This document shows positions 1 through 56,452 of a stretch of 56,452 nt of DNA, one piece after another. A program made the translations under genes and the position numbers. This DNA comes from Sphingomonadaceae bacterium. GTDB taxonomy: Bacteria; Pseudomonadota; Alphaproteobacteria; Sphingomonadales; Sphingomonadaceae. The notes under the pieces are model-generated. The model saw only the letters and a list, made by a program, of their open reading frames with translations. It was not told the DNA's origin and searched no databases. The DNA lies in assembly GCA_947476425.1 (NCBI GenBank), contig CANJQJ010000017.1, positions 1-56,452 on the forward strand. The letters are read 5' to 3'. Position 1 is the stretch's first letter. The number at the start of each line of letters is the position of its first letter.

Positions 1-37
1 CGATATCATCGCCGTTGGTGGGGGTCGCTTGTGGCAT
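1..37 (-). CDS. Transposase, first 12 codons only (partial at window edge)
   Basis: An ATG at 37 on the minus strand starts a frame reading MPQATPTNGDDI before the window ends. The same start is at 56437 in the other IS copy. The DDI after a short variable leader fits IS1380-family transposases, but 12 residues are too few for certainty. The rest of the gene is outside the window. Confidence 0.5.
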   Translation of the reverse strand, partial: MPQATPTNGDDI

Positions 38-145
38 TTTGTGCCTCGCTGTGGGGCTGGTCTAGACACCCAACTTCCTACATCAAGTCAGTGCTTTAAG
101 CCACTCCCGCCAACCCTTCAGCAAGGCCTCGGTGAATAATCCGGG
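1..145 (-). mobile_element. End of an IS1380-like insertion sequence (left copy, partial)
   Basis: Positions 22-145 are the exact reverse complement of 56329-56452 at the other end of the window. Identity stops abruptly at the motif GAATAATCCGGG (134-145), as expected at the terminus of a mobile element. Read from 145 leftwards, the element has about 108 bp of leader and then an ATG at 37 that opens a reading frame running off the window. The start MPQATPTNGDDI resembles the N-terminus of IS1380-family transposases from memory; the family assignment is an inference. The element sits inside an autotransporter gene. The host sequence next to it is TTAA (146-149), a possible target duplication whose partner copy lies outside the window. 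Confidence 0.75.
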
Positions 146-537
146 TTAAATGTGTTGACCTGGGTGCCGGTGGTGGCGCCCATGGTGATGTCGCCGATAA
201 TCGTGCCGGGGCCGGTGGCTGCGTTGTTGATCGTAACGCCGCCCAGCGCGTCGATCGCGGTGCCGCCGAATACGTCTATCAGGCCTTCATTATTCAGCGT
301 GCCGGGAGTGCCAACCTTGAGCGTGCCATTGACGGTCGCCAGGGGATCCACGTTTACCGTGATATTCGTCAGCGCGCTGGCGTCGAACCCGTCGGTGTCG
401 AGCACCTGGCAGGTGACGATGGTGTTGCCGACATTGGGAAGGCAGTCCGCCTGCGCCGCCGAAGGCAGGATCGCGAGCGAAAGCGCCATGCTTCCAGTCG
501 ACAGCAGCACGCGGGTCCGCGTTGAATAGGCTCTCAT
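118..537 (-). pseudogene. Autotransporter N-terminus, truncated by IS insertion
   Basis: The 139-residue frame starts with a clear Sec signal peptide (residues 1-30, ending AQA before DC). A beta-solenoid-like passenger follows, rich in N, T, G and V with short repeats such as GTLKVGTPGTLNNEG, as in the passengers of sphingomonad type V autotransporters. The start at 537 has a good ribosome binding site (GAAGGGGA). Host sequence ends at 146. The last codons (PDYSPRPC, stop at 118) come from the IS, so the passenger continuation and the C-terminal beta-barrel are missing. If expressed, the product would be a short exported fragment with no outer-membrane anchor. The exact passenger family cannot be named from this much sequence. 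Confidence 0.7.
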
Positions 538-1493
538 TGGTTTCCCCTTCAGGTTAATTTCATCAGTGTAAATTTGAGTCGCGAGAGTCGCGCCGTATGG
601 GTTGGATAGTCAGTTATTTCCGATGAATTGCTTCCCCCAGCTGCCGGCCGTGCAAAGCCGTAGCGAACGCTGTGCCGAGGAAATCTCTCTCTTGCTCATT
701 GATCCTCTTACGAGATCGATTGTCACGATCACATATACCGGGCGTTCGCTATTGGCAATAAGTAGTTCGCGACGGGATGACATTGCCGGTAAACGTGGCA
801 TTAGTGCTATAGTTGACTTGCATCCCAAACAACGTTTTTACGTTGCGTATGCGTAACGCTTATCAATTTTCCGATACCGGGATATCGGCCAGCGCTGCTC
901 TCAGGAATGCCTATTGCGACAGGGCAGCCGTAAATCACTGTTAGAAAATAGAAAATATCACGCTTTTTAAGCGCCGTTTGTTCTCGGCGGAACTGCGAGC
1001 GCCAAATTTCCTCGATTTCACGCGTGAGTAACGCCCCAATAACGCGACGAACTCGCAAATTTTTTAGAATAACAGCTAGTCTGGTTCCGGACACACGAAC
1101 TCACTCCCCTCGCGCAACGGGAAGGGGCTTCATGATCGAAACGCTCGTCAGGTCGTTCGGTTCCAGCGATAAGATGAATTTGAACTTTGATCGGGAATGC
1201 GCCCCCGGGCTGCAGCGCTATGTACCTGTTTGGATAAAACGGCAGTCAAACCTTAAATGTACGTTGTCGATCTTTGTCTTTGGATTTGCGTAGCTTGCTT
1301 AAGCCAAGACTCCACCGACATTTGGTTACAGGCCTCGGCTTGGCTGGACTTCGACGATGGAGGTACTCCCGGTCGACATGGCTCCCCCTTCATAGACGCG
1401 GAATTCTCGAAAGCCCCCGTGGTTTTGAGAGAGTGGCGCGCTAGTCAAAATCAGGCGTGCGCTTGTGGCAGCGCATAGGCATTGAGGTGGGGA
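538..1493. other. About 950 bp with no convincing gene
   Basis: Several frames of 70-95 codons exist on both strands, but none shows a recognisable domain, a good ribosome binding site or the G/C-rich third positions seen in neighbouring genes. Base composition is closer to even than in the rest of the window, as in the acyltransferase gene that follows. It probably contains the promoters of the autotransporter (minus) and the acyltransferase (plus), plus decayed sequence. Confidence 0.5.
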
Positions 1494-2645
1494 ATGGTCT
1501 CCGTATCGGCAGATTTTCAGTTGGACGCAAAATCAGCATCAATCGCGCGGTTGGAAACTGCTTCGGCCTCTCCCAGCGATTTCAATGGGGCTGCGCACGG
1601 CCTTCGAGGGCTTGCCTCGGTCATGGTGCTTGTGGCCCATATCATCGGGGGGACTGCCCGGCACATATTTCCTGATAATCTTGCCTATGTCGAAGCGGTC
1701 AAGCGGCCCTGGTTTTTTGGCACATTCGGCGTTGAGCTTTTTTTTGCAATAAGTGGGTTTGTGATTCTCCCAAGCGTATTGCGCTATTCCTATTCGGAAT
1801 TTGCGATACGCCGGTTCATGAGAATTTACCCATTATTTTTCGTTCTCTCTGTTATTTTCTGCCTACTCAATTTTCACACGAACAATTATCCGAAAATGAA
1901 TAACGTAGAAAGCATTGTATCGGGACTGTTATTCATAAATCTCTTTATTGGAACGGAGCAATTGACACCGAATGCATGGAGTTTAAGTTTTGAGGTAATT
2001 TTCTACATACTTACTTGTGTATTTGTAGAGTTGTCGATCAAGCGGCGGGCGGGAGTGTGGGCAGTACTGGCGATAATGGCGAGCATCATATTTACAATCA
2101 TGTTTCCGATTACGATTTATTTTATTATCGGCCTGGTGGCGCGTGTTATCAGCAAATATAAATATCCGCACGGATTAGTCAGAAATTGCGCGGAGATTAT
2201 TGCGCTGATATCCATGATTTTTCTGGCCAGTAGGGGCCATTATGAATATGTGCGGAATGATTTGTCAAACTTATCAGTAATATTGCTGATAATTGCGACA
2301 GCCATCTATTTTTATTTTGCGATATTGCCCGGGAGCCTGACAGGTAGAGCGTTGAGCAATCGACCGGCCCGATATTTGGGCACTATAAGCTACAGTCTTT
2401 ACCTGGTTCATCCCTATATATATTTTGGGGTGCGGGGGGTCTTTTCCCATTTTCACTGGTTCGGTGCCGATCCCTGGATGTCAGTCGTGCCATTTGGTTT
2501 AATAGTGGCGGCGTTGTCGATTTTCGTATCGCATTTTGTCAATATAACGCTCGAGCAGGGGCCATATAAATGGTACTTCCATCAGCGTGTATACCAACCC
2601 AAGATCGCTCCCCGCCCTTGCGATGACATTACTTCTTTCCGGTAG
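1494..2645 (+). CDS. Acyltransferase 3 family membrane protein
   Basis: An integral membrane acyltransferase of the AT3 (OafA/NodX-like) family, which moves acetyl or similar groups onto extracytoplasmic sugars such as O-antigen, exopolysaccharide or lipid-linked glycans. The N-terminal motif RGLASVMVLVAHI gives the R-x10-H signature of the first membrane helix. It is followed by FFGTFGVELFFAISGFV and about nine further hydrophobic segments, ending near residue 370. I place the start at ATG 1494, just after GAGGTGGGG; a TTG at 1482 is also in frame. The gene is strikingly AT-rich for this window (runs of TTTTT, many ATA and TTA codons), which suggests recent acquisition. Its 3' end overlaps the 3' end of rsgA on the other strand by 17 bp. 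The substrate is not known. Confidence 0.85.
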   Translation: MVSVSADFQLDAKSASIARLETASASPSDFNGAAHGLRGLASVMVLVAHIIGGTARHIFPDNLAYVEAVKRPWFFGTFGVELFFAISGFVILPSVLRYSYSEFAIRRFMRIYPLFFVLSVIFCLLNFHTNNYPKMNNVESIVSGLLFINLFIGTEQLTPNAWSLSFEVIFYILTCVFVELSIKRRAGVWAVLAIMASIIFTIMFPITIYFIIGLVARVISKYKYPHGLVRNCAEIIALISMIFLASRGHYEYVRNDLSNLSVILLIIATAIYFYFAILPGSLTGRALSNRPARYLGTISYSLYLVHPYIYFGVRGVFSHFHWFGADPWMSVVPFGLIVAALSIFVSHFVNITLEQGPYKWYFHQRVYQPKIAPRPCDDITSFR

Positions 2646-3681
2646 CGTTTGGATTTGAGCGCCCTGTATTTCCGAATGTCCGTGCTCGGATTCGCCTCCC
2701 TTCTTGGCTCGCCGTATCGGTAGCGTCCTCCGCCGACAGTTTGCGCCAGCGATCGAGGCGTATCGGGGTCAGCCTCCCCTCGGCAATTGCGAGCTGAACG
2801 GCGCAACCTGGCTCGGCTTCATGCGCGCAATTCGAAAACCGGCAATGTTGTGCCAGGATCAGGATGTCATCAAAAACTTCGGCAAGCCCCGTGGCCGCTT
2901 CCGACAACTGCAGCTCTCGCATGCCCGGCGTATCGAGCAACCATCCACCGCGATCCAGTCGATGCATCTCGCGCACTGTGGTGGTATGGCGCCCTTTTCC
3001 GTCATCCTCGCGGACCGCTTGCGTGGCTATGCTTTCGGATCCTCTCAGCGTGTTGATGAGCGTCGATTTGCCGACGCCAGACGAACCCAGAAGCGCAACG
3101 GTCTCTCCTGTGCCGCACCACGCAGCAAGGCTGGCGACGCTGTCGGCATCGCGTGCATTGACGGTTTCCACCAGCAAGCCCGGCTGCAGGCCGCGGGCCG
3201 CCTCGGCAAAGACTTCGGGCGTATCAGTCAAGTCAGCCTTGGTAAGTACGACGATCGGATTTACGCCCACCTCGCGCGCCAGCACCAGATAGCGCTCCAG
3301 CCGCGCGACGTTGAAATCCTGATTGCAGGAAGCGACTATGAAAAGCGTGTCGACGTTTGCGGCGATGAGTTGCAGTTTTCGACCATTGCCGGGTGCTCGC
3401 CGCTTGAACAGGTTCGCTCTGCTAAGGATGCGGGCGGGCTGTAGGGTTTCACGGTCGATCAGCAGCCAGTCGCCGACGGTTGGATGATATTCTGCTGCAT
3501 TGGCGTCGGGAATGTGAGGCGAAATGAGCCGCTCCGGTCCGGCTCCGGAGACTGCGAGCTTGCCGCGATGGACAGCCATCACGCGGGCAGGACGGAGCTG
3601 CGAGTCCTCTTCATGGGAGATCTGCGTGCTGAAGAAGGGCCTCCAGCCTAGTTCGGTCAAACTTGGGTCGGGTGATGCCAT
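2629..3681 (-). CDS. rsgA: Ribosome small-subunit-dependent GTPase A
   Basis: A circularly permuted GTPase that acts late in 30S subunit maturation and checks the decoding site. The order is typical: N-terminal OB-like domain (about 28-95), G4 motif TKAD at 147-150, then G1 GSSGVGKST at 199-207 and G3 DTPG at 250-253. The C-terminal zinc knuckle follows (C280, C285, H287, C293 in HCRFSNCAHEAEPGC). At 350 residues it is of normal length. The ATG at 3681 has no strong ribosome binding site. It is transcribed away from the tRNA-Asn side and ends inside the last codons of the convergent acyltransferase gene. Confidence 0.95.
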   Translation of the reverse strand: MASPDPSLTELGWRPFFSTQISHEEDSQLRPARVMAVHRGKLAVSGAGPERLISPHIPDANAAEYHPTVGDWLLIDRETLQPARILSRANLFKRRAPGNGRKLQLIAANVDTLFIVASCNQDFNVARLERYLVLAREVGVNPIVVLTKADLTDTPEVFAEAARGLQPGLLVETVNARDADSVASLAAWCGTGETVALLGSSGVGKSTLINTLRGSESIATQAVREDDGKGRHTTTVREMHRLDRGGWLLDTPGMRELQLSEAATGLAEVFDDILILAQHCRFSNCAHEAEPGCAVQLAIAEGRLTPIRLDRWRKLSAEDATDTASQEGRRIRARTFGNTGRSNPNATGKK

Positions 3682-3901
3682 AAAATTCAGCAGCTACTTT
3701 CCGTCCGACAACCGATCGCGGAATGTCGTGGTTCCGAGAGGGACGTTGATAAAGGATTGAACCTTTTCTCGAAGCCGTCGGTTCAATCGATGAGCGACGA
3801 GAGGCATATAGACCAATTGGCCCGTCTGCATGCTGCGATAATCGGCAGCAAATCATCACGGATTGGCAGGCGCCACATAATCTCATGATTTTACAGATAT
3901 T

Positions 3902-3976
3902 TGGCTCCCCGGGCCTGATTCGAACAGGCGACCATTCGATTAACAGTCGAACGCTCTACCGCTGAGCTACCGGGGA
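3902..3976 (-). tRNA. tRNA-Asn (GTT anticodon)
   Basis: On the minus strand the sequence folds into a full cloverleaf. The acceptor stem is TCCCCGG with CCGGGGA, discriminator G, and CCA is encoded (3902-3904). The D-arm is GCTCAGCGGTAGAGC, the anticodon loop CTGTTAA (anticodon GTT), and the T-arm carries GTTCGAATC. Length is 75 nt with CCA. It stands alone between rsgA and nadK. Confidence 0.96.
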
Positions 3977-4136
3977 GCAGCCTTCAAGGCGAGGCGCGCC
4001 TATAGCAGCGGGTTTGGCGCGGTTGCAATAGGGATGGGTGGAAACTTTCCAGAGGGTGATCGCGTTTGGCCTTTTGGTCGTGCGCATCGGGACGGCCAAC
4101 GCAAAAATCACGCTCTTGAGCGCGCCGCAGGTTTGA

Positions 4137-4913
4137 TCAGATCGCGAACTGTTCCATCGTGATGCGGTCATCAAGGGCGTGCTCGGGATCGAAAAGCAAG
4201 GTGAGCTTGATCGCGCGATCGATGGCTATAGCGACCTCCGCGACGTCGCGGACCTCGCGCTGATCGGCAACCGCGCTGACCGGTCGCTTGGCTGGATCCA
4301 GAACGCGAAACGAGACCCGGGTACGATCGGGAAGGATTGCGCCGCGCCATCGCCGCGGTCGGAAAGGACTGATCGGGGTAAGTGCCACCATCGCCGAATC
4401 CAGCGGCAGGATCGGACCCTGGGCCGAAAGATTATAGGCCGTGGAGCCCGCAGGCGTGGCCACGAGGACGCCGTCGCAGACCAGCTCGGGCAGCACCACG
4501 CGATCATTGACGCTGATCTCCAGCCACGCGGTCTGGCGCGTTTCACGAAGCAGCGAGACTTCATTGAGCGCGCAGCACGTTATGCGATCGCCGCCAACGG
4601 TAGTGGCAACCATGCGCAGTGGCGAGACGTGAAAGCTCTTTGCAGCGTCGATGCGGGCGAAAAGTGTTTCAGGGCGCCATTCATTCATGAGGAATCCGAA
4701 TGTGCCGAGGTTCATCCCGAACACGGGTCGAATACGCTCTTCGTCCAGCATCGTGTGGAGAGTCTGGAGCATGAAGCCGTCGCCGCCAAGCGCGACGACG
4801 ATGTCCGCGTCGTCGAGCGACGTCCATTCATATTGGGATTGGAGGGCGTCAGCGGCAGCCTGCGCGGCCTCGGCCGGCGAGGCTACCAACGCAAACCGCT
4901 TGCGATCACTCAT
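4137..4913 (-). CDS. nadK: NAD kinase
   Basis: Phosphorylates NAD to NADP in the cytoplasm, the only de novo source of NADP. The phosphate-binding motif GGDG is at residues 43-46 in VVALGGDGFMLQ. It is followed by NLGTFGFLMNEW, an ALNEVSLLR segment and the nucleotide-binding loop DGVLVATPAGSTAYNLSAQG. Length (258) is typical for alphaproteobacterial enzymes. The ATG at 4913 overlaps the moaA stop codon by 4 bp (ATGA), so the two genes form one transcription unit with moaA first. Pairing with moaA is a matter of position, not of pathway. Confidence 0.95.
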   Translation of the reverse strand: MSDRKRFALVASPAEAAQAAADALQSQYEWTSLDDADIVVALGGDGFMLQTLHTMLDEERIRPVFGMNLGTFGFLMNEWRPETLFARIDAAKSFHVSPLRMVATTVGGDRITCCALNEVSLLRETRQTAWLEISVNDRVVLPELVCDGVLVATPAGSTAYNLSAQGPILPLDSAMVALTPISPFRPRRWRGAILPDRTRVSFRVLDPAKRPVSAVADQREVRDVAEVAIAIDRAIKLTLLFDPEHALDDRITMEQFAI

Positions 4914-5941
4914 CCGCCAGTAACGCTCATGTGGCGTGGGACTGCGGGAGAGGATTCCTTCATGGCAAGCTCGAACTCGTGACGAAGCGGCTTGGCGATC
5001 ATCGCCGCATCGAGCGCCGCATCAAGCGCGGCCTGGCGTGCTTCGGGAGGATTGTCGCGAAGCGCAGCGCGAAGATCCACGCGATCGTTCTGGCCGAGGC
5101 ACATGTAGAGCTTGCCCTCGGCGGTGAGGCGGACGCGGTTGCAGGTTTCGCAGAAATTATGCGTGAGCGGTGTGATCAGGCCGAGTTTCACGCCAAGCTC
5201 CTCCACGCGCCAATAGCGCGCCGGGCCACCGCTGGTTTCCGACAATTGCGTGAGGGTGAAGCGATCCGACAGATCGGCGCGAACGCGGTCGAGCGGCAGG
5301 TAGCGATCGGTCCGATCTTCCTCGATCTGGCCGAGCGGCATGGTTTCGATCAGCGTAAGGTCGTGTCCTTCTTCGCCACACCAGCGGAGCATCGGGACGA
5401 TCTCGTCATCGTTGAGACCGGCGAGAGCGACCATGTTGATCTTTACGCGCAAGCCCGCCGCCTTGGCAGCGGCAATGCCCGCATCCACCTTAGCGAGATC
5501 GCCAGTCCGGGTGATGTGCCGGAAGCGCTCAGGGTCGCGGCTGTCGAGGCTGACATTGACGCGCCGCATGCCGGCACTCCGGAGCATGACAGCCTCTTCG
5601 GCGAGGCGGGTGGCGTTGGTCGTCAGAGTCAGCTCATCGAGAGCGCCGGTTTCGAGATGGCGGCCAATCACGGTTGCGAGCTGCCCGATGCCGCGCCGGA
5701 CGAGTGGCTCGCCACCGGTCAGGCGGATCTTGCGCACACCGCGAGCGATGAACGCGTCGGCGATCGTGGCGATTTCCTCAAGGCTCAGGATTGCCGATCG
5801 CGGCATGAACGACATGTGCTCGGACATGCAGTAGCGGCAGCGCAGGTCGCACCGATCGGTTACGGAAATGCGCAAATATGTGATGCGCCGCCCGAAGCCA
5901 TCGGTCAGCCCGTTGAGTGCCGAAGGCATTGCTTTAGACAT
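4910..5941 (-). CDS. moaA: GTP 3',8-cyclase MoaA (molybdenum cofactor synthesis)
   Basis: A radical SAM enzyme for the first step of molybdopterin synthesis, converting GTP to 3',8-cyclo-7,8-dihydro-GTP. The N-terminal CDLRCRYC (C31, C35, C38) binds the SAM-cleaving 4Fe-4S cluster. The C-terminal cluster ligands are in NFCETCNRVRL and the later YMCLG. The chain ends in GG, as needed for activity in this family. Length (343) is normal. No moaC, moaE or moeA lies nearby, so the rest of the pathway is encoded elsewhere. It is divergent from the EAL-domain gene at 6036; the 94 bp between them must hold both promoters. Confidence 0.95.
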   Translation of the reverse strand: MSKAMPSALNGLTDGFGRRITYLRISVTDRCDLRCRYCMSEHMSFMPRSAILSLEEIATIADAFIARGVRKIRLTGGEPLVRRGIGQLATVIGRHLETGALDELTLTTNATRLAEEAVMLRSAGMRRVNVSLDSRDPERFRHITRTGDLAKVDAGIAAAKAAGLRVKINMVALAGLNDDEIVPMLRWCGEEGHDLTLIETMPLGQIEEDRTDRYLPLDRVRADLSDRFTLTQLSETSGGPARYWRVEELGVKLGLITPLTHNFCETCNRVRLTAEGKLYMCLGQNDRVDLRAALRDNPPEARQAALDAALDAAMIAKPLRHEFELAMKESSPAVPRHMSVTGG

Positions 5942-6035
5942 GTTACATAGCTAGGCCCGAGCCAACGCGTTGACAAGCCCATCAGGTTTGACCCTGGGTT
6001 TGATCGTGACCGGAATTGCGACCGGAGGAGTTATA

Positions 6036-8093
6036 TTGGAGAGCCAGGGACAGTCGTTCTCCTTCGCAGCGGGTCGCGCACCCCTGTTTCTGCTGTCTTT
6101 TCGTCATCGCGACGAACTGGTCGAGGCTGCAGGACGATCGGGCTGGCAAGCGATTGCTGCACGGCGCGCTGATACCGTTGAGCGTCGCTTTATCGCCAGT
6201 GGTGCAACAATCGTCGTGGTCGATGCTCGCGGCGCCTTTAGCGATGGGCTCGCTGCAGTACGCGCTCTCGGCGATTCGGTGGAAGCAAACGGCGCTGCCT
6301 TGATTGTCCTGCTTTCGCACGGCGATGTTGGCCGGCTGGACGAGGTGTTCGAAGCCGGCGCCACGCATTTTCTCGCCAGTCCCTTCAGTGAGCGCGAGTT
6401 TACGCAAGTGCTTCGCTTCGCGGGTAGGCTGGTCGCGCGATTGGGGGGTGGGGAGAGCGCCACCGAGCAACGGGCTGCGTTGTTTGCTGCCGATGAGCAA
6501 TGGTGGCGCTGGCAGCCAGGGTCGCCTTCGATCGAACTGAGCCCAGCGCTCGCTGCCCGTCTCGGCTCACGGCCGAAAACATTGTTCGCGATGTTGCGGC
6601 TGCTCGATAGCCAGGGTCGCAAGGGTGCCCTGCAGGCGATCCGCCGGGTGCGTGATACCGGGCGACCGAGTGCGTTTGCACATAATGCCCATGTTCCTGA
6701 AGGGGTTCGGGTTGCGCAGCACCTTCATCAAGAGACTGTGGGCGGCGCAATTGTGGCGCGAATCGAAGACCTCGAGCGGGAACCCGAAGCGCGCAATGGA
6801 CGGCGCGATCCGTTGACCGGCCTGGCCGATCGTCAGACCGCCTTGCGCTGGATCGGCCAGGCGATCGAACATTGTGATGCCATCGAGACAGGCTGCATCT
6901 TGCTTCTGCTCTCGGTCAGCCGTTTTGATGCGATCAATGCGGCTTATGGGCGGGCGACCGGGGATGCGTTGTTGCGGGCGGTCGCGCGGCGGATCGAGCG
7001 ACTGGTTTCCGGTTTCGGATCGAAGCGGTATCTGGTCGCACGGCTTGCCGGAGCGGAGTTCGCGATCGGGCTCGTCGGGCCGCCGCGCAAGGGGGAAGCC
7101 TATCTTCTTGCCGAACAGGTTGCCAAGGCAGTGACGCGACCTTTGGTTTCCAACGACAACGTCATCAGTTTCACTTGCCGGATGGGCGGCACCGAGATCG
7201 AAGCCGGCGAACAGGATCCAGCGCAATTGTTGCGACGTGCCAGCGCTGCATTGGCCGATGCGCGCGGCCGCGAGGGTGGTGCACCGCTGTTGCTCGATTC
7301 ATCGGGGCATGCCGAATCCGAAGTTGCAAGCCGCCTTGAGATCGACTTGCGTACCGCGCTGGAAAACGACGAGATCGAGGTGCTGTTCCAGCCGCAGCTG
7401 AGCATTACCACTGGCGCGATGATCGGCGTGGAGGCACTCGCACGCTGGCAGCATCCGGTGCTGGGCGAACTCGGCGCCGGGCCACTGTTTGCAGCCGCCG
7501 AGCGTTCGGAATTTCTCGTGCCGCTGTCGCAGCACGTGCAGCGCAAGGCCTTGAAGATTGCGGCTGCCGATCACGCAACTTTCCGCTGGCTGAGACTGTC
7601 GATCAACGTGACGGCGGCGGACATTGCACAACCCGATTTTGCGGGCCAATTCCTTGCGATGGTCGATGAAAGCGGGTTCGATCGCGATCGCGTTACGGTC
7701 GAGGTTACCGAGAGCGGTTTGATTGAGGACCTGGCCGCCGCGGCCGCGCTGCTCGCACGCCTCCGCAGCGCCGGACTGCGCGTGGCGATCGACGACTTCG
7801 GTACCGGATATTCGAGCCTCGCCTATCTCAAGGCGCTTCCGCTCGATTACCTCAAGATTGACCCGCAGTTGTCGCAGGATATCACCGGCTCGGCACGTGA
7901 TCGGGTCGTCGTCAACGGCGTCATCGAAATGGCTCGCTCGCTCGGTCTGTCGGTGGTCGCGGAAGGTGTCGAAAACGACCAGCAGCTAAGCTTGCTGGCC
8001 GCGGCTGGGTGCAATGTCTACCAGGGCTTCATATATTCCCCGCCTGTGAGCGTCGAAGCGCTGGCGCGATTGGCAAAAGGCCAAGGGGCTTAG
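6036..8093 (+). CDS. EAL phosphodiesterase with degenerate GGDEF domain
   Basis: A cytoplasmic c-di-GMP signalling protein. The first 150 or so residues look like a receiver domain without clear phosphorylation residues (VVVDARG, then GATHFLASPFSEREF, which resembles the usual K-P region). A GGDEF domain follows (RDPLTGLADR), but its active-site loop reads AGAEF, so cyclase activity is unlikely. The C-terminal EAL domain has EALARW, DDFGTGYSSL and LPLDYLKID and looks catalytically intact, so the expected activity is hydrolysis of c-di-GMP. I chose TTG 6036 because GGAGGAG (6024-6030) lies 5 nt upstream; the frame is also open from a TTG at 5970. No membrane segment is seen. Two PilZ proteins in the window could be among the readers of this messenger. 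Confidence 0.88.
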   Translation: MESQGQSFSFAAGRAPLFLLSFRHRDELVEAAGRSGWQAIAARRADTVERRFIASGATIVVVDARGAFSDGLAAVRALGDSVEANGAALIVLLSHGDVGRLDEVFEAGATHFLASPFSEREFTQVLRFAGRLVARLGGGESATEQRAALFAADEQWWRWQPGSPSIELSPALAARLGSRPKTLFAMLRLLDSQGRKGALQAIRRVRDTGRPSAFAHNAHVPEGVRVAQHLHQETVGGAIVARIEDLEREPEARNGRRDPLTGLADRQTALRWIGQAIEHCDAIETGCILLLLSVSRFDAINAAYGRATGDALLRAVARRIERLVSGFGSKRYLVARLAGAEFAIGLVGPPRKGEAYLLAEQVAKAVTRPLVSNDNVISFTCRMGGTEIEAGEQDPAQLLRRASAALADARGREGGAPLLLDSSGHAESEVASRLEIDLRTALENDEIEVLFQPQLSITTGAMIGVEALARWQHPVLGELGAGPLFAAAERSEFLVPLSQHVQRKALKIAAADHATFRWLRLSINVTAADIAQPDFAGQFLAMVDESGFDRDRVTVEVTESGLIEDLAAAAALLARLRSAGLRVAIDDFGTGYSSLAYLKALPLDYLKIDPQLSQDITGSARDRVVVNGVIEMARSLGLSVVAEGVENDQQLSLLAAAGCNVYQGFIYSPPVSVEALARLAKGQGA

Positions 8094-8115
8094 GTGGCAT
8101 TGCTTGTCGCGAGGT

Positions 8116-9738
8116 TCATCCTCCCGTCAGGCTTCGTGCCACCGCTTCCGCGACCTTGATGCCGTCTACCGCGGCCGAGAGAATTCCCCCGGCATAGCCG
8201 GCTCCCTCACCCGCTGGAAACAGGCGTGCCGTATTGAGGCTCTGGAAATCCTTGCCACGGGTAATTCGGACAGGCGATGACGTGCGCGTCTCGACGCCCG
8301 TCAGCATGGCATCCGGATGATCATATCCGGGAATCTGGCGGCCGAACGCGGGCAGGGCTTCGCGCAGTGCTTCGACGACAAAGTCAGGAAGGCAAGGTGC
8401 AAGGTCAGTCAGATGTATGCCCGGCCGGTACGACGGCATTACCTCGCCCAGTGCATCGGACGGTTGGCCCGCAAGAAAGTCGCCAACTCGCTGGCCTGGA
8501 GCGGCATAGGTCGATCCGCCCGCCACATAGGCCAGGGATTCCCAATGGCGTTGGAGTGCGATTCCAGCCAAGGGACTGCCAGGGTAATCACGCTCCGGCG
8601 TGATGCCGACAACAATGCCGGAATTGGCATTTCGTTCGTTACGCGAATATTGGCTCATGCCATTGGTGACGACGCGCCCGATCTCCGATGTCGCCGCGAC
8701 AACCGTTCCGCCCGGGCACATGCAAAAGCTGTAGACGGTGCGGCCGTTTGAGCAATGATGCGACAGCGTGTAGGCGGCGGCGCCGAGATCGGGGTGGCCA
8801 GCGAATGTGCCGAAGCGGGCCTTGTCGATCCATGATTGCGGATGCTCGATCCGCAAGCCGAGCGAGAATGGCTTGGCTTCGATATGCACGCCCCGGTCGT
8901 GGAGCATGTGAAACGTGTCGCGCGCGCTGTGGCCGACCGCGAGGACGATATGATCGGCTTCGAGATAGTCCCCGGTGTGGAGATGGAGACCCCTGACATG
9001 GCGGGCGCCGTCGGCGCCGATCTCGATGTCGATGTCCTCGACGCGGTGTTCAAAGCGATACTCGCCGCCAAGCGCTTCGATGGTTTTGCGTAGGCTCTCG
9101 ACCATCGTCACGAGGCGAAAGGTGCCGATATGAGGATGCGCCTCGGTCAAAATCTCGGGCGGGGCACCCGCCTTGACGAACTCGGTCAGCACTTTGCGGC
9201 CAAGAAACCGGGGATCCTTGATCTGACTGTAGAGCTTTCCGTCTGAGAATGTCCCTGCACCGCCCTCGCCGAACTGAACATTGGATTCGGGATTGAGGAC
9301 TCCCCGGCGCCATAGGCCCCAGGTGTCCTTGGTGCGCTGCCTCACGACTTTGCCGCGATCCAGGATGATCGGCCTGAATCCCATCTGGGCGAGGATCAGG
9401 CCCACGAACAATCCGCAAGGCCCCGCGCCGACGACCACGGGTCGCGATCCGGCGTGGTTATCGGGTGCTTGCGCAACGAAGTGATATTCGGTGTCGGGTG
9501 TGGGTTGGACGTGGCGATCGTCATGGAAGCGCGCGAGGATTGCCGCTTCGTCCGCTAATGTGATGTCCACCGAATAGACCATGAGAATGGCCGATTTCCG
9601 CCGGGCGTCATTAGCTCGCCGGGCGATGGCGAACTCGAGAAGGGCGTCGCGTTCTATTTCCAACCGCGCGCAAATGGCGGCCGGTAACGCTTCTGGTGGA
9701 TGATCGAGCGGGAGCTTCAGTTCGGTAAGGCGCAGCAT
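8116..9738 (-). CDS. FAD-dependent dehydrogenase (COG2509-like)
   Basis: A 540-residue flavoprotein with an N-terminal extension of about 95 residues before the dinucleotide-binding motif VVVGAGPCGLFVG. The diagnostic stretch FGEGGAGTFSDGKLYS lies shortly after. A late AGEGAGYAGGI segment is the second FAD contact near the C-terminus. This architecture is that of the uncharacterised FAD-dependent dehydrogenases found across proteobacteria; the substrate is unknown. The C-terminal region includes the sequence SSPVRITRG, also typical of the family. It is convergent with the EAL gene (22 bp apart) and divergent from the GST gene. Confidence 0.88.
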   Translation of the reverse strand: MLRLTELKLPLDHPPEALPAAICARLEIERDALLEFAIARRANDARRKSAILMVYSVDITLADEAAILARFHDDRHVQPTPDTEYHFVAQAPDNHAGSRPVVVGAGPCGLFVGLILAQMGFRPIILDRGKVVRQRTKDTWGLWRRGVLNPESNVQFGEGGAGTFSDGKLYSQIKDPRFLGRKVLTEFVKAGAPPEILTEAHPHIGTFRLVTMVESLRKTIEALGGEYRFEHRVEDIDIEIGADGARHVRGLHLHTGDYLEADHIVLAVGHSARDTFHMLHDRGVHIEAKPFSLGLRIEHPQSWIDKARFGTFAGHPDLGAAAYTLSHHCSNGRTVYSFCMCPGGTVVAATSEIGRVVTNGMSQYSRNERNANSGIVVGITPERDYPGSPLAGIALQRHWESLAYVAGGSTYAAPGQRVGDFLAGQPSDALGEVMPSYRPGIHLTDLAPCLPDFVVEALREALPAFGRQIPGYDHPDAMLTGVETRTSSPVRITRGKDFQSLNTARLFPAGEGAGYAGGILSAAVDGIKVAEAVARSLTGG

Positions 9739-9875
9739 GCGCGCGCTTTAGAGGTAATGTACGCAGAGTGCCATCGTCTTGGGCATCGATGCTGACGATC
9801 GACGCTTGGGTGCCTGTCATTCGGCAGGCGATGTGGCAGGTGAGAAGAGGTTCAATGCGCTATAAGGAGAGCGCT

Positions 9876-10514
9876 ATGATCACCATCTATCACCTCGACC
9901 GATCGCGGTCCGAACGTCCGGTCTGGTTGATGGAGGAATTGGGTGGGCCATATAAGATCGAGCATTTCGATCGCCTCGAGACCTGGGAGGCGGAACCCGC
10001 GTACAAGAAACTGCACCCGCTTGGCTCATCGCCGGTAATCAGTGTCGATGGCACGATCATCGCGGAAAGCGGTGCGGTGGTTGAATATCTCGCCACGATG
10101 TGCGGGGGAGGGCGACTTGCGGTGAAGCCGGGCGCGGTCAATTATGCCGAATATCTCTTTTGGTTCCACTTTGCAGAGGCTTCGTTGATGCCGGAGGTCA
10201 CGCGAGAGATCATGTCGGAAGCCGGCGGCGTTCCGCATGATAATCCCGGTCGCGAATATAGCCGTCAGCGCACTGCGAAATATCTGGCGCATGTCGAGGC
10301 GCGGCTTGGCGAGGCCCCATTTTTTGCCGGAGATGAGTTTACCGCCGCGGACATCATGATGACTTTCGTTTTCACGACCACGCGCTTGTTTACGCCACTC
10401 GACCTCGAAGCCTATCCAAAACTGCGAGCCTATCTTGAGCGGATCGAAGCGCGACCGGCCTATCAACGCAGCCAGCGAATTGCGGGGCCGAACCGGGATC
10501 GCCACGTGATGTGA
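9876..10514 (+). CDS. Glutathione S-transferase family protein
   Basis: A 212-residue cytosolic GST. The N-terminal thioredoxin fold begins MITIYHLDRSRSERPVWLME and contains the glutathione-binding cis-Pro and E-S pair (SPVI and AESGAVVEYL). The C-terminal helical domain follows, with FFAGDEFTAADIMMTF as the conserved N-capping region. The start is ATG 9876, preceded by AAGGAGA; the frame is open further upstream without a comparable site. The substrate is not predictable. It is followed by the ydcH-like and dksA-like genes on the same strand after 103 bp, which may hold a separate promoter. Confidence 0.9.
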   Translation: MITIYHLDRSRSERPVWLMEELGGPYKIEHFDRLETWEAEPAYKKLHPLGSSPVISVDGTIIAESGAVVEYLATMCGGGRLAVKPGAVNYAEYLFWFHFAEASLMPEVTREIMSEAGGVPHDNPGREYSRQRTAKYLAHVEARLGEAPFFAGDEFTAADIMMTFVFTTTRLFTPLDLEAYPKLRAYLERIEARPAYQRSQRIAGPNRDRHVM

Positions 10515-10617
10515 TCGACCTACGTATTGTTCCGATTTGTAACCTTGCGACGTTCGGCCCAGAATTGCGTTTCATTCAGCAATGCCCGGAAGGGCCGCAG
10601 GCTACAGGGGAAAATAC

Positions 10618-10866
10618 ATGAGCCATATCCAGCATGAACTTCACAGTGAGTTCCCCGATCAGGTCGAGACGCTGCACCTGCTGAAGGTTGGCAACCGTCA
10701 TTTCCAGGGACTTGCAGATCGCTATCGCGATCTCAACAAGGATATTCACCGCATTGAATCCGGGATTGAAGGTGCTTCGGACGAACGCCTCGAGACGCTG
10801 AAGAAGGAACGCTTGAAGTTGCTCGACGATGTTGCGAAAATGATCGACGAAGCAAAGGTGGCCTGA
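10618..10866 (+). CDS. YdcH family protein (DUF465)
   Basis: A small, highly charged helical protein of 82 residues. The central [14 protein letters not shown] followed by [16 protein letters not shown] is the DUF465/YdcH signature, predicted to form a helical hairpin or coiled coil. The function of the family is not established. The start at ATG 10618 follows AGGGGAAAA. It is separated from the dksA-like gene by only 5 bp, so the two are probably co-transcribed. Confidence 0.85.
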
Positions 10867-10871
10867 GCCTC

Positions 10872-11189
10872 ATGGCTGAAAACGATCGCATTGTGCTTGC
10901 ACTGGAAACGCGTCTTTCCGAACTTCGCGGGCGGATTGCGGGGATCGATGATGAACTGCGCAAGCCATTGTCGGCGGATTCCGAGGAACAGGCTACCGAT
11001 CTCGAAAATCAGGATGCCCTCGGCGGAGTGGAAGCAGCAGTGCTCCACGAGATTGGCCAGATCGAGGAAGCGCTCAAGCGGATTGCCGAGGGCAGCTACG
11101 GAATTTGCACCCAGTGCGGCGAGGATATCGCCCCCAAGCGTCTGGAGGCACTGCCGACCGCCACCCGCTGCATACAATGCGCCGCCTGA
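10872..11189 (+). CDS. TraR/DksA family zinc-finger regulator
   Basis: A 105-residue DksA-like protein. An N-terminal charged helical region (1-65, a shorter coiled coil than in E. coli DksA) leads into the C4 zinc finger CTQCGEDI ... CIQC at the C-terminus. The family binds the secondary channel of RNA polymerase and tunes stringent-response promoters, but this short type often lacks the acidic DxxDxA tip seen in true DksA. I see DNE- and DQE-like acidic stretches but not a clear tip, so DksA function is not certain. It is convergent with mfd, with 9 bp between stop codons. Confidence 0.85.
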
Positions 11190-11198
11190 GTGCCCAAT

Positions 11199-14100
11199 TT
11201 ATCCCAGGATCTTCGCCAACCCCTTCGATAGTTGTAGTGCGCCGTGGATTCGCGCCTGTGGATCTGGCCAGCTTCGACTGATGACGAGCTTCGAATCCGG
11301 GCGTAGCTTGGCAGCGCCCTTGAGCCGCTCGACATAGGCGATCAACCCGGGAAGATCCGGGAAGCTGTCGTTCTGGAAGCTCACCAGCGCGCCCTTTGCG
11401 CCGATGTCGAGCTTTGCGATGCAGGCGGTGCGACAATTGAGCTTGGTCTCGATGATCGACAGCAGGTTTTGCGTCGCTTCGGGCAGTGGACCGAAGCGAT
11501 CGATCATTTCCGCCGCGAAGCCGTCGATGCCGCGGCGGTCCTCGATCTCGTTCATGCGACGATAAAGGCCCATGCGCAGGTCGAGATCGGGCACGAAAGT
11601 GTCGGGGATGAGGATCGGCGCATCGACGGTTATCTGCGGCGACATCGACTCGCGCTTGCGCTCTTCGGCGATGCCGCTCGACTTCGCGTCGATGATCGCC
11701 TCTTCCAGCATCGATTGATAAAGTTCGAAGCCGACTTCCTTGATGTGGCCCGATTGCTCGTCGCCCAGCAGATTGCCAGCGCCGCGAATGTCGAGATCGT
11801 GGCTGGCGAGCTGGAACCCGGCGCCCAGCGTATCGAGATTGGAGAGGATATGGAGCCGCTTTTGCGCGGTGTCGGTCATGATGCCATTGGCTGGCGTCGT
11901 GAGGTAGGCATAGGCGCGGATCTTCGCACGGCCGACGCGACCCCTGATCTGGTAGAGCTGGGCAAGGCCGAACATGTCCGCGCGGTGGACGATGAGCGTA
12001 TTGGCGCTTGGAATGTCCAGCCCGGATTCCACGATCGTGGTCGAGACCAGTACGTCGAATTGCTTGTCGTAGAAGGCAGACATCCGCTCCTCGACCTCGG
12101 TGGCGGCCATTTGCCCGTGCGCAACCACATAGTGGATCTCGGGAACCTCCTTGCGAAGAAATTCCTCGATTTCCGGGAGGTCCTTGATCCGTGGCGTGAT
12201 GAAGAAGCTTTGCCCGCCACGATAATGCTCGCGCAGCAAGGCTTCGCGCACCACCACCGGATCCCACGGCGCCACATAAGTGCGCACGGCAAGTCGATCT
12301 ACCGGCGGAGTCTGGATCACCGATAGCTCGCGAAGGCCCGACATCGCCATCTGCAGGGTGCGCGGGATTGGCGTGGCCGTCAGGGTAAGGACATGCACGT
12401 CCGCCTTGAGGTTCTTCAGGCGCTCCTTGTGCGTGACGCCGAAGCGCTGCTCCTCATCGACGATGACCAGCCCGAGGCGCTTGAATTCGATCGCCTTGGC
12501 GAGCAACGCGTGTGTGCCGATGACGATGTCTATCGTGCCGTCGGCAACACCCTCCTTTGTCTTCTTGGCTTCGGCAGCGGGAACGAGACGCGAGAGGCGG
12601 CCGACGTTGATCGGAAATCCCTGGAAGCGCTCCTTGAAGTTCGTGAAATGCTGGCGAGCGAGAAGCGTTGTCGGGCAAACCAGCGCGACCTGCATTCCCG
12701 CCATCGCGGCCACGAACGCGGCGCGCAGCGCAACTTCGGTCTTCCCGAAGCCGACATCGCCGCAAACGAGGCGGTCCATCGGTTTTCCGGCGGCGAGATC
12801 GTCCAGTACGTCGCTGATCGCGCGATCCTGGTCCTCCGTTTCCTGGTAGGGAAAACGATTGGCGAATTCGGGATAGGCGTGATCGATTTCGGCGACGTCA
12901 GCCGGACGCAGCGCGCGCTCGGCCGCAATCGCAATCAGATCGCCCGCAATTTCGCGGATGCGCTCCTTCATCCGGGCCTTGCGGGCCTGCCATGCAACTC
13001 CGCCCAGCTTGTCGAGCGTGACGCCCTCGCTCTCGGTGCCGTAGCGAGTCAGGACGTCGATATTTTCGACCGGGACGTAGAGCTTGTCGCCGCCAGCATA
13101 GGCGAGCGCGACGCAATCGTGCGGCGATTTGCCGACTGGGATCGACGTCAGGCCCTCATAGCGTCCGATGCCGTGATCGGCATGAACGACGAGATCCCCC
13201 GGCGATAGCGTGGCAAGTTCGTGGAGAAATGCGTCAGCGGATTTGCGACGCTTCTGGCGCCGGACAAGGCGATCGCCAAGCATGTCCTGCTCGGTGAGGA
13301 GCGCGACGTCCTTGGTCGTGAAGCCATGATCGAGTGGCAGGACCGCCAGCGCGGCGGGTCCGGCTGCCGACTTGCCCATCGCCTCCTGCCAGCTCTCGGC
13401 CTCGACGATGCGATCGAGATGATGGTCCTTGAGCAACCCCTTGAGACGCTCACGGGCCCCGATCGAATAGCTTGCAAGGATAACGCGGCGGCCTTGCTTT
13501 CCGAGCTGCGCGATATGCTCGACGACGGCGTCGTAGATATTGACGCCCTGGGTGCGCTCAGGCGCGAAATCGCGAGCGGATTCGACCGCAAAGTCGATGA
13601 CGGTTGCGCTTTCATGCTCGTGGAATGCGGTGGCGAGATGAACGGGGCGGTCTGTTATCAACCCCGACCACTCGTCACGGCTGAGATAAAGCGCTTCGGT
13701 GGGCAGCGGTCGGTAGCTGCCAGGATCACTTGAACGCGCGCGAACGCGGTTGGCGTGATAGTCGGCGATCGCCTCGAAGCGCTGGTCGGCCGCCATGGTG
13801 CAGCCCACATCGCGAATGATGAGGTCATCGGCTGAAAGATGATCGAAAACCGTCGTCAGACGCTCCTCGAAGAGGGGTAGCCAATGCTCCATTCCTGCAA
13901 GGCGGCGACCGTCCGAAACAGCCTGGTAGAGCGGGTCGCCGGTCGCGGTCGCGCCGAAGGTCTCCCGGTAACGGCTGCGGAAACGCTTGATGCTCTCCTC
14001 ATCGAGCAGCGTTTCGGAAGCGGGAAGGAGGGTGAAGCTGTCGATGCGATCGACAGTGCGTTGGTCCGCTGGATCGAAACGGCGGATGCTCTCGATTTCG

Positions 14101-14660
14101 TCGCCGAAAAAATCGAGCCGAAGCCCGAGGTTTTCACCTGAAGGAAAGAGATCGACCAGCGCTCCGCGAATGGCGAATTCGCCGGCGTCTGCTACTGTAT
14201 CGGTGCGGACATAGCCGTTGGCCTGGAGCAGGCTCGCGAGCTTGTCGCGGTCGATGCGTTCGCCGGGTGCAAGGCGCGCGACGAGCTGTCGGATACGGAA
14301 TGGCGTGAGTGTGCGTTGGGTGACTGCGTTGATCGTGGTCACCAGCAATTGCGGACCGGCGGGCTTCGTTTGGAGCGCGTGCAGGGCGGCAAGGCGATCC
14401 GAAGACGAACGAAGCGAGGGCGACGCGCGATCGTAAGGCAGGCAGTCCCACGCTGGCAGCTGGTGGATTTCGAGTTCGGGTGCGAAATAGGCAGCTGTGT
14501 CCGCGATCCCACGCATGGCAAGATCGTCGGGCGCTATGAACACGGCACGGCCCTTGGCGGCGCGCGCGAGATCAGCGAGCAGCCAGGGGAGGAAACCCGC
14601 CGCGATCCCGCCGAGGGTGAGCGGCGTACTCGCCTTGAGGATGCGCTGGAGGTCGATCAT
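11199..14660 (-). CDS. mfd: Transcription-repair coupling factor
   Basis: Releases RNA polymerase stalled at DNA lesions and recruits UvrA for nucleotide excision repair. The 1153 residues show the full arrangement. A UvrB-like N-terminal region comes first, then the RNA-polymerase-interaction domain (GDLVVHADHGIGRYEGL, about residue 480-500). Next is the RecG-like translocase with Walker A GDVGFGKTE (about 640), DEEQRFG and TATPIPRT, and last a C-terminal TRCF domain. Length is standard. The stop of sdhE lies 5 bp before the start of mfd on the same strand, so the pair is an operon. That arrangement beside divergent recG is common in alphaproteobacteria. Confidence 0.97.
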   Translation of the reverse strand: MIDLQRILKASTPLTLGGIAAGFLPWLLADLARAAKGRAVFIAPDDLAMRGIADTAAYFAPELEIHQLPAWDCLPYDRASPSLRSSSDRLAALHALQTKPAGPQLLVTTINAVTQRTLTPFRIRQLVARLAPGERIDRDKLASLLQANGYVRTDTVADAGEFAIRGALVDLFPSGENLGLRLDFFGDEIESIRRFDPADQRTVDRIDSFTLLPASETLLDEESIKRFRSRYRETFGATATGDPLYQAVSDGRRLAGMEHWLPLFEERLTTVFDHLSADDLIIRDVGCTMAADQRFEAIADYHANRVRARSSDPGSYRPLPTEALYLSRDEWSGLITDRPVHLATAFHEHESATVIDFAVESARDFAPERTQGVNIYDAVVEHIAQLGKQGRRVILASYSIGARERLKGLLKDHHLDRIVEAESWQEAMGKSAAGPAALAVLPLDHGFTTKDVALLTEQDMLGDRLVRRQKRRKSADAFLHELATLSPGDLVVHADHGIGRYEGLTSIPVGKSPHDCVALAYAGGDKLYVPVENIDVLTRYGTESEGVTLDKLGGVAWQARKARMKERIREIAGDLIAIAAERALRPADVAEIDHAYPEFANRFPYQETEDQDRAISDVLDDLAAGKPMDRLVCGDVGFGKTEVALRAAFVAAMAGMQVALVCPTTLLARQHFTNFKERFQGFPINVGRLSRLVPAAEAKKTKEGVADGTIDIVIGTHALLAKAIEFKRLGLVIVDEEQRFGVTHKERLKNLKADVHVLTLTATPIPRTLQMAMSGLRELSVIQTPPVDRLAVRTYVAPWDPVVVREALLREHYRGGQSFFITPRIKDLPEIEEFLRKEVPEIHYVVAHGQMAATEVEERMSAFYDKQFDVLVSTTIVESGLDIPSANTLIVHRADMFGLAQLYQIRGRVGRAKIRAYAYLTTPANGIMTDTAQKRLHILSNLDTLGAGFQLASHDLDIRGAGNLLGDEQSGHIKEVGFELYQSMLEEAIIDAKSSGIAEERKRESMSPQITVDAPILIPDTFVPDLDLRMGLYRRMNEIEDRRGIDGFAAEMIDRFGPLPEATQNLLSIIETKLNCRTACIAKLDIGAKGALVSFQNDSFPDLPGLIAYVERLKGAAKLRPDSKLVISRSWPDPQARIHGALQLSKGLAKILG

Positions 14661-14664
14661 CGCT

Positions 14665-14946
14665 TCAGCGCGCGATCGGGATGTAATCGAGCTTCTTCAT
14701 CTGCGCCATCAAAGCGTGCTCGAACTTGTCGGGTACGGGCTGCGTCCCGATCGCCCAGGCCATGATATCAACGTCCTCCTCATGGAGCAGGGCTTCATAC
14801 CATTCCATTTCCGCATCGGACCAACCGGCCGAATTGCGATCGAAAAAGCCCCCGATCAGCAGGTCGGCTTCCTTCGTGCCCCGATGCCAGGATCGGAACT
14901 GCAGGCGTTTCAGTCGGTTGGCGCGATCCATCGGGTCGTTTCCCAT
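14665..14946 (-). CDS. sdhE: Succinate dehydrogenase assembly factor 2 (SdhE)
   Basis: A small protein that promotes covalent flavinylation of the SdhA subunit of complex II. The conserved motif RxxRGxxE appears as RSWHRGTKEADLL (about 18-30), followed by the helical remainder with WYEALLHEEDVDIMAW. The chosen start gives 93 residues (MGNDPMDRAN); a second ATG five codons on is equally possible. Longer reading of the frame upstream is antisense to recG and is not conserved. It is co-directional with mfd and divergent from recG, with 67 bp between the starts. Confidence 0.93.
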   Translation of the reverse strand: MGNDPMDRANRLKRLQFRSWHRGTKEADLLIGGFFDRNSAGWSDAEMEWYEALLHEEDVDIMAWAIGTQPVPDKFEHALMAQMKKLDYIPIAR

Positions 14947-15013
14947 GCAAATGACAATAGCCGGCGGGTGCTGGCGGCGCCCGTCGGCTGTGTCTAGAAG
15001 GGACCCGATAGAC

Positions 15014-17077
15014 ATGCGGCCAACGATTCTCAATCCGATCTTCGCTGAAGTGGAGGCGCTCAAGGGCATTGGCCCTGGCGTCGCGAAGCCGCTCAAGAAA
15101 CTCGGTATCGCCCGCGTGGTCGATTCACTGTTCCATTTGCCCACGGGAACGGTCCTTCGCCACAACGTCGCGGCCCTGAAACCTTCCGATTCAGGCAGCA
15201 ATGTCATCGTGATGCTGACCCCGATCGAATATCGCGCCGGCCGCAGTCCGCGAGCGCCATTCCGGGTTGAGGCCCTGGATGGCGAAGGTACTCATGTCAG
15301 CCTGGTTTATTTCGGGCGCAACAGCGGATGGGCGCGCAAACTCTTTCCGCTGGGCGAGCCGAAAATCGTCTCCGGGAAACTGGAGGGCTATGGCGACAGC
15401 CTCCAGATTATACATCCGGATCATGTGCTCGAACCGGCCGAGGCAGCGACGCTGCCGGTGCGCGAGCCGGTCTATCCCTTGTCCGAAGGCATGACCAACC
15501 GGCGGATGGCGATGCTTGCGGCACAGGCGCTGGAGCGGGTTCCGCAACTGCCGGAATGGATCGAGGCGAGCCTGCTGGCTCGACACGGCTGGCCGACATG
15601 GAATGAAGCGATCGAGCGCGCTCACGCCGATCCTGGGGATGGCAAGGCGCGGGAGCGGCTTGCCTATGACGAGGTGTTTGCCAACCAGCTTGCACTGACA
15701 TTGGTGAGGGCATCGTCGCGGAAGCGACGTGGCGTGCCGCTTAATGGCGACGGACGACTGCGTGACGCTCTGCGGCTGCCATATTCCCCGACGGGCGCGC
15801 AACGCCGCGCGATCGCCGAGATTGAGGGTGACATGCGGCAGCGGGCGCCAATGCTCAGGCTGCTCCAGGGCGATGTCGGTTCGGGCAAGACGCTCGTTGC
15901 GCTGATGTCACTCCTTGCGGCGGTCGAAGCGGGTGCGCAGGGTGCGCTGCTCGCACCAACGGAAATTCTCGCACGCCAGCATTATGACAATTTGACTCGA
16001 ATGCTGGCGGGCCTGCCGGTAACGGTCGCGGTGCTGACTGGCCGCGAAAAGGGCAAGGTGCGTGAATCGGTACTGATGGATCTTGCCAGCGGGAAGATCG
16101 ATATTCTCATCGGCACCCATGCCATCTTCCAGGATAGCGTGGGCTACAAGCGATTGGGTCTGGCGGTTGTCGATGAGCAGCATCGCTTCGGCGTCGCGCA
16201 ACGGTTGATGCTGGCAGCAAAGGCGGATCAGCCCCCGCATCTTCTGGTGATGACAGCGACCCCGATCCCGCGGACGCTGACGCTCAGTCAATATGGCGAA
16301 ATGGACGTCAGCCGCCTCGATGAGATGCCTCCCGGTCGTCAGCCGATCGAGACTCGCGTGATGTCGGCGGATCGCCTCGATGAGATCGTCGAGGCGCTCG
16401 GACGCCACATTTCCGGCGGGGGCCAGGCATATTGGGTGTGTCCGCTCGTCGAGGAGAGCGAGACCAGCGACCAGGCCGCCGCCGAGGCGCGCGCGGCTGG
16501 GCTGAAACTACGCTTTGGAGACCGCGTGGGCTTGGTCCATGGCCGAATGAAGGGCCCTGAGCGCGATGTAGTGATGGCTGATTTCGCTGCGGCCCGAACG
16601 TCAGTGGTGGTCGCGACGACGGTCATCGAAGTTGGCGTGGATGTGCCCAATGCCACGCTCATCATAATCGAGGGTGCGGAGCGATTCGGATTGGCCCAGC
16701 TCCACCAGTTGCGCGGCAGGGTAGGACGAGGCGAGGGACATTCGGTATGCCTGCTCCTGCGCGGAAGCCTGCTTGGCGAAACGGCGCGCGCGCGCCTTGC
16801 GCTGATGCGCGAGACGAATGACGGTTTTCGAATTGCGGAGGAGGATCTGCGCCTCCGCGGGCCGGGTGAAATCCTGGGTACCCGGCAATCGGGCGAGGCC
16901 GGGTTCCGGCTGGCCGATGCCGAGCATGTCAATGCGCTGATCGGCCCGGCGACGGCGGACGCCCGCCTGCTGATCGATCGCGATGGCGGACTGGAGGCAA
17001 AACGCGGCCAGGCAGCCCGGATCGCGCTCTATTTGTTTGAACGGGATGCCGCAGTCGCGCTGTTGCACGGCGGCTGA
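15014..17077 (+). CDS. recG: ATP-dependent DNA helicase RecG
   Basis: Remodels stalled replication forks and Holliday junctions. The N-terminal wedge/OB domain spans about 1-230. It is followed by the helicase core with Walker A GDVGSGKTLVAL, motif II DEQHRFG, motif III TATPIPRTL and motif VI QLRGRVGRGE. Length (687) is normal. ATG 15014 is preceded by AAGGGA; the frame is open further upstream only because it runs antisense to sdhE. It is divergently paired with sdhE-mfd. Confidence 0.96.
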   Translation: MRPTILNPIFAEVEALKGIGPGVAKPLKKLGIARVVDSLFHLPTGTVLRHNVAALKPSDSGSNVIVMLTPIEYRAGRSPRAPFRVEALDGEGTHVSLVYFGRNSGWARKLFPLGEPKIVSGKLEGYGDSLQIIHPDHVLEPAEAATLPVREPVYPLSEGMTNRRMAMLAAQALERVPQLPEWIEASLLARHGWPTWNEAIERAHADPGDGKARERLAYDEVFANQLALTLVRASSRKRRGVPLNGDGRLRDALRLPYSPTGAQRRAIAEIEGDMRQRAPMLRLLQGDVGSGKTLVALMSLLAAVEAGAQGALLAPTEILARQHYDNLTRMLAGLPVTVAVLTGREKGKVRESVLMDLASGKIDILIGTHAIFQDSVGYKRLGLAVVDEQHRFGVAQRLMLAAKADQPPHLLVMTATPIPRTLTLSQYGEMDVSRLDEMPPGRQPIETRVMSADRLDEIVEALGRHISGGGQAYWVCPLVEESETSDQAAAEARAAGLKLRFGDRVGLVHGRMKGPERDVVMADFAAARTSVVVATTVIEVGVDVPNATLIIIEGAERFGLAQLHQLRGRVGRGEGHSVCLLLRGSLLGETARARLALMRETNDGFRIAEEDLRLRGPGEILGTRQSGEAGFRLADAEHVNALIGPATADARLLIDRDGGLEAKRGQAARIALYLFERDAAVALLHGG

Positions 17078-17110
17078 CCGGCACCGAGCCTCATCAAGTG
17101 GCGAACCAGT

Positions 17111-17464
17111 TCAAGTGTGAACGCTTGTGGATTGCCAGTTGGGCTTTGCAGTCTTGATCGCGTCCAACGTGCGCGTGAAATCGGTTTCGTCGAGCGGGAT
17201 GTCGAAGGAACAGCCGATGCGGCCGCCGAGTCCCCATACGGCTTTAGCTCCGACATTCCCTGCAGAAGGAAGGAGAATCTTGATGTTCGTGCCCTCGGCG
17301 ACGGTCTCCGCCGTGCGAACCATGAAGCCGTGAGTCGAGATGTTGACGAGCTGAGCGCTGATCCCGGATTTCTTGCCGACAGTGAGGTTGGTTCTGAGGA
17401 ATACCTCGACCCGCTCGGAACGTCTCTGGTCGCTAAAGTCTGACTTTTCAGTACTTTGTGGCAT
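17111..17464 (-). CDS. PilZ domain protein, likely c-di-GMP receptor
   Basis: A 117-residue protein made almost entirely of one PilZ domain. Both c-di-GMP binding motifs are present: RxxxR in RRSERVEVF near residue 15 and the N-x-S-x-x-G turn in NISTHGFMV near residue 43. The beta-barrel continues through VWGLGGRIGCSFDIPLD. With no output domain, it must act by binding a partner. It stands alone between recG (convergent) and tyrS (same strand, 110 bp away). Confidence 0.85.
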   Translation of the reverse strand: MPQSTEKSDFSDQRRSERVEVFLRTNLTVGKKSGISAQLVNISTHGFMVRTAETVAEGTNIKILLPSAGNVGAKAVWGLGGRIGCSFDIPLDETDFTRTLDAIKTAKPNWQSTSVHT

Positions 17465-17574
17465 TATATTTCTCCGTCCGAATGCTTGCGACCCAGTCGG
17501 AACTTTCGATGCATATCATTTACAAAATATGGCTCGAATATCGTTAACAGCACTAGCTAGGGTTATCGCGTAGA

Positions 17575-18798
17575 TCAGGTCAAAATACCATGCATTTTCT
17601 TCCCGGCTGAGATGCGCACGGTTTGCCCGGTCATGGTTATCACATGGAATTCGTCGACAATTTTTTCCGCGTCGACCCGCGCGCCACCCCCCTTGATGAG
17701 GCGCCGTGCTTCGCCCTTTGAACCGCAAAGGCCCAATCCAACCAGCGCATCGACCAGCGCAATGCTTCCGTCGCTGGTCTGCAAGGTGGGCAGCGAAGCG
17801 CCCGAGGTGCCCTCCTCGAAGGTACGTCGTGCCGTCTCCGCGGCTTGTGCGGCGGCTTCCGGTCCACGGCAAAGCGCCGTTGCGGCCGTAGCGAGAATCT
17901 TCTTCGCCTCATTGATTTCCGCACCGTCGAGCGCTTCCAGCCGTGAGATTTCGTCGAGTGGCAGGTCAGTGAACAAGCGGAGAAAACGACCGACATCGCG
18001 ATCGTCGGTATTTCGCCAGAATTGCCAATAATCATAAGCGGGCAGGCTGTCCTCATGCAGCCATACCGCGCCCGACGCAGTCTTGCCCATCTTGCCGCCG
18101 TCGGCCGTCGTGATCAGCGGCGTGGTCAGGCCGAAGAGCTCCTTGCCGTCGACGCGACGGGTGAGATCGATGCCATTGACGATATTGCCCCACTGGTCCG
18201 ATCCCCCCATCTGGAGGCGGCATCGGAAGCGGCGCGACAACTCGAGGAAGTCATAGGCCTGGAGGATCATGTAGTTGAATTCGAGGAAGGAGAGCGGTTG
18301 CTCGCGTTCCAGCCGGATCTTGACCGAGTCGAATGCCAGCATCCGGTTGACGGAGAAATGGCGGCCGAAATCGCGCAGGAACGGTATATATTCAAGCTGG
18401 TCGAGCCACTCCGCATTGTCGATCATGACGGCATCGGAGGGGCCGTCGCCGAAAGTCAGAAAGCGTTCGAATATGCGCTTGATCGAGGCGATATTGCCTT
18501 GGATGGCCGCATCGTCGAGCAATTTGCGGCTCTCGTCCTTGCCTGAAGGATCGCCGACCTTGGTGGTGCCGCCGCCCATCACGACAATCGGCTTGTGTCC
18601 GGTCTGCTGGAGCCGGCGCAGCATCATGATCTGTACCAGGCTGCCGACATGAAGTGACGGCGCGGTCGCGTCGAAGCCGATATATCCCGGGATCGATCCG
18701 GCGACTGCAAGCGCATCGAGGCCCGCCGCATCGGTGAGCTGGTGGATATAGCCGCGCGCGTCGAGCACGCCTAGGAGATCGGAGCGATGTTGTGTCAT
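17575..18798 (-). CDS. tyrS: Tyrosyl-tRNA synthetase
   Basis: Class I aminoacyl-tRNA synthetase charging tRNA-Tyr. At 407 residues it has the Rossmann catalytic domain with the HIGH-type motif as LHVGS (near residue 50). The KMSKS-type loop is KMGKTASG (near 230). The C-terminal S4-like RNA-binding domain is [16 protein letters not shown]. The start is ATG 18798. The frame stays open for 165 more codons upstream, but that part is antisense to anmK and is not part of the gene. It is divergent from anmK with 128 bp between the starts. Confidence 0.95.
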
Positions 18799-18926
18799 AA
18801 CGCGGCGGCGCTTAGCACGGCCAATTGGTGCTTGCACAGCCGTTCGTCCCTGGCGCAGTCGAGGGGCACGGCGCAGCGTATCTCGATTTCGCTCGATACG
18901 AACGGGGTTATTGGTTGGTGGGTGAG

Positions 18927-20015
18927 ATGCTTCTTGCAGTCGGATTGATGTCGGGCACGTCGCTCGATGGAATCGATGCCGCTCTGATCGAGACAGATGG
19001 CGAAGGCCATGTCCGACCGCTCGCCTTTCGCTACGAGCCTTGGTCCGACTCCGCGCGACGGACCCTGCGCACCGCGGCGGAACGTGCGCTCCTGCTTGAT
19101 CGACCGAGGCCCACGACTGAAACGCAGATCGCAGAGACTCTGGTGACGCGAGGCCACATCCTCGCGGTGCGCAAGCTCCTTGTCGATGCCGGGCTGAAGC
19201 CTGATGCGATCGACGTCGTCGGGTTTCACGGCCAGACGATTGCGCATCGGCCGGATCGAGGTTGGACCTGGCAGCTCGGCGACGGGGCGGCAATGGCGCA
19301 GGCGCTCGGCATTGTCGTCGTCAACGACTTCCGGTCCGATGACGTGGCAGCGGGCGGGCAGGGCGCGCCACTGCTACCCGTCTACCACCAGGCATTGGCG
19401 GCTGGACTGGAAGGCCCGGTTGCGTTGCTCAATCTCGGTGGCGTCGCCAATATCACCTGGATAGGCGAAGACGGCGCGCTTCTCGCATTCGATACGGGCC
19501 CAGCCAACGCGTTGATCGACGACTGGGTCGCATCGCAAACCGGTGCTTCCTTTGATGCTGACGGCGCGCTCGCTGGGACGGGGCAGGTCGATGAGGCGGT
19601 CCTCAGGTCCATGCTCGATCATCCTTTCTTCGACGCGATGCCGCCCAAATCACTCGATCGGGCGGATTTTACGATCGAGCCGGTGAAGGGCCTCGCTGCT
19701 GCTGATGGCGCAGCAACGCTCACGGCATTCACGGCCTGTGCGGTGATGCGCGGGCTTGAGATGCTGCCGGAAAAGCCAAGGCGGCTGATTGTCGCGGGCG
19801 GCGGTCGCCTCAATCCGACTCTGATGGCGATGATCGGTGATGCTTGCGCCGTCACGCCGGAGCCGATCGAGGCCTTGGCCGGTAACGGAGATGCCACGGA
19901 GGCGGAAGGCTTCGCCTATATGGCGGTAAGGCGGCTGAAGGGCCTGCCGATCAGCTTTCCGGGGACGACCGGGGTACCGCAACCGATGACGGGTGGGGTG
20001 CTGCACCAGCCTTGA
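18927..20015 (+). CDS. anmK: Anhydro-N-acetylmuramic acid kinase
   Basis: Opens and phosphorylates 1,6-anhydro-MurNAc to MurNAc-6-phosphate during recycling of cell-wall peptidoglycan. The N-terminal ATP-binding motif is [15 protein letters not shown], followed by [11 protein letters not shown], the NDFRSDD segment and [10 protein letters not shown], all characteristic of AnmK. Length (362) is normal. ATG 18927 is the first ATG that fits the family N-terminus. The dcw operon 18 kb downstream makes the polymer whose fragments this enzyme salvages, but no other recycling gene lies nearby. Confidence 0.95.
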
Positions 20016-20034
20016 AGCAGGAGGCCCGGAAGGT

Positions 20035-21213
20035 TCAGTTCTTGCGACTCAACGTCCGCATCGCCTCCTCGAGGCCCGCCAGCGTCAATGGATACATGCG
20101 ATCGTTCATCAGTCCGCGAATCAGTTTTCCTGATTGTGAGTAATCCCAATGGCGCTCGGCTTCCGGATTGAGCCACACCGCCGCTGGATAGATTTTTGCC
20201 ATTCGATCCAGCCACACCGCGCCGGGCTCCGGGTTCAGATGCTCCACCGAACCGCCCGGCTGGGTGAGTTCATAGGGACTCATCGCCGCGTCACCGACGA
20301 AGATCAGCTTATAATCATGGCCATATTTGTGAAGGATATCCCAGGTAGGAATGCGCTCGCTGTATCGGCGGCGATTATCTTTCCACACGCTCTCATAGAC
20401 GCAGTTGTGGAAATAGAAGAATTCGAGATGCTTGAATTCGGTTGTCGCCGCCGAAAAAAGCTCTTCACAGATCTTGATATGAGGGTCCATCGATCCCCCG
20501 ACATCGAGGAACAGCAATAGCTTAACCGCATTGTGCCGCTCCGGACGCATGCGGATGTCGAGCCAGCCCTGACGGGCCGTACCGTCGATGGTGCCATCCA
20601 TGTCGAGTTCGTCGGCGGCACCTGTCCGTGCAAAGCGGCGCAGGCGCCGAAGCGCGACCTTGATATTGCGCGTGCCGAGCTCGCGATCCGCGTCGAGATT
20701 GCGAAACTCTCGCTTATCCCAAACCTTGATGGCCCGCTTTTGCTTGCTTTCCCCACCAATGCGAATCCCTTCAGGATTGTATCCCGAGTGGCCGAACGGG
20801 GAGGTGCCTCCTGTGCCGATCCATTTACTGCCGCCTTCGTGGCGCGCTTGCTGTTCTTCGAGCCGCTGCTTGAGCGCAGCCATGATTTCTTCCCAGCTAC
20901 CCAGCGCCTCGATCTTAGCCATCTCTTCTGGAGTGAGATGCTTCTCGGCGACAGCGCGAAGCCACTCCGAAGGGATCTCGGCATTCTGCTCCCCGAGGTT
21001 TGCGATCAGGCCATTGAAGACCTTAGAGAAAACCTGGTCAAACCGATCCAGGAGCGCTTCGTCCTTCACATAGATTGCGCGTGCCAGATAATAGAATTCC
21101 TCGGGGCTGCGCTCGATGATGTCGGCGTCCAGCGCCTCGAGGAGCAACAGATGTTCCTTGAGGGAGGCGGAAATGCCTGCGGCGCGCAGTTCGTCGAGAA
21201 GGTTCAGGAGCAT
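20035..21213 (-). CDS. VWA domain protein, CoxE-like
   Basis: A 392-residue cytoplasmic protein. The N-terminal part is helical (LLDELRAAGISASLKEHLLLLEAL). A von Willebrand A domain lies near residues 225-390, and its metal site reads LFLDVGGSMD, a D-x-G-x-S variant of the usual D-x-S-x-S. This form is normal for the CoxE-like group of VWA proteins. These generally act with a MoxR-type AAA+ ATPase in assembling or activating metalloenzymes. No such ATPase is encoded in the window, and the neighbour upstream is a chemoreceptor gene. The gene is convergent with anmK (19 bp apart). Confidence 0.85.
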   Translation of the reverse strand: MLLNLLDELRAAGISASLKEHLLLLEALDADIIERSPEEFYYLARAIYVKDEALLDRFDQVFSKVFNGLIANLGEQNAEIPSEWLRAVAEKHLTPEEMAKIEALGSWEEIMAALKQRLEEQQARHEGGSKWIGTGGTSPFGHSGYNPEGIRIGGESKQKRAIKVWDKREFRNLDADRELGTRNIKVALRRLRRFARTGAADELDMDGTIDGTARQGWLDIRMRPERHNAVKLLLFLDVGGSMDPHIKICEELFSAATTEFKHLEFFYFHNCVYESVWKDNRRRYSERIPTWDILHKYGHDYKLIFVGDAAMSPYELTQPGGSVEHLNPEPGAVWLDRMAKIYPAAVWLNPEAERHWDYSQSGKLIRGLMNDRMYPLTLAGLEEAMRTLSRKN

Positions 21214-21302
21214 GATGCTTCATCCGATTTTTACGCCTTCAGTGCAATTCTTGTTGCGTTGCGACATAAATTCGTCATTCTGGGTGCGGTGGAGATGTTG
21301 AA

Positions 21303-23123
21303 TTGAAACATGAACCTCTCGCTAACAGGCTGATTTCCAATCTTGGAGAGCAAACCGGAGCGCTTGCATTGCGATGCAGCGAAACGGCTGGATTCGTCGC
21401 GCAGGTCAGTCGTCGGATCGAAGAAGATCATGGTCGGCTTGAGATGCTCAACCAGAGTGTCGACAAGCTTGCCTTCCAACAGAGCCGGGCCAACATAGCC
21501 GCCGACGAAATCAGGCAAGTCGCGCATCATGCCACCACGATCGTCGGGGAAAGCCAATTGGGGGTGTCATCGGCGCTCGGTGAAATCGGAGGCCTGATCG
21601 ATGAGGTCGTCCGGATGGGCGACGAGGTGGCAGGGTTCGCGGATTCGATCGAGCAGGTCGCTACGATATCCGGAAAACTTAACGCGATCAGCCGTCAGAC
21701 CTCGATTCTCGCGATCAACGCGTCGATCGAGGCCGCGCGGGCCGGCGAGGGCGCGAGCGGTTTCGCGGCGGTGGCGGCTGAGGTCAAGCGCCTCGCACGG
21801 GATGCCAGCGAAGCCACCAAGCTGGTGTCGGGCAATATCGCCCAGCTCGAGGATCGCGCGCGGCGGGTGCTCACCGATCTTCATGCCGGCGCCGAGCGTG
21901 GCCGAGCTGCTCGCGAACGTGCTGGGGCCATTTCCGGCGCGTTGGAGGTTATCTCGGAAATGATCGCCCGGTTCGATCGAAGCAGTGCGGCGATCGAGAA
22001 TATTGGGGAGCAGGTCACGCGCAACGTCGATACACTGGGCGAAGGGTTGGATAATTTCGCCCAGACGACCGCCAAGAATCTCGCTCAGCTCGGGGTCGCG
22101 CGCGAACGGCTCGATGAGCTTGAATCGGTCTCCAATCGAATGTTCAACCAGATCGGTCACAGCGGCATCGAAACCGCGGACACGCCCTTCATTCATATGG
22201 CGCTATCTGGCGCGCAGTCCCTGGCCGATCGAATCAAGGCGGCCCTGGAGCGCGGGGAAATCGATGCCGAGGCGCTGTTCGATACCGGCTACGCTGCTAT
22301 CGAGGGCACCGATCCGGTGCAGTTCGTTACGCGCTTCGTACCCTTTGCCGACGCGCACTTGCGTCACATGCTTGATGCTGAAACGGCGCGTGACGAGCGC
22401 ATCGTCGGCTGCTGCCTGGTAGATCGAAACGGCTATCTGCCCACGCATATCAGTTCGCGCAGCCTGCCCCAGCGATCCGGCGATCCTGCTGGGGTTGGTC
22501 CTGCACGGATTTTGGGCCTGCCGTGGTTAAGAAATCGTAAAGATGCCGCGATTGGTGGGTGGGGATATCTAACGCGCTTCCGGCCCCAGCGCTGGATCCA
22601 CGTCGCGCGGCCGGGTAAACCACTCCAGCCTGCCCTGGCCCGCGCGCACGTCCGCCCAACGGTCGACATCGAACCGGATTTCGGCAAGCGCTGCGGTTGG
22701 ATATTTCTCCTCGACAGCATCGCGCGCATCGTCGCCTGCCACGTCGGGAACGAGCATCAACACGAGATCCTCGAAGCCCGGATTATGGCCGACAAGCAGC
22801 AGGCTTTCGGCAGTGTCGGGCGCGTCCTGGATCACTTCGAGCAGCGACTGCGCCGATGCCAGATAGACTCGCTTGTCCCACATTGGCGCCATCGTCTCGC
22901 CATAGCCGATCGCGAAATGCTCGATCGTCTCGACCACGCGAATTGCAGGCGAACCGATAATCAGGTCGAAATGAATGCCGTGATCGCGAAGCCATTTGCC
23001 CATCACTTCGGACGCATGTTTCCCGCGCTTGTTCAGCGGACGATCGAAATCGCGCGAGACTGGATCGTCCCAACCGGATTTGGCATGGCGGAGCAGGGTC
23101 AGCGTCTTCATTTCGGCCACTGA
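21303..23123 (+). CDS. Soluble methyl-accepting chemotaxis protein, C-terminus lost
   Basis: The first 390 or so residues are a cytoplasmic chemoreceptor without membrane segments. A coiled-coil region carries the signalling hairpin (KLNAISRQTSILAINASIEA then ARAGEGASGFAAVAAEVKRL, about residues 120-165). A C-terminal sensory segment ends in CCLVDRNGYLPTHISSRSL. In relatives this segment runs on for roughly 60 residues with a conserved NCRNRR-type stretch. Here similarity stops near 22480. The frame then stays open only because it crosses the sixA-like gene in antisense, so residues after about 398 are probably not native. The start is TTG 21303, 8 nt after GGAG; no ATG fits. Whether the protein is functional is unclear. 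Confidence 0.7.
   Translation: MKHEPLANRLISNLGEQTGALALRCSETAGFVAQVSRRIEEDHGRLEMLNQSVDKLAFQQSRANIAADEIRQVAHHATTIVGESQLGVSSALGEIGGLIDEVVRMGDEVAGFADSIEQVATISGKLNAISRQTSILAINASIEAARAGEGASGFAAVAAEVKRLARDASEATKLVSGNIAQLEDRARRVLTDLHAGAERGRAARERAGAISGALEVISEMIARFDRSSAAIENIGEQVTRNVDTLGEGLDNFAQTTAKNLAQLGVARERLDELESVSNRMFNQIGHSGIETADTPFIHMALSGAQSLADRIKAALERGEIDAEALFDTGYAAIEGTDPVQFVTRFVPFADAHLRHMLDAETARDERIVGCCLVDRNGYLPTHISSRSLPQRSGDPAGVGPARILGLPWLRNRKDAAIGGWGYLTRFRPQRWIHVARPGKPLQPALARAHVRPTVDIEPDFGKRCGWIFLLDSIARIVACHVGNEHQHEILEARIMADKQQAFGSVGRVLDHFEQRLRRCQIDSLVPHWRHRLAIADREMLDRLDHANCRRTDNQVEMNAVIAKPFAHHFGRMFPALVQRTIEIARDWIVPTGFGMAEQGQRLHFGH
22569..23120 (-). CDS. SixA-type histidine phosphatase
   Basis: A 183-residue member of the histidine phosphatase superfamily. 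The catalytic RHAKSGWDD begins at residue 11 (LLRHAKS), SPAIRVVETIE follows, and the second histidine is in LLVGHNPGFEDL near residue 116. SixA in E. coli removes phosphate from the phosphotransferase protein NPr, but alphaproteobacterial relatives are mostly untested, so the substrate is open. GTG 23120 follows GAGG at 5 nt; ATG 23111 is an alternative. The whole gene lies antisense to the open 3' extension of the chemoreceptor frame. Confidence 0.88.
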   Translation of the reverse strand: MAEMKTLTLLRHAKSGWDDPVSRDFDRPLNKRGKHASEVMGKWLRDHGIHFDLIIGSPAIRVVETIEHFAIGYGETMAPMWDKRVYLASAQSLLEVIQDAPDTAESLLLVGHNPGFEDLVLMLVPDVAGDDARDAVEEKYPTAALAEIRFDVDRWADVRAGQGRLEWFTRPRDVDPALGPEAR

Positions 23124-23228
23124 TGCCTCAAAGCCGTGACGGAGGAAAGACAGGATTCTTCCTCCCCGTTATCTGGAGGCTCGCGCGACGTATTGCCCGC
23201 TCACTCCGTCATCCCGGCGCCCCCTCTT

Positions 23229-23322
23229 CGTCATCCCGACGAAAGTCGGGATCCATGGGACCCACAGGTCTCGCGATCGTACGACCACCGTATCGTGGAT
23301 CCCGGCGTCCGCCGGGATGACG
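23229..23322. repeat. 94-bp palindromic dispersed repeat, copy 1
   Basis: The ends are inverted repeats (CGTCATCCCGACGAAAGTCG with CCGGCGTCCGCCGGGATGACG), giving a long hairpin around GGATCC. About 85% of it matches the copy at 32229-32322 in the same orientation; only the loop region differs. An outer pair, CTCCGTCAT (23206-23214) and ATGACGGAG (23333-23341), extends the palindrome at this locus. It lies between sixA-like and helicase genes on the minus strand. Repeats of this wording are widespread in sphingomonads. Frames through it are not genes. Confidence 0.85.
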
Positions 23323-23375
23323 AAAGCAGGAATGACGGAGGCTTCGATGACGATTCAAATGGTCCAACACCAACG

Positions 23376-26111
23376 TCAAACCCCCGAAAACGGCAACCCG
23401 GCACCCTCTCCCGCAAACGCCGTCCCATCGACTTCCCCGCTCTCCCGCGTGTCGCGCGATGCCGCGATTATCCGCGCCGCCTCGTCGAGCGTCACCCGCC
23501 GGATCGGCACGCCTACCGGAAACGCATTGAGCAGGCGCATAGGCAGGGCAGGCGACAGGATCACGAAATGGCCATGGTCGCCGGCGCGGCGGATCAGGCG
23601 CCCAAATCCCTGCGCCAGCCTGGCGCGGACGATGCGGTCGTCGTGCGCTGAGCCGCCGCCCGCTGCGCGACGCGCGGCATGGAGTACGGTCGGCCGCGGC
23701 CATGGCACGCCTTCCATGACGACGAGCCGCAGCGAATGCCCCGGCACGTCGACGCCGTCGCGGAGCGCGTCGGTGCCGAGCAGCGAGGCGTGGTGTTCGT
23801 CGCGGAAGATGTCGATCAACGTGCCCGTGTCGAGCGGATCGACATGCTGCGCGAAAAGCGGCAGCCCATCGCGTGCCAGCCGGTCGGCAATGCGTGCGTG
23901 AACCGCCTTGAGCCGCTGGATCGCGCTGAACAGGCCAAGCGCACCGCCGCCCGCCGCCGCGATCAGCTTGGCATAGGCGCCGGCAAGGCCTGCTATATCG
24001 CCGCGTCGAACGTCGGTGACGATCAGCACTTCGGCCTGGCGGCCATAGTCGAACGGGCTGGGCGCGGCGAAATGCGTTGCGCCATGGTCGAGATGGGCGG
24101 CACCCGTGAGCGCGTCCGCATCGTCCCAGCCCTGCGCGCCGCGCAGCGTTGCCGAAGTTACGATCACGCCATGCGCCGGCTGGAGTACGGTCTCGGCGAG
24201 CGGTCGCGTCGGATCGAGCCAGTGGCGATAGATGCCGATGTCATATTCGCGACCCTCGACTCGATCGACGGCAAGCCAATCGACGAAGTCGGGATCGGCG
24301 GGGCCGCCAAGCCGGCTGAGCAGCGCAATCAGTCCGCCCAACAGGTTGCAGCGCACGCTCAGTCCAGCGATTGCGCCCTCGACGCGGGCGCGGGCAGGGC
24401 CGTCGAGCCAGTCGGGCGCGTCCGCCATCACTGCTTCGAGACGCTGGCCAAGCCGGGTCAGCGGCCGAACCAATGCTTCGAGCGCCTCGATCGCAGGACC
24501 GGCGGCGGCGATCAGGCCGCCGTCGAGCTCGGCCGCTTCGGTTTCGAGGCCATAACCGGCATCCTGCGCGCTGGCGCGGGAATAGACCGTGGCGCGCACC
24601 GCCGCGATGAGCTTTTCGAGCGGCCCCAGCGGCACCCCCTCAGCGATCCGGCCAAGCCATGCATCGGCGGGGAGGTCGCTTGCGGCGGCGGTTGCGGCGA
24701 GGATCGCGTCCTCGCCTTCCGCATCATAGGAGGCCATGTCGGACAGCCGCGCCGCAAGCCCGCGCCGTCGGCCGCGTGCCTTCTTCTCGGGCCCCATGAT
24801 CCAGCGGCGCAGTTCGATCAGCTCCTGCCCGGTCAGCGCGATCGAGAAGGTCGAATCAGCGGCATCGAAAAGATGATGGCCTTCGTCGAACACCAGTCGC
24901 GACAAGGGCTGGTCGCGGCGTTGGGCGAGGATCATCATCAGCGCATGGTTCGCGATCACGAGATCGGCATCCGCCGACGCGCGTGCGGCGCGTTCGATGT
25001 AGCATTTCCGGTAGTGCGGGCAACCCGCATAGACGCACTCGCCGCGCCGGTCGGTCAGCGCCGTCGAGCCTGCCTTGCGGAACAGGGTCGGCAGCCAGCC
25101 GGGCATGTCCCCGCCGATCATGTCGCCGTCGCGGCTATAGGCAGCCCAGCGCGCGGTCAGTTGCGCGAGGATCGCCGCGCGGCCGGTGAACCCGCCTTGC
25201 AGCGCGTCTTCGAGGTTGAGCAGGCAGAGGTAGTTTTCGCGTCCCTTGCGGATCACCACCTTGCGGGCGCGGACGATCGGGTCGGGCCAGATACGCTGCG
25301 TTTCGCGGTCGAGCTGGCGTTGCAGTGCCTTGGTGAAGGTCGAGATCCACACCGTGCCGCCAGCATCCGCCGCCCAGCGCGCTGCGGGGGCGAGATAGCC
25401 AAGCGTCTTGCCGATGCCGGTCCCGGCCTCGGCGAGCAGCATATGGGGTTGGCCGTCCGGCCCGCGCGGCGCAAAGGCGCGCATCGCCGCGATCGCATAG
25501 TCACGCTGTCCGTCGCGAACTTCAGCGCCCTTGCCAAGCATCGCGGCGAGATCCCGTGTGACCGTCGCCTCATCGATGCGGACAGTACGTGGCGGGGTGC
25601 GCTGGCCCTTGTCCTCCCATTCGGGGAGCCGCGAAAACAGCCAGCGCTCGGCCTTGTCGGGCATGGCGAGCCGATCGAGCACCGCCGGCGTCCACGGCCA
25701 ATTCAACCGCGAAAGCGCCTGCGCGGCCGTCCAGGCGCCCTCGCGTTCGGGCCAGTCCGGGGCTTCAAGCCGGTCGAGCAACGCCATTGCAGCGCGTATC
25801 AGGAAGGCGGAGGCCGCAGCGTCGTTCGCTGGCGGCTCGATGCCGAGCGCACGCGCGAAGCCGGCTGGCGTCGGCACGACGAAACGCGCCGGATGGACGA
25901 AGGCGAAAAGTTCGAGGAGGTCGAGCCCGGAGAGCTCGCTCAATCCGAGCCGGGCCGCGACAAGCGGGGCGTTGAGCAGGATCGTCGGGGCATCGGCGGC
26001 GCGCGCAATCGCTTCGCCACGGCCAACCGGCCGCACATCGCCATTGGGCTGCGCGATCCACATGCCGCCATGCGTGGCGTGGAGCGCTGGGTAGGGCAGG
26101 GAGGCGATCAC
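23376..26111 (-). CDS. ATP-dependent helicase, DinG/XPD-like
   Basis: A 911-residue superfamily 2 helicase. Walker A is EAGTGIGKTLGYLAP (about 232-240) and the DEAH-type box is DEGHHLFD. Four cysteines typical of the iron-sulfur domain are in ENYLCLL and CVYAGCPHYRKC, and motif III/IV lies in VIVTSATLRG. The C-terminal motif VI region is GFGRLIRRAGDHG. The first 200 residues are an extension not seen in E. coli DinG. It likely unwinds 5'-to-3' at R-loops or damaged forks, but a distinct alphaproteobacterial role is possible. It starts with GTG 26111, closely preceded by AGGGAAAG. Codon use is very GC-rich, more so than that of its neighbours. Confidence 0.85.
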   Translation of the reverse strand: MIASLPYPALHATHGGMWIAQPNGDVRPVGRGEAIARAADAPTILLNAPLVAARLGLSELSGLDLLELFAFVHPARFVVPTPAGFARALGIEPPANDAAASAFLIRAAMALLDRLEAPDWPEREGAWTAAQALSRLNWPWTPAVLDRLAMPDKAERWLFSRLPEWEDKGQRTPPRTVRIDEATVTRDLAAMLGKGAEVRDGQRDYAIAAMRAFAPRGPDGQPHMLLAEAGTGIGKTLGYLAPAARWAADAGGTVWISTFTKALQRQLDRETQRIWPDPIVRARKVVIRKGRENYLCLLNLEDALQGGFTGRAAILAQLTARWAAYSRDGDMIGGDMPGWLPTLFRKAGSTALTDRRGECVYAGCPHYRKCYIERAARASADADLVIANHALMMILAQRRDQPLSRLVFDEGHHLFDAADSTFSIALTGQELIELRRWIMGPEKKARGRRRGLAARLSDMASYDAEGEDAILAATAAASDLPADAWLGRIAEGVPLGPLEKLIAAVRATVYSRASAQDAGYGLETEAAELDGGLIAAAGPAIEALEALVRPLTRLGQRLEAVMADAPDWLDGPARARVEGAIAGLSVRCNLLGGLIALLSRLGGPADPDFVDWLAVDRVEGREYDIGIYRHWLDPTRPLAETVLQPAHGVIVTSATLRGAQGWDDADALTGAAHLDHGATHFAAPSPFDYGRQAEVLIVTDVRRGDIAGLAGAYAKLIAAAGGGALGLFSAIQRLKAVHARIADRLARDGLPLFAQHVDPLDTGTLIDIFRDEHHASLLGTDALRDGVDVPGHSLRLVVMEGVPWPRPTVLHAARRAAGGGSAHDDRIVRARLAQGFGRLIRRAGDHGHFVILSPALPMRLLNAFPVGVPIRRVTLDEAARIIAASRDTRESGEVDGTAFAGEGAGLPFSGV

Positions 26112-26182
26112 CTTTCCCTGCTAGCGCAGATCCTCGCGCCGGGGAACAAATAGTGTACCCGGATTGCGCCGGATAGCGTGCT

Positions 26183-26545
26183 TCAGGCGGCCCGGCGACC
26201 GAACCCGGCCTGCGGGCGAACCGTGGCCGCGCCGATATAGGCCCGCATCGGCGGAGCCTCGAGCGCGACGCGGGTCTTCGACATGATATCGTGAAGCGGA
26301 CCGCTCGAGATCGGATATTCGAAGCGAACGCCCATGCGATCGACCTCGTCCCACATCACTCGCGCGTAGATGGTCTGGTCGTTGAAATCGATCTGGAATC
26401 GCGTGCCCTGCGGGAAGCTCGCGCCGACAATCTGCGCGCCGCCCGAGGACAAGTCGATGATTCGACCCTCCTTCATCTCAAGCACGGTGACCATCGAGAC
26501 GCTCAGGTCGGTCTCGAAACGCTGTTGTGTGCGATTCTCGTTCAT
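26183..26545 (-). CDS. PilZ domain protein, likely c-di-GMP receptor
   Basis: A 120-residue single-domain PilZ protein. RTQQRFE near the N-terminus gives RxxxR, and DLSSGGAQIVG (about 32-42) gives D-x-S-x-x-G, so the c-di-GMP pocket looks complete. The barrel continues with TIYARVMWDEVDRMGVRFEYP. A basic and alanine-rich tail ends GRRAA. It is co-directional with the helicase gene (71 bp apart) and divergent from lysS. It is the second such protein in the window and not a close copy of the first. Confidence 0.87.
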   Translation of the reverse strand: MNENRTQQRFETDLSVSMVTVLEMKEGRIIDLSSGGAQIVGASFPQGTRFQIDFNDQTIYARVMWDEVDRMGVRFEYPISSGPLHDIMSKTRVALEAPPMRAYIGAATVRPQAGFGRRAA

Positions 26546-26703
26546 GCGTCGCTCCTTCGATGGCGCATATCAACACAAGGCGGTTAACATTCCGAAAATC
26601 ACGTTACGGTTTCCAATCTTAATGCTTTCGTTCCGCGCTCGGCAGGCGGTGGCGACGAAAGGGGCTTAAAGCGCGCGCCGCTTGCCGCTAAGGGGTTCGC
26701 CCT

Positions 26704-28284
26704 ATGAGCATTCCGACAAAAGACGAACTCCGCGCCGCCGCGCTGGTCTCCAAGGCCTGGCCTTATGAGGAAGCGCGCAAGCTGCTCAAGCGCTACGAGA
26801 AGGGCGCGCCTGCGAAGGGGCATGTCCTGTTCGAGACCGGCTATGGTCCGTCGGGCCTGCCGCATATCGGCACGTTCAACGAAGTGCTGCGCACGACGAT
26901 GGTTCGCCGCGCGTTCGAAACGCTCTCGGATATCCCAACTCGCCTCGTTGCGTTCAGCGACGACATGGACGGGCTGCGCAAGGTCCCCGATAATGTGCCG
27001 CAGCAGGAAATGCTGCAGCAATATATCGGAATGCCGCTCACCGGCGTGCCCGATCCGTTCGGTAAGTTCGAAAGTTTCGCGCATCATAACAATGCGATGC
27101 TGCGCGAATTCCTCGATCGCTTCGGGTTCGAATATGAATTCGTCTCGGCCACCGACCAATATCGCGCCGGCCGCTTCGACGAGACGCTGAAGGCGATCCT
27201 CGAACATTTCGATGCGATCATGGGCGTGATGCTGCCAACGCTTCGCAAGGAACGCCAGGCCACCTACTCGCCGGTAATGCCGGTCTCGCCAAAGACTGGC
27301 CGCGTGTTGCAGGTCCCGGTCACCGTCGTCGACGCCCGCGGCGGCATCGTCCGCTTCACCGACGAGGATGGCGAGACGATCGAGCAGAGCGTCTTCGGCG
27401 GCAAGGCCAAGCTTCAGTGGAAGGTCGATTGGGCGATGCGCTGGGTCGCGTTCGGGGTCGATTACGAGATGTCGGGCAAGGATCTCATCGATTCGGTCAC
27501 GCAATCCTCGAAGATCGCGCGCGTTCTCGGCACCCGCCCGCCCGAGGGCTTCACCTACGAGATGTTCCTCGACGAGAATGGCGAGAAGATCTCCAAGTCC
27601 AAGGGCAATGGCCTCAGCCTCGAGCAATGGCTGACCTATGGACCGCAGGAGAGCCTGTCCTTCTACGCCTATCGCGAGCCCAAGAAGGCCAAGCAGCTTC
27701 ATTATAGCGTGATCCCGCGCGCGATCGACGAATATCGGCAATTCCGCGCCAATTATGACTCGCAGCCGATCGAGCAGAAGCTCGGCAATCCGGTCCACCA
27801 TATCCACAACGGACCACCCCCCGCCGAGACGCTGCCGATCAGTTTCGGCCTGCTGCTCAACCTCGTCGGCGTCCTTGGCGCTGCCGAACGCGACATCATC
27901 TGGGGCTATGTCCGCAACTATGTCGCCGACGCGAGCCCCTCACGCTATCCGGCGCTCGACGAGCTGATCGGCCACGCCATCGCCTACCACCGCGATTTCG
28001 TCGCCCCGACGCTCGAGCGCCGCAAGGCGACCGGCATCGAGCCCGGCGCGCTCGCCGATCTCGACGCCCGCCTGTCGACCCTCCCAGCCGACGCCGCGCC
28101 TGAAGCGATCCAGAACGAAGTCTACGAAGCCGGCAAGGCGGCTGGTTTCGAAAATCTGCGCGATTGGTTCAAGGCGCTCTACGAAACCCTGCTCGGCTCC
28201 TCGCAAGGCCCCCGCATGGGCAGCTTCATCGCCCTCTACGGCATCGCCAATACGCGGAGGCTGATCGCCGAAGCGCTGGGGTAA
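26704..28284 (+). CDS. lysS: Lysyl-tRNA synthetase, class I
   Basis: Charges tRNA-Lys. This is the class I form (sometimes called lysK), with HIGH-type motif SGLPHIGTF at 50-58 and KMSKS-type motif EKISKSKGNG near residue 295. It is therefore unrelated in fold to the class II LysS of E. coli. Class I LysRS is standard in alphaproteobacteria, archaea and spirochaetes. Length (526) is normal. It is divergent from the PilZ gene; the 158 bp between them hold the promoter. A GC-rich palindromic repeat follows the stop codon and may terminate transcription. Confidence 0.95.
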   Translation: MSIPTKDELRAAALVSKAWPYEEARKLLKRYEKGAPAKGHVLFETGYGPSGLPHIGTFNEVLRTTMVRRAFETLSDIPTRLVAFSDDMDGLRKVPDNVPQQEMLQQYIGMPLTGVPDPFGKFESFAHHNNAMLREFLDRFGFEYEFVSATDQYRAGRFDETLKAILEHFDAIMGVMLPTLRKERQATYSPVMPVSPKTGRVLQVPVTVVDARGGIVRFTDEDGETIEQSVFGGKAKLQWKVDWAMRWVAFGVDYEMSGKDLIDSVTQSSKIARVLGTRPPEGFTYEMFLDENGEKISKSKGNGLSLEQWLTYGPQESLSFYAYREPKKAKQLHYSVIPRAIDEYRQFRANYDSQPIEQKLGNPVHHIHNGPPPAETLPISFGLLLNLVGVLGAAERDIIWGYVRNYVADASPSRYPALDELIGHAIAYHRDFVAPTLERRKATGIEPGALADLDARLSTLPADAAPEAIQNEVYEAGKAAGFENLRDWFKALYETLLGSSQGPRMGSFIALYGIANTRRLIAEALG

Positions 28285-28310
28285 GTCGGACGAGGTGCCC
28301 GCGCTTCCGA

Positions 28311-28462
28311 CTCCCCTCCCTGGCAGGGAGGGGCTGCCTTCTGACTCCCCTCCCTGCCAGGGAGGGGTTGGGGGTGGGTCGAACGGTCGGGCTTGGAGCG
28401 AGGTCTTTTGGCGCGCCGATCGCGCGCACCCACCCCAACCCCTCCCTTGTCAGGGAGGGGAG
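28311..28462. repeat. Palindromic CTCCCCTCCCT element, locus 1
   Basis: This holds three copies of the hairpin unit CTCCCCTCCCTG..AGGGAGGGG (starting at 28311, 28344 and, inverted, ending 28462). The second unit continues into TTGGGGGTGGGT. Its reverse complement ACCCACCCCAACCCCTCCCT closes the element, so the part from 28344 to 28462 can fold into one long stem. The same layout recurs at 30521-30716. It lies in the 349-bp gap between the convergent genes lysS and DUF885, where it could act as a two-way terminator. I see no gene in this gap. Confidence 0.85.
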
Positions 28463-28633
28463 TCACAGAATGAGGATCCCCCCAAACACTCACACCAATC
28501 CCGACCGGATCCCCCGCGAACCAATCCCCGCTTCATGCGTTCACTCGCCTAGTCCACCCCCCTTTCGGACTGGCGGCTGGCAGCAATGCGAACCGCCGGC
28601 CGCGCTACCGCAAGGCAGCGCGGCCACGGGGCG

Positions 28634-30463
28634 TTATTTCCTCGCGGCGATCCAGTCGCCGATTTTCGCTTCAAGCACGGTCATCGGCAGCGCCCCGGTA
28701 TCGAGCACCTCATTGTGGAACGCCCGGATGTCGAAGCGATCGCCAAGCTCGGCCTGCGCCTTCGCCCTGAGCCTCAGCAGCGTGAGCTGGCCGATCTTGT
28801 ACGCCAGCGCCTGCCCCGGGATGGCGATGTAGCGCTCGACCTCGGTGCGAGCGTCATTGGCGCTCATGCCGCTGTTATCGAGCATATACTTGATTGCCTG
28901 GTCGCGACTCCAGCCCTTTGCGTGCAGCCCGCTGTCGACCACCAGCCGCATCGCGCGAAGCATCTCGTCGTCGAGCCCGCCGAAGCGCTGGTAGGGGTCG
29001 GTCTCCATGCCGAGCGGCCCCCACAGCGTCTCCGCATAGAGCGCCCAGCCCTCGACATAGGCAGTATTGCCGCCAAAGCGCATGAAGCTCGGCAAGGCCG
29101 CATCCTCCTGCGCGATGCTGATCTGGAAATGATGTCCCGGCACGGCCTCGTGGAGATAAAGCGTCTCGGCGCCGATTTTCGAGCGCGAAGGCAGGTCGTA
29201 GGCGTTGTAGTAGAATATTCCCGGCCGCGATCCGTCCGGCGTGCCCTGCTGGTACGAGCCCCCGGCATCGGTCTTCTCGCGATAGGCTGGAACCGCGCGG
29301 ATTTCGAGTGGCGCCTTGGGCAGTACCGAGAACAGCTCCGGCACGCGTGCATCGACTCGCTTGCCGATCGCGATGAATTCGTCGCGCATCTCGTCGCGGG
29401 TCTTGTATTTGAAGCGCTGGTCCTTGCGCAGATAGGCGAAGAACTGTGGCAACGTGCCCTTGAATCCAGTCGTCGCCTTGATCTTCTCCATCTCGCCCTT
29501 GACCCGGGCGACCTCGCTCAGGCCGAGATTATGGACTTCGTCGGCCGAAAGCGGCAGCGTCGTGTTCTGCTCGATCAGATAGGCGTATAGCCTGTCGCCG
29601 CCCTTCATGGCGGAAAGGCCGACGCCGTCGCGCGCGACGGGCAGATATTCGGTCTTCAGGAAATCGCGAAGCCGCTTGTCGACCGGGATCAGCTCGTCGC
29701 GGATCTGCGCGGCATAGGCCGCCTTCAGCCGGGCCTGGTCCTCGGCGGGAATGCTGACCGGGAATTTGCGCACCGGTCCGTAGAATGTCGATCCCTCGAT
29801 GCCTTGCGCGATCTGGGTATCGAGTTGTTCGATCATGTTGCGAACGACGAGCTTTGGCTGGAGGACGCCAGACGCCATCCCCTCCCGGAAGCGCCCGATC
29901 GCGGCATCGATCAGCGCGACATATTGATGATTGCGCTTGAGGTTGTTGTCATAGTCCAACGCGCTCGTGAACGGCGCTGCGCCCTGGCCCGATGCGATGT
30001 CCGGGTAGAACACCTGGAAGCCGAAGAAATGATCGAGCGGGCGAACGGCGGTAAGCGCGAGCATGTCGGGCTGGTAACCCCGCAACGCGATCCCGGTCTG
30101 CCACTTGAACACATCATAGGCGATCTGGTTGACCGTGCTCAGTTGCGATCGATCGATCGTCGCCAGGTTCCGCAGATCGGATTCCGCGGCGGCGCGCTCC
30201 CCGGCGAAATAAGCGTCGCTGATATAATCGCCAAGCCGATCGGCGTAGCGAATATCACCGCGATAGAGTGCATTGATCGGATTGCGCTTGAGATTGGCTT
30301 CGTCGCTGTCGTGGAACAGCGCGGTCAGCCGCTCGTCGGCGCTCGGCAATGGCGTGGGTGCGGTGGGTGGAGGTTCGGCTGCGGTCATGGCGGGCGGCGT
30401 CGGTTGTGCGCAGGCGGTTGCCAGCAGCAGTGGGACGGTCATGATAAGCAGCCTCGATGTCAT
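28634..30463 (-). CDS. DUF885 family protein, exported putative metallohydrolase
   Basis: A 609-residue protein starting MTSRLLIMTVPLLLATACAQ, a signal peptide with a possible but weak lipobox (ATAC, cysteine at 18). A Pro/Ala/Thr-rich linker follows to about residue 45. The DUF885 domain fills the rest. Its signature LHEAVPGHHFQ, near residue 440, carries the histidines and glutamate expected of a zinc-peptidase-like site. The family resembles metallocarboxypeptidases, but substrates are unknown. The start is ATG 30463, with GGGAG 8 nt upstream. The frame reads further upstream into the repeat at 30521, which is not coding. Confidence 0.88.
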   Translation of the reverse strand: MTSRLLIMTVPLLLATACAQPTPPAMTAAEPPPTAPTPLPSADERLTALFHDSDEANLKRNPINALYRGDIRYADRLGDYISDAYFAGERAAAESDLRNLATIDRSQLSTVNQIAYDVFKWQTGIALRGYQPDMLALTAVRPLDHFFGFQVFYPDIASGQGAAPFTSALDYDNNLKRNHQYVALIDAAIGRFREGMASGVLQPKLVVRNMIEQLDTQIAQGIEGSTFYGPVRKFPVSIPAEDQARLKAAYAAQIRDELIPVDKRLRDFLKTEYLPVARDGVGLSAMKGGDRLYAYLIEQNTTLPLSADEVHNLGLSEVARVKGEMEKIKATTGFKGTLPQFFAYLRKDQRFKYKTRDEMRDEFIAIGKRVDARVPELFSVLPKAPLEIRAVPAYREKTDAGGSYQQGTPDGSRPGIFYYNAYDLPSRSKIGAETLYLHEAVPGHHFQISIAQEDAALPSFMRFGGNTAYVEGWALYAETLWGPLGMETDPYQRFGGLDDEMLRAMRLVVDSGLHAKGWSRDQAIKYMLDNSGMSANDARTEVERYIAIPGQALAYKIGQLTLLRLRAKAQAELGDRFDIRAFHNEVLDTGALPMTVLEAKIGDWIAARK

Positions 30464-30520
30464 TGAAAACACTCCCGGACCAGATTTCATCCCCATAGTG
30501 ACGAAATGCTGCCGAAGATA

Positions 30521-30716
30521 CTCCCCTCCCTGCAAGGGAGGGGTTTGGGCTCGAAGATACTCCCCTCCCTGAAAAGGGAGGGGTGGGGGTGGGTAGGCCG
30601 TGGCGGGGGCTCGGAGCCCCCGACATGGCCACCTTGCGGTGTGGTCGCAATAGAAGTCTTAGGGCGCGCAGACGCGCGCACCCACCCCCAAACCCCTCCC
30701 TTTTCAGGGAGGGGAG
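30521..30716. repeat. Palindromic CTCCCCTCCCT element, locus 2
   Basis: It has the same layout as 28311-28462. One lone hairpin unit comes first (30521-30543), then CTCCCCTCCCTGAAAAGGGA leading into GGGTGGGGGTGGGT. A variable core follows, and an inverted copy starting at ACCCACCCCCAAACCCCTCC and ending at 30716 closes it. Both loci share a core edge similar to GCGCGC..CGCGCGCACCCACC. This core also contains its own hairpin (GGGGGCTCGGAGCCCCC). It lies between the DUF885 gene and the RcnB-like gene on the same strand. Confidence 0.85.
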
Positions 30717-30728
30717 GAGGATCAAAAC

Positions 30729-31202
30729 CTACCAGAAGAAATCCCGGTTGATTTCGATGATGCGGCCAGTGCGCATGTTCACGAGGACCACGTCATTGCC
30801 GTAGCGCACCCAGCGTTCCATTCCATGCGTCGCCGCGAGGCGATAGCGCCACGGATTGGCGACAATGTATCGCTGCCCGAAATAGCTTCGATCGAGGCGA
30901 TGGCCGATCACCAGCTGGCGATAGCTATAGCCGCGCGGGCCGACATAACGCTGCATGCGATAGGCATCGCGATGGTCGCGGCGATAGTCCCGCCAATCCT
31001 CGCGCGTTTCGCGGCGTGCGTCGCGGAGATCGCCGCGGGCATCGCGCACGTCGTCGCGATCGCCATGGCGGACTGCATCGCGCAGATCGCGCCGCTCTTC
31101 GCGCACGTCCTGCCGGTCGTGGCGGAGTTCGGCATTCTGGGCCGAAGCAAGGCCGGGGATCGCGGTTGCCGCCATCAGTGCCAGGAAGATCATCTTACGC
31201 AT
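30729..31202 (-). CDS. RcnB family periplasmic protein
   Basis: 157 residues with a clean signal peptide (MRKMIFLALMAATAIPGLAS, cleaved after ASA). A mature N-terminal half consists almost wholly of D/R-rich repeats (RHDRQDVREERRDLRD and similar). The C-terminal RcnB motif is DRSYFGQRYIVANPW through VLVNMRTGRIIEINRDFFW. RcnB in E. coli helps maintain nickel and cobalt homeostasis in the periplasm, but most family members in alphaproteobacteria lack RcnA nearby, and none is present here, so metal handling is only a family-level guess. The low-complexity charged region may differ in length between strains. The start at 31202 follows AAGGAG at 9 nt. Confidence 0.8.
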   Translation of the reverse strand: MRKMIFLALMAATAIPGLASAQNAELRHDRQDVREERRDLRDAVRHGDRDDVRDARGDLRDARRETREDWRDYRRDHRDAYRMQRYVGPRGYSYRQLVIGHRLDRSYFGQRYIVANPWRYRLAATHGMERWVRYGNDVVLVNMRTGRIIEINRDFFW

Positions 31203-31281
31203 CGTCTCATGCTCCTTCTTATAGGGCGCGCCGGACCAGGGGGAGCGGTCCGGCGCTGGAACATGAAGTCGCATGCTTCGC

Positions 31282-31339
31282 CTGAACGGGCGGGGAATGG
31301 ATCAGTCAGCAAATTGAAAGAAAAGCTCTGCCCGTTCAG
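31282..31339. promoter_or_regulatory. 10-bp perfect inverted repeat upstream of the RcnB-like gene
   Basis: CTGAACGGGC (31282-31291) and GCCCGTTCAG (31330-31339) are exact reverse complements 38 bp apart. The AT-rich stretch ATATATAAAAT follows. The pair sits 80-137 bp upstream of the RcnB-like start and downstream of bfr. It could be an operator or a long-loop hairpin; nothing else shows which. Confidence 0.35.
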
Positions 31340-31367
31340 ATATATAAAATGGATAAACTGGATCGAC

Positions 31368-31384
31368 CTGCTCTTGCCGAGCAG
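31368..31384 (-). terminator. Possible weak terminator after bfr
   Basis: Immediately after the bfr stop codon (reading the minus strand) CTGCTC and GAGCAG pair around GGCAA. No run of U follows the stem, so intrinsic termination would be weak. Confidence 0.3.
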
Positions 31385-31387
31385 AAC

Positions 31388-31870
31388 TCAGCTTTCTTCT
31401 GCTGGTTCCGATTGGAGCTGGATATAGTTTTGCAGCCCCATGCGCGAAATCATGTCGAACTGACGTTCCAGCGTATCGACATGTTCTTCCTCATTATCGA
31501 GAATTTCGAGCAGCAGGTCGCGCGTCACATAGTCGCGCACGCTTTCGCAATGCGCGATGGCATCGCGAAGCAATGGAATCGCTTCATTCTCGAGTTCGAG
31601 ATCGGCGTTGAGGATCTCCTCGACATTCTCGCCGATCTTGAGTCGGCCGAGCATCTGGAAGTTGGGCAGGCCGTCGAGGAACAGGATCCGATCGGCGATC
31701 TTGTCGGCATGCTTCATCTCGTCGATCGATTCGCCATATTCGAACTTGGCGAGCTTCTTGATCCCCCATTGGGCGAGCATCCGGTAATGCAGGAAATACT
31801 GGTTTATCGCCGTGAGTTCGTTCTTGAGCGCCTCGTTGAGATACTCGATGACTCGTGCGTCGCCCTTCAT
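31388..31870 (-). CDS. bfr: Bacterioferritin
   Basis: A haem-containing 24-mer that stores iron as a ferric mineral. At 160 residues it has the four-helix ferritin fold. The di-iron ferroxidase ligands are in place: E18 ([11 protein letters not shown]), E51 and H54 (IDEMKHAD), with the later pair in [14 protein letters not shown]52 is the haem ligand shared between subunits, so it should bind haem. It follows bfd on the same strand (74 bp), a normal pairing in which Bfd reduces the mineral to release iron. Confidence 0.95.
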
Positions 31871-31944
31871 GGATAATCTCCTGTTGCGGCGTCAGCTTAT
31901 GCTGCTCGCGCGGGAATGAAACCGGGAAACGACCAGAAGCGCTT

Positions 31945-32115
31945 TCAGGCCGCACCGCGTTCGGCGGAAATGATTTCACGGGCAAACGGCGTGCACATTC
32001 CGCACCGCGCGCGATGACCAAGCGAGGCGTATGCCGAACATGGGCTGGTTGCGCCCCTGCGGACAGCGGCACGAACATCCTTTTCACGGATAGCATTGCA
32101 AACGCAGACGACCAT
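31945..32115 (-). CDS. bfd: Bacterioferritin-associated ferredoxin (Bfd-like)
   Basis: A 56-residue [2Fe-2S] protein. The start MVVCVCNAIRE gives C4-x-C6 and the second pair is C38-x2-C41 in RCGMCTP, the Bfd arrangement. It passes electrons to bacterioferritin so that stored ferric iron can be released. ATG 32115 follows a strong ribosome binding site (GAGGAGGAATCG). The frame is open 17 codons further upstream, without support. Bfd genes are usually induced by iron shortage; the palindrome at 32157-32169 is a candidate control site. Confidence 0.92.
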   Translation of the reverse strand: MVVCVCNAIREKDVRAAVRRGATSPCSAYASLGHRARCGMCTPFAREIISAERGAA

Positions 32116-32156
32116 CGATTCCTCCTCGATGGGGGGCTGTCTATCGCTAATGGGAT

Positions 32157-32169
32157 TTATTCGCAATAA
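32157..32169. promoter_or_regulatory. AT-rich palindrome upstream of bfd, possible iron-regulator site
   Basis: TTATTCGCAATAA is a perfect inverted repeat (TTATT-CGC-AATAA), 42 bp upstream of the bfd start. The neighbouring ATTAGCGATAG (minus strand) is partly similar. Its wording resembles alphaproteobacterial Fur/Irr-type sites, but the match is loose, and this is an inference from position beside an iron gene. Confidence 0.4.
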
Positions 32170-32228
32170 GGGATTTTGCGGAGGTGGGTGAGATTCCGAA
32201 GGTCGTCACTCCAACGCCTCGCCCCTAT

Positions 32229-32322
32229 CGTCATCCCGACGAAAGTCGGGATCCATGGGACCCACAGGTCTCGCGATCGGGAAAGCACCGCAACGTGGAT
32301 CCCGGCGTCCGCCGGGATGACG
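32229..32322. repeat. 94-bp palindromic dispersed repeat, copy 2
   Basis: The same element as 23229-23322, same length and orientation. The first 51 bp and the last 28 bp are identical; the differences lie between. Its arms pair around GGATCC. It is located between bfd and purL. Translations through it read the familiar but spurious VIPADAGIH...FVGMT type of sequence. Confidence 0.85.
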
Positions 32323-32537
32323 AAGGTGGCGGCATGAACCGGACCCCCACGCCATGTCCTACACCGGCGAAACCTGCTATAAGGCGAATCATGCGCAATC
32401 GTTTTTTCACGATCGCCGACATCCTCACCCGCCACTGCCAAAACCTGCTCGAAATCGCGCGCAACATTATTACGCCAATCGCGCGATCGGCATTCTCTTA
32501 TATCGCGAATTGCGTGACTTATGTGATCGTAAGCCGA
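32323..32537. other. Gap between repeat copy 2 and purL
   Basis: A hydrophobic frame starts at 32392 (MRNRFFTIADILTRHCQNLL) with reasonable codons. It has no clear ribosome binding site and is open only by running antisense into purL. I do not call a gene here. Confidence 0.4.
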
Positions 32538-34718
<2,181 letters not shown>

Positions 34719-34770
34719 GCCGAGGCCGATAGCGGAGCGCTTCGCGCTTGTCAGCAGGGGGAAATAAAAA

Positions 34771-34853
34771 GCCCCTCCCGGTTAGGGAAGGGGCGGGGGT
34801 TCGTGGAAACGATCGGCCTGGAGTTCATCCCCTCCCTTGGCGGGGAGGGGGGA
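34771..34853. repeat. CCCCTCCC hairpin pair, locus 3
   Basis: Two short hairpins, GCCCCTCCCGGTTAGGGAAG continuing to 34794, and ATCCCCTCCCTTGGCGGGGA continuing to 34853, are separated by 31 bp. They are variants of the units at 28311 and 30521 but lack the long outer arms. They lie between purL and the lipoprotein gene and could terminate the latter's transcript. Confidence 0.75.
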
Positions 34854-34859
34854 CTCAGT

Positions 34860-35240
34860 TCAGGACTTGCAGCTCGTCGTGCCCTTGCCGGGCGCGGTGA
34901 GCGAAATCTCGGCATCCGGGCCGCTGACCGAATATCCATCGGCCTTGTAGGCGCCGCCTTCGGGGGCCTGGGCAAGCTTCGTCCCGGTCTTGGAATCGCC
35001 CTCATAGTACATGGCGGTCTTGTCGCTCATGAACTCGACCTTCGCGAGGCTGTTGTCCTTGCAGCGATAGATGTGGCTCGTCAGAACCATGGGCGGAAGC
35101 GCAACTGGCGGCGCACCGGCAGTCTGGTTCGCCGAAGCGTCCTGGTTGCCGCCGAGGGTTTCGGGCTGCGAATTGCACGCCGAGACCAGCGCAAGCAAGG
35201 TCAGGGGCGCGGCGATGCGGATGGGGGTGAGCTTCTTCAT
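34860..35240 (-). CDS. Small lipoprotein with MliC-like domain
   Basis: 126 residues. The signal peptide ends in the lipobox LVSAC, with Cys22 as the lipidated residue. A low-complexity linker (about 23-55) leads to a small domain starting HIYRCKDNSLAKVEF and ending GTTSCKS. The pair of cysteines, the YRC start and the AYKADGYSV block resemble the C-type lysozyme inhibitor fold of MliC, but the tryptophan typical of MliC is missing, so this is tentative. ATG 35240 lacks a clear ribosome binding site. It is divergent from the cysteine synthase gene (168 bp). Confidence 0.65.
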   Translation of the reverse strand: MKKLTPIRIAAPLTLLALVSACNSQPETLGGNQDASANQTAGAPPVALPPMVLTSHIYRCKDNSLAKVEFMSDKTAMYYEGDSKTGTKLAQAPEGGAYKADGYSVSGPDAEISLTAPGKGTTSCKS

Positions 35241-35408
35241 GATGCGGCGCGCATGGCCAAAGGACTTTCGTTCGTCAAGAGGAACTGTTGTGACATTATT
35301 GTAGCAAGCAACAAAGAAACGAGCGAGCCGGGCGATTGGTCGCCTGCTTTTCATCGCGAAAGACATGCTTCCTTGCGAACGCCGTGCTTGCTCGGCTAAT
35401 CCGATCGG

Positions 35409-36398
35409 ATGACCGTAGCTCCCGATGCACTCGCCCTTATCGGAAACACCCCGCTCGTCCGTCTCAACGGCCCAAGCGAAGCGACTGGGTGTGAAATCCT
35501 CGCCAAATGCGAATTCATGAATCCCGGCGGTTCGGTGAAGGATCGCGCGGCACTGTTCATCGTTCGCGACGCCGAGGCGCAAGGGCTGCTCAAGCCGGGC
35601 GGCGTGATCGTCGAGGGGACTGCTGGCAACACCGGAATCGGCCTTGCGCTGGTCGGCAATGCCCGCGGCTACCGTACGATTATCGTCATGACTGATACGC
35701 AGAGCCGCGAAAAGCAGGACACGTTGCGGGCGCTCGGCGCCGAACTCGTGCTGGTGGCGCCCACCGCTTATTCCAATCCTGCGCATTACGTGCACACCTC
35801 CCGTCGCATTGCCGAGGAAACACCTAACGCACTATGGGCCAATCAGTTCGATAATACCGCAAATCGCATGGCGCATATCCGTATGACCGCTCCCGAGATC
35901 TGGGAACAGACCGCCGGCAAGGTCGATGGCTTCATCTGCGCAGTCGGCACCGGCGGCACACTCGCCGGAGTCGGGCTCGGTCTGAAGGAATATAATCCGG
36001 ACGTCGTAATCGGATTGGCCGATCCCTATGGCGCCGCGCTCTACAACTATTATGCGCATGGCGAACTCAAGGCAGAAGGTAATTCGGTCGCTGAAGGCAT
36101 CGGGCAGAGCCGGATCACCGCCAATCTCGATGGCGCGCCCGTCGACACGCAATTTCGCATTTCCGATGCCGATGGGCTGGAGCAGATGTTCGCGCTGCTG
36201 CAGCACGAGGGCATGTGCGTCGGCTTGTCGTCCGGCATCAATATCGCAGGCGCCATCGCCCTGGCGCGCGAACTCGGGCCGGGCAAGACGATCGTTACGA
36301 TCCTGTGCGATTCGGGGATGCGTTATCTCTCCAGCCTGTTCAATCCGGAGTGGCTTGCGTCCAAGGGCCTCGAGGTCCCGGACTGGCTGGGGCGCTAA
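35409..36398 (+). CDS. cysK: Cysteine synthase A (O-acetylserine sulfhydrylase)
   Basis: Makes cysteine from O-acetylserine and sulfide, with PLP. The PLP-binding lysine is K44 in NPGGSVKDRA. The phosphate-binding loop is GTAGNTGIGL and the C-terminal serine-loop region is ICAVGTGGTLAGVGLG. Length (329) is normal. The frame begins at ATG 35409 directly after GATCGG. A CysB- or CBS-type variant cannot be excluded from sequence alone. No other sulfur-assimilation gene is nearby. Confidence 0.92.
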   Translation: MTVAPDALALIGNTPLVRLNGPSEATGCEILAKCEFMNPGGSVKDRAALFIVRDAEAQGLLKPGGVIVEGTAGNTGIGLALVGNARGYRTIIVMTDTQSREKQDTLRALGAELVLVAPTAYSNPAHYVHTSRRIAEETPNALWANQFDNTANRMAHIRMTAPEIWEQTAGKVDGFICAVGTGGTLAGVGLGLKEYNPDVVIGLADPYGAALYNYYAHGELKAEGNSVAEGIGQSRITANLDGAPVDTQFRISDADGLEQMFALLQHEGMCVGLSSGINIAGAIALARELGPGKTIVTILCDSGMRYLSSLFNPEWLASKGLEVPDWLGR

Positions 36399-36446
36399 AG
36401 CCACATCATTCGACATTTGCGCCACAGAGCGCTACACTCCCCCGTA

Positions 36447-36719
36447 ATGAACCAGAACGGACAAGATCTGATTCACCGGGTTCGCATCGGCCTTACCGGG
36501 CTTGCGTGCGTATTTCTGCTGGTGGCACTCGGCGCGGTCTTCCTCAAATTCGTCCGCGACGGAGAGGCTTCCCGTCCGTCCGAGCCTGCCCGATCGGCAT
36601 CGGCATCGCCCAAGGACGATCAGCCCAAGGAGCCGCTCGCCGAGCTGGGCATCGCGCCCGGTAACGCCCCCGCCGAAAACAAACCCGACCCCGAGTCGCA
36701 GCCTGCTCCCGCCAGATAA
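36447..36719 (+). CDS. Hypothetical one-helix membrane protein
   Basis: 90 residues: a short cytoplasmic start (MNQNGQDLIHRVRIG), one membrane helix (about 16-34, LTGLACVFLLVALGAVFLKF), then a hydrophilic tail rich in Pro, Ala, Ser and Glu. It resembles the small tail-anchored or inner-membrane proteins often seen next to metabolic genes in sphingomonads; I recognise no family. It lies 48 bp after cysK on the same strand and 363 bp before mraZ. Confidence 0.6.
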   Translation: MNQNGQDLIHRVRIGLTGLACVFLLVALGAVFLKFVRDGEASRPSEPARSASASPKDDQPKEPLAELGIAPGNAPAENKPDPESQPAPAR

Positions 36720-36802
36720 TTGCGCAGCCAAGCACGGCTGATGCCGTGACGACACGCCCCGCCGATCCCAGCGCCCGGCCGTCCCGCGAACAATCACCAT
36801 AG

Positions 36803-36811
36803 TTATCCACA
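36803..36811 (+). promoter_or_regulatory. DnaA box upstream of mraZ
   Basis: TTATCCACA matches the DnaA consensus TTATNCACA exactly, 272 bp upstream of mraZ. A single 9-mer arises by chance, but a second similar site lies 100 bp on. Confidence 0.4.
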
Positions 36812-36911
36812 GCTCAGTCCTCAACCGGATCTACGATCAAGCGACGCGTTTCCGCGCCTTTCCGCGCCTTCGCGGCCGGCCGAGGCGCGTCTGGGCATCC
36901 GAGGGCACAGG

Positions 36912-36920
36912 TTTTCCACA
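36912..36920 (+). promoter_or_regulatory. Near-consensus DnaA box upstream of mraZ
   Basis: TTTTCCACA differs from the DnaA consensus at one position and has the same orientation as the site at 36803. Confidence 0.3.
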
Positions 36921-37058
36921 ATATGGCAGAGAAAACCCACGATAGGGCATAATTAGGCATTGCTGAGGCACGGTGCGGCTGGTAACAATATGGCCAGTGG
37001 CGCAAGGCCGCCGGAGACGATCGCCAAAGCCATCTGGGCGGATGGGGCACCGGCCGGC

Positions 37059-37080
37059 TGAGCGCCCCGACAGGGGCTCA
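37059..37080 (+). promoter_or_regulatory. Hairpin enclosing the mraZ ribosome binding site
   Basis: TGAGC-G-CCCC pairs with GGGG-CTCA around GACA, with one bulged G. The 3' arm contains AGGGG, the only Shine-Dalgarno match for the GTG at 37083, six bases downstream. Folding would hide the site and lower translation of the first dcw gene. Stability was judged by eye only. Confidence 0.45.
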
Positions 37081-37082
37081 GG

Positions 37083-37574
37083 GTGGAACTTTTCGATTTC
37101 TTTACCGGCAAATGGCTGAACGCCGTGGACGCAAAAGGTCGCGTCTCGGTGCCCGCCTCGCTGCGCAAGATCGTTACCGCCCGCACCCCCGACGCGAAGA
37201 CTCTTATGTTGGCTCGCCACGAGCGCGATCAGTGCGTCGCGGGCTTCGATCGCTCCTATGTCGCGCTTGCCTATCAGGATCTTCGGTCTCGCCAGGAGTC
37301 CGACATCGCGGCGGGGCGCCCCACTGAGGGGCGCTTTTCGCGCTCGGGCAACCTGTTCGGCTCGATGGAAGAGATTGCGATCGACGGCAGCGGCCGCATC
37401 ATATTGCCGCCGGGCCTTCGTCGCCGCGCTGCGATCACCGATAGCGCGCTGTTTATCGGCGTAGGCGAAACCTTCGAAATCTGGAGCCCCGAGATTGCGT
37501 TGACATGCGCGGAGCGTCCCGACGTCCAGGAATTTGCAGAAGAGCTCATCGCGGAACGGGAGGGCCGTCTGTGA
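37083..37574 (+). CDS. mraZ: Transcriptional regulator MraZ
   Basis: First gene of the dcw cluster, a DNA-binding protein of the SpoVT/AbrB type that controls the cluster in E. coli. Two copies of the swapped-hairpin half are visible: [18 protein letters not shown] at the start and [19 protein letters not shown] after the midpoint (about residues 100-118). At 163 residues it is slightly long for the family. The start must be GTG 37083, since an in-frame stop lies at 37059. It overlaps rsmH by 4 bp (GTGA). Confidence 0.93.
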
Positions 37575-38542
37575 TCCTCCCCGATGCGGACCGTCATGTT
37601 CCTGTCCTGCTCGACGAGGTCATTGCATCGCTGGCGATCCAGCCCGGCGAGACGCATGTCGACGGCACGTTCGGTGCCGGCGGGTACACCCGCGCCATGC
37701 TCGCATCCGGTGCGGCGCATGTGATTGCCTTCGATCGCGATCCAGATGCCATCGCCGAAGGGCAGGCGCTGGTAGCCGAGAGCGGCGGACGGCTGACCCT
37801 GGTACAGCGCTGCTTTTCGGAGATGGACGAAGCGCTGGTCGAGCGCGGGATCCAATCGGTCGACGGCGTCGTGCTCGATATCGGGGTTTCGTCAATGCAG
37901 CTCGATCGCCCCGATCGCGGTTTCTCGTTCCAGTCCGATGGCCCGCTCGACATGCGAATGGCGCAGAGCGGAATGACCGCAGCGGAATTCGTCAACGAGT
38001 CCGACGAGGAAGCGATCGCCGACGTCTTGTATCTGTATGGCGAAGAGACTCGCTCGCGCCGAGTTGCGCGGGCGATCGTCGCGGCTCGCCCCATCCTGCG
38101 GACCGGCGAACTGGCGACCGTGGTTCGAAAGGCGCTTGGCTATCATGCCGGCGAGAAGAAGGATCCGGCCACGCGGACATTCCAGGCAATCCGGATTCAC
38201 CTCAATCGCGAGCTAGATGAACTGGCCGACGGCCTCGATGCGGCCGAGCGCGTACTCGCACCCGGCGGACGGCTTTCCGTGGTCAGCTTCCACTCGCTCG
38301 AGGACCGCATCGTCAAGCGCTTCCTGCGCGAGCGGAGCGGATCGAATGCGGGAGGCTCGCGCCACCGGCCGGATGTCGGCGCCATGGCGCCGACGCCAAC
38401 CTACGAAGCGGTCGGCAAACCGATCAAGGCGGGCGACGCCGAACTCGCCCGAAATCCGCGCGCACGTTCGGCAACATTGAGAGTGGCACGGCGCACGACC
38501 GCCGCGCCCTGGAACCAGGCTGGAAAAGGGTCACGGCCATGA
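37571..38542 (+). CDS. rsmH: 16S rRNA (cytosine1402-N4)-methyltransferase
   Basis: Methylates C1402 in the decoding site of 16S rRNA using SAM. The SAM-binding region is [15 protein letters not shown] near residue 32, with the acidic loop FDRDP after it. [19 protein letters not shown] is the other family hallmark, and [14 protein letters not shown] lies in the C-terminal third. Length is 323. GTG 37571 overlaps the mraZ stop, so it is translationally coupled. The C-terminal [14 protein letters not shown] is typical. Confidence 0.95.
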
Positions 38543-39114
38543 TCGTCAGGCGTTTTCGTTCGGTTGGCTGGGTCGGATGCGTGGCCGTGGCCGCGCTCGG
38601 ATGCTATCTCGTGTCGCAGCGGGTGGCGAGCGAACGGGCCAGCGTCGAACAACTCGATCGCCGGATCGTGATGGCGCGTATCGATATCCGAAAGCTCCAG
38701 ACCGAACTCGGAACGCGAGGTCGAATGCCCGTCCTTGAGCAGTGGAATCGCGACGTTCTTGCCCTGTCCGCACCCTCGGCAGGCCAATATCTCCATGGCG
38801 AAGTCCAGCTCGCCAGCTTCGAGGTTTCCGCGGTGCCGCCGCCGGTCATTCGCCAGGTCTCGGCAAGCGCAGCGGATAGCGTTACCGCCAACGCGCCGAT
38901 GGCCGATGACGACCAGGCGCCTGCGATCCAGGCCGCGCCCGAGCAGCAGCCGGCACCTGCCCAGCCGATGTTGCGCCATGCCAATTACGAGAAGCCTGCC
39001 GGCAGTGCTTTTGCGGCCGACACGCATACCGTGGCGCTGCTTGACGATCATGCGCTTGCTGATCTCCAGCAGCTCGCTCGTCGCGAAAGACATGGATCGA
39101 AAAACGCACAGTGA
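38539..39114 (+). CDS. ftsL: Cell division protein FtsL
   Basis: A bitopic inner-membrane protein that joins FtsB and FtsQ in the divisome and activates FtsW-FtsI. The short cytoplasmic start (MIVRRFRS) is followed by one membrane helix (about 10-27) and a coiled-coil periplasmic segment ([20 protein letters not shown]). The remainder (about 95-191) is a long low-complexity Ala/Pro/Gln tail, longer than in E. coli (121 residues). It overlaps both neighbours by 4 bp. The assignment rests on position and topology more than on sequence. Confidence 0.88.
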
Positions 39115-40811
39115 CAGCATTGGTCGCCCGCCCCGCCCGCCAGCGTTTCGCGGGCCAGCGCGAGCAGGCAGTCGCGCTGGTACATTTCCGCCTGATGGTC
39201 GTAATGCTGATGTTCGCGGGGATTACCGCGGTCATTGCACTTCGTTTGGTCATGCTCTGGGCGTTTTCCGATCGCCCTTCAGGGGCCGACGCGTTGCATG
39301 GGCTGGTGCCTCCGCGAGCAGATCTGGTCGATCGCAATGGCGTGGTCCTGGCCGGAACGATCGATGCCTGGAAGATTGCTGTCCATCCCCAGAAGATCAT
39401 CGGCGATCGCGAGGCGATTGCGGTGCGGCTGGCGCAGTTGCTTCCGGAGCGCAGTCTCGATGTCTATCGCAGGATCCTGCATTCGCCGCGCAAGTTCATC
39501 TATCTGCGGCATGAAGCGCTCCCCGAGCTGGTGCAGGCCGTGAACGCGATCGGCGAGCCCGGTATCGTGTTCGAGCGCGAGACCCGGCGCTATTATCCGC
39601 AAGGATCGCTCGCCGCGCACGTCGTAGGCTGGACCGATCAGGACGGAAAGGCAGCCTCGGGCATGGAGCTGTCGCTCGACAAGCGGCTGCTCGATCCCTT
39701 GCGCCGCAATCGCGCGGTGGCGTTGTCGATCGACAGCCGTGTGCAGGCTGCGGTCGAGAGTGAGCTGATGGCTGCGATCACCAAGTTCAGTGCCCGCGCG
39801 GGTACCGGTATCGTACTTGACGTGCATACCGGCGAAGTGATCGCGATGGCTTCGCTGCCGTCGTTCGATCCGAATGCGCCAGCCAAGGCGCCGATCGCCA
39901 ATCTCGCCAATCAGGCAACCTTATCGGTCTATGAACTAGGCTCCACCTTCAAGGTCATCACCGTTGCCAACGCCATCGATAGCGGCGTCGTTACCGACAT
40001 GCACCGGCGCTTCGATGCGACCGAGCCGCTCCATATCGGTCGTTTCACGATTCACGACGACCATCCCCAGAGACGCTTCCTCGATGTTCCCGAGCTGCTC
40101 GTCTATTCGTCCAACATCGCGACCGCGCGTGTTGCCGACGAGGTCGGCATCGATCGCACCCGCGCGATGTTCCACAAACTCGGCTTCGATCGGCCTGTGG
40201 ATATCGAGCTGGGCGCACGCGGGCGTCCCTTGTGGCCGCAATTCTGGGCGCGCGTCACGAACATGACCGTCGCATATGGACATGGAATTGCGGTTACCCC
40301 GCTTCACCTCGCCAATGCCTACGCTTCGATTGCAAATGGCGGCATTTGGCGTCCGGCTACCTTAATGCGACGCGACCCCGACCAGATTCCGTCCGGTCGG
40401 CGCGTCATCTCGGCCGCGACCAGCGCCCGGATGCGCCAGTTGATGCGGCTCGTGGTGATGCAAGGTACGGGCAAGAATGCCGAGGTCGCGGGTTTCCGCA
40501 TCGGCGGCAAGACCGGCACGGCAGAAAAGCCGCATGGTGGCGGCTATCAGCGCAACGCACTGGTTTCGACTTTCGCCGCGGTTTTCCCGATGGACGCGCC
40601 GCGTTATGTAGTAGTTGCGATGCTTGATGAACCTCATGGAACTGTCGATACGGGGGGCTACGCGACCGCCGGAATGGTCGCGGCGCCAATCGTCGGCAAG
40701 ATTGTCGCGCGCGTCGGGCCGTTGCTTGGCGTGATTCCCGATGACCGCCGCGAAGTCGACATGACAGGGCTCGAGAATACGATCTGGAAACCCAAGGCGG
40801 ACAAGCACTGA
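39111..40811 (+). CDS. ftsI: Peptidoglycan transpeptidase FtsI (PBP3)
   Basis: Septal D,D-transpeptidase (class B penicillin-binding protein). After a cytoplasmic start with a membrane helix (about 30-50) comes the dimerisation domain. The penicillin-binding domain follows with active-site S278-T-F-K281, S333-S-N335 and K467-T-G469. All three motifs are intact. Length (566) is standard. GTG 39111 overlaps the ftsL stop. It works with FtsW (45967-47199), encoded six genes downstream. Confidence 0.96.
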   Translation: MTALVARPARQRFAGQREQAVALVHFRLMVVMLMFAGITAVIALRLVMLWAFSDRPSGADALHGLVPPRADLVDRNGVVLAGTIDAWKIAVHPQKIIGDREAIAVRLAQLLPERSLDVYRRILHSPRKFIYLRHEALPELVQAVNAIGEPGIVFERETRRYYPQGSLAAHVVGWTDQDGKAASGMELSLDKRLLDPLRRNRAVALSIDSRVQAAVESELMAAITKFSARAGTGIVLDVHTGEVIAMASLPSFDPNAPAKAPIANLANQATLSVYELGSTFKVITVANAIDSGVVTDMHRRFDATEPLHIGRFTIHDDHPQRRFLDVPELLVYSSNIATARVADEVGIDRTRAMFHKLGFDRPVDIELGARGRPLWPQFWARVTNMTVAYGHGIAVTPLHLANAYASIANGGIWRPATLMRRDPDQIPSGRRVISAATSARMRQLMRLVVMQGTGKNAEVAGFRIGGKTGTAEKPHGGGYQRNALVSTFAAVFPMDAPRYVVVAMLDEPHGTVDTGGYATAGMVAAPIVGKIVARVGPLLGVIPDDRREVDMTGLENTIWKPKADKH

Positions 40812-42241
40812 TGCGGCTAGGAACGTTGACCGGCGGTGATCTGCCAGCCCCGGCGCGGGACGCCGAAGTGACGGGTTTTGCTATCGACCACCGCAAGGTC
40901 GCGCGCGGTACAGTATTCGGAGCCTTCCGGGGTGGCCGCTTCAACGGCGAGGATTTTATTGCCGATGCTGTGGCAGCGGGCGCAGTGGCGGTGGTCGCTC
41001 GTCCCGAGGCTACCGTCGAAGGTGCGATCCATATCCCCGACGCCGAGCCACGTCGTGCCTTCGCAAGGTTGGCGGCGCGTTTCTTCGCTCCCTTCCCGAA
41101 GACCACCGTCGCGGTAACCGGCACCAACGGGAAGACTTCGACGGTCGAGATGACTCGTCAACTATGGCGCATGGCGGGCCACCACGCGGCCTCGATCGGC
41201 ACGCTTGGCGTCACCACCGCTGACGAGCAGGTCTCCACCGGACTGACCACACCCGATATCGTGACCTTCCTTTCCAACATGGCCGGGCTGGCGCGGGAAG
41301 GGGTGACCCACGCCGCCTTCGAGGCTTCCAGCCATGGGCTCTCGCAATATCGGACCGAGGGGCTGCCGGTCACCGCGGCCGCGTTCACCAACCTGAGCCG
41401 TGATCATCTCGACTATCACGGCACGATGGAGGCCTATCTCGAGGCCAAGCTCCGCCTGTTTACCGAAGTGGTCGACGGACACGGGACTGCGGTGATCTGG
41501 GCCGATGACGTTGCTTCCGCCCGCGTCGCCGAACTTGCGGTCGAGCGCGGCCTGAAGCTGATAACGGTCGGCGAGAGGGGCGAAACGCTTCGCCTCGTCG
41601 CGCGCGCGCCGACCCATCTCGGCCAGACCCTGACACTCGAAGCAGAGGGCATGACGCACATCGTCAACCTGCCGCTGATCGGCGCTTACCAGGCCGCCAA
41701 CGCGCTCACGGCAGTCGGGCTGGTGCTGGCGACTGGCGGCGTGCTTGGACAGACGCTCGGGGATCTCGCTCGCGTCCAGCCAGTGCGCGGCAGGCTCGAA
41801 CGGGCGGTCATCACGCACGGTGGCGCCCCGGTCTATGTCGACTATGCGCATACCCCGGATGGCCTGCGCGCCGCGATCGAAGCATTGCGGCCGCATGCGG
41901 AGGGTCGCCTGATCGTGGTATTCGGCGCTGGCGGTGATCGCGATACCGGCAAGCGCCCGGAAATGGGCAAGGTCGCGGTCGATCTCGCCGATCATGTCAT
42001 CGTGACCGACGATAATCCGCGTAGTGAGAATCCGGCAACAATTCGCAGGGATGTGTTGGCGGGAGCGCCCGGCGCAACGGAGATCGGCGGCCGTCGCGAT
42101 GCGATCGCGGCGGCGATTGCCGAGGCCGGGGTCGGCGATATCGTGCTGCTTGCGGGCAAGGGTCATGAACAAGGCCAGATTGTGGGGGATCGCGTCCTTC
42201 CATTCGACGACGTAAGCGTTGCGCGGGAGTGCGCGGCATGA
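40811..42241 (+). CDS. murE: UDP-MurNAc-L-Ala-D-Glu:meso-diaminopimelate ligase
   Basis: Adds the third residue of the stem peptide. The ATP-binding loop VTGTNGKTSTVEM is near residue 105. The signature VTDDNPRSENP, near 400, is the motif that selects meso-diaminopimelate over lysine, as expected for a Gram-negative cell. Length (476) is normal. It begins on the last base of the ftsI stop (TGATG) and overlaps murF by 4 bp. Confidence 0.96.
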   Translation: MRLGTLTGGDLPAPARDAEVTGFAIDHRKVARGTVFGAFRGGRFNGEDFIADAVAAGAVAVVARPEATVEGAIHIPDAEPRRAFARLAARFFAPFPKTTVAVTGTNGKTSTVEMTRQLWRMAGHHAASIGTLGVTTADEQVSTGLTTPDIVTFLSNMAGLAREGVTHAAFEASSHGLSQYRTEGLPVTAAAFTNLSRDHLDYHGTMEAYLEAKLRLFTEVVDGHGTAVIWADDVASARVAELAVERGLKLITVGERGETLRLVARAPTHLGQTLTLEAEGMTHIVNLPLIGAYQAANALTAVGLVLATGGVLGQTLGDLARVQPVRGRLERAVITHGGAPVYVDYAHTPDGLRAAIEALRPHAEGRLIVVFGAGGDRDTGKRPEMGKVAVDLADHVIVTDDNPRSENPATIRRDVLAGAPGATEIGGRRDAIAAAIAEAGVGDIVLLAGKGHEQGQIVGDRVLPFDDVSVARECAA

Positions 42242-43638
42242 GCCTCTGGACCTCCGCCGACATCGCCGAGGCCATCTCCGGCATCGCGCATGGCGCCTTC
42301 AACGCGAACGGGGTCGCCTTCGATTCGCGCGAGGTCGGATCGGGGGATCTCTTCATTGCGCTCAAGGGCGAGGCCACCGACGGACATCGTTTCATCGACA
42401 AGGCGTTTGCGAGCGGTGCGGCGGGCGCGATCGTCAGCGAGGCGATCGATCATCCGCATGTCCGGGTCGGCGATACGATGGCTGCGCTCGAGTCACTCGG
42501 CGCCGCCAGCCGGGCCCGAAGCCGCGCTCGCATCGTCGGTGTCACCGGATCGGTCGGCAAGACCGGGACGAAGGAGGCGCTCTTCGCTGCGTTCGACCGG
42601 ATCGCGCCGGGCTTCGCCCACCGCTCGGTCAAGAGCTACAATAACCACACCGGCGTGCCGCTGAGCCTCGCGCGGATGCCGGCCGCCAGTCGCTACGGTA
42701 TTTTCGAAATGGGCATGAGCCACGCCGGCGAACTGGCAGCGCTTACGCGGCTCGTGCGCCCCCATGTCGCCGTGGTGACGGCAATCGCGCCCGCCCACGC
42801 GGCCTATTTTCCTGACGAAGCGGCGATCGCCGATGCCAAGGGCGAGATTTTCGAGGGGCTGGAGCCCGACGGATTTGCGATCATTCCACACGATAGCCCG
42901 CATCGCGATCGTCTTGTCGCCGCAGCACGTCCTTATGCAGGGCGCATTTTGACATTCGGCAGGGGCGAGGGCGCGGACGTCCATGTTCGCGAGGAAATGC
43001 CGATGGAGGCGGGCGGGACGATGCTCAGCATCGATCTGCCGAATTCCGAGCTTACCTTCACGCTCTCGCAGCCCGGCGAGCATTGGGTATCGAATGCGCT
43101 CGCGGTACTTGCCGTGGTCGACGTGCTGGGAGGGGATATTGCGGCAGCCGGAGTCGCGCTCGCCGATATGGAAGGACTTCCGGGACGCGGGGCACGACGC
43201 GATGCCGCCTTTGGCGATGGTCAAATACGGATCATCGACGAAAGCTATAACGCCAACCCCGCCTCGATGACGGCGACGCTCAAGCAGCTTGGTCGCGAAC
43301 CTGGTGCGCGACGAGTGGCGATTCTTGGCGAGATGCGCGAACTTGGGGAAAGTTCGCCGCGCTATCATGCGGATCTGGCGCAGCCGATACTGGATGCGGG
43401 CGTGGATGCGGCACTTCTGGTCGGCACCGACATGGGCTTCCTCGCCGAGAGGCTTGAGGGAAAGGTCGAAGTCCGCCATGTGCCCGACGCCACGGCCGCG
43501 CGTGATTCGCTCCCAAGCTTCCTCGCGCCCGGCGACGTGATATTGATAAAAGGGTCCAACGCCATCGGGCTTGGCGGCCTGGTTCAGGCGCTTTGCGCAG
43601 GCCAGTTCGCGAGCGGAAAGACGACATGCTCTACTTGA
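42238..43638 (+). CDS. murF: UDP-MurNAc-tripeptide:D-Ala-D-Ala ligase
   Basis: Adds D-Ala-D-Ala to give UDP-MurNAc-pentapeptide. The ATP loop [14 protein letters not shown] (about 103-116) and [14 protein letters not shown] identify it. The later [12 protein letters not shown]-type segment reads [15 protein letters not shown]. Length is 466. ATG 42238 forms an ATGA overlap with murE. The 3' end overlaps mraY by 13 bp. Confidence 0.96.
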
Positions 43639-44696
43639 TCGCCGAACAGCTCGGATTTCCGGGCCTGTTGAACCTTATCCGCTATATCACCTTCCGTGCG
43701 GGCGGAGCCGTAGCCACGGCGCTGTTCATCGGCATGATGATCGGACCTCGCTTCATCGGTTGGCTGCGTGTTCGCCAGGGCAAGGGCCAGCCGATCCGCG
43801 ACGACGGCCCCAAGTCGCATCTTGCAAAGGCCGGGACGCCGACGATGGGCGGCCTGATGATCCTCACCGCGGTTACGATCTCGATGCTGTTGTGGATGGA
43901 TCTCCACAATCGCTTCACCTGGGCCTGCATGTTGGTGATGCTCGGCTTCGGTGCGATCGGCTTCATGGACGACTACGACAAGGTCACCAAGCGCAGCCAC
44001 AAGGGCGTTTCGGGTAGAGTCCGGCTGGCGGCGGAATTCCTGGTCGGCGGCCTCGCAACCTGGATCATTCTCGGCGGCGGCAACAGCCACCTCTATCTGC
44101 CCTTCGTCAACGGCCCGGTGATGGATCTCGGGCTGTTCTACATATTGTTCGGCGCGTTCATCATCGCTGGCTTCGGCAATGCGGTGAACCTTACCGATGG
44201 CCTCGATGGCCTTGCCACCATGCCAGTGGTGATCGCGTCGCTGGCGCTTTTCGTGATCGCCTATCTTACCGGTAACGCGAAGTTCGCCACCTATCTCGGC
44301 ATTCCGCACGTGCCCGGCGCCGGCGACCTGACCATATTATGCGCCGCCATCATCGGTGGCGGCTTGGCCTTCCTCTGGTTCAACGCGCCGCCAGCCGCAG
44401 TCTTCATGGGCGATACCGGCAGCCTGGCACTTGGCGGTGCTCTTGGTGCGATCGCGGTGGTTGCGCACCATGAGATCGTGCTGCTCATCATCGGCGGCCT
44501 GTTCGTGCTCGAGACGGTTTCGGTGATCCTCCAGGTCTTCTTCTACAAGCGAACGGGGAGGCGAATCTTCCGCATGGCGCCTATCCACCACCATTTCGAA
44601 CAGCTTGGCTGGTCCGAGCCCACGGTTGTGATCCGCTTCTGGATCATCAGTTTCGTGCTCGCGCTCGCCGGGCTGGCGACTCTCAAGCTGCGGTGA
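43626..44696 (+). CDS. mraY: Phospho-MurNAc-pentapeptide transferase MraY
   Basis: Inner-membrane enzyme that makes lipid I from UDP-MurNAc-pentapeptide and undecaprenyl phosphate. About ten hydrophobic segments are visible. Catalytic-site motifs are GFMDDYDKV (the aspartate pair), [13 protein letters not shown], and the C-terminal [14 protein letters not shown] (the histidine cluster). Length (356) is standard. It starts inside the last codons of murF. Confidence 0.97.
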
Positions 44697-45970
44697 TCAC
44701 GAGCCCCGCCTTTCGCGGCAAACGCTATGCGGTGATCGGATTGGCGCGCTCGGGCCTGGCGACGGTCGACGCGCTGCTGGCAAGCGGTGCCGAAATCGTC
44801 GCCTGGGACAGCAAGGAAGAGGCGCGTGCGGCGGTTGCCGACCGAGTGACGATTGCCGATCCGCTCACGATCGATCTTGCCGGTTTCGATGCAGTGATCG
44901 TCACGCCCGGCCTACCGCTCAACCGCCATCCGATCGTTGCCAACGCCGCCGCGGCAGGCGTGCCGATAATTGGCGACATCGAGTTGTTCGCGCAGGCGCG
45001 GCCCTCGTTGCCGCAGCATCGCGTGATCGGCATTACCGGCACCAACGGCAAATCGACGACGACCGCGCTGATCCACCATATCATCGAGACCGCGGGCATT
45101 CCCACATTGCTGGGCGGGAATATCGGGCTTCCGATCCTTGGCCGGGATCCGCTGCCGGCGAACGGTATCTATGTTCTCGAATTGTCGAGCTATCAGATCG
45201 ATCTCACCCGCAGCCTCGATTGTGACGTTGCGGTGCTGCTCAACGTCACTCCGGATCATCTCGATCGCTATGATGGCTTCGACGGCTATGCGGCCTCCAA
45301 GGCACGGCTTTTCGCGATGCAGTCGGCAGGGCATGTCGCTGTGGTTGCGACCGAGGACGATGAGACCCGGCGGATCGCGAAGACCGTGAAGACGCTCGTC
45401 GAAGCAAGATCGTCCAGCATCACCGATCAATCCGCCTGGCCGGCATTGCAGGGACCGCATAACGCCCAGAACGCAGCCGTTGCAATCGCGACCGCACGCA
45501 CGATCGGCATTGCCGAGGATGCGATAGCCGAAGGATTGAAAAGCTATCCCGGGCTGCCGCACCGCATGGAGCGCGTGAAAGAGCGCAACGGCGTACTGTT
45601 CGTCAACGATAGCAAGGCGACCAACCCGAGCTCCTCAAGCTTCGCACTGGCATCATATCCGGCGATCCATTGGATCCTCGGCGGATTGCCCAAGGGGGAT
45701 CGGCTGGATGAATGCGCACCGATGTTCAGCCATGTTCGCGCCGCCTATGTGATCGGCGAGGCGGCTCCGGTGTTTGCGAAGCTGCTCGAAGAAGCCGGCA
45801 AGCCGGTCACGATCAGCCTTACCCTGGACCAGGCCGTGCGCGATGCGGCCGCAGCCGCCAAGTCGGGCGACGTCGTCCTTCTTTCGCCCGCATGCGCAAG
45901 CTTCGATCAGTTCCGCGACTATGAATCGCGCGGTGATTCGTTCCGGGCAGCCGTGGAGGCGCTCGCATGA
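44693..45970 (+). CDS. murD: UDP-MurNAc-L-Ala:D-glutamate ligase
   Basis: Adds D-glutamate, the second residue of the stem peptide. It carries the N-terminal UDP-binding Rossmann segment ([10 protein letters not shown]), the ATP loop [13 protein letters not shown] near residue 115 and [11 protein letters not shown] near 303. Length (425) is slightly shorter than in E. coli (438). GTG 44693 overlaps the mraY stop (GTGA). Confidence 0.95.
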
Positions 45971-47199
45971 CGGTTGACGAAAAGACCGCGCCTCCCAAGC
46001 CAGCGGCCATCCCAGTCCGGCGCAAGCGAAAAGCCGGCGCCGCACGCCTTGGTCGCGCGGATCGTTCGCCGCTCGGCACCTGGTTCTGGGAAATCGATCG
46101 AGTCCTCTTGCTGCTCGTCCTCGTGCTGATCTCGATCGGGCTTGTCGCCGTGGCGGCCGCATCGCCGGCGGCTACCGAGCGTTATTCGAACGGTGCTTAT
46201 CAGCTTGCGCCGCTCCATTATTTCTATCGTCAGGCGATGTGGATCGCGATCGCCCTGCCGACCTTGATCTTCGTCTCGATGTTGCCGAAGGAAGTCGCCC
46301 GCCGGCTCGCGCTCTCCGGCGCTACATTCTTCTTCGTGATGCTGGTGATGGTGCCGCTGATCGGTAGCGAAGTGAATGGCGCCAAGCGCTGGATCGGCGT
46401 CGGCTTCATGCAGTTCCAGCCCTCCGAATTTCTGAAGCCGCTGTTCGTGGTGATGATCGCATGGCTGCTGTCGTTGCGGTCCCGCGATGCGTCGCTGCCG
46501 GTCGTGCCACTGACCGGTGTGATCCTCGCGGTGGTTGCTGCCCTGTTGATGCGCCAGCCCGATTTCGGCCAGACGGTGATCTTCGCGTCGGTGTGGATAG
46601 CGTTGTTGATGTTGAGTGGCGTTTCGATGCGCATTCTCGCATGGCTCGGTGCGGCAGGCGTCGGGTGTGTCGTCGCTGCCTATATGTTCTATTCGGTCGC
46701 GACCGAACGCATCAACAATTTCCTGTTCGCCCAAGGTGATACCTACCAGACTGACCGTGCCTTCGATACGATGGTGAACGGGGGCCTGATGGGGACCGGG
46801 CCGGGCGCGGGGACGATGAAGTTCCGCCTTCCCGAACCCCATACCGATTATATCTTCTCGGTGATCGGCGAGGAGTTTGGGCTGATCTCTTGCCTTGCGA
46901 TCGCAGTCCTCTACCTCGCGATCGTCGTCCGCGTGTTCGTTCGGCTGCTTCACGAGGAGGATGAGTTCCTGTTGCTCGCATCGGCGGGCCTCGTCACGGA
47001 ATTCGGGCTGCAGGCGCTCATCAACATGATGGTCAACGTCCAGTTGGCTCCATCGAAGGGCATGACCTTGCCCTTCATCAGCTATGGCGGCTCGTCGATG
47101 GTCGCGTTGTCGATCGGGATGGGACTGCTGCTGGCCTTTACGCGATCCAACCCCTATCTGACGCGCTCGCCCTATGTGGTGAAATGGAGCGGTCGATGA
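45967..47199 (+). CDS. ftsW: Peptidoglycan glycosyltransferase FtsW
   Basis: A SEDS-family membrane protein that polymerises lipid II at the septum together with FtsI. After a basic, Pro-rich N-terminus (1-45) there are about ten membrane helices. Conserved family stretches include NGAKRWI, QPSEFLKP, and LMGTGPGAG followed by PEPHTDYIFSVIGEE. The C-terminal part has LPFISYGGSSM. Length is 410. It overlaps murD and murG by 4 bp each. Confidence 0.96.
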   Translation: MTVDEKTAPPKPAAIPVRRKRKAGAARLGRADRSPLGTWFWEIDRVLLLLVLVLISIGLVAVAAASPAATERYSNGAYQLAPLHYFYRQAMWIAIALPTLIFVSMLPKEVARRLALSGATFFFVMLVMVPLIGSEVNGAKRWIGVGFMQFQPSEFLKPLFVVMIAWLLSLRSRDASLPVVPLTGVILAVVAALLMRQPDFGQTVIFASVWIALLMLSGVSMRILAWLGAAGVGCVVAAYMFYSVATERINNFLFAQGDTYQTDRAFDTMVNGGLMGTGPGAGTMKFRLPEPHTDYIFSVIGEEFGLISCLAIAVLYLAIVVRVFVRLLHEEDEFLLLASAGLVTEFGLQALINMMVNVQLAPSKGMTLPFISYGGSSMVALSIGMGLLLAFTRSNPYLTRSPYVVKWSGR

Positions 47200-48350
47200 C
47201 CATGAAACGGCATTTTGTCCTCGCCGCCGGGGGAACCGGGGGGCACATGATTCCCGCCCACGCGCTGGCGGCGGAGCTGATGCGACGTGGCCATCGCGTC
47301 GCGCTGGTTACAGACGAGCGCGGCGAGCGCATTCCGGGCCTGTTCGAAGGCGTGCAAACGCACGTCCTGCCGGCGGGTCGAGTTGCGGGCGGACCGCTCG
47401 GCTGGCTGCGCGCCGTGCGCGAAATACTCCAGGGTCGCGAGCGCGCTCGTCGGCTCTACGAGGCATTCCAGCCCGCAGCGGTCGTCGGCTTCGGCGGCTA
47501 TCCCGCGCTGCCGTCGTTGCTTGCCGCACGTGCAGAGCGAATCCCGATGATGCTTCACGAGCAGAATGCGGTTCTCGGGCGCACAAACCGCTTTCTTGCC
47601 GGCAAGGTCGATGCGATCGCGACGGCCTATCCCGATATTCGCCGTCTCAAGGGGCGCCATCTCGACAAGGTCGCGCTGGTCGGCAATCCCGTGCGCGACG
47701 AGGTGCGGATGCTCCGCGAGACGCCTTATCCAACGCTGCTTCCCGACGGTATCTTCCGCATTCTCGTCACCGGCGGCAGCCAGGGCGCCTCGGTATTGTC
47801 CGAAGTTGTGCCCGAAGCCCTCGGTATGATGCCGCTGACTTTTCGGCGGCGCATGCAGGTCACCCAGCAATGCCGGCCCGAGGATATCGAGGCCGTTCGC
47901 GAACGCTATTCGGCGCTTGGCATCCCGGCTGATCTGGCGACCTACCTCCCGGATCTGCCGGCTCGGCTGGGCTGGTCTCATCTCGTCATCGGGCGCGCGG
48001 GCGCATCGACGATTGCCGAGCTGACAGTTGTCGGGCGCCCCGCGATCCTCGTGCCCTATCCGTCGGCGACCGACGATCATCAGACCTATAACGCGCGGGA
48101 AATGGTCTCGACGGGCGGGGCGCGCTGCATCCAGCAACGCCATTTCACCGCGATCGAGCTTGCCAAGCAGATGCAGAAGCTCGCGCTCGATCCTGCCGCA
48201 TTGATGAATGCAGCCGCATGCTCGCGCAGGATCGGACGCCCCGACGCCGCCGAGCGGCTGGCCGATCTCGTCGAGAAAATCGGGCAGACGCCGGTGATGG
48301 ATGAAATCGGTTCTGCCGAATCCGTACAACTCAAGGGAGCCTTCGCATGA
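47196..48350 (+). CDS. murG: UDP-GlcNAc:lipid I N-acetylglucosaminyltransferase
   Basis: A GT-B enzyme on the cytoplasmic membrane face that converts lipid I to lipid II. The N-terminal glycine loop [16 protein letters not shown] is at about 7-22. [14 protein letters not shown] and [12 protein letters not shown] follow, and the second-domain loop is [13 protein letters not shown]. Length is 384. I prefer ATG 47196, which makes an ATGA overlap with ftsW; an ATG at 47184 is also in frame. Confidence 0.96.
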
Positions 48351-49753
48351 GGGGTGTCGCTACCGACATCGGCACGATCCATTTCATCGGTATCGGCGGC
48401 ATCGGCATGTCCGGCATCGCCGAGGTGATGCATAATCTCGGCTACAAGGTGCAGGGCAGCGATGTTGCCGAAGGCTATGTCATCGAGGGACTCCGCAAGC
48501 GCGGGATTGCCGTATCGATCGGGCACAAGGCGGAAAATCTGGGCGATGCCGCCGTTGTCGTGACCTCCACTGCGATCAAGCGCGGAAATCCCGAGGTCGA
48601 GCTTGCGCTCGAAAAGCGGATTCCCGTCGTTCGCCGCGCCGAGATGCTCGCCGAACTCATGCGGCTGAAGTCGACCGTGGCGATTGCGGGTACGCATGGC
48701 AAGACGACCACGACGTCGATGGTGGCGGCGTTGCTCGATGCGGGCGGGGTCGATCCGACCGTGATCAACGGCGGTATCATCAACAGCTACGGATCCAATG
48801 CCCGCCTCGGCGCGTCCGACTGGATGGTGGTCGAGGCCGATGAGAGCGACGGCAGCTTCCTGCGCCTCGACGGCACGATCGCCGTCGTGACCAATATCGA
48901 TCCCGAGCATCTCGATCATTACGGCAGCTTCGACAAGGTCAAGGATGCCTTTGTCGAGTTCGTCGAGAACGTGCCCTTCTACGGTGCGGCATTGCTTTGT
49001 ATCGATCATCCGGAAGTCCAGGCGCTGATCCCGCGCGTGCGCGATCGCCGGGTGGTGACCTATGGCTTTTCCGCGCAGGCCGATGTGCGTGGCGAGCATG
49101 TCACGCCGGTCCCCGGCGGGAATCGCTTCGACACCGTGATACGCCAGCGCGATGGATCGTTTCGCCGCATCGAGGGCATCGAAATGCCGATGCCGGGCCG
49201 TCACAATGTCCAGAACGCACTCGCCGCAATCGGGGTCGCGCTCGAAATGGGCATCACCGACGAGGTCATCCAGACCGGCTTCGCGAAATTCGGGGGGGTC
49301 AAGCGGCGCTTCACCAAGGTCGGCGAAGTGGCCGGCGCGACAGTGATCGACGATTATGGCCACCACCCGGTGGAAATCAAGGCGGTGCTCGCCGCCGCCC
49401 GGGAGGGTTGCAGGGGACGCGTGATCGCAGTCGTCCAGCCCCACCGTTTCACCCGGTTGCGCGATCTGATGAACGAATTCCAGACCGCGTTCAACGATGC
49501 CGACATCGTCTATGTCACGCCCGTCTATCCGGCCGGCGAGTCCCCGATAGAGGGTGTCGATGCCGCTGCGCTGGTCAAGGGGCTGAAGCAACGCGGTCAT
49601 CGCGCGGCGCAGACCATCGAAGGTGCTGACGCGCTTGCCGATACGCTTGCCGGTGTGATCGCGGACGGCGACATGATAATCTGCCTTGGAGCTGGGGACA
49701 TCACCAAGTGGGCGGCGGGGCTGGCGCCGGCCATTCAGCAGAGGAAGGCTTGA
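48347..49753 (+). CDS. murC: UDP-MurNAc:L-alanine ligase
   Basis: Adds L-alanine, the first residue of the stem peptide. The N-terminal UDP site is [16 protein letters not shown], the ATP loop [15 protein letters not shown] (about 110-124), and [10 protein letters not shown] marks the family. The C-terminal domain includes [13 protein letters not shown]. Length (468) is normal. It overlaps murG by 4 bp. It is followed after 2 bp by a 65-codon gene, not directly by murB. Confidence 0.96.
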
Positions 49754-49755
49754 AG

Positions 49756-49953
49756 ATGAGCGATCCGTTCGTTGCCTGGAAAGTCCTGCAGGACAATCTT
49801 CTCGCGTTGCAGAAGGCACAGGTCGAAGCTGCGATGCGGCTGCTGCCGCGTAGCGAACATTTTGAAGGTGCTGCAAAGGCCGCGCAGGAAATAGCCGAAG
49901 TCAATGGCAAGGCGTGGGAGACCTGGATGGGAATTTGGGGTTTCCGCAAATAA
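49756..49953 (+). CDS. Small uncharacterised protein within the dcw operon
   Basis: 65 residues, beginning MSDPFVAWKVLQDNLLALQK and ending WETWMGIWGFRK. No signal peptide or membrane helix is evident. It looks like one or two amphipathic helices rich in Ala, Gln, Leu and Glu with four tryptophans; the C-terminal WETWMGIWGF is aromatic and could bind a membrane surface or protein. It sits 2 bp after murC, and its stop TAA shares a base with the murB ATG (TAATG), so it is embedded in the coupled series and is almost surely translated. I recognise no family. A small divisome- or Mur-associated protein is one guess from position only. Confidence 0.75.
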   Translation: MSDPFVAWKVLQDNLLALQKAQVEAAMRLLPRSEHFEGAAKAAQEIAEVNGKAWETWMGIWGFRK

Positions 49954-50915
49954 TGACCCATGCTGCCTCCACCCCGGCGATTCCGAGCTCAACCGAGGAA
50001 CTTGCCTCGCATGCGCCACATACGGACGGGGCGGGGGTGCCTCCACTCAGGGGCACGGTTGAAGCCGGCGGTTCGTTGGCCGAGTTCATTTGGTTTCGCA
50101 CCGGCGGGGCAGCGCAATGGCTTGTCCGCCCGGTCGATGTTGCGGATCTCTCGTCCTTCGTCGGCGCGCTCGATCCCGCGATACCGGTTTTTCCGGTTGG
50201 CGTCGGCTCCAACCTTATCGTGCGCGATGGCGGGATCGAGGGCGTTGCGGTGCGCCTGCCAAAATTCTTCGCGCGGGTGGGGATTGAACCCGGAAACCGC
50301 GTCCGCGCCGGCGGGGCGGCGATGGGCATAACAGTTGCCAGCGCAGCCCGCGATGCCGGTATTGCCGGCCTGGAATTTCTGCGTGGGATACCCGGCACGG
50401 TCGGCGGCGCGGTGAAGATGAATGCCGGCGCCTATGGGCGCGACACCAGCAACATATTGATCGAGGCAAAGCTGGTGCTGCGCGATGGCACCGTCGAAAC
50501 CTGGCCCGCGGCTCGGCTCGGCTACACTTATCGGCATTCGGCGATTCCCGAAGGCGCGATCGTCGTCGAGGCATTGTTCGAGGGCATGCCGGGCGATCCG
50601 GTTGCGATCGGTGCGGAGATGGATCGCATAGCCAGCGAGCGCGAGGCCTCGCAGCCGCTTCGTTCGCGCACCGGCGGTTCGACCTTCAAGAATCCCGAGG
50701 GACACAAGGCCTGGCAACTGATCGACGAGGCCGGCTGCCGTGGCCTGAGGATCGGTGACGCGCAGGTTTCCGAGAAGCATTGCAACTTCCTGCTCAACAT
50801 GGGCAAGGCGAGTTCAGCGGATATCGAGGCATTGGGCGAGGAAGTGCGACGCAGGGTGAAGGAAAAGAGCGGCGTGACGCTGGAGTGGGAAATCCAGCGG
50901 GTGGGGAAGGCATGA
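49953..50915 (+). CDS. murB: UDP-N-acetylenolpyruvoylglucosamine reductase
   Basis: Reduces UDP-GlcNAc-enolpyruvate to UDP-MurNAc using FAD and NADPH. The FAD-binding part shows FIWFRTGGAAQWL, VGVGSNLIVRDGG and FLRGIPGTVGGAVKMNAGAY. The catalytic serine lies in RTGGSTFKNPEG, and the last block is VSEKHCNFLLNMG. Length is 320, with an N-terminal extension of about 45 residues of low complexity. ATG 49953 overlaps the preceding stop by one base; an upstream in-frame start is antisense-free but less likely. It overlaps ddl by 4 bp. Confidence 0.95.
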   Translation: MTHAASTPAIPSSTEELASHAPHTDGAGVPPLRGTVEAGGSLAEFIWFRTGGAAQWLVRPVDVADLSSFVGALDPAIPVFPVGVGSNLIVRDGGIEGVAVRLPKFFARVGIEPGNRVRAGGAAMGITVASAARDAGIAGLEFLRGIPGTVGGAVKMNAGAYGRDTSNILIEAKLVLRDGTVETWPAARLGYTYRHSAIPEGAIVVEALFEGMPGDPVAIGAEMDRIASEREASQPLRSRTGGSTFKNPEGHKAWQLIDEAGCRGLRIGDAQVSEKHCNFLLNMGKASSADIEALGEEVRRRVKEKSGVTLEWEIQRVGKA

Positions 50916-51826
50916 GTTTGCATATTGTCGTATTGATGGGTGGCTGGTCTTCGGAACGCGCGGTTTCGCTCGTTTCGGGCGCAGGCGTCGCCGATGCGCT
51001 CGAAAGCCTTGGCCATCGCGTCACCCGTATCGACATGGGCCGCGATGTCGCGCTTCGCATCGCCGAGGCGGCGCCCGACCTTGTCTTCAACGCGCTCCAC
51101 GGCACGCCGGGCGAGGATGGTTCGGTGCAGGGCATGCTCGACCTGATGGGCATTCCCTACACGCATAGCGGCCTCGCGACCTCGGTGATCGCAATCGACA
51201 AGCAGCTTACCAAGCATGAGCTCGTCCCGGCGGGCATCCCGATGCCCGAAGGCGTCGTCGTGGCGAGCGAGAGCCTTTATCAAGGCGATCCGATCCCCCG
51301 GCCTTTTGTGTTGAAGCCAGTCAACGAAGGCAGCTCGGTCGGCGTCGCGATCGTCACTGAAGGCGGTAATTACGGCAATCCGATCGCACGGGATTCCGAA
51401 GGGCCCTGGCAGCATTTCGACAAGCTCCTTGCCGAGCCCTTCATTCGCGGCCGCGAACTTACCGTTGCGGTGCTTGGCGACGAAGCGCTCGCCGTTACCG
51501 AGCTCAAGCCCAAGAGCGGCTTTTATGATTATGACGCGAAATATACCGATGGGCTGACCGATCATGTCTGCCCCGCAGAAATTCCCGACGACGTTGCCGA
51601 GCGCGCGCTGGCGCTGGCGCTGGCGGCGCATCGCAAGCTCGGATGTCGCGGCGCCTCGCGATCGGATTTTCGATGGGACGACAACAAGGGGATCGACGGC
51701 CTCTTCCTGCTTGAGGTCAACACCCAGCCGGGAATGACCCCGCTCAGCCTCGTTCCCGAGCAGGGGCGTTATCGGGGACTGGCCTATGCCGAGCTCGTCC
51801 AGCGTATCGTGGAGGAAGCATTGTGA
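50912..51826 (+). CDS. ddl: D-alanine:D-alanine ligase
   Basis: An ATP-grasp enzyme making the D-Ala-D-Ala dipeptide used by MurF. The N-terminal part has LMGGWSSERAVSLVSG and NALHGTPGEDGSVQG. The central lobe has KPVNEGSSVGV and the metal-binding end has LLEVNTQPGMTPLSLVPEQ. Length (304) is normal. ATG 50912 forms an ATGA overlap with murB, and the stop overlaps ftsQ. Confidence 0.96.
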   Translation: MSLHIVVLMGGWSSERAVSLVSGAGVADALESLGHRVTRIDMGRDVALRIAEAAPDLVFNALHGTPGEDGSVQGMLDLMGIPYTHSGLATSVIAIDKQLTKHELVPAGIPMPEGVVVASESLYQGDPIPRPFVLKPVNEGSSVGVAIVTEGGNYGNPIARDSEGPWQHFDKLLAEPFIRGRELTVAVLGDEALAVTELKPKSGFYDYDAKYTDGLTDHVCPAEIPDDVAERALALALAAHRKLGCRGASRSDFRWDDNKGIDGLFLLEVNTQPGMTPLSLVPEQGRYRGLAYAELVQRIVEEAL

Positions 51827-52752
51827 GCAGCCGCGTCAGGATCAAGCGCGGCGGAAGTACCCCGCGCCGCAGGCCGCCCACGGTCACCAAGCGACGCAAG
51901 GGCGCCCCTCGCGGACCCTCGACAGCGGCGCAGGCGCTTGCGACGATCCCGGTCCGCCAGGAAACCCTGAAGCGCGCTGGCAACTACATGCTTGGCGCCA
52001 TCATCGCAGCGGCGATCGCCACCGGCGTGATCGCGATGCAGCTCCCGCAGATGATCGGCACTGAATTGGGCGAGGCCGTCGGCGCGATTGGCTTCACCGT
52101 TCGCAACATCGAGGTTCATGGCCGCGACCAGATGGATCGCGACGCGGTGATCAATATCGCGATGGACCAGAAGTCACGCGCAATGCCGCTCGTGGATCTC
52201 GAGGAAACCCGCCAGCGCCTGCGCCAACTTGGCTGGGTCGCCGATGCGCGCGTGTCGCGCCGACTGCCCGATACGCTGGTCGTCGATATCGTCGAGCGTC
52301 GCCCGACCGCGATCTGGCAATTTCACCAGCAGCTAGCACTCATCGACCAGAAGGGCGTCGTGATCGCGCCGGTTTCGATCTCCGCGATGCCCGACCTGCC
52401 GATCGTCATCGGCCCGGGTGCGAACCAGCGAGTCGATGCGCTCAATGCGCTGATGCAACAGGTGCCCGCGCTCAAGCCGATGCTTGCCGGGGCAAGCTGG
52501 GTCGGCGAACGGCGCTGGGATCTGCGCTTCCAATCTGGCGAAGTGCTCGCTTTGCCCGAGGGCGAGGCGGCGTCGATCGCAGCGCTCAAGGATTTCGCGC
52601 GCCGCGATTCGCAATATCGCCTGCTCGGCCAGGGCTTCGTGCGCTTCGACATGCGCGTGCCCGGCCGTATCGTGGTCCGAGTTTCGCGCGAGCCCGGCCG
52701 CAGCATTACCGACGATGCGGTGGCTGCAGCTGCCGACATGAAAAAAATCTAG
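51823..52752 (+). CDS. ftsQ: Cell division protein FtsQ
   Basis: A bitopic protein that bridges early and late divisome components through FtsB and FtsL. The basic cytoplasmic tail is long (about 1-50: RIKRGGSTPRRRPPTVTKRR), then one membrane helix (about 52-72). The POTRA domain starts VRNIEVHGRDQMDRDAV, and the FtsQ domain has GWVADARVSRRLPDTLVV. Length is 309. GTG 51823 overlaps the ddl stop. It precedes ftsA by 14 bp, one of the only two non-overlapping junctions of the operon. Confidence 0.93.
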   Translation: MSSRVRIKRGGSTPRRRPPTVTKRRKGAPRGPSTAAQALATIPVRQETLKRAGNYMLGAIIAAAIATGVIAMQLPQMIGTELGEAVGAIGFTVRNIEVHGRDQMDRDAVINIAMDQKSRAMPLVDLEETRQRLRQLGWVADARVSRRLPDTLVVDIVERRPTAIWQFHQQLALIDQKGVVIAPVSISAMPDLPIVIGPGANQRVDALNALMQQVPALKPMLAGASWVGERRWDLRFQSGEVLALPEGEAASIAALKDFARRDSQYRLLGQGFVRFDMRVPGRIVVRVSREPGRSITDDAVAAAADMKKI

Positions 52753-52766
52753 GCCGGAGGGAAGCT

Positions 52767-54029
52767 ATGGCGCAGCACCGCAATGACGACCTCATCACCG
52801 CGCTCGATATCGGATCCTCCAAGGTCTGTGCGCTGATCGCCCGGATCGGCGAAGGCGACGAAATCGAGGTGCTTGGCACCGGCCAGCGCGAAAGCAAGGG
52901 CGTCCAGCGGGGCTATGTCTCCGATATGGAGGGCACGGAAAATGCCATTCGCGAGGCGGTCGAGCAGGCCGAGCGGATGGCGAACACGAACATCGAGAAG
53001 GTCTGGGTCAGCTTTTCGGCCGGCGGGCTGGTGAGCGACATCGCCTCGGTCGAGGTGGATATCGGCGGGTATCGCATCGAGCAGACCGATATCGACGAAT
53101 TGCTCGCCGCTGGTCGCGGATCGATCGATCCCGAGGGGCGAATGGTGCTGCACGCCCAGCCGACGCTCTACACGCTCGATGGCTTGCGTGGCGTGAAGAC
53201 GCCGCTTGGTCTCCATGCCGATCGGCTTGGGGTCGACATCCATGTTGTCGCGGCCGAGCCGTCGCCGGTGCGCAACCTCGACCTGTGCGTCAGGCGTGCG
53301 CATCTCGCGGTGAAGTCGATCGTCGCTGCGCCGATCGCGACCGGCATGGCGTGCCTTTCGGAAGAAGAACGCGAACTCGGCGTGGCGCTGGTCGAACTGG
53401 GTGCCGGCGTCACAAACGTCTCGCTGTTCGCGGGTGGCGTGCTCGTCGGGCTCGCCTCGATCCCCACCGGCAGTTCCGACATCACCGACGATATTTCGTC
53501 CGCCTTTGGAACGCGCCGCGCGCAGGCTGAACGGATGAAATGCTTTCACGGCTCGGCGACGGCGAGCCCGCGCGACAATCACGACATGATCGAGGTCGCT
53601 CCGATCAGCGGCGAGGAAGATAGTGGCGAACCCACGCGCATCACGCGGGCGCAGCTGATCGCGGTGATCCGCCAGCGGCTCGATCACTGGTTCGGCCAGA
53701 TTGCGAACGCGCTCGATTCGCTTGGCTTCTCGGGCCCGGTCGGTCGTCAAGTCGTCCTCACCGGTGGCGGTGCGGAACTCAAGGGCATCGCCGATTACGC
53801 CCAGGGCCTGCTTGGCCGCTCGGTCCGAATCGGCCGGCCGCGCGGACTTGTCGGGCTCCCCGAGGCGCATAGCGGGCCAGCCTTCGCTACACTCGCCGGG
53901 CTGATCCAGTTTGCCGCATCCGATCCGATCGACCTGCGCACGCCGATGCCCAACGACCAGACGATCGTGCGGCCGGTGGGCGGCAATCTCGTGCAGCGCC
54001 TGATCTCGGCATTTCGCAGCGGATATTGA
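52767..54029 (+). CDS. ftsA: Cell division protein FtsA
   Basis: An actin-like ATPase that tethers FtsZ to the membrane. The phosphate-1 motif is ALDIGSSKVCALIA (about 11-24), the 1C domain follows, and the second phosphate region is LVELGAGVTNVSLFAGG. The adenosine motif is VVLTGGGAELKGI. The C-terminal membrane-targeting helix LVQRLISAFRSGY is intact. ATG 52767 follows GGAGGGA. Its usual partner ftsZ is not downstream; the next gene is NDUFA12 after 65 bp. Confidence 0.96.
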   Translation: MAQHRNDDLITALDIGSSKVCALIARIGEGDEIEVLGTGQRESKGVQRGYVSDMEGTENAIREAVEQAERMANTNIEKVWVSFSAGGLVSDIASVEVDIGGYRIEQTDIDELLAAGRGSIDPEGRMVLHAQPTLYTLDGLRGVKTPLGLHADRLGVDIHVVAAEPSPVRNLDLCVRRAHLAVKSIVAAPIATGMACLSEEERELGVALVELGAGVTNVSLFAGGVLVGLASIPTGSSDITDDISSAFGTRRAQAERMKCFHGSATASPRDNHDMIEVAPISGEEDSGEPTRITRAQLIAVIRQRLDHWFGQIANALDSLGFSGPVGRQVVLTGGGAELKGIADYAQGLLGRSVRIGRPRGLVGLPEAHSGPAFATLAGLIQFAASDPIDLRTPMPNDQTIVRPVGGNLVQRLISAFRSGY

Positions 54030-54094
54030 GATTGCCCGGGCGGATTTCCGATCTCCCGGTTGCCTCGTCCAACATGACCCGCTAGGTGGCAATC

Positions 54095-54490
54095 ATGGGC
54101 CTCTTGATGAAGATCTTCACCTGGTGGGACGGTGCCACCATCGGAACCGCGCTCTGGAGCGCACGCAATGGCGTGCGCGTGGGCGAGGATGCCGAGGGCA
54201 ATGTCTATAGCGAGGCCAAGAAGGTCGATCCCTGGCTCGGCTATAAGCGCCGCTGGGTGATCTATAATGGCCCCAACGACGCAAGCCGCGTGCCGCCCGA
54301 GTGGCATGGCTGGCTGCATCACCAGGTCGATGGCCGTCCGGATGAATCGCTTCCTCCGCAGCGGATCTGGGAAAAGCCCCCTGTGCCAAATCTCACCGGT
54401 TCGCGCGAAGCCTATCGTCCTGCCGGGGCTCTCGAGGCAGGCGGTGTCCGCGCGCCTGCGACGGGCGACTATGAGGCGTGGGTTCCTTAA
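54095..54490 (+). CDS. NADH:ubiquinone oxidoreductase subunit NDUFA12-like
   Basis: 131 residues, homologous to the mitochondrial complex I accessory subunit NDUFA12 (B17.2), which is found in alphaproteobacteria. The family hallmarks are MKIFTWWDGATIGTALWSAR near the N-terminus, WVIYNGPNDASRVPPEWHGW, and the tail WEKPPVPNLTGS. It supports complex I assembly or stability; the core nuo genes are elsewhere. ATG 54095 follows TAGGTGG; an ATG at 54107 is possible. It begins the likely unit NDUFA12-mlaD-DUF2155. Confidence 0.9.
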   Translation: MGLLMKIFTWWDGATIGTALWSARNGVRVGEDAEGNVYSEAKKVDPWLGYKRRWVIYNGPNDASRVPPEWHGWLHHQVDGRPDESLPPQRIWEKPPVPNLTGSREAYRPAGALEAGGVRAPATGDYEAWVP

Positions 54491-54509
54491 AAATGGGATG
54501 CCCTGAATC

Positions 54510-54989
54510 ATGAAGGGGCTGTTTCGCGAAAATGCGGGCGAAGCCCTGGTCGGCCTGCTGGTCGTGCTGCTGGCGATCTGGTTTGCGTGGTTCGCCTGGA
54601 CTCAGACCGGCGGCGGCGTGAAATCCGGCGCGGTCCGGGTTATGGCGATCTTTCCGAACATCACCGGCATTAATGTCGGCACCGACGTGCGCGTTGCCGG
54701 GCTCAAGGTCGGTACTGTCGTCGAACAGGAGCTCGATCCGTCGAGCTACCAGGTCAAGGTTACGCTCGCGCTCGATCCCAAGGTCAGGATTCCAGCGGAC
54801 AGCAGTGCGGCGGTGACGTCCGAGGGCCTGCTTGGCGGAAGCTATGTGGCGCTGCTTCCCGGTGGTGCGCCGACGCCGCTCAAGGCGGGCGATACCATCA
54901 CCGATACCCAGGGTGCGGTCGACATGATGAGCCTGATGGGCCAGTTCATCAACCGGTCGGGCGATAGCCACGCAACGGCGAAGCCGTGA
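54510..54989 (+). CDS. mlaD: MlaD family lipid-transport substrate-binding protein
   Basis: The substrate-binding component of the Mla phospholipid pathway between the membranes. One membrane helix (about 12-30, ALVGLLVVLLAIWFAWFAW) is followed by an MCE domain (about 38-125) with NVGTDVRVAGLKVGTV and GLLGGSYVALLPG. The tail is short and includes MMSLMGQFINR. Length (159) is typical of bacterial MlaD. The Mla ATPase and permease genes are not in the window, so the pathway is split in this genome. Confidence 0.9.
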   Translation: MKGLFRENAGEALVGLLVVLLAIWFAWFAWTQTGGGVKSGAVRVMAIFPNITGINVGTDVRVAGLKVGTVVEQELDPSSYQVKVTLALDPKVRIPADSSAAVTSEGLLGGSYVALLPGGAPTPLKAGDTITDTQGAVDMMSLMGQFINRSGDSHATAKP

Positions 54990-55642
54990 AGCGCGCGCTC
55001 ACCGTCGGGTTGCTGCTGGCTGGCCTCGCCGGGCTCGGGGCGGCGGTTGCCTTCCAGAACGAAACCACGACGCCACCACCGGCCAATGGCGGCGAAACCG
55101 CCGCTCCCCCGCCTGCCGATGGCGATGCGGTTGCCGGCAAGCCTGCCGAAGCCAAGCCCGCTGCGCCCGATTTTTCCGGCGCGGCGGTCACTCCGATGAA
55201 GGATCGAGTCGCGGTCCTCGGGCTGCTCAACAAGCGCAACGGTTTGTGGCGTGATCTGACGCTCAAGCCGGGGCAGGCGGTTCGCGTCGGCGATGTCGTC
55301 ATACGCTTGCGCGCCTGCGAGCAGACCGCGCCGTGGGAGCAGCAGAAGCTGACGGGCGCTTTCGTTCAAACCGACGTGCGTGATGCGGGTGGCACCTGGC
55401 GGCGCGTATTCTCGGGCTGGCTGTTCAAGGAATCGCCTTCGCTCAACGTCGTCGAGCATCCGATCTACGATGTGTGGCCCAAGAGCTGCACGATGCGATA
55501 TCCCGATATCGGGCCCGACACCGTGCGGGCGTCCTCGGTGACTGCCACCCGTTCGAGCGCGAAAAAATCAGCCGACGAGGCCGATACCCCGGACGTTGCG
55601 CCGGTCGAGACCCCAAGCGCGGTATCGAGCAACCCGACATAA
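54986..55642 (+). CDS. DUF2155 domain-containing exported protein
   Basis: 218 residues: a signal peptide ([23 protein letters not shown]), a Pro/Ala-rich linker (about 27-65), then the DUF2155 domain with [28 protein letters not shown], and the end [12 protein letters not shown] 50-residue Ser/Ala tail follows. The function of the domain is unknown; it is confined mainly to alphaproteobacteria. GTG 54986 overlaps the mlaD stop (GTGA). Its last 178 bp are antisense to the 3' end of aat. Confidence 0.87.
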
Positions 55643-56184
55643 TCGTCGCGGTCGATCTCGATCGCGCCAAGCGATGCGAGATGTTCGGTGATGAACTGGC
55701 AATCCAGCAGCCGGAAGCTCCCGACCCTGAGGCGCGCCACCAGCCAGGCTAGGGCGACCTTCGATGCATCGCGAACGCGGCTGAACATGCTTTCGCCGAA
55801 GAAGGCGGCACCCATCTTTACGCCGTAAAGCCCGCCGACCATCTCGCCGTCCTGCCAACATTCGATCGAATGGGCGTGGCCGCGGCGGTAGAGTTCGGCA
55901 TAAGCCAGCTCGATATCGCGATTGATCCAGGTGTCAGGCCGATCCGGCGTGGACTCGGCGCAATGTCGCACGGTTTCGGAAAAGGCGCAGTCCGCCGTGA
56001 CGGTGAAGCGGTCCGAACGAACGGTCTTGGCGAGCGAGTGCGAGAGGTGGAAGCCGTCGAGCGGCATCACCCCGCGTTTTCGGGGTTCGACCCAGAATAT
56101 TTCATTGGCGCGCCGGCTATCGGCCATTGGGAACACGCCAACGGAATAGGCTCTTAGCAGGAGATCAGGGTCCAGAGTCGACAC
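55465..56184 (-). CDS. aat: Leucyl/phenylalanyl-tRNA-protein transferase
   Basis: Transfers Leu or Phe from tRNA to N-terminal Lys or Arg of proteins, marking them for ClpAP (N-end rule). Typical blocks: [53 protein letters not shown], and [19 protein letters not shown] prefer GTG 56184, which matches the family N-terminus; TTG 56202 gives six more residues, and neither has a strong ribosome binding site. The C-terminal [18 protein letters not shown] fits relatives, which supports the antisense overlap with DUF2155 as real. Confidence 0.93.
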
Positions 56185-56185
56185 A

Positions 56186-56202
56186 TTGCGATGATATCGC
56201 AA
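56186..56202. promoter_or_regulatory. 17-bp palindrome at the aat start
   Basis: TTGCGAT-GAT-ATCGCAA is a perfect inverted repeat with a 3-bp spacer, directly before the preferred GTG of aat. It could be an operator or an RNA hairpin blocking the start. If TTG 56202 is used, it would be coding. Confidence 0.35.
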
Positions 56203-56267
56203 TTATCGGTCGGTGCTAAGGGGTTTGGACGCTGATTTGGAGGTGAATCGTTATCTCTTCCAGTCCC

Positions 56268-56317
56268 GCTCATCCTGAGGAGCCATTGAGCTCGTCGAAA
56301 TGGCGTCTCGTAGGACG
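56268..56317. repeat. Sphingomonad-type hairpin repeat beside the right IS
   Basis: The words CTCATCCTGAGGAGCCATTG and GAGCTCGTCGAAATGGCGTC, then TCGTAGGACG, match a dispersed repeat I know from sphingomonad genomes. The arms pair (TCCT with AGGA, CCATT with AATGG). No other copy was found in the window. The IS inserted 11 bp beyond it. Confidence 0.6.
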
Positions 56318-56328
56318 GCCGCGCTTAG

Positions 56329-56452
56329 CCCGGATTATTCACCGAGGCCTTGCTGAAGGGTTGGCGGGAGTGGCTTAAAGCACTGACTTGATGTAGGAAG
56401 TTGGGTGTCTAGACCAGCCCCACAGCGAGGCACAAAATGCCACAAGCGACCC
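56329..56452 (+). mobile_element. End of an IS1380-like insertion sequence (right copy, partial)
   Basis: Exact reverse complement of 22-145, starting CCCGGATTATTCACCGAGGC. Host sequence before it is TTAG (56325-56328). The left copy has TTAA next to its end, and the two flanks read YTAA outward from the element, which suggests a shared target preference. The element continues off the window. Both copies show the same (transposase 5') end facing inward, so they are in opposite orientation on the chromosome or are joined to different neighbours. Confidence 0.75.
56437..56452 (+). CDS. Transposase, first five codons (partial at window edge)
   Basis: ATG 56437 opens the frame MPQAT, identical to the start of the left copy, then the window ends. 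Confidence 0.45.

Follow-up and report, generated by a model that had tools for sequence, protein, structure and literature searches.

A putative lineage-specific small protein encoded between murC and murB in Sphingomonadaceae

Between murC and murB of a Sphingomonadaceae bacterium lies a short open reading frame (ORF) whose 65-amino-acid product poses two questions: is it a real protein, and does its place in a tightly packed wall-synthesis operon reflect a function in cell-wall synthesis or division? The window, i.e., the whole stretch of DNA that was analysed (56,452 nt), had been interpreted before from its letters, and this sequence-only reading assigned the ORF to the coupled dcw series, recognised no known family in it and proposed it as a candidate for a small wall or division factor. 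Location and frame were given correctly, as were the 2-bp gap after murC and the one-base overlap with murB: the murC stop codon TGA (49751-49753) is followed after 2 nt by the ATG at 49756, and the stop codon TAA (49951-49953) has one base in common with the murB ATG, which starts at 49953. The four tryptophan residues (W8, W54, W57, and W61) were also correctly described, the last three being clustered C-terminally within WETWMGIW. The locus comprises the following features:

48347..49753, plus strand: murC, the upstream neighbour in the coupled series (NCBIfam TIGR01082, E=1.7e-159)
49735..49755, plus strand: translation start region of the small ORF, overlapping the 3' end of murC; AGAGGAAGG lies at 49740-49748
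49756..49953, plus strand: small ORF, 65-aa product with predicted helices 4-29 and 34-61, a turn between them, and the C-terminal patch W54/W57/W61/G62
49953..50915, plus strand: murB (NCBIfam NF010480, E=4.6e-110), whose ATG overlaps the stop codon of the small ORF by one base

On the minus strand, a 596-codon open frame (48086-49876) runs antisense to murG and murC and into the small ORF; this long frame probably results from GC-rich codon usage. Farther downstream, ftsA (52767-54029) stands without ftsZ after it; the region up to 56202 holds NDUFA12-like, mlaD-like, and aat genes as judged by eye, and the single ftsZ match of the genome lies on another contig (G000:C8:33273-34223).

The 65-aa protein (P0001) served as query against 298 genomes of the window's family, its own included, and gave matches at E<=0.01 in 27 of them, the window's genome among these. 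All except one are located between murC and murB (26/27); the exception (L026), on a 3.1-kb locus without murC or murB, was excluded. With a profile built from these 26 rows (A2), 63 of the 298 genomes were matched at E<=0.1, and all 30 matches with E<=8.8e-7 again lie between murC and murB. From the A2 matches, 33 were accepted, namely the first 26 and those in G272, G143, G230, G189, G075, G127, and G050; the last three are weaker (E 3.3e-5 to 0.0017), and for them the location between murC and murB was itself used for acceptance. The matches in the remaining 30 genomes are weak and were left out, part of them having been inspected. Judged by eye from their translations, four recurrent weak profile matches in frames of 123-141 aa represent a different type of protein, and two more are helicase-like proteins of about 820 aa. 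A 33-row profile (A3), applied to 246 genomes of the order, yielded 16 matches at E<=0.01, all within the window's family: seven new members at the site, seven already known, and two weak matches in helicase-like genes. Each of the 14 matches with E<=1.2e-11, among them the seven new ones, sits in the murC-murB interval. In total, 40 members including that of the window were aligned (A6), all from the window's family, and two of them belong to records that bear a Sphingomonas name (Sphingomonas solaris and an uncultured Sphingomonas). In the window's genome, single-sequence and 33-row profile searches found no other copy at E<=10.

The protein appears to be under purifying selection in its own reading frame, dN/dS being 0.02-0.31 in all 17 within-genus pairs, which were drawn from 16 sequences and are thus not independent. 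Summed over seven pairs without a common sequence, 51, 24, and 123 changes fall on codon positions 1, 2, and 3, respectively. Chance ORFs are common in GC-rich DNA, and positions 38000-56452 are overlapped by 140 ORFs that reach 50 aa or more, so a spurious frame had to be considered; since the homologues share one site and dN/dS is low, this explanation is already refuted and hardly credible, the more so in view of the third-position bias of the changes and of invariant residues. Homologues at the same position, proposed earlier as a check, and purifying selection, the absence of which had been named as a refutation, were thus both found, and the comparisons make it almost certain that a hitherto undescribed, genuine protein-coding gene resides in the cell-wall cluster.

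The members are 55 to 72 aa long, the larger length changes falling in the predicted turn and the adjoining helix ends. Although identity to the window's protein drops to as low as 14%, W57 and W61 are invariant in 40/40 members, and every member has a hydrophobic residue at positions 11 and 23; position 5 is Phe in 30, position 12 Gln in 35, position 53 Ala in 33, and position 54 Trp in 30. No known family was matched by P0001 in Pfam and NCBIfam even at E<=5, which bears out the earlier statement for this protein in these two libraries. Searches with more members gave chance-level matches at best, namely E 0.015 in Pfam (26 members), 0.0089 in NCBIfam (40 members), and 0.0055 in PHROGs (40 members; an Rz-like spanin, matched by two), and no family or model was matched by more than two members in any of them. 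A PDB sequence search returned only matches at E>=3.2, and a PDB fold search with the predicted model had a best match of E=2.6. By sequence and predicted structure, the family thus seems to be new to these libraries. Among the titles retrieved in a literature search, none pointed to an account of this gene between murC and murB or to ribosome profiling of small proteins in Sphingomonadales.

For the three-dimensional structure, AlphaFold2 with three sequences as input predicted helices 4-29 and 34-61 (mean pLDDT 68.8, pTM 0.37), and we consider an antiparallel helical hairpin probable. From the residue numbering, F5 and W8 would adjoin W57 and W61 at the open end of such a hairpin, and the invariant tryptophans may serve merely to hold it together. 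The amphipathic character ascribed earlier to the protein holds for the second helix, which exceeds shuffled sequences (p<0.05) in 35 of the 40 rows, and not for the first, for which the same measure was passed in 5/40 rows (window p=0.30). Charged and polar residues are spread along both helices, whose mean hydrophobicity is 0.15-0.16.

On the murC side, measured from the murC stop, the start of the gene lies at -4 in 29 copies, at -1 in seven, at -8 in two, at +2 in one (the window), and at +118 in one, i.e., within -8 to +2 nt in 39/40. On the murB side, an in-frame start is found -4 to +2 nt from the ORF stop in 32/40 copies when the nearest in-frame ATG, GTG, or TTG is taken, a rule biased to short distances; in the other eight copies, the distances are -7 to -37, +19, and +174. 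The first residues of MurB are variable, as the alignments of most relatives begin near residue 29. Since most copies overlap murC and, by the nearest-start rule, murB, the junctions probably couple translation of the ORF to both neighbours, in line with the coupled series of the sequence-only reading. Pairing with the 16S tail upstream of the small ORF is slightly above shuffled sequences (mean z -0.66, n=40) and modest in the window (duplex -8.1 kcal/mol, z -0.5), whereas no ribosome-binding signal above shuffles is seen upstream of murB in the 40 copies (mean z -0.18); re-initiation would therefore be the likelier route.

Within the family, the small ORF was detected at the site in 33/298 genomes, a count of detected copies, since one too divergent to be matched by the profile may escape in junctions that were not read. 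When A2 was applied to 289 genomes of the class, the best E value apart from the window was 5.9e-4, and none of the loci (1.7-3.1 kb) around the 19 weak matches contained a match to murC, murB, or another dcw gene. Outside the family, we took the best 42 MurC scores among the 129 genomes with a MurC match, minus two, leaving 40 genomes from 40 alphaproteobacterial families; murB is next to murC in all of them, the MurB alignment beginning at -34 to 106 nt relative to the murC stop, and no junction contains a profile match to the small protein. Seven of 60 junctions read within the family contain the small gene and 53 lack it; the gap is at most 80 nt in 44 of the latter and 107-178 nt in nine, five of which contain a CCTGAGCnnnGTCGAAGG-type inverted repeat or a closely similar one. 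Such palindromic repeats or a close variant were seen in the gene-less junctions L074, L087, L088, L089, and L114 and also in L024; in one genome (G224) a repeat of this type stands beside the small ORF, and the window contains no match to it.

Presence is patchy even within genera. A MurC tree was built from 38 of the 40 carriers, two outgroups, and 38 of the 53 non-carriers, the latter being close ones rather than a random choice. On this tree, presence and absence require 20 changes, at least 13 of them forced by well-supported branches; this count does not separate gain from loss. A direction is suggested in one case: the carrier G224 and G293 have murC and the same inverted repeat in common, and before murB of G293 there is a short stretch like the start of the ORF (GIVFQGGV versus GFIAFQEEV), a probable decayed remnant of the gene. 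We prefer a history in which the gene was acquired once within the family and then lost many times, in part perhaps through recombination. As the protein is absent from close relatives, it is not needed for viability there, and very probably it is a dispensable accessory rather than a core division factor. The expectation that a position in a conserved operon marks a general wall or division factor is thus not supported, the gene having been found in one family only and there in 33 of 298 genomes, with at least 13 changes of state on the MurC tree. By its fixed site, its absence from that site in the 40 other families examined, and its purifying selection, the protein is, as far as sequence comparison can tell, a lineage-specific one embedded in the dcw operon.

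A quick MurB tree of 131 rows (136 found minus three duplicates and two short ones) divides the family loci (the window and 90 others) into two main clades of 25 rows, including the window's, and 63, with three rows apart. Genera g29, g22, and g44 are divided on both the MurB and the MurC tree; g94, g32, and g91 are divided between the MurB clades and united on the MurC tree, which suggests that murB has been exchanged.

As to function, the reading we favour, with a probability of about 0.4, is that of a clade-specific, optional helper in the cytosol, produced in concert with MurC and MurB. Its translation would be coupled to that of murC and the ribosomes then passed on to murB, as the junctions suggest; the chain would fold into an antiparallel two-helix hairpin in which W57 and W61 lie close to the open end, next to F5 and W8 of the N-terminus, and, perhaps self-associating, might bind a partner via this tryptophan patch. 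Most plausibly, the partner would be MurC or MurB, or else a component of the membrane or divisome, and the effect would consist in adjusting the cytosolic precursor steps rather than in carrying out an essential one. It is the position of the gene that points to an action on MurC, MurB, or the wall pathway, which we hold at somewhat less than even odds; an operon location can reflect expression merely and not shared function. A more specific version, in which the dispensable, clade-specific protein, produced alongside MurC and MurB through start/stop coupling at both ends, is a regulator or scaffold of cytosolic peptidoglycan precursor synthesis whose tryptophan-clamped hairpin docks MurC and MurB together or to the membrane or division machinery, is rather doubtful. 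Of the earlier interpretation, homologues at the same position, selection, and coupled-looking junctions were thus borne out, and any role in wall synthesis or division would be accessory at most.

Two alternatives compete with the helper. The gene could be a hitchhiker with an unrelated job, e.g., as a regulator or as a stress or surface-active helical protein, that uses the dcw location for steady expression; this is a possible explanation and nearly as likely as the favoured one. It would agree with the patchy presence within genera and with the fact that most examined genomes have murC and murB without the small ORF. Distances of the small protein show no clear correlation with those of MurC (r=0.12, p=0.09) or MurB (r=-0.01, p=0.51) in 33 of the 40 genomes, but this is a weak test of little power, since distances between the small proteins approach saturation (median 0.65) and even MurB and MurC in the same 33 genomes reach only r=0.12 (p=0.07). 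A free-standing function would, however, be expected to relocate sometimes, whereas every strong profile match sits at the one site (30/30 and 14/14 at the thresholds given above) and the window's genome has no second copy. Alternatively, the main effect could be translational, the cistron setting the flow of ribosomes from murC into murB, with the peptide as such of little importance, as the start/stop overlaps at both ends of most copies and the missing ribosome-binding signal of murB might suggest. This is unlikely: conservation at the protein level besides the junctions, with low dN/dS and tryptophans invariant in all 40 members, disfavours translational tuning alone, and murB usually follows closely behind murC in gene-less genomes (gap <=80 nt in 44/53), so that coupling does not require the small ORF.

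The optional helper, if it modulates MurC or MurB, would add a level of control, specific to the lineage, over wall precursors in the cytosol; if the gene is only a hitchhiker, it would show clearly how an optional gene can be gained and lost between conserved wall genes that stay unbroken. Either way, an unmodelled protein family is added at a sensitive place within a tightly packed wall-synthesis operon, and natural presence/absence pairs among close relatives make the question of function testable by comparison.

Among known systems, phasins are helical in character, and Phasin_2 proteins (PF09361) resemble the small protein in being small and probably helical; they are found in 17 of 20 genomes of the same order. 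A divergent member of such a helical family, e.g., of the phasins or the PhaM granule proteins, would fit the general look of a Gln/Ala-rich protein with a predicted helical hairpin, the touch of PhaM (NF043076) on 1/40 members at E=0.02, and the phasin match elsewhere in the window's genome. We nevertheless regard this as very improbable. Profile comparison (hhalign) with phasins, represented by 14 of 20 phasin loci fetched, the window genome's own included, gave a probability of 0.3% over 8 columns and thus no sequence relation; any one Pfam or NCBIfam model is matched by two members at most; and the phasin match in the window's genome is a separate gene on contig C12. Phasin_2 is absent from the 12 Pfam families matched by 26 members at E<=1, and the likeness to PhaM in its single member is weaker than other chance-level matches in the same list. 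The dcw cluster and the divisome also comprise small coiled-coil proteins of cell division, FtsL/FtsB and ZapA/ZapB, and as generally described they share with the small protein its size, helicity, and place in a wall and division cluster; none of these families is among the Pfam matches of the 26 members. A bitopic protein like FtsL/FtsB is not indicated, since the low mean hydrophobicity of the helices (0.15-0.16) and their charged and polar residues leave no visible transmembrane stretch. Unlike FtsL/FtsB and ZapA/ZapB, the small protein was detected in a minority of the genomes of one family.
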